From assembly GCA_947468085.1 (NCBI GenBank), contig CANIKY010000017.1, positions 1 through 40,076 of the forward strand: a DNA stretch of 40,076 bases, given 5' to 3'. This document shows positions 1-40,076 of the stretch, piece after piece. Each line of letters starts with the position of its first letter. The stretch's first letter is position 1. Both the position numbers and the translations under genes were made by a program. Below the pieces are notes generated by a model. That model saw nothing but the letters and a program-made list of their open reading frames with translations, did no database searches and was not told the DNA's origin. Origin of the DNA: Paracoccaceae bacterium (GTDB lineage Bacteria; Pseudomonadota; Alphaproteobacteria; Rhodobacterales; Rhodobacteraceae).

Positions 1-49
1 TCGTCACATTTCAGCCTTAAAAGTGCACCACTCTTAGAGGGGTTTGTCG

Positions 50-856
50 GTGCTTCAGATTAAACAGGTCACACGACGCTTCGGGGCGAAAGCTGCTGTG
101 AATCAGGCCAGCTTTACGGTGGCTGGTGCATCGTTTGTGGGCATCATCGGGCGATCTGGGGCTGGAAAATCCACGCTTTTGCGGATGATGAACCGCCTGA
201 CAGATGCGTCTGAGGGGGAAATTCTTTTTGAAGGCCGCAATATTTTGTCCCTGCAAGGCGCTGAAAAGCGTGCATGGCAAAGCCAGTGTGCGATGATTTT
301 CCAGCAGTTCAATTTGGTGCCGCGCATGGATGTGGCGTCAAACGTGCTGCACGGCATTTTGAACCGCCGATCCACTTTGGCCACGGTGTTCAATGTTTGG
401 CCGCAGGCAGACATCTTGCGCGCTTTGTCGATCCTTGACCGTTTGGGCATATCCGAACAGGCCCCCAAGCGGGCCGAGGCACTTTCGGGGGGCCAGCAGC
501 AGCGGGTGGCGATTGCGCGGGCCTTGATGCAAGACCCCAAGATCATTTTGGCTGATGAACCCATAGCTTCGCTGGATCCGATGAACGCACAGGTCGTCAT
601 GGATACCTTACGCCGCATTCATGACGAGGATGGCCGCATGATCGTGGCCAACCTGCACACGCTGGATACCGCGCGCCGCTATTGCGACCGCGTGATCGGT
701 ATGCGCGACGGGCGGATCGTGTTTGACGGCACACCCGACCAGCTGACCACAAACGTGGCCCGCGACATTTATGGCGCCGATGACAGCTTTAACGAAAGCG
801 CCACTTCCACCGCCATTCCAGCCGACGCGGCCTATGCCGAAACGATGCTGGCCTAA
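50..856 (+). CDS. phnC: Phosphonate ABC transporter ATP-binding protein PhnC
   Basis: ATPase subunit that powers phosphonate import through the PhnD/PhnE system at the inner membrane. All ABC hallmarks are visible: Walker [10 protein letters not shown] at residues 34-42, signature LSGGQQQ near 145-151, Walker B IILADEP near 165-171 followed by the D-loop SLDP, and the switch histidine in NLHT near 203. The 268-residue length is normal for PhnC. I chose GTG at 50 because AGAGGGG at 36-42 is 7 bases upstream; a TTG at 44 is in frame but only one base from that ribosome site. phnD follows after 40 bases. The promoter is mostly left of the window, so regulation cannot be judged. Family identity comes from motifs plus the phnD/phnE neighbours. 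Confidence 0.95.
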
Positions 857-896
857 GTTCCACCCCGGCCCTTTTGGCCAAACTATGGAGACTACG

Positions 897-1799
897 ATGA
901 AAAAGCTGCTCGCCGTTCTGGCTGCTACCACTGTTCTGGCATCGCCCGCTTTGGCGCAAGATGCGATCAAAGAATTCAACATCGGCATCTTGGGCGGCGA
1001 GAACGCGCAAGACCGTCTGACCGCCAACGAATGCTTCCGCGCCACGATCGAAAAAGATCTGGGCGTTCCGGTTAAGCTTTTCACGCCCGCTGACTATGAC
1101 GGCGTTATCCAGGGGCTGCTGGGCGGCACGCTGGATATGGCCTTCTTGGGAGCTTCGGCCTATGCCAAAATCTACCTGACTGACCCCGCCGCTGTCGAAG
1201 TTAAGCTGACCACAAAGCACATGAACGGCACGATCGGTTACTACTCGATCGGCTTTGCGCGCGCTGATGCGGGCATCACGTCGATGGATGACGCCAAGGG
1301 CAAGTCCTTTGCTTTTGCTGACCCGAACTCCACCTCGGGCTTCCTTGTGCCTGCGGCTGAACTGTCGGCCAAGTATGGCAAGCTGGAAGACTACTTCTCG
1401 GAAGTGAAGATGTCGGGCGGCCACGAACAAACTATCGTCGGTGTGGCGAATGGTGATTTCGCAGCGGGCGTTTCGTGGGCTGACGGCGACGGCGCTTGGG
1501 AAGATGGCTTCTCGGCAGGCGCTTTCCGCAAAGCAGCTGACGCAGGTTTGGTTGACATGAACCAGATCGTCGAAATCTGGCGCTCGACCATGATCCCGGA
1601 AGGCCCGATGGTTGTGCGCGCGGCCCTGCCCACAGACGTGAAAGACAAAGTCACCAAGCTTAGCGATGATCTTGCTGAAACCGACAAAGAGTGCTTCTAC
1701 GGCGTGTCGGGCGGCGAAAACCTGGACTTCGTCGAGATCACCCACGATTACTACTTGGGCATCTTGGAAGCACGTAAGCTGCAAGAGTCGATGAACTAA
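897..1799 (+). CDS. phnD: Phosphonate-binding periplasmic protein PhnD
   Basis: Substrate-binding protein that captures phosphonates in the periplasm and delivers them to the PhnE permeases. The 300-residue product begins with a clear Sec signal peptide (MKKLLAVLAATT, hydrophobic core, PALA then QD), with predicted cleavage after Ala20. The mature N terminus has the PhnD-type fold start NIGILGGENAQDR, and the ADYDGVIQGLLGG and DMAFLGASAY segments near residues 62-87 are typical of the phosphate/phosphite/phosphonate-binding family. ATG 897 is chosen because GGAG at 887-890 is correctly spaced and the signal peptide starts there; in-frame ATGs further upstream lie inside or just after phnC. 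A hairpin with a T run follows the stop. Confidence 0.96.
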   Translation: MKKLLAVLAATTVLASPALAQDAIKEFNIGILGGENAQDRLTANECFRATIEKDLGVPVKLFTPADYDGVIQGLLGGTLDMAFLGASAYAKIYLTDPAAVEVKLTTKHMNGTIGYYSIGFARADAGITSMDDAKGKSFAFADPNSTSGFLVPAAELSAKYGKLEDYFSEVKMSGGHEQTIVGVANGDFAAGVSWADGDGAWEDGFSAGAFRKAADAGLVDMNQIVEIWRSTMIPEGPMVVRAALPTDVKDKVTKLSDDLAETDKECFYGVSGGENLDFVEITHDYYLGILEARKLQESMN

Positions 1800-1812
1800 G
1801 TTAAACTTAATT

Positions 1813-1849
1813 TGCCGGGCCCCAAGCACTTAGGGCCCGGTATTTTTTT
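1813..1849 (+). terminator. Intrinsic terminator or attenuator between phnD and phnE1
   Basis: CCGGGCCC at 1815-1822 pairs perfectly with GGGCCCGG at 1833-1840, extended by a G-T and a T-A pair, with a 10-base loop and seven T residues at 1843-1849. This is a textbook intrinsic terminator shape. It sits inside the transporter operon, 13 bases after the phnD stop and just before the phnE1 ribosome site, so partial termination that leaves more binding-protein mRNA than permease mRNA is the likely role. Confidence 0.8.
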
Positions 1850-1859
1850 GAGGACAGCC

Positions 1860-2747
1860 ATGGCAGATATCGCCCTTGGGCCAGAACCAAGCCCGAAGCT
1901 TCATTTGACCGCTTCTCAGCAATCGTATTTGCACTTGGTACGGCGCAAGCGGCTTTACAGCACCATCTTGCTGGCCTTGTTAGCGGCGCTTTTGGCAACC
2001 GGATTTGATTTGGCCGAACAGCGCAATGCTGGCGGCTTTCTGAACGGCGTGCCGATGTTGTTGGCCTTCCCGTCCGAAGTTTTGTCTGAGGCATGGACCA
2101 ACCGCGCCAATGTTCCCGGACTTATGGCGCATTTCTTGCCATCTTTGATTGAAACACTGAACATCGCGGCTGTGGCCACCTTGTTAGGCGGGCTTTTCGC
2201 TTCGCTTTTGGCGCTTTTGACCACGCGGGGGCTTGCGCCTTTTCCAGCCCTGACGGGAACATTTCGCCGCATCATGGATGCGCTGCGCGCTATCCCTGAT
2301 GTGGTGATTGCCTTGGTCTTGATCTTTGTTCTGGGCGGTGGACCGATCCCTGCCGTCATCGCCATCGCGTTGCACACGGCGGGGGCTTTGGGGAAGCTGT
2401 TTTCCGAAGTGGCCGAAAATGCCGACCTTAGCCCGGTGGAGGGTTTGGCCTCGACCGGTGCGCGGTGGGGGCAGCGGATGTGGCTGGGTGTGATCCCGCA
2501 GGTTGCGCCAAATTGGGCCAGTTATGGCCTGATGCGCTTTGAAATCAATGTGCGCGCCTCAGCCATTTTGGGCTTTGTCGGGCAGGGCGGTATTGGCCAC
2601 GACCTAAAGCTTGCCATGCAATGGGGGCAGGGGCGCTATGACGAGGTTGTGGCGATCTTTTTGATCTTGTTCTTGTCCATCGTCACGATTGATCGCTTTT
2701 CTGACCGTGTGCGCACCCGTCTGACTAAAGGAGCGCAACATGGTTGA
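1860..2747 (+). CDS. phnE: Phosphonate ABC transporter permease PhnE (first copy)
   Basis: Inner-membrane permease subunit of the phosphonate importer. The 295-residue product has hydrophobic segments near residues 35-50, 97-122, 143-172 and in the C-terminal third. The EAA loop that contacts PhnC is visible at about 183-215 (SEVAENADLSPVEGLASTGA, then VIPQVAP). ATG 1860 has GAGGA at 1850-1854 at good spacing; an in-frame extension to 1812 would run through the terminator hairpin and is rejected. It overlaps the second permease gene by 8 bases, indicating translational coupling. Two different PhnE proteins probably form a heterodimeric channel; this is inferred from order and coupling. Confidence 0.95.
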   Translation: MADIALGPEPSPKLHLTASQQSYLHLVRRKRLYSTILLALLAALLATGFDLAEQRNAGGFLNGVPMLLAFPSEVLSEAWTNRANVPGLMAHFLPSLIETLNIAAVATLLGGLFASLLALLTTRGLAPFPALTGTFRRIMDALRAIPDVVIALVLIFVLGGGPIPAVIAIALHTAGALGKLFSEVAENADLSPVEGLASTGARWGQRMWLGVIPQVAPNWASYGLMRFEINVRASAILGFVGQGGIGHDLKLAMQWGQGRYDEVVAIFLILFLSIVTIDRFSDRVRTRLTKGAQHG

Positions 2748-4038
2748 TGCCGCTCTGATTTCGACCATCGAAACCGCGATGCAGCGCCGCAAGATCATGG
2801 CGCTGGCCTTGCCAATGATCATCCTAGCCTATCTTTTTTATGCTGCCGTGTCGTTTGATGTTTTGGGCGTGGCGTCGCGGGCGCGGATGGAGAATGCACG
2901 CATCCTTTTATCAGATTTCTGGAGTTATAAGGTCCATGTCACCCGCGACAACCGCAGGGGTCGTGTGACCAGCAGTTTGGACGGCGACAACCGCTATAGC
3001 TTTGGTCCCGATTGGGTCGTGACACAGGGCGACATCACCACGATTGATTTGGGCGGTGGCGCGATAGTCACTTATGACCCTGCGGGCGCACGCATGATCA
3101 TGCCGGGGTATGGGACGGTTGATATTGTCTCTTCTGGCGGCAAGGTAAGCGTCACGGCCCCCCAACCCTTGCCTGATTGGATCAGCGTCTCTGACAAGCG
3201 CATTGCTGTGACCACCCCGCTTGGTCGGTTCAACTACACCAAATCCAAGGTGGAAACCTTTCGCTACTTCGCTGGGTGGGAACTGTTCTTTTTTACCTTT
3301 GACAGCCCGCTCCATGGAAAATCTCTAAGCCAACTTGGCAGCCTCGCCCTATGGGAACCACGCATTGAACCGGGGCAATCGAACCTTGCGCTGATGGCAG
3401 AGGATTTTTGGTCGAACCGCCTTTGGCACCACGGCGAGGTCGTCTGGGCGCTTTTTGAAACCATGTTGATGGCATTCATCGGCACGGTGTCAGCCGCCAT
3501 ATTGGCTTTACCGCTTAGCTTTATCGCCGCATCCAACATGATGCCGCTCCGCGCCGTGCGCTTTGCAATGCGCCGCTTGTTCGACTTTATCCGCGGTGTG
3601 GATGCGTTGATCTGGACCATCATTTTGGCCCGCGCCTTTGGCCCTGGCCCCATGACGGGTGCCTTGGCAATTTTTCTTACCGACACCGGCGCATTTGGTA
3701 AAACTTTTTCTGAAGTTTTGGAAAACATTGACGAAAAACAGGTGGAAGGCGTCCGATCGACTGGGGCTAATGGACTGCAACGGGCGCGTTTCGGCGTGAT
3801 CCCGCAGGTCATGCCTGTGTTGATGTCACAGGTGCTTTACGCCTTTGAATCTAACACCCGCAGCGCCACGGTGATCGGTGCCATCGTAGGCGGCGGCATA
3901 GGCCTGCTTCTCACCCAAGCCATCCAAACCCAAAAGGATTGGGAGGATGTTTGCTACTATCTTATCTTGATCGTTCTTATGGTTTTCATTCTGGATTGGC
4001 TGTCTGGTCTGATCCGGCGCAGATTGATCAAAGGTTGA
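2740..4038 (+). CDS. phnE: Phosphonate ABC transporter permease PhnE (second, long copy)
   Basis: Second permease subunit, 432 residues, clearly longer than the roughly 260-300 residues usual for PhnE. After an N-terminal membrane segment (about 19-38) comes a polar, beta-rich stretch at about 60-200 with no membrane segments, likely exposed to the periplasm. The permease core follows (about 235-430) with an EAA loop at about 318-358 (SEVLENIDEKQVEGVRSTGA, VIPQVMP). ATG 2740 overlaps phnE1 and has AAAGGAG at 2727-2733. The next gene starts two bases after the stop. The extra domain could help dock PhnD or the partner permease; that is speculation. Confidence 0.93.
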   Translation: MVDAALISTIETAMQRRKIMALALPMIILAYLFYAAVSFDVLGVASRARMENARILLSDFWSYKVHVTRDNRRGRVTSSLDGDNRYSFGPDWVVTQGDITTIDLGGGAIVTYDPAGARMIMPGYGTVDIVSSGGKVSVTAPQPLPDWISVSDKRIAVTTPLGRFNYTKSKVETFRYFAGWELFFFTFDSPLHGKSLSQLGSLALWEPRIEPGQSNLALMAEDFWSNRLWHHGEVVWALFETMLMAFIGTVSAAILALPLSFIAASNMMPLRAVRFAMRRLFDFIRGVDALIWTIILARAFGPGPMTGALAIFLTDTGAFGKTFSEVLENIDEKQVEGVRSTGANGLQRARFGVIPQVMPVLMSQVLYAFESNTRSATVIGAIVGGGIGLLLTQAIQTQKDWEDVCYYLILIVLMVFILDWLSGLIRRRLIKG

Positions 4039-4040
4039 CC

Positions 4041-4658
4041 ATGCCCAAGCTTTCGCCCACCGAACCCTTCCTGCATGAGAGAGTTGAGGTGCATAACACC
4101 CACTTCGGCGCCTATTGCGAGGTTGGCGCCGGCAGTCGCATCTTGCATTCTACCTTCGAGGACTACGCCTATTGCGACCGGCACTCCGATATTGCCAACA
4201 CAACGGTCGGCAAGTTCTGTAACATCGCCGCGATGACGCGGATTGGCCCGACCGATCATCCCTATGGCAATGCCTCGTTGCATCATTTCCTATACCGATC
4301 AGAGCTTTACTGGGATGATGCGCCTGACGATCAAGAGTTCTTCGCCCGTCGCAAAGCCCGCCGCACAGTGATTGGGCCTGACACTTGGATCGGGCATGGG
4401 GCGATTATCAAGCCGGATGTGACGATCGGGGCGGGGGCCATTGTTGCCTCGGGCGCGGTTGTGACCAAGGATGTCGCCCCGTTCATGATCGTGGCAGGTG
4501 TCCCCGCCACGCCCCTGCGCGCGCGTTTCACCCCCGCCGTGGCCGAGCGGATGCAGGCCCTAGCTTGGTGGGATTGGAGCCATGATCGCCTGCGCCAAGC
4601 CCTGCCAGATTTCCGCGCCATGCCGGCTGAGGCGTTCTTGGAAAAGTACGAAAGCTAA
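4041..4658 (+). CDS. Phosphonate-operon hexapeptide-repeat acyltransferase
   Basis: A 205-residue left-handed beta-helix transferase of the type found in phn operons (the family modelled as phosphonate metabolism protein, transferase hexapeptide repeat). Hexapeptide turns are visible at about 22-62 (VGAGSRI, TTVGKFCNIAA) and 110-145 (VIGPDTWIGHGAIIKPDVTIGAG split by turns, ASGAVVTKDVAPF). The C terminus VAGVPATPLR is typical of the CatB/XAT-like group. It starts two bases after phnE2 with AAAGG six bases upstream, so it is part of the transport operon. A role in N-acetylating aminoalkylphosphonates or a C-P lyase intermediate is plausible, but the substrate cannot be read from sequence. Its 3' end overlaps the convergent GNAT gene by four bases. 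Confidence 0.88.
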   Translation: MPKLSPTEPFLHERVEVHNTHFGAYCEVGAGSRILHSTFEDYAYCDRHSDIANTTVGKFCNIAAMTRIGPTDHPYGNASLHHFLYRSELYWDDAPDDQEFFARRKARRTVIGPDTWIGHGAIIKPDVTIGAGAIVASGAVVTKDVAPFMIVAGVPATPLRARFTPAVAERMQALAWWDWSHDRLRQALPDFRAMPAEAFLEKYES

Positions 4659-5110
4659 ACTTTCTTGCTGAACCACACCACAAAGCCGCCCCGAAAGGGC
4701 TCGGTTTTGTCCTGCACAAAGCCATTGGCGGCATAAAACTGCAAATTGCTTGTCAGCGCCGCATTGGTCAAAAGGCGCAGTTCTGCCAAACCCTTGTTGC
4801 GGGCCTCGTCTGCTGCGCGGGACATCAAGATCTGGCCAAGCCCATGGCCCTGCAGGTCGGACCTTACCGCCACGGTTTCCACCCAAAGGTGATCTGCCTG
4901 CGTGACGGTTTCCAGCACGCCCGCCAGTTCATCGTCCAAATAGGCCAAGTCAAAGCCATGGGCCTGCAGTGCCAGATCATAGTCCGCCGTCATGGGCAGC
5001 GGTTCGCGGCCCATCACCGGCACCCATTTGGCAAAGATAGCGCGTACGAATGCGCGGATGAGAGAGGCGTCCACCGGCAGACCGGGGCGGAATGTGAAAC
5101 GATGCGTCAT
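4655..5110 (-). CDS. GNAT-family N-acetyltransferase
   Basis: A 151-residue acetyl-CoA-dependent acetyltransferase. The GNAT core is visible: strand VETVAV at about 78-83, then the acetyl-CoA loop QGHGLG at 87-92, then helix ILMSRAADEARNKG, and the C-terminal motif LQFYAANGF. The ATG at 5110 is preferred over an in-frame TTG at 5137; neither has a strong ribosome site. It is downstream of phnM1 on the same strand with a 56-base gap, so it is probably the last gene of a phnF-phnM1-GNAT unit. By position it could do the PhnO-like job of acetylating aminophosphonates, but it is not recognisably PhnO. Confidence 0.85.
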   Translation of the reverse strand: MTHRFTFRPGLPVDASLIRAFVRAIFAKWVPVMGREPLPMTADYDLALQAHGFDLAYLDDELAGVLETVTQADHLWVETVAVRSDLQGHGLGQILMSRAADEARNKGLAELRLLTNAALTSNLQFYAANGFVQDKTEPFRGGFVVWFSKKV

Positions 5111-5166
5111 GGGGCTAAATTGGTCAGCCTTGGCCAAGTGTCAACCACGCCGCGTTAAATCTGGCC

Positions 5167-6369
5167 CTATTCCGCCGCGATTTGCTCGCCGTCGTTCAGG
5201 GCCGAGATCACGCGCGGCTGCGCCATAAAGCGGCGCGCGGCCTCGCCGGACAGATAGGTCAGGCAGCCGTTGCAGATGGTGGCCTCGATCTTGCGGCTTT
5301 CGGCGTCAATCACCACCAGATCGGCGCGGCTGCCGGGTTCCAATCGGCCCCGGTCGGTCATGCGCAAGATCTCGGCAGGGTTGCAAGACACCAGTGCCCA
5401 AGCCTTAGGCAGGCTGAGAACCCCGCGATCCACCAGCGCCCAGATGGCCAAAGGCAGGGCTGGAACGTGGTAATCTGATACCAAAGCATCGCAAAGCCCC
5501 GCCGCCACCAAATCGGTGGCCGAGGCATTGCCCGCCTGACTTTGACCGCGCACGACATTCGGCGCGCCCATGATCACGGGGCTGAACATCGCGTGCGCTG
5601 CGGCTGCGGCGCGGTGGGTGAGCGGAAATTCGGCGACCGTCGCGCCAATCATGCGGAACTTTTCGCGCGTCTCGCCATCGGGGTCGTCGTGGCTGCCGTA
5701 AACCACGCCCATGGCGTCAAAGGCCTCGGCCAAGCGGCACAGGCTGCGGGCAACTTCGGCCTTGGAATCCAGTGCAACCTGAATGGCTTCGGCCAATTCC
5801 TCTGGGGTCTTGCCACAGCGCCGCGCCCAATGGTCAAATTGCGTCGGGGCAAGCCGCGACATTTGGAAGCCTTCTTCCAGATGGTCGTTAAAAACCACAT
5901 AGCCCACGCCAAACTGTTTGACAGTGTCGATCAAACGCTGGGTTTCACCGACCAAATGGGTTTCCGCGCGGATTTGCACGCGAAGATCGGTCATCATCTG
6001 TGGGCGGTAGGCCTGCACCGCGGCCAAGACGGTTTCGCAATGATCCGGCCCGCGTTGTGCGCCCTCCCAGCTCCAGCTTTGGGCAAGGTAGGCGGTGGTC
6101 ACACCGTGGCTGGACGCCTCTCGATCGAAAGATGCCAGACCTGCGGCCAGCGGAAAAGGTGCGGTCGGGCGAGGATACATGTGGTGTTCAAAGCCGTCGC
6201 CATGAAGGTCGATGATGCCCGGCATGATCAAAAAGCCCCGCAGGTCGACCTCTGGCAGGGCGGCGCGGGTCAGTCGCCCGTCAGCCAAGCTGACAGAGCG
6301 CGCTTGCATCTCGCCATCGCGCAAAATTTGCGCGCCGGTCAAGCGCAGGGGGGGAAGAAAGGCTGACAT
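5167..6369 (-). CDS. phnM: PhnM-family amidohydrolase, divergent copy
   Basis: Member of the PhnM branch of the amidohydrolase superfamily; the canonical enzyme removes pyrophosphate from alpha-D-ribose 1-methylphosphonate 5-triphosphate. About 400 residues from ATG 6369 (an in-frame ATG at 6384 would add five). Recognisable family segments are the N-terminal metal site PGIIDLHGDGFEHH, YGSHDD, EFPLTH, GAPNVVRG and SDYH. Compared with the second copy at 12978 the first motif is changed (DLHGDGFEHH against ELHTDNLERH), TTAY replaces TTVFDAL, and SDYV becomes SDYH. The metal ligands His and Asp appear intact, so it is probably active, perhaps on a different nucleotide-like substrate. It lies downstream of phnF. 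Confidence 0.88.
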   Translation of the reverse strand: MSAFLPPLRLTGAQILRDGEMQARSVSLADGRLTRAALPEVDLRGFLIMPGIIDLHGDGFEHHMYPRPTAPFPLAAGLASFDREASSHGVTTAYLAQSWSWEGAQRGPDHCETVLAAVQAYRPQMMTDLRVQIRAETHLVGETQRLIDTVKQFGVGYVVFNDHLEEGFQMSRLAPTQFDHWARRCGKTPEELAEAIQVALDSKAEVARSLCRLAEAFDAMGVVYGSHDDPDGETREKFRMIGATVAEFPLTHRAAAAAHAMFSPVIMGAPNVVRGQSQAGNASATDLVAAGLCDALVSDYHVPALPLAIWALVDRGVLSLPKAWALVSCNPAEILRMTDRGRLEPGSRADLVVIDAESRKIEATICNGCLTYLSGEAARRFMAQPRVISALNDGEQIAAE

Positions 6370-6431
6370 CACACCATCCACCATAAATGATTCAACTCAT
6401 CTAGCTGATTTGCGCAACAAAAACGTGACAG

Positions 6432-7142
6432 TTATTCTGGAACCACGGTTAAAGTGACGCGGTCGCCCGAAAACCATGAGGTGCCGAATTCCACCGGCCG
6501 GCCCTCGGCATCGACATTGATGGTGACTGACCGCAACAGGGGCGCGCCTTGGGGAAGGCGCAAATGGCCTGCCTGCACCCCATTGGCCAGCTTGGCCGTG
6601 AGCCGTGTCAAAGCGCGGGTGTAATCGGCTACGCCTGCATCGGCCAAAGCAGCGGTGATCGACCCCAATCGCGTCATGTCTTTGGGGAAATTTGGAAAAC
6701 GTTCTGCGGGCAGAACTGATCGAAACAGCCCGATGGGCACGCCATCGGCCAAAGATATGCCTTCGATCAAATGCACCAAGCTGGACGGGGGCAGGGCCAG
6801 CGCCTCGGCCTCGTCCGCACTGGCGGGGCGGGTTTCAGTGCGCAGCATGCGCCTTGAAGGTGTGCGACCATTGGCCAGCACGTTTTGGTGAAACCGCACC
6901 CGCCGCCCCAGCGGATAATCGGTCGGCACAGATGTGACAAAGACCCCAGCGCCCCGCCTTGGCTGCACCAGACCCGCCTCGGCCAAGGCCCCAAGCGCGC
7001 GCCGCACCGTATGGCGGTTGACGCCAAAGCGCAGCGCCAATTGCGCCTCGGTCGGCAGTTTGGCGCCTTGGGCATAGGTGCCGGCGGCGATCTCTTCCTT
7101 GAGGGCAGCGGCGATAGAGGACCAAATCGGCGTGCGGGGCAT
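6432..7142 (-). CDS. phnF: GntR/HutC-family phosphonate regulator PhnF
   Basis: Transcription factor of 236 residues, the usual length for the HutC subfamily. The N-terminal winged helix (about 1-70) contains the GntR signature KLPTEAQLALRFGVNRHTVR and the wing GAGVFV; the rest (about 85-235) is the UTRA effector-binding domain, with VHLIEG and the C-terminal VEFGTSWFSGDRV typical of PhnF. It is transcribed away from phnG, with 98 bases between the start codons that contain a symmetric operator-like site. By family and position it most likely represses the core phn operon and its own gene until a phosphonate or pathway intermediate binds; the effector is unknown. Confidence 0.92.
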   Translation of the reverse strand: MPRTPIWSSIAAALKEEIAAGTYAQGAKLPTEAQLALRFGVNRHTVRRALGALAEAGLVQPRRGAGVFVTSVPTDYPLGRRVRFHQNVLANGRTPSRRMLRTETRPASADEAEALALPPSSLVHLIEGISLADGVPIGLFRSVLPAERFPNFPKDMTRLGSITAALADAGVADYTRALTRLTAKLANGVQAGHLRLPQGAPLLRSVTINVDAEGRPVEFGTSWFSGDRVTLTVVPE

Positions 7143-7189
7143 TTGTTACACAATCTTCACTGGCGTTTCAGAAAAGGGGCGGGTAAGAC

Positions 7190-7217
7190 TTGTCTAGTTG
7201 TATAGTATACTGGACAA
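7190..7217. promoter_or_regulatory. Probable PhnF operator and divergent promoter region
   Basis: TTGTCTAGT at 7190-7198 is the inverted complement of ACTGGACAA at 7209-7217 with one mismatch. Within it, GTATAGTATAC at 7200-7210 is a perfect palindrome, and TGTCTAGT/TGTATAGT at 7191-7206 is a tandem direct repeat with one mismatch, so three half-sites are packed in 28 bases. TATACT occurs on both strands here and could serve as -10 boxes toward phnG and phnF. HutC-type regulators usually bind short AT-centred palindromes of this kind; assignment to PhnF is by position. Confidence 0.7.
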
Positions 7218-7240
7218 CTTCTCAAGATGTCGGATCTCAT

Positions 7241-7690
7241 ATGAACGCGCTTTCCATCGATACTGCAGCCCGCAAGGCTTGGATGGGCCTTTTGGCCCGC
7301 ACCCAGCCCGCACACTTGGCCGCCTTTATGCCCGATTTGCCCGATCACGCCGTGCTGCGCGGCCCCGAAGTGGGGGCTGTGATGGTGCGCGGGCGGGTGG
7401 GGGGCACGGGCCAGCCCTTCAACTTGGGCGAGATGACTGTGACGCGCTGTTCGGTGCGTCTGGCCGATGGCGCGGTGGGCCACGCCCATGTGCAGGGCCG
7501 CGACAAGGCCCACGCCCTGCGCGCCGCCGTGGTGGATGCCCTGATGCAAACGACTGAGGCCGAAGCCGTTGAAAACCGCATCCTCGCGCCCCTGCGCACC
7601 ACGGAAACTCAGGCCCGTAGCCTGCGCGCCACCAAGGCTGCGGCCACCAAGGTTGAATTTTTCACCCTTGTGCGTGGAGAAGATAAATGA
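7241..7690 (+). CDS. phnG: C-P lyase core subunit PhnG
   Basis: Subunit of the PhnGHIJ C-P lyase core complex; with PhnI, PhnH and PhnL it takes part in attaching phosphonate to ribose of a nucleoside triphosphate. The 149-residue length matches the family (about 150). Typical PhnG segments are ARKAWMGLLARTQPAHL, the RGPEVGAVMVRGRVGGTGQPFNLGE region (about 43-68) and the GHAHVQGRDKAHALRAAVVDAL segment. ATG 7241 is the start because the PhnG fold begins there; the ribosome site is weak. It opens the phnGHIJKLN operon immediately downstream of the PhnF site, and its stop overlaps the phnH start as ATGA. Confidence 0.95.
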   Translation: MNALSIDTAARKAWMGLLARTQPAHLAAFMPDLPDHAVLRGPEVGAVMVRGRVGGTGQPFNLGEMTVTRCSVRLADGAVGHAHVQGRDKAHALRAAVVDALMQTTEAEAVENRILAPLRTTETQARSLRATKAAATKVEFFTLVRGEDK

Positions 7691-8256
7691 CCCCTGACGC
7701 TTTACTGGGCGGATTTACCGACGCGCCGCGCCAATCCGCCCGCGCTTTTCGCGCAGCACTTGAGGCCATGGCCCGCCCCGGCACGCTATGGCCGATCGAG
7801 GGCGCAGCCCCGCCCGCTCCGCTGTCGGTGGCGGCTGGCGTTTTGATCCTGACGCTGTGCGATGGGACCACGCCGCTCTATCTGGGCGCATCTTGCGACC
7901 AGCCCGTCGTGCGCGATTGGGTGACGTTTCACACCGGCGCGCCCTTGGTTGCGGTGCATGAGGCGCAGTTTGCCCTTGGCACTTGGGCAGATCTGATGCC
8001 GGTGGACCGCTTTGCCATTGGCCTGCCCGATTACCCCGACCGCGCGGCGACCTTGATTGTGGAAATGCCCGCGCTTGCCAACCAAGGCCCGCGCCTTACT
8101 GGGCCGGGGATTGCCACCGTGGCGCACCTTAGTCTGCCTGAAACGGCAGCCTTCTGCGCCAACCGCGCCCTGTTTCCGCAGGGCTTTGATACCTACCTCA
8201 CCTGCGGCGGCCAAGTGGCTGGCCTGCCGCGCAGCACGATTGTGGAGGCTGTCTGA
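7687..8256 (+). CDS. phnH: C-P lyase core subunit PhnH
   Basis: Subunit of the C-P lyase core complex, 189 residues against 194 in Escherichia coli. Family-typical features are the N-terminal GGFTDAPRQSARAFRAALEAMARPGT segment (about 8-33, given here in part), PLYLGASCDQPVVRDWVTFHTGAP in the middle, the GPGI motif near 139, and the C-terminal FDTYLTCGG. It starts inside the phnG stop (ATGA) and its own TGA overlaps the phnI ATG by one base, so expression is translationally coupled on both sides. It has no catalytic motif of its own and is a structural and substrate-handling partner in the known complex. Confidence 0.94.
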   Translation: MTPDALLGGFTDAPRQSARAFRAALEAMARPGTLWPIEGAAPPAPLSVAAGVLILTLCDGTTPLYLGASCDQPVVRDWVTFHTGAPLVAVHEAQFALGTWADLMPVDRFAIGLPDYPDRAATLIVEMPALANQGPRLTGPGIATVAHLSLPETAAFCANRALFPQGFDTYLTCGGQVAGLPRSTIVEAV

Positions 8257-9338
8257 TGTATGTTGCCGTCAAAGGGGGCGAAAAGGCGATTGATGCGGCC
8301 CATGCGTGGCTGGCCGAAGAGCGGCGCGGCGACACATCGGTGGCCGAACTGTCGGTGGCGCAGATTCGCGAGCAACTGGCCTTGGCCGTCAACCGCGTGA
8401 TGGCCGAAGGTTCGCTTTACGATCCAGACCTTGCAGCCCTTGCCATTAAACAAGCGCGCGGCGATCTGATTGAGGCGATCTTTCTGATCCGCGCCTACCG
8501 CACGACCTTGCCGCGCTTGGGGGCATCAACCCCCGTGGAAACCGCGCAAATGGCCATGTGCCGCCGCATTTCGGCGACGTTCAAAGACCTGCCGGGCGGG
8601 CAGATCTTGGGCCCAACCTTCGATTACACCCACCGCCTTTTGGATTTCAAACTGGCGGCCGAGGGCGAAGTGCCCACTGCCCCCACCGCCCCCGCCAGCC
8701 TTGACGCTGTGCCGCATGTCACCGCGATGCTCAACCGCGACGGCTTGATCCAGACCGAGGCTGAGGGCAATGATACCCCGCCTGATCTGACGCGTGAACC
8801 CATGGAACTGCCCACCACGCGCCCGCTGCGCCTGCAAGCGATCACGCGGGGGGATGAGGGGTTTATCCTGTCAATGGCCTATTCCACCCAACGCGGCTAT
8901 GGCCGCACCCATGCCTTTGTCGGCGAATTGCGCATCGGCACGGTGGCGGTTGAAATGGACATTCCCGAACTGGGCTTTTCAGTCGAGATTGGCGAGGTTG
9001 AACTGACCGAATGCGAAACGGTCAACCAATTCAAGGGATCAAAAACCGAACCCCCGCAATTCACGCGCGGCTACGGCTTGGTCTTTGGGCAGACCGAGCG
9101 CAAGGCGATTGCCATGTCCTTGGTTGACCGCGCTTTGCGCTGGAAAGAGTTGGGCGAAGATAACACAGGCGCGCCGGCACAGGATGAGGAATTCGTTTTG
9201 ATGCACGCCGACAACATCCAAGCCACCGGCTTTTTGGAACATATCAAACTGCCTCATTATGTGGATTTTCAGGCCGAATTGGAACTGGTGCGCAAACTGC
9301 GGCGCGAGGCTTTGGCCCATGGGGAGGCCGCAGAATGA
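8256..9338 (+). CDS. phnI: C-P lyase core subunit PhnI
   Basis: PhnI is the nucleosidase-type subunit that, with PhnG, PhnH and PhnL, displaces the base of a nucleoside triphosphate with phosphonate to form alpha-D-ribose 1-methylphosphonate 5-triphosphate. The 360-residue length fits the family (354 in E. coli). Recognisable segments are the N terminus MYVAVKGGEKAI, FLIRAYRTTLPRLG, the RRISATFKDLPGGQILGPTFDYTHRLLDF region split over about 108-135, and the C-terminal half with GYGRTHAFVGELRIG and FVLMHADNIQATGFLEH. It overlaps phnH by one base and phnJ by four. Confidence 0.95.
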   Translation: MYVAVKGGEKAIDAAHAWLAEERRGDTSVAELSVAQIREQLALAVNRVMAEGSLYDPDLAALAIKQARGDLIEAIFLIRAYRTTLPRLGASTPVETAQMAMCRRISATFKDLPGGQILGPTFDYTHRLLDFKLAAEGEVPTAPTAPASLDAVPHVTAMLNRDGLIQTEAEGNDTPPDLTREPMELPTTRPLRLQAITRGDEGFILSMAYSTQRGYGRTHAFVGELRIGTVAVEMDIPELGFSVEIGEVELTECETVNQFKGSKTEPPQFTRGYGLVFGQTERKAIAMSLVDRALRWKELGEDNTGAPAQDEEFVLMHADNIQATGFLEHIKLPHYVDFQAELELVRKLRREALAHGEAAE

Positions 9339-10210
9339 CAGACCAAACCGCCTATAACTTCGCCTATCTGGATGAGCAAACCAAGCGGATGATTCGCCGC
9401 GCCATCCTGAAAGGGGTCGCCATCCCCGGCTATCAGGTGCCCTTTGCCAGCCGCGAAATGCCAATGCCTTACGGCTGGGGTACGGGCGGGGTGCAGGTGA
9501 CCTCGGCCTGCCTTGTTCCAGAAGACCGCCTGAAGGTGATCGACCAAGGGGCCGATGACACGACCAACGCCGTCTCGATCCGCCGCTTTTTCCAGCGCAC
9601 GGCAGGGATCGAAGTTACCGAAGCCACGGCAGACGCCACCGTCATTCAAACCCGCCACCGCATTCCCGAAACGCCCCTGACCGAGGGGCAGATTTTGGTC
9701 TATCAGGTGCCGATCCCCGAACCCTTGCGCTTTTTGGAACCGCGTGAAACCGAAACGCGCAAGATGCATGAGTTGGAAGATTACGGCCTGATGCATGTGA
9801 AACTGTACGAGGACATCTCGCGCCATGGGCAAATCGCCACGGCCTACGACTATCCTGTCAAGGTTGAAGGGCGCTATGTGATGGACCCTTCGCCGATCCC
9901 GAAGTTTGACAATCCCAAACTGGGGGGAAATGCCGCGATTCAACTGTTTGGCGCCGGCCGCGAACAGCGCATCTATGCGCTGCCGCCTTATACTCAGGCG
10001 ATCTCGCTGGATTTTGACGATTACCCTTTTACAGCATCGAAGGCTGATCACGCCTGCGACCTGTGCGGTGCGCCTGACAGTTATTTGGACGAGGTGATCA
10101 CCGATGACCAAGGCAGCCGGATGTTTGTTTGCTCGGACACCGATTTTTGCGGCAGCCGTCGTGCGGCGGGGCATATCGGCCCGATGGGCACGCCGAGCGC
10201 AGGGGGCTGA
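9335..10210 (+). CDS. phnJ: C-P lyase catalytic subunit PhnJ (radical SAM)
   Basis: Radical S-adenosylmethionine enzyme that cleaves the carbon-phosphorus bond of ribose 1-methylphosphonate 5-phosphate, releasing methane (or another alkane) and the 1,2-cyclic phosphate. The 291-residue protein carries the unusual PhnJ cluster motif CX2CX21C at Cys241, Cys244 and Cys266, the extra Cys272, and Gly32 (IPGYQVP), the residue proposed to form the glycyl radical; these numbers coincide with those known for E. coli PhnJ. GWGTGGVQVT follows at about 47-56. All catalytic residues are present, so the enzyme should be active. It overlaps phnI by four bases; phnK begins seven bases after its stop. Confidence 0.97.
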   Translation: MTDQTAYNFAYLDEQTKRMIRRAILKGVAIPGYQVPFASREMPMPYGWGTGGVQVTSACLVPEDRLKVIDQGADDTTNAVSIRRFFQRTAGIEVTEATADATVIQTRHRIPETPLTEGQILVYQVPIPEPLRFLEPRETETRKMHELEDYGLMHVKLYEDISRHGQIATAYDYPVKVEGRYVMDPSPIPKFDNPKLGGNAAIQLFGAGREQRIYALPPYTQAISLDFDDYPFTASKADHACDLCGAPDSYLDEVITDDQGSRMFVCSDTDFCGSRRAAGHIGPMGTPSAGG

Positions 10211-10217
10211 TGTGAAT

Positions 10218-11009
10218 ATGAGTATTTTGGCCAAGATGAAAATGCAGCCTTTGCTGTCGGTGCGCGATCTGGCGAAGTTTTACGGCGGGCGGATTGGCTG
10301 TGCGGATGTAGGCTTTGACCTGTATCCCGGCGAGGTCTTGGGGATTGTGGGCGAAAGCGGGTCGGGCAAGTCGACGCTGCTATCGTGCCTTGCGGGGCAT
10401 CTGGCCCCCGATCGGGGCGAGGTGATCTTTGACACCAAAGAGGGCCTGCGTGATACCGTGCTGATGGCCGAGGCCGCGCGGCGGCGCTTGGCGCGGACCG
10501 ATTGGGCATATGTGCACCAAAACCCGCGCGACGGGTTGCGCATGGGGGTTTCGGCGGGTGGGAATGTCGGCGAAAGGCTGATGGCCGTTGGGGCGCGGCA
10601 TTATGGGCAAATTCGGGACGCGGCCGTGGATTGGTTGGGCCGCGTGGAGATTGCCGCCGACCGGGTGGATGACCGCCCCAGCGCCTTTTCGGGCGGCATG
10701 CAGCAACGCTTGCAAATCGCGCGCAATCTGGTCACCGGCCCGCGCCTTGTGTTCATGGATGAACCGACCGGCGGGCTTGATGTCAGCGTGCAGGCGCGGT
10801 TGCTGGATTTGCTGCGCGGCTTGGTGCGCGAGATGGGGCTTTCGGCGATTATCGTCACGCATGATCTGGCGGTGGTGCGGTTGCTCGCCGACCGGTTGAT
10901 GGTGATGAAAGGTGGCTATGTGGTGGAACAGGGCCTGACCGATCAGGTGCTGGATGATCCGCAGCACGAATATACCCAGCTTTTGGTCTCCTCGGTTTTG
11001 CAGGTGTGA
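10218..11009 (+). CDS. phnK: C-P lyase ABC-type ATPase PhnK
   Basis: ABC-type ATPase that docks on the C-P lyase core near PhnJ rather than on a membrane permease. The 263-residue protein has Walker A GESGSGKST at 45-53, the signature FSGGMQQRLQIARNL, Walker B LVFMDEP with the D-loop GGLDVS, and the switch histidine in IVTHDLAVV. It is close to oligopeptide-transporter ATPases, from which PhnK is distinguished by the operon. ATG 10218 is used; GTG 10212 is in frame and better spaced from AGGGGG at 10201-10206, so the true start may be six bases earlier. phnL starts one base after the stop. Confidence 0.94.
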   Translation: MSILAKMKMQPLLSVRDLAKFYGGRIGCADVGFDLYPGEVLGIVGESGSGKSTLLSCLAGHLAPDRGEVIFDTKEGLRDTVLMAEAARRRLARTDWAYVHQNPRDGLRMGVSAGGNVGERLMAVGARHYGQIRDAAVDWLGRVEIAADRVDDRPSAFSGGMQQRLQIARNLVTGPRLVFMDEPTGGLDVSVQARLLDLLRGLVREMGLSAIIVTHDLAVVRLLADRLMVMKGGYVVEQGLTDQVLDDPQHEYTQLLVSSVLQV

Positions 11010-11010
11010 T

Positions 11011-11691
11011 GTGATCACGATTTCCAACCTTTCCAAAAGTTTTACCCTGCACAACCAAGGGGCGGCCGTAATTCCTGTGATGACGGGGGCCAATCTGGGG
11101 GTGGCACCCGGCGAATGCCTTGGGCTTGTCGGGGCATCGGGGTCGGGCAAGTCGACGTTGATGCGGATGATCTGGGGCAATTATCTGGCAGCGTCCGGGT
11201 CTATCATGGTGGGTGATGTGGATGTGGCCAAGGCCGCACCGCGTGAGATCATCACGCTGAGGCGCGGCACATTGGGTTATGTCAGCCAGTTCTTGCGCGT
11301 GGTGCCCCGAGTGCCCACGATGGATGTGGTGGCCGAACCGCTGCTGACGTTGGGGGTTCCGGCAGAAGAGGCGCGGGCGCGGGCCATGGCCCTTTTGGCG
11401 CAACTGAACATTCCCGAGCGGCTGTGGTCTCTCTCGCCCACCACGTTTTCAGGCGGCGAGCAGCAGCGCGTCAACATCGCGCGCGGCTTTGTGCATCCCT
11501 ATCCGGCCCTGTTGTTAGATGAACCCACCGCCAGCCTTGACCTTGTCAACCGCGAGGTGGTCTTGACCCTGATCGAGGCCGCCAAAGCGCGCGGTGCCGC
11601 CATCATCGGGATTTTCCATGATGAGCAGGCCCGCGCACGCCTGTGCGACCGACTGGTGGATGTCACGCAATTCACCCCAAAGGTGGCATAG
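11011..11691 (+). CDS. phnL: C-P lyase ABC-type ATPase PhnL
   Basis: Second ABC-type ATPase of the C-P lyase system, required with PhnGHI for the nucleotide transfer step. The product is 226 residues. Walker A GASGSGKST is at 41-49, the signature FSGGEQQRVNIARGF and Walker B LLLDEPTASLD follow, and the switch histidine is in GIFHDEQ. The start is GTG 11011, one base after the phnK stop, with AGGTG just upstream; longer versions would extend into phnK. Its TAG overlaps the GTG start of phnN by one base. The N-terminal ISNLSKSFTLHNQGA is characteristic of PhnL rather than PhnK. Confidence 0.94.
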   Translation: MITISNLSKSFTLHNQGAAVIPVMTGANLGVAPGECLGLVGASGSGKSTLMRMIWGNYLAASGSIMVGDVDVAKAAPREIITLRRGTLGYVSQFLRVVPRVPTMDVVAEPLLTLGVPAEEARARAMALLAQLNIPERLWSLSPTTFSGGEQQRVNIARGFVHPYPALLLDEPTASLDLVNREVVLTLIEAAKARGAAIIGIFHDEQARARLCDRLVDVTQFTPKVA

Positions 11692-12236
11692 TGTCGGGTC
11701 GCGTCTTTGCCGTGGTGGGCCCGTCAGGTGCGGGCAAGGACACGTTGCTGGCCGGTGCCGTGGCGGCCACTCGTGCGCTGCACTGGGCGCGGCGGGTGAT
11801 CACAAGGCCACAGGTTGCTGGGGATGAGCCTTTTGAAGGGGTAAGCCCGCAGGAGTTTGATTTTCTAAGCCAAGCCGAAGCCTTTGCGCTGGAATGGCCC
11901 GCCCACGGCCTGCGCTACGGCATCCGCAAGACCGAGTTTTCTGGCTTGGGGCAGGGGACAGATGTGGTTTTTAACGGCTCGCGCGCGGCCCTGCCTTTGG
12001 CGTTAGAGCGGTTTCCAAACCTAACGGTGCTGCGCATTTCAGCCCCATCCAAGGTGCTTGCCGAACGTCTGGCTGCACGGGGGCGCGAAACCATGGCTGA
12101 GATCGAAGCCCGCTTGGCCCGCGCCTCTTACGAGGTGCCAGAAGGCTTGCCCGTGATCGACATCGCCAATGACGCAACACCCGAGGTGGGCATCGCGCGG
12201 CTTTTAGCCGCCCTTCAGGCCAAAGTGGTGCTGTGA
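11691..12236 (+). CDS. phnN: Ribose 1,5-bisphosphate phosphokinase PhnN
   Basis: ATP-dependent kinase that turns ribose 1,5-bisphosphate, the late product of C-P lyase, into phosphoribosyl pyrophosphate. The 181-residue protein belongs to the guanylate-kinase-like P-loop group: GPSGAGKDT at 10-18 (with the Asp typical of PhnN), RRVITRP near 36-42, and FALEWPAHGLRYGI, a characteristic PhnN segment, in the middle. The start is GTG 11691 sharing its G with the phnL TAG, with AAAGG at 11680-11684. The last 22 bases overlap the end of the convergent DUF1045 gene. Confidence 0.94.
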   Translation: MSGRVFAVVGPSGAGKDTLLAGAVAATRALHWARRVITRPQVAGDEPFEGVSPQEFDFLSQAEAFALEWPAHGLRYGIRKTEFSGLGQGTDVVFNGSRAALPLALERFPNLTVLRISAPSKVLAERLAARGRETMAEIEARLARASYEVPEGLPVIDIANDATPEVGIARLLAALQAKVVL

Positions 12237-12883
12237 AGCAGATGAAAGCGGCCATCCTCCGCCTCGCCGAACAGGCAAAGCGCGCTGACGCGGAAGGGCT
12301 GCGGCAGGACCGGCGCGAAATGTTGTGTGGCCAAGGGCAGAAGGGCTGCGTGATCTTGGGGCGACAAGTGGCCCGACAGAGTCAAATGAAAGCGGAACTC
12401 TTCCATGACGTAGGGATAGCCGTAAAGGTCAAGCAGCTCGCGCTGACGTGGTGTCAGACGTTCGGGTCTGCGGCGAGCAATCTCGGCCTCGGTCAGGGGC
12501 GCGCGCAGCGGGTCAAGCTCGGCCACAACCCGCGCCGCCAGATCGCCAAGGGCGGTTTGATCGCCTTGGGGTACCAGCGCCAAGAACCCTTCCAAGTTCA
12601 ACATTTGCAGACCTGGCATCGTGACAGCGGGAAGCGTTTGGGCCATCTGCGCCATGGCTGCCAGCAGGTCATCGACACTGGCCCCTTGCACCAGCCGGAA
12701 GGGCGGCTTGATCGTGCCATGAAAGCCGTATTTGCGGGGATCAGCCGTCATAGCCGCCAGATCAAGCACCAGTTCGGGCTGAACTACAGCGCGTCCCGTG
12801 GCCGGATCCCAGCCCAGCCAAGCGGCGGCGGCTTGGGCAAAGGGTCCCTCTTCGGGCGCGTAGTAGACGGCGTAGCGTTTCAT
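12215..12883 (-). CDS. DUF1045 phosphonate-locus 2H phosphoesterase
   Basis: A 222-residue protein of the family known only as putative phosphonate metabolism protein (DUF1045). Two HxT motifs are visible, H55-G-T57 in KYGFHGTIKPPF and H166-L-T168 in FRFHLTLSG, which is the defining pair of the 2H phosphoesterase superfamily; these enzymes act on cyclic phosphates and related phosphodiesters. No phnP (the usual 5-phosphoribosyl 1,2-cyclic phosphate phosphodiesterase) is in the window, so this protein is a good candidate to do that step; that is inference. The ATG at 12883 has GGAAAAG just upstream; an ATG at 12892 is in frame. The gene converges with phnN (22-base overlap) and diverges from phnM2. 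Confidence 0.88.
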   Translation of the reverse strand: MKRYAVYYAPEEGPFAQAAAAWLGWDPATGRAVVQPELVLDLAAMTADPRKYGFHGTIKPPFRLVQGASVDDLLAAMAQMAQTLPAVTMPGLQMLNLEGFLALVPQGDQTALGDLAARVVAELDPLRAPLTEAEIARRRPERLTPRQRELLDLYGYPYVMEEFRFHLTLSGHLSPQDHAALLPLATQHFAPVLPQPFRVSALCLFGEAEDGRFHLLHSTTLA

Positions 12884-12913
12884 CTTTTCCATGGGGCCCC
12901 ACCTAGCGTAATT

Positions 12914-12931
12914 TTGTCACATCTGTGTGAC
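12914..12931. promoter_or_regulatory. Inverted repeat between DUF1045 gene and phnM2
   Basis: GTCACA at 12916-12921 and TGTGAC at 12926-12931 form a perfect 6-bp inverted repeat with a 4-base spacer, in the 94-base divergent gap. TTGTCAC at the left also resembles one half of a PhoB box (CTGTCAT), but the second half is poor. A similar CGTCACATTTCAG stands at 2-14, upstream of phnC. A regulator site for both divergent genes is plausible. Confidence 0.35.
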
Positions 12932-12977
12932 GACCCGCTGGCAGGGCTGCAAGATCCCTTAATCTGAAAGCCCAAAA

Positions 12978-14120
12978 ATGTCCGATACGATCCTTGCCAA
13001 TGCCACACTTGTTCTGCCCGACGAGGTAATCAAGGGATCGCTGCGCCTGTCAGGCGGCCTGATCACGGCGATCGATGCGGGTGGTTATGTGCCCGCTGGC
13101 GCGGAAGATTGCTGCGGCGATCTGGTTATGCCCGGCTTGATCGAATTGCATACAGATAATCTAGAGCGCCATATCGAACCGCGCCCCAAGGTACAATTTC
13201 CCCATGTAGGTGCGATTTTGGCCCATGACGGTGAGTTGGCCTCGACCGGGATTACCACTGTGTTTGATGCACTTCGGGTGGGGTCGATTGTGTCAAAAGA
13301 CAAGGCCAGCTACGGCGAATATGCTCGTCTTTTGGCGGATGAAATTTTGGCCCTGCGCCACACGGGGGCCCTGCGGATCAACCACCTGTTGCATCTGCGG
13401 GCCGAGGTGTGTTCAGAAACGCTGATCGCCGAACTGGCCAAGTTCGGCCCGCAAGATGGCATCGGCATCGTCAGCCTGATGGACCATACCCCCGGCCAAC
13501 GCCAATTTCGCAATCTGGACCAATTGCGCAACTATGTGCGCGGCAAACATGGATTGAGCGAGGAGGAATTTCTGAATCATGTCGCCAGCCAACAGGCGAT
13601 CTCGGACCGTCTGGGGGCCCAACACGAGGCCGCAGCCGTGGCCGAAGCCCGCCGCTTTGGTGCGGTTTTGGCCAGCCATGATGATACAACCGCCGGTCAA
13701 GTTGCGATCTCCTCCCGCCATGGGGCGACCTTTGCCGAGTTTCCTACCACCATTGAGGCGGCACAGGAATGTCGCACGCGGGGCATCCATGTGATGATGG
13801 GCGCGCCAAATCTGATCCGGGGTGGGTCGCATTCGGGCAATGTGGCGGCCAAGGATCTGGCGCGATTGGATCTTTTGGATATTTTATCGTCAGATTATGT
13901 GCCCTCAGCCCTGCTGGCAGCGGCATTGATGCTGGGAGATCAATGGGGTGATCTGCCGCGCGGGGTGGCCACGGTGACGCAGGCCCCCGCACAGGCCACG
14001 GGCATGACCGATAGGGGACGGTTGCAGATTGGCCTTCGCGCTGATGTGATCCGCGTGGCACGCTTGGCGCAGGCTGCGGCGGTGCGCGGGGTTTGGGTGG
14101 GTGGTCGCAGGGTGGCCTAG
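12978..14120 (+). CDS. phnM: Alpha-D-ribose 1-methylphosphonate 5-triphosphate diphosphatase PhnM
   Basis: Amidohydrolase-superfamily enzyme that removes pyrophosphate from the nucleotide-like phosphonate intermediate, giving the substrate of PhnJ. The 380-residue length is normal. The canonical PhnM metal motif ELHTDNLERH (His58, Asp60), GITTVFDAL, SLMDHTPGQRQF, LASHDDTT, EFPTTIEAA, MMGAPNLIRGGSHSGN and SSDYVPS are all present, so this, rather than the copy at 5167-6369, is the orthodox PhnM. ATG 12978 has GAAAG seven bases upstream. It is a single gene after the core operon, separated from it by the reverse-strand DUF1045 gene, and so needs its own promoter. Confidence 0.95.
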   Translation: MSDTILANATLVLPDEVIKGSLRLSGGLITAIDAGGYVPAGAEDCCGDLVMPGLIELHTDNLERHIEPRPKVQFPHVGAILAHDGELASTGITTVFDALRVGSIVSKDKASYGEYARLLADEILALRHTGALRINHLLHLRAEVCSETLIAELAKFGPQDGIGIVSLMDHTPGQRQFRNLDQLRNYVRGKHGLSEEEFLNHVASQQAISDRLGAQHEAAAVAEARRFGAVLASHDDTTAGQVAISSRHGATFAEFPTTIEAAQECRTRGIHVMMGAPNLIRGGSHSGNVAAKDLARLDLLDILSSDYVPSALLAAALMLGDQWGDLPRGVATVTQAPAQATGMTDRGRLQIGLRADVIRVARLAQAAAVRGVWVGGRRVA

Positions 14121-14322
14121 TGGGTCGTCACAAAAATCTTGTGGTGCCAGAGAAATGGTCACGGGTTTAAGGTTTCATTCCCCAAAATTGCTCAAGGCGA
14201 TCCGGGGACCTTCTTAGGTGGGAGGTCGGCTTTCGTCCGGCCGGACCAGATGTTGGGCACCCTTGCAAAGTGGCATTCCTTTTTCGTAGCAATCAAAAAG
14301 TGGCCCTTGATGTCTACTGAAA

Positions 14323-15186
14323 TCAAAATATCCCATAAATCGCTGACCTGCGCACCACGCTCTTCCCGGATTGAACTGAAAAGTCGATGCCAAGATCAAA
14401 TCTGTAAGGCGCAAGCGCACCGGCGTCTGCCTTTAAGAATTCAGTCAGAGCTGGCGAAAAGCCGTTTTCATGTGCAAATTGAAGTGTCCGACGCACATCA
14501 ACCCGTGAAAAATACACGGCACTCGATATGGCCTTGCGAGATATGACGAATATTTCTTCATCGTAACGGCCAGGTGCAAGCGGTTCTGGCAGGTTGGGCA
14601 GATCACAAAGGTCTTTTAACAATTCTGCACGATCCAAGGCGCTGCGGTAGAACCGATAGTCATTCTTCCTTTGCCGCAGTTTTCCGTCCCAGACTTCAGA
14701 AACTCCAGCGCTGATAGTGCCTCCTTCATGTTCAAAATATAGGTCGACAGATCCAATTTCGCCGGTTTTTAGCGCAGTGCTGTCAAACTCGACGGAGAAC
14801 ATAAACCAAGGCCAACGATCCCCAGCCGCAAGCCCCGGGGCTACGAGTTCGGGAAGGCATTTTGCCAAGTCCGAAATGCCTAAACGGCGATCATCGCGCC
14901 CATAATCATAGAAATATAGTTCCCAAGAAACGATCCCATCTGTCGATTTTATTCCCCAAACGGTGTTGAACTCCCCCCAGCACGCTTGAATACGGGTGAA
15001 AATGCTAAGAAGACGCCGCCCCGCCAGTGAATCTGGGAGGGACTTCAGCAAAACGGCAGACTGCAGCAAGGTCGTCTTTTCAGGGACAACCACCGGCTCG
15101 TAATCCCATTGGCAGAAATCACGGAATGGGTCGTCATGCCTTCGAAAAGCTTGGTTCATTTTCATGGCACTTTCTTGGTTGGACAT
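14323..15186 (-). CDS. Uncharacterised protein, relative of the 17444-18196 product
   Basis: I do not recognise this family. The 287-residue product (start at ATG 15186 assumed; in-frame ATGs at 15261, 15165 and 15159 are alternatives) has no signal peptide or membrane segment. By eye it is a series of beta hairpins separated by helices: IVSWELYFYDYG, a pair around FMFSVEFDS and SVDLYFEHEGG, ISAGVSEVWD/NDYRFY then a helix, AVYF/RRTLQF, and a final DLGIDF...SAIYG. The last four segments match in order the pattern of the protein encoded at 17444-18196. Five hairpins in sequence recall the ABBA-type aromatic prenyltransferase barrel, but I see no diagnostic residues. About 200 bases without a gene separate it from phnM2. 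Confidence 0.7.
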   Translation of the reverse strand: MSNQESAMKMNQAFRRHDDPFRDFCQWDYEPVVVPEKTTLLQSAVLLKSLPDSLAGRRLLSIFTRIQACWGEFNTVWGIKSTDGIVSWELYFYDYGRDDRRLGISDLAKCLPELVAPGLAAGDRWPWFMFSVEFDSTALKTGEIGSVDLYFEHEGGTISAGVSEVWDGKLRQRKNDYRFYRSALDRAELLKDLCDLPNLPEPLAPGRYDEEIFVISRKAISSAVYFSRVDVRRTLQFAHENGFSPALTEFLKADAGALAPYRFDLGIDFSVQSGKSVVRRSAIYGIF

Positions 15187-15297
15187 CTGCAAATGGTCAC
15201 AAAACGCCCATTTGGTGTCATGCCGACTGGTCAAGTGCAACCTTCTGTCGGAACGGCGCATCTTTTAACCGACATGCCCAAAAGGGATTGATCTGTC

Positions 15298-15438
15298 ATG
15301 GCAAGATCGCCTGACGAGGCTTGCAGATCAAGCGTTTTTTCCCCTTCGTTGCGGCATAAGAAGCCCGGAAAATACTATGTCAGTGTGATGGTAAAACGCG
15401 CCACCACAGCGTCTTGGCCCTCAATGATCATGTTTTGA
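15298..15438 (+). CDS. Possible small ORF (46 codons) upstream of oxygenase
   Basis: An open frame from ATG 15298 to TGA 15436-15438 encodes 46 residues, starting MARSPDEACR and ending TTASWPSMIMF. AAAGGGA at 15281-15287 is about 10 bases upstream, and the frame ends 27 bases before the oxygenase ATG, so it could be the first cistron of that operon. Size and place would fit a small peptide substrate of tailoring enzymes, or a leader peptide, or chance. No family is recognised. Confidence 0.2.
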   Translation: MARSPDEACRSSVFSPSLRHKKPGKYYVSVMVKRATTASWPSMIMF

Positions 15439-15465
15439 ACCCTGACCGAACAAGGCAAGACGACT

Positions 15466-16398
15466 ATGCAAGACATAAACGAAACGATATGCTCAAAACT
15501 GCGGATCGATTGGTCCTTGGACAAGCTGCAGCGTTCCAGAAATTTATCGCGAATAGGGCTATGGATGGACATGGACGAAGTGGCAAACTTTCTGACGATC
15601 TTGAGAAAAAGCCATGACGCAGGCTTGCCAGAAAATGCGCTTGAACGCTTGCGCGACGGTTCGGCCGATGTTGTCTTGGTTGACGGTGTTTTTAGCCAAG
15701 ACATTTGCGCCGCGATGGTAGATGCGCTTGAAAAAACCCCCACTTTATTTGAGGTTACAGAGTTTCCTGGTCCATTCCGCTCGTTCTTTTATGGCCGCAA
15801 CTTGAATCTCAACGATCCCGATCTTGACGACTATTTCAACGCAGCCAAGCGTTTCGAAACTGATTTGTTGCGTTTTGGTGCGTGTTTTGGAGTTGACATA
15901 GCAGCGCGCCTTGTGGCCGTTTTGACCGAATTGGACAGGGGTCACACGTTTGAGGCTGCCCCCGGCCCAGGCTTCAGCAGGCATTTTTTTACTACATTTC
16001 GGGGTCATAGGCCTGGGGGTTATATTCCGGCGCATTTCGACAACGAGCAAAGCTTTAGACCCAGCTACCGCTACATCGCCGAAGCTACGGAAGGGGATAT
16101 TTTATCATTCGTTGTGACCCTTGCCGAAGCAGAGGCAGGCGGCATGCTGGAACTTTACGACCTTTTGGCGAGCGATCTTGGGGGCGAACACCGCAATGAT
16201 GACGATCTCGCCCGCAAGCCGGATTTGAGTAAGCTAAAGTCTCACTTGGTTCATGTTCCAGCCGGTTCCATGGTAATTGTGCGCTCGGGAAGGCGGCTTC
16301 ACAGAGTGGCGCCGGTTGAAGGGTCACGCACGCGGTGGACGCTTTGTAGCTTTATGGCTTGCGCAAAGACCGGTGGCAGAAACTTTTGTTGGGGATGA
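15466..16398 (+). CDS. 2-oxoglutarate/Fe(II)-dependent oxygenase
   Basis: A 310-residue cytosolic protein with the jelly-roll dioxygenase signature: HxD facial-triad start at His190-Asp192 (YIPAHFDNEQ), distal His279 (SGRRLHRVAP), and Arg288 or Arg290 placed to bind 2-oxoglutarate. Between them ILSFVVTLAEAEAGGMLELYD supplies core strands. Because the acidic ligand is present, hydroxylation or desaturation is expected rather than halogenation. The N-terminal 150 residues are mostly helical and not assigned. ATG 15466 is preceded by AAGG about 10 bases upstream. Its TGA overlaps the next ATG (ATGA), so oxygenase and methyltransferase are made together and probably modify the same compound. The substrate is unknown. 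Confidence 0.82.
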   Translation: MQDINETICSKLRIDWSLDKLQRSRNLSRIGLWMDMDEVANFLTILRKSHDAGLPENALERLRDGSADVVLVDGVFSQDICAAMVDALEKTPTLFEVTEFPGPFRSFFYGRNLNLNDPDLDDYFNAAKRFETDLLRFGACFGVDIAARLVAVLTELDRGHTFEAAPGPGFSRHFFTTFRGHRPGGYIPAHFDNEQSFRPSYRYIAEATEGDILSFVVTLAEAEAGGMLELYDLLASDLGGEHRNDDDLARKPDLSKLKSHLVHVPAGSMVIVRSGRRLHRVAPVEGSRTRWTLCSFMACAKTGGRNFCWG

Positions 16399-17156
16399 AC
16401 CTAGCTTATTTCGACAACCTTTTAGCTGCATATAGCCGCGGGATCGTGTCTGATCATGTGCATCTGGGCCTTTTCAGCGATAAAGTTGAAGGTCATCCGC
16501 TGGCTGTGGCGCAAGAATTGATGACTTTGCGTCATGTAGAGCTGCTTGATGTGAAGGATGGTGATAGCGTTGTTGATGTGGGCTGTGGACTTGGCGGAAC
16601 GTTAAGATGGATCGATGCCCATTTTGAAAGAGTTCACCTGACCGGCGTGAATATTGACCAACGTCAGATCGATGCCGCAAGGGGTGGTGCTTGGCGCAAA
16701 ATTGTAGATTTTCAACTTTGTGATGCAGCAGGTTTTTCAAAAGCCCGCGTCCAGTGGGCTGATCGGATAATATCAATTGAGGCTATGTTTCACTTTCCTG
16801 ATTTGTCGGGCTTTTTTTCGGCATCGGCACGGGCCATGCGGTCAGCCGGTAAGATGGTGGCCAGCACGATCCTGTTCAAAGAAGATGCAAACCCCCAGTC
16901 AGTGGCCACTGTATGTGCGGGTTTTTCCCCTTGGCCCAATCCAAAACTTCAATTGGCTGATCTTTGCGAACAGGCAAAGGTATCAGGATTGAAGGTCGTT
17001 CAGGTTGAAGATCTCGCCCATTACTGCCTGCCAAGCTTTGAGTGGATGTGCCCACCTTGTCCTGCTGACATTACCGATGATCCGGTTATTGAATTGCGCC
17101 GCATTTTCGAGGCGGGAGAGGCATCCTATCCGTTGCTTGTTCTTTTGCCCGCATGA
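16395..17156 (+). CDS. Class I SAM-dependent methyltransferase
   Basis: A 253-residue Rossmann-fold methyltransferase. Motif I is VVDVGCGLGG at about 59-68; the acidic-loop region GVNIDQRQIDAA lies near 94-105, and IISIEAMFHF is the motif IV/post-motif region. The N-terminal SDHVHLGLFS resembles the small-molecule methyltransferase group that includes sarcosine/tocopherol-type and geranyl diphosphate C-methyltransferases. ATG 16395 is chosen because it overlaps the oxygenase stop as ATGA; an upstream TTG at 16359 lies within the oxygenase gene. There are several cysteines in the last third (CPPCP). Acceptor atom and substrate cannot be told. Confidence 0.86.
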   Translation: MNLAYFDNLLAAYSRGIVSDHVHLGLFSDKVEGHPLAVAQELMTLRHVELLDVKDGDSVVDVGCGLGGTLRWIDAHFERVHLTGVNIDQRQIDAARGGAWRKIVDFQLCDAAGFSKARVQWADRIISIEAMFHFPDLSGFFSASARAMRSAGKMVASTILFKEDANPQSVATVCAGFSPWPNPKLQLADLCEQAKVSGLKVVQVEDLAHYCLPSFEWMCPPCPADITDDPVIELRRIFEAGEASYPLLVLLPA

Positions 17157-17262
17157 TCGCCCCGATGAGGTGCATTGGGAGACTTAACGGCGCGTTTGCT
17201 GCGCCACAGTCCGTTTGGGAACCGCTTCTGGGTGGGTGAGATGCTGCTGATGTTTTAGTTTA

Positions 17263-17439
17263 ATGATGGGCGTTGTTGGGTCAATGCTATGGTGTGGCCT
17301 TTGGCTGTTTGATGTTTTCGAGGCTCTATTGGTTGAGGAATTTGCGATGGACGGACCCATTGAAACGCTGGAAACAAGCGTTTTGCTCGGGCGGTGCCCA
17401 GAGCTGCACGAGGGCGACTCAAGAGCGCCGTGCCCGTGA
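17263..17439 (+). CDS. Possible small ORF (58 codons)
   Basis: An open frame from ATG 17263 (ATG 17284 is an alternative) to TGA 17437-17439 encodes 58 residues: a hydrophobic start (MMGVVGSMLWCGLWLF), then an acidic segment (DVFEALLVEEFAMDG, ETLE) and a Cys/Pro-containing tail (GRCPELHEG, APCP). The composition looks more protein-like than chance, but no ribosome site is seen. It ends five bases before the convergent gene at 17444. It may be a real small protein, a peptide precursor, or a fragment of a decayed gene. Confidence 0.25.
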   Translation: MMGVVGSMLWCGLWLFDVFEALLVEEFAMDGPIETLETSVLLGRCPELHEGDSRAPCP

Positions 17440-17443
17440 AGCA

Positions 17444-18196
17444 TTATGTATTATCATCCTCTGGGAAGCCGTAAAGGGTAACAAAGGGTACTCCATCGGC
17501 CGATACGCCTAAGGCGACGTGGCAAAGTGGTGCAGCCAAAAGCCGATCTATGGAGGCCGCTGTTTGGCCTAAACTCTCCAAAAGCTTTGAGATCGCAGCC
17601 AGAGCTTCATTCGAAGCGGCCTCATCTGCAAAGTTGAAATCCAAGGAACGACGATTTGTGCCGTCCTCGGTTACCAAAAGGGTTGAGTAATCGGTTGACC
17701 CAAAGACGATTGCGCGGCTCAGCCTGAGCGCAGGGGGCTTGAACCAGTCTGGTAGGCCCAGTGATGCGATCAGTCGATCGGCGTCGGCCTCAGTCGCCAA
17801 GGGGATGGTGTGGTAGCGGTTAAGATGTAGGCCACCCTTTGCGGCCTTTAGGGCAATGAAGGTCAAGGCAGGGTCACTGGGCGTGCCTGTGACCAGTTCC
17901 AGATACACTTTCCGAACGGGCAGGCGATCGGCACCCGACGATGGGTCCAGCCCAAAATGTACCATCTCGCAAATGTCGATCCAAGGCCGCAATGCGCCTG
18001 CCTGATGGCCAAGAAACGCCTCGGCGGTCTTTAGAAAGGTGGCGGATGCGCTTGGTGCGAAGGCCGATTGGGGCAGAGTGTAAAGGCGCCGACCGTCGGA
18101 CAGACCCGTAGAACTGACCTTCACAGAAGCGGCACGCAATGGCTTTCCTGGCAACAGGTTTAGGAGGGCCTGTTCGCCTTCGGGGATGCCTGTCAT
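17444..18196 (-). CDS. Uncharacterised protein, relative of the 14323-15186 product
   Basis: Family not recognised. The 250-residue product from ATG 18196 (a GTG at 18229 would add 11 residues) has no signal peptide or membrane helix. It reads as repeated beta-hairpin plus helix units: KVYLELVTG, FIALKAA/LHLNRYHT then EADADRLIASLG, RAIVFGSTDYSTLLV/RRSLDFNF then a helix ending KLLESLG, and a closing HVALGVSADGVPFVTLYG. The order and spacing parallel the product of 14323-15186. The stretch DYS, RRSLDFNF, helix, ESLG recalls a similar passage in NphB-type ABBA prenyltransferases as I remember it; this is only a pattern resemblance. It flanks the oxygenase-methyltransferase pair on the other side. 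Confidence 0.68.
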   Translation of the reverse strand: MTGIPEGEQALLNLLPGKPLRAASVKVSSTGLSDGRRLYTLPQSAFAPSASATFLKTAEAFLGHQAGALRPWIDICEMVHFGLDPSSGADRLPVRKVYLELVTGTPSDPALTFIALKAAKGGLHLNRYHTIPLATEADADRLIASLGLPDWFKPPALRLSRAIVFGSTDYSTLLVTEDGTNRRSLDFNFADEAASNEALAAISKLLESLGQTAASIDRLLAAPLCHVALGVSADGVPFVTLYGFPEDDNT

Positions 18197-19035
18197 CTTG
18201 CCGCAGCCTGATGTACCGAAGGATAGCACGAAGCAAATGGTTTAATTTGAACTGAGAGGTGACAGATACGCCGAACCATTGGTGCCTTGTCCTTTTCGCG
18301 AAAATTCCAGCGTGCTCGGTGACAAGGCGCAGAGCCGATCTTAGTGTATTTTTGGCACCTGGTCTATCGTCTTCATGTGGTCTGGACCTTGGCGCGGTGG
18401 TGCAGAGTGTTGATTAGACAGGCCAAAGTTGGGGTGCTGCGACTGTCGTTCGATCAGGATTTATGCTGCTTGCCTGCGGAAGAATCAAGCCGCTTAAGGG
18501 GTCGTCTTGATAGGCGATGGCCAAAAGGTCTGGTTGTTAAACTCGCGGACGACTTCAAACGAACAGAATTCGACCTTGAGGGTGACCCGCAGTTTCCAGC
18601 AGAACGGTTATCCCCAACCCAGATCAGTACACCATAAAAAGCACTGCTGCGGCTTAAGGCTGTGCCTCCACACAGGGGGCGCACCTGAAGCGGGGTGTCG
18701 CAAATGTATTACCCTTTAGTTTAAAATTATTAAAACTAAAGAGTAATTTTCGTATCAAAAATACAAATATATCCGATAGAAAACACTTATGGCTCTTTAA
18801 AAACGTGCCCCACGGTACACACGCTTAGCCAGAATCTTTCACACCAGGCCGCACCACGACGAAAGCGGTAAGTTTTTTGGATCCTCCTTGGATGGGTGGG
18901 CGCATTGTCTTACTTTTGTTAGCAAATTTGGTAGTAGACAAAGCCAAAGCCCCTTTTAAATTCTTGACTTTGCAGATAGACACAAGATGGCGATTTCGTT
19001 ACGTTCATTGTGTGCCGGTCGCTCGGAGTTTTAGA
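18197..19035. other. Gene-poor stretch upstream of the giant gene
   Basis: No convincing gene. Short open frames exist (a 97-codon one at 18344-18637 on the plus strand, a 76-codon one at 18454-18684 on the minus strand), but they look like chance or decayed sequence and match nothing I know. The right half (about 18700-18800) is conspicuously AT-rich and holds an inverted repeat at 18714-18741. TTGACT at 18964-18969 could be a -35 box for the giant gene, but no good -10 box follows. GGAG at 19025-19028 is the ribosome site of that gene. Confidence 0.6.
18714..18741. repeat. Perfect 9-bp inverted repeat in AT-rich leader
   Basis: CTTTAGTTT at 18714-18722 pairs perfectly with AAACTAAAG at 18733-18741 around a 10-base AT-only centre. 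It lies about 295 bases upstream of the giant gene. It could be an operator, or an AT hairpin left at an element boundary; there is no GC stem to suggest a terminator. Confidence 0.45.
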
Positions 19036-22000
19036 ATGCAAATGACCAGATCGAACTTTGGTTCTATTTTGAAACTGACTGGAAACAGGAAGGCCAGGCG
19101 CGCTCAGTCACGGAAGCTTGGTGCCAAGGCGCTTAGATCAAACGAAAGTTTGACAACGTATGTTCTTGATCCGTTAGAGCCCCGCATTCTCATGGATGCT
19201 GCGCCGACGTCGCTTTATCTCTCAACAATTTCTGGCGCAACGACGGCCGGGGCGGTTAGCGCAACTGTTAGCCTGACAGGCGCGGGTGGAATTTATAGCT
19301 ACAACGTTTACGACAGCGGGCAGGCTTTGCTTACCAGCGGTCAGATTGCGAGCACGAGTGAGCTGAAAATTTATGGCGGTGACGGCAATGATACGATCAC
19401 GCTGAAGTTTGGTGCAGGCTTCGATGCTGGGTCTGGATTTGGCGTATCGTTGGATGGCGGGGCAGGAAACGACGCACTTGTTTTTGGAACGTCTTCCGTA
19501 GGCTTCCTTGGGAGTTTGAGCCTTTCGGGAGAGACTGTATCTGTAACAAGTGGCATCGGATCTTCGGGTTCTAGACTACAGGACGTCACAATTACAGCCA
19601 GCGCGTCGAATGGGGTCGATCAGTACGGTTCTGCCTCTGCGTCAAGCACGATCACGGTTGCCAATTCTATCTTTGCGACAGGTGTGGTCAGTCTTGGGGC
19701 GACAGCCTTTGTTTCGGGAACTTCAAATTTTACTGGAATTGCGCCCGACAATTCGCAAATCGTGTCTGTGGCCGCAAATATCTCTGTCGCTGACGGCGTT
19801 ACGATCGATGCCGGTTCCATCAGCATCGTCACAAGTTCTAGCGCGAATTTGGCATCGAAGACCGAAAATCGCCTTTTGTTTGTTGCGACGGAAACTGTTT
19901 CGTCGACGTCGCGGGTCGCAATTGGCGCAGGCACGCATCTGCTTAGCTCGGCGGCTGATGGTATCACGATTTCGGCTACGGATGACACGGACGTAACAGT
20001 GGAAGTTTCGGCGTTCGAGATTTCCTTGTTGAATAAGGCATTGTTTGATATCAATGCGTTGTCCGTAGACCTTAGTGTCACAAAATCGGTTGGCGTTGCC
20101 ATCGGTTCGTCGGATTCAGCCAAGTCTATAGCGTATTTGACGGCTTCGGGTGATGGGGGGATCTCTGTGTCAGCCCAAGCTGGCGGATCTGTCGTCTCAA
20201 AGGTCAATAGCAGCTTCTTGGGGATATCTCAGGTTGCTGTGTCCGCAGCGATTGGATCCGGCGGGGTTCTGGTTGACGTGAATCGCGCTGCGCTTGTTGC
20301 TGGGGGCAAGATTTCGGCCGCCGCTGAAGACAGCACTTCGGTTGACAACATAGCAATGATTGCCATGACGACGGCGGCGCTGGATGTTGGTGTAACCGTA
20401 GCGGCCTCATCCGTTACCGCGGGTACTGGTATTGCCGCGACCGCGGCAAGTGAAGCGCACTATACGGCCACTGCGAGTTTTATCGGCACCGACAAGGTGC
20501 AGTTCACCCCCATTTCAGTAAATTTTAAAGCCGCATCTTCGATCAACAAAATCACCGGCAATGTGGCAGCGGTTGTATCGGCCAGTACGCTTGTGGCCAC
20601 AACAGGGGCGATTGACCTTACGGCTACGGATGCGCGTTGGCTGGTGTCAAATACCATTGCACGTCAGGATATTGATTCCACACTCGCCACGCTCATGTTT
20701 GGCAGCACAACCAATATGGCGGCCAGCGCCACGCTGAGTGTCAACGCGCTGCTCGGCAAGGTCTCGGCCGATATGGTCTCGTCCTTTGTGACGGCGACGG
20801 CGGGGGATGTGACGGTATCGGCAGATCTTGCCATTTTCCTTGATGCCAGAACCGTGGCGGCCGTGATGCAAACTGGCGGATCGGGCGCCGCTGCCGGGTT
20901 TTCCATCGCCCAGAACTATGTAGGTTATGATGTTAAAAGCATCGCCGCCCAGACAATCAGCGCGATCTTTGGATATAATTGGGGTATCGAAGAAAACATT
21001 TACACTGTGAATGCTAGTATTCGAGACAGCCAAGTTATCTCGGGTGCAGAGGTCAAGGTTGCGGCGAGTAATACCGGCAAGTTCAATGCGACAGTCTCAA
21101 ACATAGCGACAAATGCGGCTGTAATGCCCTTTGGGGCGCAGGCAAGTTCTGCCCTTGGGTTTGTGATTTCATCGACGAAAATTGCCACCTCTGTTCGGGC
21201 TGTTTTGGAAAATGACGTGACGTCTAGGACCGTTTCAGCGGCCACAGGCGTCAGTGTCACCGCATCAAACACTGCAGATATTGCAGCCAATGCAAGGGTC
21301 TACTCCTCTTCCTTGGCGTCAACCGATGGGGGCGCTAGCTGGGCCAACAACTTGATCGGTATTTTGGCACCAGCAGATTTTCGCACGACCGGCGCAGGTG
21401 GCAAGACATTTACCGGCCCAGACGCATTTTCGTTGACTGAGGTTGAGACCGGCCCGCAGAGCGTTCGTTTCGGCGACCGTGTGCATTTGCTGCCGACCTA
21501 TAAGGATGGAAGGGCAACCGGCCAATTAGGACGCGGTACGCAGGGTTCCATCTACCGGTACTTCGGACCAGCCTCTGACCTTGTTGATTTGAGAAATACA
21601 GATTTCACCAACTTAGACTTGTGGCGCGAAGAACGTGAAACTGCCACCATTCCAGCCGGTCTAAGTTTTGGCCCGAACACTTCGACAGCCTTCGGCGGGC
21701 TTGTGGTGCGCAATGATGTGAAGGGCGACACTACGGCTGAAGTTCTGAAGGCCAATATCGGAATGGATCCCAACAATCCGCTAGTTCCAAATGCCGTCAA
21801 CACGACGGGCGGGCTTACGGTGTCTGCAGTTCAGGCGGGTAGCTTGACGAGCGTGTCGGATGTGTCTGTTTTCAGCAAGGGCACAGGCGGTGTGGCCGGC
21901 GAAGGTCTAAGCGTGGCCATTGGCGGCATGTTCGTGATGAACTCAGTCTTGGGGACCGCGACGGCCCGTGTTTCTGGAAGCACGGTCTTTGTCTTGGGTG

Positions 22001-25000
22001 ACTTGGACGTCACGGCTGAAAACAGTATAGGGCTTGTCGGCACCCTTAAGAACGGGTTGACCACCGACCAGTTCGGCGCGGCACTTGTGGTTGCGATCAA
22101 CAGTGTCGGCTACGCACCAACCGATTTGTTCAATGCCACTTGGGACACACTGGTTGGAAACGGGGGCACCAGCCTGCAGGCAGATGCTGCCGTGGCCGAA
22201 GTGATCGTATCAACTCTGACCGCCACCGCTATTTCCGTGACGGCCACCAATTCATCGTCTTTGGATGCTCTTATCACTTCGGATGTCGGTGCCGCGGCAA
22301 GTGCGCAGATAATGTCGGCGGGCACCGGGGCAGCCAGTGGCGTGATGGCGTCAAACAGCCTTGCAGGCAAGGCACGGGCGACTGTGGATCTGCTGGGCGG
22401 CAAAACCGTCACTGCGACGGATGGCGGGGTGATCGTCGCCGCCTATGATGAAACCCACCTGACGTCACTTACCCAACTTGTCACCACGGCACAGGGATCG
22501 GGTGATCTGGGTGCGGGCGCAGTTGGCCGTGTGATCGAAAACATTTTGAACCGCTATGATTTCACATCCTTTTCGGGATCTAGAACGCTGACCTTCGGCG
22601 ACATGGTCTATATCGGATCGAACGGCGGCTTGCTTAAGGGGAAGCTGTATCTATTTCTGGGCGAAAGCAAAGACGACGTCGATCTTTCTGTGATGGCAAA
22701 CTACGCGGATCTGGGTTTATGGCGAGAAATCACCTCTGCTACGGCTGCCGCGACGAGCCTCGGCCAGCAAATTGCTAAGTTAATCCTACCCCCATCCGTT
22801 AACGTATCAGGGGCAGCCTTGATCTCGCGCAATCGGACCGAGGCGGGTGCCCAGGCCCAAATTCGAGACGGTACGGTCACGGCGACCGGGACGATTTCTG
22901 TAGAAGCCTTTGAAAATGCGACCCTGTCAGCGCAGGAATCGTCAGAGGTTGAAGCCTACGACGAGGGTGGTGTTGCAATTGGGGGGATCATCGCCAGCAA
23001 TACTTTGCTGAGTGCGGCGGACGCCACGATCTTGCGCGCAACGGTGACATCCTCTGCCGGGGGTGTGTCGGTGCTTGCGCGTAACACGTCGGTTGTCACG
23101 GCTTCGGTGACGTCTAAAATCACGTCAGATGGCTCTAGCGTCGGCTTGGTCATCGCCTTCAACGCGGTGGGCGTTGATGGTGGAAATATATTTAAGATGG
23201 GCGCTGATGCGCTGTTGGGATCAGGCTTTACAGCGGTCGAAATCCCCGTTGGTGCCCACGCCCTGATCCGTGACAGCAAGGTCACCGCTTACGATTCGAT
23301 TGACGTGATTGCGGACACCCGCGACGTGATCAGCCCAGATCTTGGACGGTTCGGTGTTTCCGCGCAGATGTTTGATGACATGCTGCCCGACGTCGATGGC
23401 AACTTGGATGAGGCCCGCGTCACTGCAGCCCAACTTGCGTTTAATGCTGCTTTGACGGGCCTTAAGCAGACCTATGAGGGTACACTTTCGGTTGAAGCTC
23501 TTGTTCCAGCCCAAATATGGCTTTTGTCTGACGAGGTTGGCAACACGTGGCGCGTTGAACTTACCGCCCTTGGTGCAGTTCAACTTGTTCGGGTGAATTT
23601 GATTGATTCCGTTGTCGGCAACGAAGTTGCAGCGGCTAAGAGTGGCCTGCCTAACCCGTTTGAGTCTGTGAGTGATCCGTTTGGCGACGTCGGTGTTGCG
23701 GGCGGAGGTATTTTAAGCTCCAATCGCATTGCAAGTTCCACAACGGCCAAAATCGAGCGGACGATTACGCCGAGCGTTGCGTTGACGTCTGCCAATTATG
23801 TGACATCTGAAGCGGGCGACGTGACCGTTAGTGCGACTGACACTGCTAATATCCGAGCGACCACATCCATCGCTGCCTCTTCGGTGGTTACGACCAACCT
23901 GGATGCTGCGCGAGATCTGGCCTTAGCTTTAAGCGCAAAGAACTATAAGTACACCACACAGTCGGGATCGCAGTCATTTTCCTATGGCGATCTGCTGTAT
24001 ATTGATGCTTCGATTGCCGATACAATCACCCCTACAAATATGATTCAGGCTGGGTCTGTCTATCGGTTTGAAGGCGTTGGTGGCACGAAGAATTTCTCAA
24101 AACTAAGTTATGAAGAATTGTCCGATTCGAACAATTGGGTGCGTATCAACGGCAATGTGGATGTGGCTGGTGTTTTGTTTCCCTCGTTGGGGAACCTTGC
24201 TAACTCTAACGCGCGCGCGATTGGCGCGATAATTGTGATGAACGACGTCAAGGCGGGGGCCACCGCTTTAATCGATCATGTTGGAATTAGCGCTGGGAAT
24301 GACGTCACGGTCACTGCAGAATCAAAGGCCGCCCTGATCGCACGCGTTGACGCGACAGTACAGTCTTCGGGCGGCAGTGCTTGGGGCAGTGGGATGTCGC
24401 TGGCGGTGAATGGCCAGATTGCAACCAACCTCGTTCAAAACTCGGCCTCGGCCTCTATCACCGACAGCAAGGTGTACCGCGGTGGTGACGTTGTCGTGCT
24501 GGCAGACCAGGGCGCTGTGCTGGATGCCCGTGTGATTTCGTCGACTGAAACTACCTCTGTCGGCGTTGGGATCACGCTGGCGTTCAATTCAATCGGCTGG
24601 CAGGCATCCAACGTTCTTTACAATGCGCTGGATGTGTTGATCGGGGATCCGATGTTATCGTCGCTGATTGCAATTCCAGGGGCAGGGGCTACCGCGCAGA
24701 TCCTTCGGTCGGAGATTTTGGCCCTTTCGGGGGTTGCCGGGGGCACCAGTGTTGAGGCAATTTCGTCTAGCCGCATCAATGCCACGGTTTCGAATTCGAT
24801 ATCCTCGGTCGCAACAGCGATGTTTAACGCGGAAGGTTCTTCCACGGGCATGGTGCTTGTGTCGAACAAAACGGCCGGAGACACAAAAGCCCTGATTGAC
24901 ACCGCGACCGTTATTGCGACGGGAGATGTTCGGGTTCTAGCCTCTGACATTCAAGAAATTCACTCCAATTCCTCGATCTCGTCCAAATCTGAAACTGCGA

Positions 25001-28000
25001 ACGACGGCGGGACAACCGCCATGCAAAGTGCCCTGAATAGTGGCACGCCGACCGATTGGGCGGCCACCGTCGGCGGGCCGTCCCAGCCTGTTGGGCTGCG
25101 GTTTGGCGACAAGGTGCGCGTGACGGATGCGGGTGTGGTTCTGATCTATGACTACATGGGCGAGACAGCCCTACCAAGCGACCCGCTCACGGACCTCAGC
25201 GCCCAGAATTATGCGGAAGATCTTGATTATTGGCGGGTTGAACCGGGCAATGCGCTGCTGAACACCGGCCTGAACGTGACGGAAAGCGGTTCTAATTCTA
25301 TCGGGATCATTATGGTCCTGAATGATTTGCGCACGACAGTTCTGGCCGAGATAGTAAGCTCTACCGTGGTGGCAACAGACGGTTCGGTCAGTGTCGACAG
25401 CAGTCTGGCGTCGTTGCTGGATGCGACTGTTGATGCCGAGGTGACTTCTGCGGGTGGTTCGGCCATCGCCGGCGGCGGCGACAACGCGGCTTGGGGTGGA
25501 GCTGCCGCTACCAATACAGTCATGGGCGGCGCAAGTTCATTCATATCGGCGTCAAGCGTGACCGCCACAGGGGCCGATGCCGGCGATGTGTCGGTGACGT
25601 CAAGCAATTCGGCCGAGTTGATTGCCACTACGGCCTATAACGCAGAAACGGGCGGAGGTGGCGGCGCGACACTGGCTTTCAACTCGGTCGGTTGGAAACC
25701 TTCGAACCTGTTGTTCAATGCGGTTGACACGCTTATCGGGCAGTCAGCTTTGGGCAATACCAGTCCGGTTGATGCCACAGCACAGATTACAAATAGCGAT
25801 GTGACGGCTTTTGGCAGTATCACTGTTTATGCTGTTGATATTGCAAGTATAACGGCGGATACTTCAAACGCCACCTCGGCGGCTGGGGGCATTCCACAAG
25901 CAGACGAGGCGGGCTCTAAGGGCCTTATCCTAGCCCTGAACAAGGTCTATGGCAGCGCCCATGCTGAAATTTCTGGCGTCCGCACTGGTGGTGTTTTGGA
26001 CGAAATCCTGCGCGCGGATGGAGATATCTCTGTCAGCGCCGAAAATACGTCGTCAATCACCGCCGTAAACACGCTGGACGTTAAAGCAGCGATTGGCAAT
26101 GACGCGATCGCAGTGCTGTCTGCTTATATCGAGACCTCGCGCTTAGCTTATGAATTTACCACTTTCTCGGGTACGCAACCGATCCATAAAAACGATGCTG
26201 TGCGTATTGGGTCCAACATCGGCTTAAATCCAGAGACTGCAGCGCAGAGTGCCATCTGGGATGGCGACGTTTATCGCTACATTGGGTACACCGGGGTCAA
26301 CGGCGTAGACGTTGATCTGGGAACCACCAATTACAAAGATACAGCGCTATGGCAACTCCTGCCACGGGGTGATCTGGCATCGCAGATCCCCGAATGGCTT
26401 TCGCAAAGCTTTGGCCCAGGAAATGCGTCCGCTGTCGGTGCGCTTATGGCGGTTAACGATGCGCGCGGAGAGACGACGGCGAGCATTTCATCGGTGGATA
26501 TTGAGACATCTGCCGGTGATCTGATTGTCACTTCAGACAACAGCACCATGATTGATGCCTTGAACACCGGCAAACTTTACTCGCATGGTGGATCGGTTTT
26601 TGCGGGTGGCGCAACGGCTGCCGTTAACATCAACATCGCCACCAACACCGTATTGTCCAGCGCGATTGCTGAAATCACCGATGCAGAGGCGAAGGCTACG
26701 CTTGGCGATGTGAGTGTGAACGCAGTTTCCGCTGGATCAATCATCGCTACCGTCGACAGCAGCACCAAGGCCTTTGGGGGCGGAACTTCGGTCGCCATTG
26801 GTATCACTCTTGCTTTCAACTCGGTCGGGGAAGAGCCGCAGAACGTGGTCTTCAATGCGGTTGATACACTGATTGGCACGGCACTCACGGGATCGGATGC
26901 GGCCGTCGCCGAGGCGCGGATCTATCAGTCGAAGGTCACTGCGGGCGACGATATTTCGGTAGAGGCATCTTCAGAGTCAACGATTGACGCGGTGATTGAG
27001 AGTGCTGCCGTATCAACTTCTGTAACCCTAAAGGAGGGGTCCAGCGTAACAGTCGCGCCGATTATCGCGCTGAACCGCATTGCAAGCATGGCCAAGGCGG
27101 AAATCGTCAACGGCTTGGTTGCAGGGCGTACCGTCTCTGCCGGAGGCGACATTCTGGTGGACGCAGTCGACCAGTCTGAGATCAAGGCGGATGTGAAATC
27201 TGCCTCGACAGCCATCACTGCCAGTACAAAATCAACCGCGGTTGGGGTGGCTGTAACTTTTGCGCGCAACGAAATTCAGTCTGACGTAACGGCCCAGATC
27301 GTTGACGTTCCCACCTTGACGGTCGGTGGGGGGCTATCGGTTACTGGCCAGCGCACCGCAATAATTAATGCCTTGGGCTTGTCGTCGTCGATTGCGGTCT
27401 CGCTCAGCTTGGGCGTGAACACGACGCCGTCTGTTTCCGGGGGCGGCGCAATCGCTGTGAACCGGGTGAACGGTGCAGTCATTGCCCGCATAAGTGGTAC
27501 CGCCGCCACTGTGACCGGCGACGTCTTGGTCAAAGCCACCACGGTCGCGCAGATTTTTGCGACGGTTCAAGCCCTTGCTGCCACGGCTGCAATGTCTGGC
27601 GGCTCTTCGACGGCCGTCGGCATGGGCGTTGCGGTTGCCGACAACCAGATCGGCTACAAGAGCGTTGCGCCCAGTTCAGTGGATTTTGACAGTGACGGCG
27701 CCCTGAGGGTCAACTTGGTTGTTGGCAACATTGTTCGTGTTAGGGGCGAAAATGCCCTCGCTGGTGGATATTACAAGCTCGTCAGCACTAAGGATCGGAC
27801 GCTAGTTGATCTATCGATCGAAGACTACAGCGACGAGAAGAAATGGAAGCGGGTCGATCTTGTCGGCGAGGCCGCCGCCGCAACTGCCGAGATCGTTGGT
27901 GGCACGATGGCTGTTACGGGGGACGTGTCTGTTTTGGCGACGGCTGGTCAATCCGTCGTTGCCACTGTTTCGGCAATCGCGCTTGCCATTTCTGCTGGCA

Positions 28001-31000
28001 AAAGCGGCGTTGCCTTCTCGGGTGCCGGATCGTCGGCAAAAAACCGCATCCTTGGCGGCGCAATTGCGCAGATAAACGGAACCACCTCGGTTTCGGCCCA
28101 TGATTTGATCCTGTCCGCACAGGATACCAGCATCGTGCGGGCCTGGGTTAACGCAGCCTCGATTGCTGCAGCCATTGGTAAGTCGGCGACTGCGGTTTCT
28201 ATCGGTGTTGGAGTGGCCCTCAACGAGGTGGAAAACTCTGTTACGGCTAAGTTGAACAGTGCCGGCATCGTCACATTGACCGGCGGCCTTTCGATCACTG
28301 CCCTCGCATCCCCGCCGCCCAGCTTTAGTGTGGCGCGCGACACGATTACGGCTGACCAACTGAACGATGCGACAGAAACCTCGATGACCACGTCGGGCAG
28401 CGATACGGTGATCGATGCCGTAGATGTAACGAGCGATGCGTTGATCGTGACGACCCTTTTGAACAGGCTTAACACAGGGCTTCCCGTTGGCCAGAAGATC
28501 GAGGGGAATGTTCGCCTCAGTCGACAGCAAGATGAAGAAGGCTGGGTGCTTGTTGACGGGCTGGGGCGCACATTCCTTTTGTCGCTGGTCGGAAACAATT
28601 TGACGGCGGATGCCTCGACCATCGACTCCGTTGCGCAGGCGGCGTCGATGTCCGTAGCGGTGGGTGGTCAATCGGGCGTTGCGATTTCGGGGGCCGGTGC
28701 CGTCAGCACAAATGACGTGCGCAGTTCGTCAAGCGCGGAGTTGCGCGGCAGTAAAGTTTCAGTAGGCGGTGCCGTGTCGGTTACGGCGCAAAATCTGTCA
28801 AGCATCAATGCTTCGGTTCTGGCGGCCTCTGCGGCGGTCGCGGTCGGATTGACGACTGGTGTGGGGGCCTCGATTGGCGTTGCGGTTGTGATGAACCGTA
28901 TCTCTGGTTTGACCGCAGATACCCCTGTGCGAGTTCGTGCGCTCATAGACCAAAGCGATGTTACTGCCATTGGCGCTCTTACCGTCAGTGCCACGACGGA
29001 TGCCAAGATTAATGCGTCCAGCTTTGCCGGATCGGTTGCGGTTGCGGCGGGCAGCACAGGTGTTGCATTGTCTGGCTCTGGCGTATTTGTGCAAAACCAG
29101 ATCGATATTTTCACGAGTGCTACGATATCGGGCCAGTATGCGGCAACGCCCGCAGGCCAAGCGGCCGTGAAAGCGGCCAGCATCACAGTGCAGGCATCCA
29201 GCCTTTCGGAGATCAAGGCTTACGGTGGCGCGGCCTCTGTCGCCGTCGCCTTGGGGTCAACCGGTGTCGCCGTCAGTATCGGCGCGTCGATTGTCGAAAA
29301 CCGCATTGGCGGGTCTACCTCGGCCGGTATCACCGGCATCGCGCGAGGCGTTGAGGCGGGCGCCATCTCAGTCTCTGCCGCCGATCAATCCGACATCAGG
29401 GCAACGGCACAGGCGGCATCAATTTCCGCGGCCTTCGGGCCTACTACTGGCGTGGGCATATCCGGCGCGGGGGCGTTTGCCACCAATACAATCACCGCTG
29501 CCGTTCTGGCCGAGGTGGTGGGGGCTAAGGCGACTGGAACGACGCTGGCCGTTACGGCCAACTCTGCCGGCACGTTGCGGGCCACGGTTCAGGCGGCCTC
29601 TGCTGCGGTAGCGATCGGTGGTGCGACAGGTGTGGGCGCCAGCATTGGGGTTGCCGTAGCCAAAAACCTGATCGGCTATTCCGCCGTAGACGTCAAAACC
29701 TTGTACCCGACGTACAGCGCGGGAACCGCTCGGCCTACTCTGATCTCGTCTGGACAAACTGTCTTGATTGAAACGGGCGGCAGGGCAAACCAAGTGTTCC
29801 GATATATCGGAAACCAAAGCCTCGCTGCTGCGGGTGGCATTGATCTGTCGACGCAAGATTATTCCAACCCGAATTTGTGGGAAGACCGCAGCCTGTCGCG
29901 AGAACCCGCAGGAGTTACGGCAGAGGTCGATGCCAGCACCGTCAGTCTTTCGGGTGCTTTGACGATTTCCGCCACCAGCGTTCAAGCGATTGATGCGGCG
30001 GTCTTCGCGGGGTCTGTCGCCATAGCCGGAGGGACCTTAGGCGTTGGCGTCTCGGGGGCGGGTGTGTCGGTGACAAACCAAATCGCCACAAATGTTGCTG
30101 CCACCCTGTCCGGCGGCAGCGCCACCGCGGCGAGTGTTTCGGTGATTGCGCGCGATGACAGCCGGATCAACTCAACCGCGCAAGGCGTATCGCTGGCGGC
30201 GGCCTTTGGCTCTACGGGCGTGGCGCTGTCAGTTGGGGTATCTATCGCGCTGAACGTCGTTGAAAATGATGTTGCGGCCACGATTTCGGGGGCGCAGGTT
30301 ACAACCAGCCCAGCCAATGGTTCGGTGATTGTACGCGCGCTGACCGGTCTTAGCACGCCATCTAGCCTGTCTGGCATCACGGCCGAGGGCTTGGCCGATA
30401 TGGCAGCAACGGATCTGAACGCAGCCGGCACCGCCGTGGATGCAACCGATTTGGCGGGCGATAACGCTCTGCGCGCAACTTTGAAGACTGCTCTGAGTGC
30501 TAGTGCCTCGGGTGACCTGCGGGTTGCGGTGATTGAGGCTGGAACGAAATGGTCGGTGACCGATGGGCAGGGCCATCAGTGGACCTTGCAATTGGTCGGC
30601 AGCGCGATCCAAGCCACACGATCAACCATTAACGCTGTGGCCATGGCGGCCTCTGTTGCAATTGCCGGTGGAATGGTGGGGGTGGCGTTCTCGGGTGCGG
30701 GTGCCTCTGCAATCAATGCGGTGACGTCAACCTCCAAGGCGATGGTGACAAGTTCGACGATCACGGGCACAACGTCGGCCGCCGTCACGGTCGAGGCACA
30801 AAGCCAGTCTAGCATCAATGCTGGCGTGATGGCGACCTCGTTGGCTGTAGGTATTGGCCAAGTGGGTGTCGGCGTGGCCGTTGGGGCTGCGATTTCGCGA
30901 AACTACATCGGTTATACGGCGCAAGGCGATGCAGTCGCAGACCGTGCCATCACTATGGCCGCGATCGACAGCAGCACAATTAACGTGGGCTCGGGTTCAA

Positions 31001-34000
31001 TTTCGGTGTCCGCGACGTCCAGCGGGCAGATTAATGCGCAGGTGATTGCAGGTGCAGGCGCTGCTGCGGCGGGGCAGGTTGGACTTGCACTTTCTGGCGC
31101 AGGCGTGAGTGTTGAGAACCGCATCAACGCCACGACAACGGCCCGCGTCACCGGGTCCACCGCCAGCCTCAGCGCCGGGACTGTGTCTGTTCAGGCGGCC
31201 AATAGCGCGTCCATTGATGCCGTGGCTGGGGCCGTGGCTTTCAGCATTGCGGGCGGTATGGTGGGCATCTCTGGTGCTATTGCTGCGACGATCGCGGTCA
31301 ATACCATCTCAAGCACGACCTCTAGCCAAATCATTCGCAATGCTGACAGCGGTGCGGCAGGCGTTGTCAGCGCGACGACGGGAGCGCTAAATATAGGCGC
31401 GGCGGATACTGCGACAATCCGATCGCGCGCTGCATCCGTGGCACTCGCTGCGGGCTTTGGGGTCGGCGGAATTGCGGTCAGTGGGGCTGGTGCCGATAGC
31501 AGCAACGCCATCAGCACTCTGACCAACATTCGCATCGAAAGTATGAACATCTCTGGCCAAACGGGGATCGTCGTCTCGGCGAATGGAGCGGCAAGCATTG
31601 ACGCAAAGGTCATGTCGGCTGCCGCCTCACTCGCGGTTGGAGCGGTTGGCATCGGCATTTCTGTCGGCGCATCGCTTGCGCGAAATGATATCGGTGGCGC
31701 GGGGCGCGGGGTCATCGTCGGCTTGACTGGCGCGACTTTAAGCTCTGCGGCGGGCAATATTGCCGTTGACGCCAACATGACGTCCACCATCCGCGCCCTC
31801 GTCGAAGGCTTTGCCTTGGCCGTCGCTGGCGGGATCGTGGCCGGCGCTGGGGCCGGATCTGGCGCAACCGCAACAAACACACTGCATTATGCCGTATCGA
31901 CCAGTGCTGACGGGTCGAGTTTTACCGCGACTACTGGCCGCGTGACGATAAAAGCAAAAGACACATCTGATATTGACGCCACTGTGCGTTCAGCCTCGAT
32001 TGCGGGGTCGGTTGGGTTGGGGGGCGCGATGGCCGTGTCGGTCTCGCTTGCATCGGCTGACATTTCAAACACCATTACAGCCAGCCTACATGACACAGAC
32101 GTCATCGCCGCAGCGTTGGATGTCGTCGCGACAGATGCGGCCAAGGCGCTTATTAAATCTTCGGCCTCGGCAATTTCTGCGTCTTATGGAGGAATAGCCC
32201 TTTCGGGTGGTGGCGCTAATGCGACGATCACCAACAGCAACACAACCTTGGCACGGATCGATGGCACAGCCACGGACATCACCCTGTCGGCCTATGGCTC
32301 TGATGCAACCCGCGCAGGTAAAGCCTTGGTGGACGCTTCGGCCCAGTCTGATCTTGTGGCCACAGTGGATGTGCTTTCGATCGCGGCTGGGTTCTTGGCC
32401 CTCGCTGCCAGTGGCGGCACTGCCAGCGTTACGACGGGCGGCACCGTTACTGCCGGGGCTTCTTCGGTGCGACTGACAGCGGTGGGGTTGACAGTATCGT
32501 CCCTGTCGGAGGTTGGGCAAACCGCAGATGTCTGGGGAATGACTGTTGCAACCACAGCAGCGGTAGGGGTCAGCAATGCCGTTGTGACAACCAGCCGTGA
32601 TTCGACCGCTACGGTGGGCGGGGCGAGCAGTAACTTTAGGGTCGGCAGTCTGACGATTTTAGCCGAATCGACAGCCCTTTCAGGCCGATCGAGTGAAGAG
32701 GTGACGGCCCGCGCGTCGGGTGGTGGCGTCTTGTTGGGCGTGCAATCCACCTCGGCTGCGGCGCATAACGATGCCAATGTCGTTGCGGGGATTGAGACTT
32801 CGGGTGTCGTGACAGCCAGCGGAGCCGTCGTCATTTCGGCCAGCAATGGCAGCCGCCAATCGGTCAATTCACTGGCCGCAGCGGGCGGCCTGATCGGCGT
32901 TGGGGCTGCCAGCTCCACCGGCGACGTGAACGGCACGACCACGGCTACTATTGGCCAATTGGTTACATTAACGGCCGGATCCCTGGCGATCTATTCGGTT
33001 GGCGAAGATATTTCGAATGTGGTTGTTAAGGCTGGCGCATTTGGGCTTGCCAGTGGGGCCGCAGCCACAGCCACTACGGATATCACGTCGAATGTTGTGG
33101 CGGGTGTGGTAGATGCCGCAAGCTCTGGGAATAAAGCGAACATTACCGTCGTTGGTACGTTTGAAATCGCTGCAGCACACACTGCAACCCCGTCCGCAAC
33201 GATCAGCACAGATGCTTATGGCGCGCTAGCCGGTTCTGGCGCTGCGGTTTCGCATGACGTTAACTCTGACGTCACTGTCAGGCTTGGAAATTATGCCCGT
33301 GTGAGCGCAGGCACATTCGACATCGATGCCACAAACCGCTTGGGGGGAAGCAGCTCGATCGACGGCAAGACTGGCGGTATTGTATCAGGCGCCAGCGCTA
33401 ATGCCGACACGCGTGCAGACTTTGCGACGGCCGTTTACTTTGGAACAGACAGCGTCATTACAGCGACCAATGATACAGGTAGCCTGAAAGCGGTTGTGTA
33501 TAACTCCCTTGAGCAGTCACTTAAAACCAAGCTGGTCACGGGCGGTGCATTGGCTGGGGCGGGGGCTTATGTTGATTTCGACGGGAAGAATGTTCTTGGC
33601 GAAATAGTCGTGGGCGAACGCGCCCAAGTGACAGCGCGGGGCGGACTGGAATTTGAAGTTGATGGTTTCACCAAAATATACCTTCAATCTTATTCCGAAA
33701 CTTTCGGGGCCGCGACGGTCGCACTTGGCTATGCCAAGGCGGATGTTGTTCCAATAAACCGCATCAAAATTTTAGGCAATGCCAAGATAATTTCTGCGGA
33801 TGATATGTACCTTAGCACGGGAACTGACCGCGACCTGCATTTGCCAGAACACTCTCTAGAAATGCGTGTGGACAACTTTGCAGGCTCTGTGATCCCGATA
33901 TCTGACCTTGAGACCCGTGCGCTTTACGAGGCGCATAACCTCATTCAAATCGACTCCGGCGCATCGATTGATGGCTATGCCAACATCGATCTGAACGCGG

Positions 34001-37000
34001 ATGGATTTAATATTGCCAGCGTCGTGGGCGTTGCCAAGGCCACCAGTTGGGCGTCTTCGCTGGGCAATGCGCTGGGCGGCGGAAACGTCGGATCGGGTGC
34101 AGGCGCCACGCGATCCGTGATTATGGGCGACGTTATCAACAATGGCACCATCACCACAGGGGCGCAACGCGCAAAAAGCCTGACGCTTATCGTGAATAGT
34201 GCTGGCAACACAGTGATCGATACGACCCGGTCTTCGATGACGACCCAAGATGGCGTGACGACAAGCGACATTACCTTCACCGCAGGACGTGCGACGCTGA
34301 GCTCAGCGCAGTTTACCAATCTGGCCACGGCCCGATCCAACATCCAGACTTATGCTGATAACGCGACCTTGGTTACCTTTTACACAAATCAGGTTACCCG
34401 AATTGAGGCGGACCTTTTGGCTCAGGGCCTGGCAGAGAGAATGGGTGACGGTACCATCGTTGCCTTGACGCCAGAGGTTAACACCGTCACTATCGGCCGT
34501 GTCAAGGCTGCAGCGGGACGCGTTCGTATATTTGCTGACCAATTGTCGGGCACGGGCACTATTAACGTTCCCAAGAATGCATCCATCACTATTAACAGCG
34601 AATCCTTCGCACAATTGGTTATCGCCGATATTGAAATTCCAGACACCAATGGTGGAATTTACTTCAATGGCACCGATATCACAGCCATTGGCGAGACGAC
34701 AACGTCGGTTGCCACCGCACTGACGTGGGTTAACGAAGAAAACGTTCGAAACCGAAACAGCAATAATAATAACTTGGCTAACATTGGCGCATCTGACGGG
34801 ACAAAGACTGCTGGCTTCAATGTGACGGCAGCGTCCATCGACCGGACTTCGTCGATGCCCCAAATCACAATCTCGGTTTCGAACATCAACACTTTTGTGA
34901 GGACCGGAACCGTCTTGCCGCCACCGCAGGAAATTCGCGTGACAGGTAGCATTATTGCGCGCACCAGTCATTTGAGCATAACGAACCCATCGAGCGGTGG
35001 TAGCGTCACCATCTTGGGGCAGATCGCAACAGCCGAGCTTTCTATCGCCTCAACGAGCGCGGTATCTATTTCTGGCGCTGTCGTATACCAAGTCGGCGGC
35101 GATCCCTATGGCCAGTTTCTGAACTCGGGGATGATCGGTGACGGATCGACCGCAGCTAATTCGAACGCAGATCGCCTAGCCAAGTTTAATGCCTGGCTTG
35201 CGGCCAATCCTACCACGCCATCGATCATGTCGAACCGGATCACGATTAGTGCCGAATTTCTTGATGTGAACGGCCTAATTCAGTCTGGCAAGCAGGATTA
35301 TACCTTGGTCTTGGGCGATGCCCAAAAGACGCAGATCGACCGTGCAAGGGCGTCGGGCTCCAATTATACCAATATAACCGTTGACGGAAACTCGGATTTC
35401 ACGCTGATCTACAACCGACAGGCTGATGCTTTAACTGTGAAGGCGCTGCGCCCCACAGGCGGATACATTGAGCTGACGGGCAATATCATGAACTCCCGTA
35501 ATGGTAAGGTGACGGCCTATTCTGGGTATCCGCAGATTACGATCACCAACAACATGGCGCTGCCTGGGCTGGACCTGACGTTTGAAACCATTGACGCAGA
35601 TGTGCGCGGCGATGGCATCGTAAAGATCAATGATAAGGCGCGCAGCTTAACGACGATCTACACCAAGCTGGCCAATGGGAATGTGCAAGTTGATACGATT
35701 AACTTCGGATCCTCTTCCACAGCGACGAGCACGATTTCGGATAACAACCTCACGTATAATCCTGTTTCTGGATATCGATATGCTTGGTCTGTGGGTGTTT
35801 CTTCGCGCACCAAGGCAACAGATAAATGGTCAGAATCAGGTTGGCTGGGGATCATTGATCTTGGAAGCGAACGCATTCCAGTAAACCCAGAGTACCAGCA
35901 GTTAAGTGCGGCCTTGGTTCCGAACTCTAATTACTACTACCGTAATACAGGGCTTGATGGCAACGCCTATACCTATTCCGCTAGCACGGTAACCACCTCC
36001 TCCACTGGATGGAAGCAAACACAATATTCGGTAAAGAAAAGCTGGTATGGCAAAAAGACTTACACATACGAATACCAAAAAGTTGATGGCGAGTTCACGA
36101 CAAACACCCACACGATTGAGGCTGATCGCCCAATTGGCATAAGTTTCATACACAACACAGCTGGCAATATCATTATTAACGCTGGCAGTGCCGACATCGT
36201 CATAACAGGCAAACTGACTAATAAAACTGGCACCACATCGCTGACAACGACCGGATCGATCACCACTTCGGCGTCGCTGGGTGGCACTTCTTTGGCCAGC
36301 GTGGGCGGCAAGACGGTGAACTTGACAGCGGGTGGCAGCATTGGCTCGGCCCTGTCGCCGCTTCAGACCGACCTTGCTGACGGAATATCTGGCACGTTGA
36401 TCAATCCGATATCTGGCGGGGACATCTACCTTTACGAGGTCGATGGCGATTTTAATATCGGGACAGTTTCCGCCGTTAAATATGCTGGTACTAGTTCAGA
36501 GTCCCGTGGCACGGTATCAATCTACGCGGCCAAGTCTATTCTGGGCGGATCATCTAGTTTGATTTCAGGCGGCGCGGTAATTCTGACTGCCAAGGCTGGT
36601 ACAATTGGAACTGCGTCTCAATCATTGCGGATTGATACGGGCACTTTAGCCACTCATACCCTAACCGGCACTTCAACAGACGACATGTTCATCTCTGAAA
36701 TCTCGGGTGATTTGCGTGTCTACAGTCTGACCGCCCCGGGCAAGACCGTGACGCTCAACGTTTCTCTCGGCAGTCTCATTGATGGCAATAATAACGCGAC
36801 TGTTGATACACGTTCGGTTGAGAAACTCTTGTCGACGGTATGGACTGACCTGCAGCTAATCGGCACCGCCGCTACTGATAAGGTGGCTGAGGCCAAGACT
36901 GCCTTGTCTGCCGCCAAAACCCGCGATTACCGCACTTATTGGACCTGGCGGCAACTGCAAGGCGCTGATTTCGATGCAATCATTAGCGATAGCTCTCGGG

Positions 37001-40000
37001 TCATGGTGCTTAATTCTGAGGAGCAGGCGTCGCTCACCCAATTCTATGCTGAGAGCAATTTGCCCAGCGGGGTCGTATGGGCCACCGCCAGTGCCGACCA
37101 GAAGGCGGCGGCATTGGTCACAGCGAACCAACAAATCGAGACGCTCCGCCTATCAAGAACCGTACAATTGCGCAGCCTTCATGCGACCTACGGCACCAAA
37201 ACTGTGGCCTATGACCCGAACTACATGGTCCCACTGACGGACGCGGAAAACGCTTCTATCACGGGATCGATAAAGGTTTGGACGCAGGATGAGTTAATCT
37301 ATGGCTTCAGCGCCGGTCTGATGAAAGCCGTCACAGACACTTCGACCACAATTGAAGATGCCAACATAATCGCGGGTGCCGTGGTTCTGACTGTTCGCGA
37401 CAATATTGGCACGACGGGTGGGCAAACGACCATCAATCTACAATCGACCCTTACCAATGATGAGAGGATATTGCTGGCCGCCGCAGAGCGTAAGGATGTG
37501 AATTTCCTTACAACTGAACGCATTGAAGGCACGGTGAATTTCTCAAGCACTGATAACAGCCTCACCATTTACAGTGGCACAGCATTAAAAATGTCATCTG
37601 GTGTCAATTCAGGCGGTGTGGCGGGCACCTGGAGCAACTATTTCAAGGTTGGTGATTATATCCAGATTGAGGGCCAGTCAGCAAATTCCACGGGTGAGGG
37701 GTCGTTTTATAAGATCAAGACAATCTCAGGTTCGACAATTACTTTTGAGGGTTCGGCAAAATCGGTCGCTGCACTAGAGTCTCAAAAGACCGTCACGCTG
37801 TCAACGGTGGCGATCAACCCGCTTGGTGAAGTCTATAATGCGAGTGTTAATATCAGTGGCAATACAATCACCCGCTATGATGGTGGCACGTTTGCGGGCC
37901 TTGTGATCGGCGATAAAATCACGCTTTCGAACATGTCCGCGGCGACCACGGGAATAATTGGTGAAAAGCGGCCGTCTGTCAATGTGGGCAGCACAGTTGT
38001 CGCTTATACAATCACTGGGGTTAGTGGCGGGGTTCTAACCCTCTCGACATCTCTACAGGCAGAATCCGGCATTGCCCTGACGATCGGACAGAAGGTTGAC
38101 ATAAAATACCTGCAGATCCAGCAGCGTGAGGACTTTGACGTCACACTTTCCGGGTCGATCAAGACTACGTCGGGCGGAGATACATTCCTTGGTTCGGAAA
38201 GTGCCGTTTACTTGGATATAATGCAAATTGGCGCCTCTGGTCGGGTTAAGACCTCGGGCTCGATCTTCAATATAACGGATGACGGCACCGCGCGGATCAC
38301 ATCAGTCGGCGACTTGGTGCTTGAGGCGGGGCAGGGCCAAATAGGCACTGCATCTGGGCGTGTCTGGATCAATCAGACCAGTGCAACCTCCGAAGTCACG
38401 GCCCGTGCCAGTGGCAGCATCTGGCTGGGTGAAACTGTCGGGGATATGCGTGTTGCGTCAATTTACTCTGAGACAGGCAACGTCGATATTTGGGCTAAAG
38501 CGGGCTCGATCGTTGACGGTCTTGATGCCGATTTTGTGAATATTGAGGCGCATGATATCCAATTGCGTGCCTCTGGCGCTATTGGCTCCACCGACAACAA
38601 TTTCAGTATTGAGGCGCATGGCAATGGCAGTCGTGCCGGAGAGGGCTGGTTTAGTGCTTGGGCCGGTGGCGACGTTGTCGTTACCGAAGCCATTGGAGAG
38701 ATGTGGGTGCGCAATGTGTTTAGCTCCAGCGGTAATGTCGAGCTTGTTGCGGCGGAGTCAATGTTTGATGCCATGGATGTCATAACGCCTTCTGATCCGA
38801 CGACCACTAATGTTGCGACGATTATCGCTGGAAACCCCGGCGTTAATATTACTGGCAAATCGATTTCTCTGAGGGCGATCCTCGGATTTATAGGCAATGC
38901 TTCGAATGAGCTTGACCTGAATTCTGCATATTCTGGGGCCGGTACCGTAACCCTGTCAAGTGCAGCTAATGCCTATGTCATCGAGACGTCGGGCGATGTG
39001 TCGGTGAACCAGATTAGTGTCGGGGCTGATGCTGTCTCGTTCCTGACCGCACTTTACGGCGCCATTCTGAACGGTGCATCGTCGGGCATTTCAAACGTGG
39101 TGGGGGGCAAAGTCTTCTTAACCGCCAATAACAACATCGGCACTCGCGAGAAGCCACTGACCTCGACTGTCTCGACCCTTCAGGGCAAATCTCGCACTGG
39201 TGGCAGTTTTATCGATAATACAGGCTCGCTTACGATCGGCACCATTGACGGTTCATCAGGCATGGGCATGGATGTGGCCGGTGATGTTGTAGTCACGGCT
39301 CATAGCCCCATCATATTCTCGTCCAACGTCACGGCAACAGGCAGCCTGACATATACGGCGCAAGACAGCAGCAGCAATGACCTCGACAACATCACGATTC
39401 TGGCGGGTGTTTCGATAATCTCTTCAGGTGGCAGCCTTACATTCAATGCCGGCGACAATTTCTCAATTGCTGCTACAGCCTCGATCAGCGCTGCGACAGG
39501 TTTGATCATTGTCACTGACTACGGCGATGCTGACACAGAGGGCGGCGATGTGACGGTGGCCGGCAGCCTGTCAACCAGCGGCGGCGCGATTCAGATAACG
39601 ACCAACTCGGTGCAAAGCGATACGGTGTTAGTGACGGGCACCATTAACGCAAGCGCGGCCTTGAGCATTGATCTGGGTGCAGGTAACTTTACGGATCAAC
39701 TGACCAGCAGCGGCACGTTGACAGGTTCAAGTGTGCTTTTGTCTACTGGGCTTGGTGTGGATACCGTGTCAATCAGCGGCACAGTCACGTCCACGTCGGG
39801 GGACATTACCTTTGATCTTGGCAATGATACCAGTAACGACAGCCTGACTATTTCGGCAGCGATTTCGGCGGCAAATGATCTGGTGATCCAGAAGTTGGTC
39901 GCCTCTGCTTCCAGGAACAACTCAGGGCTGTTGACCCTATCCACAACTGCGGCAGGAACTTTGACAGGCGCCAGAGATGTGGTGATCACGGCGGGCGATG

Positions 40001-40076
40001 GTTCTGACCAGCTGACCATTCTTGGTGCTATCAAGGCGACCACGCGCGATGTTGTTGTCACGTTGAACGACGGCAA
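19036..40076 (+). CDS. Giant LEPR-XLL repeat protein, adhesin-like, 3' end outside window
   Basis: One frame stays open for 7013 codons to the window end. ATG 19036 has GGAG seven bases upstream. The N terminus is basic (KLTGNRKARRAQSRKLG) without a signal-peptide core, followed by LEPRILMDA at 47-55, the LEPR-XLL motif of very long exported bacterial proteins. RTX-like GGDGNDTI (114-121) and GGAGNDALVFG (141-151) follow. Residues about 780-2740 hold five units of about 365 residues; about 2970-4400 hold about ten units of 130 residues with SGAG...N.I cores; beyond about 5700 the text turns to haemagglutinin-like repeats (GSIGS, GDLRV, VTLSS, LTA.GTIG). A helix-rich island lies at about 5936-6068 and a Tyr-rich insert at about 5616-5690. 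Absence of a Sec signal suggests type I secretion with a C-terminal signal beyond the window; this is inference. Likely a surface or matrix adhesin; a secretion operon would be expected downstream. Confidence 0.9.
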   Translation, partial: MQMTRSNFGSILKLTGNRKARRAQSRKLGAKALRSNESLTTYVLDPLEPRILMDAAPTSLYLSTISGATTAGAVSATVSLTGAGGIYSYNVYDSGQALLTSGQIASTSELKIYGGDGNDTITLKFGAGFDAGSGFGVSLDGGAGNDALVFGTSSVGFLGSLSLSGETVSVTSGIGSSGSRLQDVTITASASNGVDQYGSASASSTITVANSIFATGVVSLGATAFVSGTSNFTGIAPDNSQIVSVAANISVADGVTIDAGSISIVTSSSANLASKTENRLLFVATETVSSTSRVAIGAGTHLLSSAADGITISATDDTDVTVEVSAFEISLLNKALFDINALSVDLSVTKSVGVAIGSSDSAKSIAYLTASGDGGISVSAQAGGSVVSKVNSSFLGISQVAVSAAIGSGGVLVDVNRAALVAGGKISAAAEDSTSVDNIAMIAMTTAALDVGVTVAASSVTAGTGIAATAASEAHYTATASFIGTDKVQFTPISVNFKAASSINKITGNVAAVVSASTLVATTGAIDLTATDARWLVSNTIARQDIDSTLATLMFGSTTNMAASATLSVNALLGKVSADMVSSFVTATAGDVTVSADLAIFLDARTVAAVMQTGGSGAAAGFSIAQNYVGYDVKSIAAQTISAIFGYNWGIEENIYTVNASIRDSQVISGAEVKVAASNTGKFNATVSNIATNAAVMPFGAQASSALGFVISSTKIATSVRAVLENDVTSRTVSAATGVSVTASNTADIAANARVYSSSLASTDGGASWANNLIGILAPADFRTTGAGGKTFTGPDAFSLTEVETGPQSVRFGDRVHLLPTYKDGRATGQLGRGTQGSIYRYFGPASDLVDLRNTDFTNLDLWREERETATIPAGLSFGPNTSTAFGGLVVRNDVKGDTTAEVLKANIGMDPNNPLVPNAVNTTGGLTVSAVQAGSLTSVSDVSVFSKGTGGVAGEGLSVAIGGMFVMNSVLGTATARVSGSTVFVLGDLDVTAENSIGLVGTLKNGLTTDQFGAALVVAINSVGYAPTDLFNATWDTLVGNGGTSLQADAAVAEVIVSTLTATAISVTATNSSSLDALITSDVGAAASAQIMSAGTGAASGVMASNSLAGKARATVDLLGGKTVTATDGGVIVAAYDETHLTSLTQLVTTAQGSGDLGAGAVGRVIENILNRYDFTSFSGSRTLTFGDMVYIGSNGGLLKGKLYLFLGESKDDVDLSVMANYADLGLWREITSATAAATSLGQQIAKLILPPSVNVSGAALISRNRTEAGAQAQIRDGTVTATGTISVEAFENATLSAQESSEVEAYDEGGVAIGGIIASNTLLSAADATILRATVTSSAGGVSVLARNTSVVTASVTSKITSDGSSVGLVIAFNAVGVDGGNIFKMGADALLGSGFTAVEIPVGAHALIRDSKVTAYDSIDVIADTRDVISPDLGRFGVSAQMFDDMLPDVDGNLDEARVTAAQLAFNAALTGLKQTYEGTLSVEALVPAQIWLLSDEVGNTWRVELTALGAVQLVRVNLIDSVVGNEVAAAKSGLPNPFESVSDPFGDVGVAGGGILSSNRIASSTTAKIERTITPSVALTSANYVTSEAGDVTVSATDTANIRATTSIAASSVVTTNLDAARDLALALSAKNYKYTTQSGSQSFSYGDLLYIDASIADTITPTNMIQAGSVYRFEGVGGTKNFSKLSYEELSDSNNWVRINGNVDVAGVLFPSLGNLANSNARAIGAIIVMNDVKAGATALIDHVGISAGNDVTVTAESKAALIARVDATVQSSGGSAWGSGMSLAVNGQIATNLVQNSASASITDSKVYRGGDVVVLADQGAVLDARVISSTETTSVGVGITLAFNSIGWQASNVLYNALDVLIGDPMLSSLIAIPGAGATAQILRSEILALSGVAGGTSVEAISSSRINATVSNSISSVATAMFNAEGSSTGMVLVSNKTAGDTKALIDTATVIATGDVRVLASDIQEIHSNSSISSKSETANDGGTTAMQSALNSGTPTDWAATVGGPSQPVGLRFGDKVRVTDAGVVLIYDYMGETALPSDPLTDLSAQNYAEDLDYWRVEPGNALLNTGLNVTESGSNSIGIIMVLNDLRTTVLAEIVSSTVVATDGSVSVDSSLASLLDATVDAEVTSAGGSAIAGGGDNAAWGGAAATNTVMGGASSFISASSVTATGADAGDVSVTSSNSAELIATTAYNAETGGGGGATLAFNSVGWKPSNLLFNAVDTLIGQSALGNTSPVDATAQITNSDVTAFGSITVYAVDIASITADTSNATSAAGGIPQADEAGSKGLILALNKVYGSAHAEISGVRTGGVLDEILRADGDISVSAENTSSITAVNTLDVKAAIGNDAIAVLSAYIETSRLAYEFTTFSGTQPIHKNDAVRIGSNIGLNPETAAQSAIWDGDVYRYIGYTGVNGVDVDLGTTNYKDTALWQLLPRGDLASQIPEWLSQSFGPGNASAVGALMAVNDARGETTASISSVDIETSAGDLIVTSDNSTMIDALNTGKLYSHGGSVFAGGATAAVNINIATNTVLSSAIAEITDAEAKATLGDVSVNAVSAGSIIATVDSSTKAFGGGTSVAIGITLAFNSVGEEPQNVVFNAVDTLIGTALTGSDAAVAEARIYQSKVTAGDDISVEASSESTIDAVIESAAVSTSVTLKEGSSVTVAPIIALNRIASMAKAEIVNGLVAGRTVSAGGDILVDAVDQSEIKADVKSASTAITASTKSTAVGVAVTFARNEIQSDVTAQIVDVPTLTVGGGLSVTGQRTAIINALGLSSSIAVSLSLGVNTTPSVSGGGAIAVNRVNGAVIARISGTAATVTGDVLVKATTVAQIFATVQALAATAAMSGGSSTAVGMGVAVADNQIGYKSVAPSSVDFDSDGALRVNLVVGNIVRVRGENALAGGYYKLVSTKDRTLVDLSIEDYSDEKKWKRVDLVGEAAAATAEIVGGTMAVTGDVSVLATAGQSVVATVSAIALAISAGKSGVAFSGAGSSAKNRILGGAIAQINGTTSVSAHDLILSAQDTSIVRAWVNAASIAAAIGKSATAVSIGVGVALNEVENSVTAKLNSAGIVTLTGGLSITALASPPPSFSVARDTITADQLNDATETSMTTSGSDTVIDAVDVTSDALIVTTLLNRLNTGLPVGQKIEGNVRLSRQQDEEGWVLVDGLGRTFLLSLVGNNLTADASTIDSVAQAASMSVAVGGQSGVAISGAGAVSTNDVRSSSSAELRGSKVSVGGAVSVTAQNLSSINASVLAASAAVAVGLTTGVGASIGVAVVMNRISGLTADTPVRVRALIDQSDVTAIGALTVSATTDAKINASSFAGSVAVAAGSTGVALSGSGVFVQNQIDIFTSATISGQYAATPAGQAAVKAASITVQASSLSEIKAYGGAASVAVALGSTGVAVSIGASIVENRIGGSTSAGITGIARGVEAGAISVSAADQSDIRATAQAASISAAFGPTTGVGISGAGAFATNTITAAVLAEVVGAKATGTTLAVTANSAGTLRATVQAASAAVAIGGATGVGASIGVAVAKNLIGYSAVDVKTLYPTYSAGTARPTLISSGQTVLIETGGRANQVFRYIGNQSLAAAGGIDLSTQDYSNPNLWEDRSLSREPAGVTAEVDASTVSLSGALTISATSVQAIDAAVFAGSVAIAGGTLGVGVSGAGVSVTNQIATNVAATLSGGSATAASVSVIARDDSRINSTAQGVSLAAAFGSTGVALSVGVSIALNVVENDVAATISGAQVTTSPANGSVIVRALTGLSTPSSLSGITAEGLADMAATDLNAAGTAVDATDLAGDNALRATLKTALSASASGDLRVAVIEAGTKWSVTDGQGHQWTLQLVGSAIQATRSTINAVAMAASVAIAGGMVGVAFSGAGASAINAVTSTSKAMVTSSTITGTTSAAVTVEAQSQSSINAGVMATSLAVGIGQVGVGVAVGAAISRNYIGYTAQGDAVADRAITMAAIDSSTINVGSGSISVSATSSGQINAQVIAGAGAAAAGQVGLALSGAGVSVENRINATTTARVTGSTASLSAGTVSVQAANSASIDAVAGAVAFSIAGGMVGISGAIAATIAVNTISSTTSSQIIRNADSGAAGVVSATTGALNIGAADTATIRSRAASVALAAGFGVGGIAVSGAGADSSNAISTLTNIRIESMNISGQTGIVVSANGAASIDAKVMSAAASLAVGAVGIGISVGASLARNDIGGAGRGVIVGLTGATLSSAAGNIAVDANMTSTIRALVEGFALAVAGGIVAGAGAGSGATATNTLHYAVSTSADGSSFTATTGRVTIKAKDTSDIDATVRSASIAGSVGLGGAMAVSVSLASADISNTITASLHDTDVIAAALDVVATDAAKALIKSSASAISASYGGIALSGGGANATITNSNTTLARIDGTATDITLSAYGSDATRAGKALVDASAQSDLVATVDVLSIAAGFLALAASGGTASVTTGGTVTAGASSVRLTAVGLTVSSLSEVGQTADVWGMTVATTAAVGVSNAVVTTSRDSTATVGGASSNFRVGSLTILAESTALSGRSSEEVTARASGGGVLLGVQSTSAAAHNDANVVAGIETSGVVTASGAVVISASNGSRQSVNSLAAAGGLIGVGAASSTGDVNGTTTATIGQLVTLTAGSLAIYSVGEDISNVVVKAGAFGLASGAAATATTDITSNVVAGVVDAASSGNKANITVVGTFEIAAAHTATPSATISTDAYGALAGSGAAVSHDVNSDVTVRLGNYARVSAGTFDIDATNRLGGSSSIDGKTGGIVSGASANADTRADFATAVYFGTDSVITATNDTGSLKAVVYNSLEQSLKTKLVTGGALAGAGAYVDFDGKNVLGEIVVGERAQVTARGGLEFEVDGFTKIYLQSYSETFGAATVALGYAKADVVPINRIKILGNAKIISADDMYLSTGTDRDLHLPEHSLEMRVDNFAGSVIPISDLETRALYEAHNLIQIDSGASIDGYANIDLNADGFNIASVVGVAKATSWASSLGNALGGGNVGSGAGATRSVIMGDVINNGTITTGAQRAKSLTLIVNSAGNTVIDTTRSSMTTQDGVTTSDITFTAGRATLSSAQFTNLATARSNIQTYADNATLVTFYTNQVTRIEADLLAQGLAERMGDGTIVALTPEVNTVTIGRVKAAAGRVRIFADQLSGTGTINVPKNASITINSESFAQLVIADIEIPDTNGGIYFNGTDITAIGETTTSVATALTWVNEENVRNRNSNNNNLANIGASDGTKTAGFNVTAASIDRTSSMPQITISVSNINTFVRTGTVLPPPQEIRVTGSIIARTSHLSITNPSSGGSVTILGQIATAELSIASTSAVSISGAVVYQVGGDPYGQFLNSGMIGDGSTAANSNADRLAKFNAWLAANPTTPSIMSNRITISAEFLDVNGLIQSGKQDYTLVLGDAQKTQIDRARASGSNYTNITVDGNSDFTLIYNRQADALTVKALRPTGGYIELTGNIMNSRNGKVTAYSGYPQITITNNMALPGLDLTFETIDADVRGDGIVKINDKARSLTTIYTKLANGNVQVDTINFGSSSTATSTISDNNLTYNPVSGYRYAWSVGVSSRTKATDKWSESGWLGIIDLGSERIPVNPEYQQLSAALVPNSNYYYRNTGLDGNAYTYSASTVTTSSTGWKQTQYSVKKSWYGKKTYTYEYQKVDGEFTTNTHTIEADRPIGISFIHNTAGNIIINAGSADIVITGKLTNKTGTTSLTTTGSITTSASLGGTSLASVGGKTVNLTAGGSIGSALSPLQTDLADGISGTLINPISGGDIYLYEVDGDFNIGTVSAVKYAGTSSESRGTVSIYAAKSILGGSSSLISGGAVILTAKAGTIGTASQSLRIDTGTLATHTLTGTSTDDMFISEISGDLRVYSLTAPGKTVTLNVSLGSLIDGNNNATVDTRSVEKLLSTVWTDLQLIGTAATDKVAEAKTALSAAKTRDYRTYWTWRQLQGADFDAIISDSSRVMVLNSEEQASLTQFYAESNLPSGVVWATASADQKAAALVTANQQIETLRLSRTVQLRSLHATYGTKTVAYDPNYMVPLTDAENASITGSIKVWTQDELIYGFSAGLMKAVTDTSTTIEDANIIAGAVVLTVRDNIGTTGGQTTINLQSTLTNDERILLAAAERKDVNFLTTERIEGTVNFSSTDNSLTIYSGTALKMSSGVNSGGVAGTWSNYFKVGDYIQIEGQSANSTGEGSFYKIKTISGSTITFEGSAKSVAALESQKTVTLSTVAINPLGEVYNASVNISGNTITRYDGGTFAGLVIGDKITLSNMSAATTGIIGEKRPSVNVGSTVVAYTITGVSGGVLTLSTSLQAESGIALTIGQKVDIKYLQIQQREDFDVTLSGSIKTTSGGDTFLGSESAVYLDIMQIGASGRVKTSGSIFNITDDGTARITSVGDLVLEAGQGQIGTASGRVWINQTSATSEVTARASGSIWLGETVGDMRVASIYSETGNVDIWAKAGSIVDGLDADFVNIEAHDIQLRASGAIGSTDNNFSIEAHGNGSRAGEGWFSAWAGGDVVVTEAIGEMWVRNVFSSSGNVELVAAESMFDAMDVITPSDPTTTNVATIIAGNPGVNITGKSISLRAILGFIGNASNELDLNSAYSGAGTVTLSSAANAYVIETSGDVSVNQISVGADAVSFLTALYGAILNGASSGISNVVGGKVFLTANNNIGTREKPLTSTVSTLQGKSRTGGSFIDNTGSLTIGTIDGSSGMGMDVAGDVVVTAHSPIIFSSNVTATGSLTYTAQDSSSNDLDNITILAGVSIISSGGSLTFNAGDNFSIAATASISAATGLIIVTDYGDADTEGGDVTVAGSLSTSGGAIQITTNSVQSDTVLVTGTINASAALSIDLGAGNFTDQLTSSGTLTGSSVLLSTGLGVDTVSISGTVTSTSGDITFDLGNDTSNDSLTISAAISAANDLVIQKLVASASRNNSGLLTLSTTAAGTLTGARDVVITAGDGSDQLTILGAIKATTRDVVVTLNDG
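21400..27200 (+). repeat. Five tandem units of about 1.1 kb inside the giant gene
   Basis: Each unit has a module ending in a Trp (codons at 21622, 22720, 24136, 25231, 26350) and, 500-536 bases later, a segment of the form F N S.G W...N.L.F N A.D.L I G (Gly codons at 22156, 23218, 24643, 25738, 26872). Spacing of successive Trp codons is 1098, 1416, 1095 and 1119 bases. The long second interval contains an extra segment of about 110 residues (23281-23640). DNA identity is only patchy (for example TTCAATGCGGTTGA at 25713 and 26851), so the units are old at the DNA level. Confidence 0.75.
21420..29900 (+). repeat. Seven copies of a YRYxG...DL...Y...W module
   Basis: Seven segments of about 60-75 residues share the order: turn with a G-D or G-x-V, then an aromatic strand such as YRYFG, YLFLG, YDYMG, YRYIG or YYKLV, then VDLS, then Y(A/S/K)(D/N), then a Trp. 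Trp residues are at about positions 863, 1229, 1701, 2066, 2439, 2937 and 3615 of the protein. The first five belong to the 1.1-kb units; the last two (27844, 29878) interrupt the 130-residue repeats, as if the module moved independently. Function unknown; a small binding or spacer domain is likely. Confidence 0.65.
27960..32230 (+). repeat. About ten Ala/Gly-rich 130-residue repeats with inserted modules
   Basis: A core of the form GVA.SGAG....N.I recurs with the marked Gly codon at 28021, 28690, 29074, 29464, 30055, 30694, 31096, 31483, 31861 and 32206. The basic spacing is 345-402 bases; the three long spacings (669, 591, 639) are those that contain an inserted module. Alternating copies read GVG.SIGVAVA.N.IGY. 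The composition predicts stacked beta strands. Confidence 0.72.
35881..36110 (+). other. Tyr/Lys-rich insert in the giant protein
   Basis: The encoded stretch (about residues 5616-5690) is unlike its surroundings: NSNYYYRNTG, AYTYSAST, then KKSWYGKKTYTYEYQKVDG, with many Tyr and Lys in a protein otherwise poor in both. It lies where the beta repeats change type. It may be a surface loop that binds a ligand. Confidence 0.5.
36841..37240 (+). other. Helix-rich island in the giant protein
   Basis: About 130 residues (5936-6068) break the beta pattern: charged, Leu/Gln-rich, helix-forming sequence with KVAEAKTALSAAKTRDYRTYW, TASADQKAAALVTANQQIETL and an end YGTKTVAYDPNYMVPL. It resembles a folded helical domain inserted between beta-helix turns. 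The family is not recognised. Confidence 0.5.

Follow-up and report, generated by a model that had tools for sequence, protein, structure and literature searches.

The window, a stretch of 40,076 nucleotides, carries four genes, which we denoted gA to gD, between a phn locus and the 5' part of a giant surface protein gene. Its features are as follows:

14323..15165, minus strand: gA, 280 aa, ABBA-prenyltransferase-like, with no Pfam or NCBIfam family; described from Foldseek and from relatives in other genera
15466..16398, plus strand: gB, 310 aa, WelO5-family Fe(II)/2OG oxygenase (PF22814, E 2.7e-49; alignments to WelO5 structures in the PDB; motif in relatives)
16395..17156, plus strand: gC, 253 aa, class I SAM methyltransferase (PF02353, PF08241)
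17444..18196, minus strand: gD, 250 aa, protein of mixed helices and strands with no Pfam or NCBIfam match, which travels with gA
19036..40076, plus strand: 5' part of a giant LEPR-XLL surface protein gene (NF012209), leaving the window at its 3' end
19174..19194, plus strand: LEPR-XLL motif LEPRILM, close to where the giant protein begins (N-terminus)

The four open reading frames were present at 14323-18196, as the initial annotation had proposed, and so was the ATGA at 16395-16398 in which the gB stop overlaps the gC start. The start of gA was taken as the ATG at 15165, roughly where its relatives begin to align, within a longer frame from 15261; a longer frame from 18229 likewise encloses gD. 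Compared with the nearest relative, substitutions in all four genes fell mostly at third codon positions, with 69 synonymous and 39 nonsynonymous changed codons in gA. Judged from their sequences, gA to gD are real genes under purifying selection. Upstream lie PhnI, PhnJ, DUF1045, and an amidohydrolase in the phnM position, and the four cassette genes are the only ones between phn and the giant gene. Both neighbours were thus found where they had been described, but the giant gene belongs with the cassette and does not simply bound it. Similarly, the DNA is less GC-biased over 14-18 kb (50-55%) than over 5-14 kb (58-64%), but this is not confined to the cassette, since the giant gene is also lowered (51-62%).

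Family matches confirmed gB as a 2OG/Fe(II) oxygenase and gC as a SAM methyltransferase. The gB protein matched PF22814 over most of its length (168.6 bits, cut-off 27), and its best PDB match was the WelO5 G166D variant 5IQU. Its HxD site is HFDNE at residues 190-194, with the distal histidine in LHRV, and HFDN is kept in all seven homologues (gB and six others, the seventh, from G393, being read as two contig-end pieces). In WelO5-type halogenases, according to PMC8407142, the carboxylate ligand is replaced by Gly or Ala, so that halide binds the iron. Because the hydroxylase ligand is retained in 7/7 homologues, a role as halogenase was rejected and gB is probably a hydroxylase-type member of the WelO5 family. 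gC lies directly beside gB in all seven genomes with a strong gB match, and hydroxylation and methylation, which the initial annotation had also suggested, are the likely chemistry of the pair. A function in anti-phage defence was rejected, as matches were limited to one generic 2OG model and one model of methyltransferase type.

The hallmark of ABBA prenyltransferases is a ten-stranded alpha-beta-beta-alpha barrel. In a Foldseek search with a low-confidence model of gA, such enzymes made up 19 of the 20 best matches, among them CloQ, AmbP1, FamD1, AmbP3, and DciF; the model is weak (pLDDT 43.8), with TM-scores mostly of 0.2-0.45 and a best E of 2.8e-3. Lysine, arginine, and tyrosine residues are strictly conserved across nine gA proteins. 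The predicted structure of gA tentatively looks like that of an ABBA prenyltransferase. No ABBA family in Pfam matched any of the nine gA or nine gD proteins (E up to 10), and the fold of neither was clarified by phmmer, hmmsearch, or Pfam. Two weak matches of the A1 profile were taken as chance, as were short A5 profile matches to viral gp41 constructs around TVWGIK.

The initial annotation had also held that the two proteins flanking the oxygenase-methyltransferase pair are related. The low-confidence models of gA and gD both alternate helices with strands, but only gA retrieved a known fold. Under the same treatment, the gD model (pLDDT 48.4) had no ABBA enzyme among its 20 best matches and no meaningful match to a known fold; DciF, at rank 39 (E 3.8), was the only ABBA enzyme among its 50 best rows. 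Two hhalign comparisons of the gA and gD profiles detected nothing (probability 0.3% and 0.8%), and a common origin was dropped. The two genes are adjacent in G006, G007, G126, G199, G393, G400, and G406.

The initial reading as a tailoring cassette is retained, and the cassette recurs elsewhere: all four genes occur together in six of the ten genomes having any of them (G000, the window genome, and G015, G006, G007, G199, and G393). In an order sample of 390 genomes, from which all three counts were taken as the same draw on the basis of size and handles, we found gA in six genomes, an M50 protein with a PqqD domain (PqqD-M50) in 26, as scored in a first look at two candidates per genome, and WelO5 matches above 60 bits in three. 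All six gA genomes fell inside the 26 PqqD-M50 genomes (p 4.9e-8), and all three strong-WelO5 genomes inside the six gA genomes (p 2.0e-6; both hypergeometric, ignoring kinship). At the family cut-off of 27 bits the WelO5 genomes numbered six instead of three, the extra ones (G134, G432, and G335, 27.0-27.4 bits) having neither gA nor PqqD-M50 matches. As 20 of the 26 exporter-bearing genomes do not have gA, tailoring appears to be optional.

PqqD-M50 genes were found at 36 places, of which 30 were read (the others being G182:C41, G200, G216, G296, G302, and G379). A giant-type open reading frame of at least 1,000 aa stood beside the operon at 27 of these 30, and the remaining three meet a contig edge. 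In four other genera (G126, G393, G400, and G406), gD and gA belong to an operon-like run of overlapping or closely spaced frames behind the giant and exporter genes, in the order giant (10,000-12,500 aa), HlyD/GAF, PqqD-M50-HlyD, SecA-like, (HlyD), gD, gA, and radical SAM; three of these loci also include SapC and a gene of the Trp-halogenase family. In G393, a 67-kb contig with 123-base terminal repeats, probably a plasmid, holds the giant, the exporter, all of gA to gD, three radical SAM genes, SapC, and the Trp halogenase. On a Pontibrevibacter plasmid, gA and a radical SAM gene lie beside an autotransporter-like giant; in the stretch read there, M50 and HlyD were represented by distant relatives alone, and gD was not seen. 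A pair of B12 radical SAM genes goes with the gA-gD set; in the window genome it is on contig C81. Neither these genes nor the ABBA-like look of gA had been picked up in the initial annotation. In G000 and G015, the second radical SAM gene seems to contain a TGA, which probably reflects a query that starts upstream of the true start.

In the window, gA and gD stand outside the exporter operon. The end of the window contig (C17) overlaps contig C73 of the same genome by 149 bases, with agreeing reading phase from the coordinates, and C73 carries HlyD, PqqD-M50, and SecA genes; the giant gene thus appears to extend into the exporter set seen in the other genomes. The window giant matches the LEPR-XLL model NF012209 at 20.4 bits (cut-off 17), as do those of L009, L011, and L012. 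The M50 protein of the window genome has a HlyD-type C-terminus.

From these gene arrangements, the association of the cassette with giant-protein exporter genes is well supported. It is very unlikely that the genes merely share variable islands or plasmids with the giant genes and have no functional link: the patchy distribution, the lower GC of the region, and the plasmid locations (probable in G393, and in Pontibrevibacter) would fit, but gene order is close in four genera, and the co-occurrence holds in G199, G006, and G007 although the genes are on different contigs. That the cassette is a compact, self-contained small-molecule module, as first proposed, is unsupported, since gD and gA are tied to the exporter genes in other genera. 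A hapalindole-like pathway, in which gA would prenylate a free aromatic that gB hydroxylates and gC methylates to give a product (signal, pigment, or anchor) whose regulation is shared with that of the surface protein, is possible though rather unlikely. WelO5 and the ABBA enzymes AmbP1, FamD1, and AmbP3, which gB and gA resemble, are members of such pathways, and WelO5 substrates are carrier-free small molecules according to PMC8407142. However, the genes at 14-19 kb of the window include no scaffold-forming enzyme, gD and gA come directly after SecA-like genes in L030 and L031, and the exporter M50 protein contains a PqqD domain (PF05402, in G000:C73 and G406).

We also considered gA and gD as non-enzymatic chaperones or adaptors for export of the giant, with gB and gC as a separate oxygenase-methyltransferase pair. 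The position of gD and gA beside the SecA-like gene, with at most one HlyD gene in between, in four genera would suit this, as would gA and gD without a gB match in G126, G400, and G406, gB and gC without gA in G002, and the lack of a detectable enzyme fold in gD. The ABBA-like fold ranking of gA, its strictly conserved residues, and its absence from most exporter genomes speak against it, and we regard it as quite unlikely.

We give about an even chance to the reading that the locus serves the synthesis, modification, and export of a surface protein of ~10,000 aa, with gA to gD as its tailoring genes. The gene association comes from genome comparison; the target and the chemistry of the enzymes we infer. 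Through its PqqD domain, the M50 protein would recognise the giant, perhaps at the LEPR-XLL segment, and the SecA-like ATPase and HlyD proteins would export it. gA, perhaps with gD, would transfer a prenyl group, gB would hydroxylate, gC would methylate, and the B12 radical SAM pair may methylate or rearrange carbon.

A candidate acceptor is a conserved tryptophan in a module near the C-terminus of the giants, roughly Y-x-x-D-x-x-G-G-x-W. A profile of this module matched (E <1e-20) the giants of seven of nine gA genomes vs one of 21 PqqD-M50 genomes without gA, a biased comparison, as the module was chosen after viewing gA-bearing giants and the profile was built from those and that of G002. 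G393 and G006 have gA and no profile match, G320 has the module and no gA, and the module lies within the protein, about 1,150 aa from its end, in G002, G007, G015:C69, and G320. A first regular expression for a tryptophan motif near the C-terminus (6/6 vs 0/11) was discarded as evidence because three of the 11 (G015:C69, G007:C74, and G002:C4) proved to have a variant module at an internal position. Cysteine is absent from all gA-genome stretches in our composition list, and one further G006 stretch has a single cysteine; composition was rejected as a clue, being unspecific, as the G003 and G163 giants are also cysteine-free without gA. Modification of the conserved tryptophan, giving a giant with a possibly membrane-anchoring side chain, would be the most speculative step. 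The full version, a dedicated pathway in which almost cysteine-free LEPR-XLL proteins of ~10,000 aa are exported by a SecA-like/PqqD-M50/HlyD machine and prenylated (gA), hydroxylated (WelO5-like), and methylated at the conserved tryptophan near the C-terminus, so that a lipidated aromatic group would replace a sortase or lipobox signal as anchor, is unlikely as a whole.

If true, this would link two fields with little contact, natural-product tailoring enzymes and the way bacteria export their largest surface proteins, and WelO5-like and ABBA-like enzymes would become possible protein-modifying catalysts. LEPR-XLL proteins, hardly mentioned in the literature searched, would gain candidates for both an export machine and a modification. 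That literature held no description of tailoring enzymes linked to the making or export of giant surface proteins.

Parts of the proposed locus resemble known systems. Like the carrier-independent halogenases WelO5 and AmbO5, gB matches PF22814 and aligns with WelO5 structures; unlike them, it and its six homologues keep the HxD carboxylate, and the genomic setting differs. In hapalindole-type clusters, isonitrile synthase and Stig cyclase genes lie beside the prenyltransferase. gA has ABBA prenyltransferases as its best structural matches, but it is a protein outside Pfam with a low-confidence model, linked to a giant-protein exporter. Prenyltransferases also act on tryptophan or arginine residues of peptides, as in RiPPs and ComX, whose tryptophan isoprenylation is described in PMC5331326; here the proposed substrate is instead an exported protein of 10,000 aa. 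A RiPP with a short precursor was rejected, as no conserved precursor was found among 178 small open reading frames in chosen gaps of nine loci; only three matches crossed loci, each pairing the window with its close relative L008, with two overlapping gA or gB and one weak. The PqqD domain, with a putative role in leader recognition, is a feature shared with RiPP pathways. The M50 protein with its PqqD domain also resembles the daptide intramembrane metalloprotease, the G406 copy matching NF041824 at 139.5 bits; this is far under the cut-off of 300, and the HlyD-type C-terminus and the SecA and giant neighbours set it apart. Accessory SecA2 systems of Gram-positive bacteria export modified serine-rich adhesins. 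Although the SecA-like protein of G406 scores below all SecA2 cut-offs (at most 533.7 bits vs 725-1100), the host is Gram-negative, and the tailoring enzymes are not glycosyltransferases, the locus resembles these systems in having a second SecA-like ATPase beside a giant surface protein and modifying enzymes.

The four cassette genes lie between the phn locus and the giant ORF of the window.

gA, 14323-15165, minus strand: ORF between the phn genes and the giant ORF
gB, 15466-16398, plus strand: ORF between the phn genes and the giant ORF
gC, 16395-17156, plus strand: ORF between the phn genes and the giant ORF
gD, 17444-18196, minus strand: ORF between the phn genes and the giant ORF

The phosphonate-side flank consists of PhnI, PhnJ, DUF1045, and an amidohydrolase in the phnM position, and the other flank is the giant ORF. 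Both flanks agree with the initial annotation, and the ATGA overlap that it had reported between gB and gC was confirmed. Compared with the nearest relative (L008, record CAIMWI010000028.1, 'uncultured Rhodobacterales bacterium'), changes at codon positions 1/2/3 numbered 25/22/84 in gA, 26/29/105 in gB, 34/18/94 in gC, and 37/27/88 in gD. This concentration at third positions indicates that all four ORFs are real genes.

In a set of 61 close genomes, proteins resembling gB (E < 1e-100) were found in the window's own genome (G000), G015, G002, G006, and G007, with weak matches in G037 and G019 left out; gA and gD were each found in G000, G015, G006, and G007. An order-level sample of 390 genomes contained gA in six (G000, G126, G199, G393, G400, G406), and a class-level sample of 385 contained none outside the own genome. 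Ten genomes carried any of the four genes, and gA was also found on one named plasmid; the plasmid search returned nothing for gB. A neighborhood survey had been proposed for the cassette, and all four genes occurred together in six of these ten genomes (G000, G015, G006, G007, G199, G393). G126, G400, and G406 had gA and gD, and G002 (82% complete) had gB and gC. The gB and gC genes were side by side in all seven genomes with a strong gB match.

The 390-genome sample was taken as one draw for gA, WelO5, and PqqD-M50, the sample size and genome handles being the same. The PqqD-M50 gene of the exporter operon was present in 26 of the 390 genomes (E up to 1e-50), including all six gA genomes (p = 4.9e-8). 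WelO5 matches above 60 bits occurred in three genomes, all bearing gA (p = 2.0e-6); neither p value takes kinship or joint transfer into account. We excluded 44 further genomes with weak WelO5 matches (≤ 27.4 bits over a short profile stretch) as generic 2OG oxygenases; three of them (G134, G432, G335) just reached the family cut-off of 27, and these had neither gA nor PqqD-M50. No WelO5 match was found in 14 control genomes. Out of 36 PqqD-M50 places found, 30 were read, and at 27 of these the operon had a giant-type ORF (≥ 1,000 aa) next to it, mostly upstream and at some places downstream or convergent. The other three end at contig edges (G006, G199, G348), and the edge in G006 shows the last 154 aa of a giant. 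The exporter thus accompanies giants in general, and since gA was absent from 20 of the 26 exporter-bearing genomes, the gA-gD pair is an optional addition to it.

In G126, G400, G406, and G393, the exporter genes (HlyD/GAF, PqqD-M50-HlyD, and SecA-like) precede gD and gA, with an extra HlyD gene between them in G406 and G393, and a third radical SAM gene follows. Upstream of the exporter genes is a same-strand giant ORF (10,086 aa in G126, 10,437 aa in G400, 10,446 aa in G406, and 12,463 codons in G393). The G126, G400, and G393 loci also include SapC and a Trp-halogenase-family gene, and neither was found in the stretches read of G406. Trp-halogenase-family flavoproteins adjoin or lie near SapC in gA loci L028, L030, and L031, and that of L030 weakly resembles two NCBIfam models, those for the monooxygenase QhpG and the maturase GoxB. 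G006 and G007 share the order SapC, gD, gA, and a pair of B12-binding radical SAM genes, after which gC and gB lie on the opposite strand; a LEPR-XLL giant is divergent from SapC.

Contig C5 of G393 (67,249 bases; L028, L131-L133) has a 123-base repeat at both ends, across which gB is split, so that it is probably a circular plasmid or element carrying the giant, the exporter, and the entire tailoring set. G393 has two further exporter loci on other contigs. On a Pontibrevibacter plasmid (NZ_CP049813.1; L142, 6928-20572), a 3,926-aa giant, annotated only as hypothetical, which by eye looks like an autotransporter, is immediately followed by gA and a copy of the third radical SAM gene; distant M50 and HlyD relatives lie upstream of the giant. 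A small gene beside HlyD genes there (2845-3150) is annotated DUF3467, and another at L029 (16816-17139) is similar by eye only.

In the window's own genome, contig C73 carries the 3' portion of a giant gene followed by HlyD/GAF, PqqD-M50, and SecA. The window's contig (C17) ends with 149 bases that are identical to the first 149 of C73 reversed, and the two parts of the giant are in the same frame, since (39928-19036)/3 gives a whole number. Should C17 and C73 adjoin, the giant would have ~9,955 aa and the cassette would lie at one end of a giant-exporter unit; the case for joining is strong but not final, as an internal repeat could also produce the overlap. The radical SAM pair of this genome is on contig C81 (L067, 9614-12306), where two adjoining B12-binding genes are 88-89% identical to the pair of the G006 cluster. 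The G015 pair adjoins a second giant-exporter locus (L069).

The giants of gA genomes have a common module ending in a tryptophan hairpin. It forms the extreme C-terminus in G000 and on G015 contig C55, lies ≤ ~65 residues from the C-terminus in G126, G400, and G406, is near a contig edge in G199, and is internal in G007, G002 (gB-gC only), and G015 contig C69. A single-sequence search of 33 genomes with the C-terminal 140 residues of the G126 giant returned only giants of G126, G400, G406, G015, and G000 (E < 0.02). A search of 11 genomes with the C-terminal 300 residues of the G000 giant recovered the giants of G000, G015 (C55), G199 (E = 4.5e-30), and G007, G015 (C69), and G002 (~1e-26), the remaining matches having E of 0.001 or worse. 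A nine-row profile matched at E < 1e-20 in 7/9 gA genomes versus 1/21 PqqD-M50 genomes without gA (Fisher p = 1.3e-4); this contrast is inflated because the profile was built from the giants of gA genomes and G002. The module is not specific to gA, since the one exception, G320, carries it with neither gA nor gD found in the stretch read; its exporter is adjoined by the third radical SAM gene, SapC, and an O-methyltransferase. G393 has gA, yet only a divergent form of the motif, and the G006 giant is fragmented. Tryptophan is therefore taken as only one candidate acceptor. Loci L069, L072, L073, and L210 have another kind of giant C-terminus in common, GLIAFLQGLIYG or GLLAFLKGMIYG.

The window's gA and gD had no match in Pfam or NCBIfam, and none of nine gA and nine gD proteins matched an ABBA family in Pfam. 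The initial annotation had taken the two proteins as related; no sequence homology between them was detected. The structure prediction that it had proposed gave poor AlphaFold models from two-row alignments (mean pLDDT 43.8 for gA and 48.4 for gD). In Foldseek, the low-confidence gA model ranked ABBA prenyltransferases (among them CloQ, AmbP1, FamD1, AmbP3, and DciF) at 19 of the first 20 places (best E = 2.8e-3), whereas the gD model, handled alike, had none in its first 20, implying that the gA result is not merely the output of a poor model.

Neither a small precursor gene at the loci examined nor a scaffold enzyme in the window was found, and together with the gene order and the PqqD domain this is best accounted for by export and tailoring of the giant. 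In this most likely scheme, the SecA-like ATPase, PqqD-M50, and HlyD proteins would export the giant, and gA-gD, gB-gC, and the radical SAM enzymes would modify it. What the genome comparison shows is the association and the order of the genes; we infer the giant as substrate, as well as the direction of export, the recognition, and the chemistry.

Literature searches, covering few subscription journals and preprints, found LEPR-XLL in two papers. They did not find SapC with tryptophan halogenase, ABBA prenyltransferase with surface protein, or daptide with metalloprotease; nor did any paper combine the 'SapC family' with a giant and secretion, or treat SecA jointly with peptidase M50, HlyD, and Rhodobacter. 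Judged by titles and abstract starts, the system was not described in the matching papers on SecA/HlyD/PqqD/giant proteins, on WelO5 hydroxylases and genome mining, or, among the matches listed, on KgpF/tryptophan/ABBA prenyltransferases. We thus found no earlier description, which with this coverage is not proof of novelty. The predicted pair of 2OG/Fe(II) oxygenase and SAM methyltransferase was borne out: gB matched PF22814 WelO5 at 168.6 bits and WelO5 chains in the PDB (top chain 5IQU, the G166D variant according to a table entry in PMC8407142), and gC is a class I methyltransferase with CMAS and Methyltransf_11 as top Pfam matches. The gB motifs are HFDNE and LHRV. HFDN is kept in all seven gB homologues (window, G015, G002, G006, G007, G199, and G393, the last read in two pieces), and the distal histidine is in LHRV in six and LHGV in G199. 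Since halogenases usually lack the carboxylate of HFDN, according to PMC8407142, hydroxylation is expected for gB. This and the methyltransferase agree with the hydroxylation and methylation proposed in the initial annotation. The main rival reading is a small molecule produced alongside the giant; modification of the giant itself fits better.
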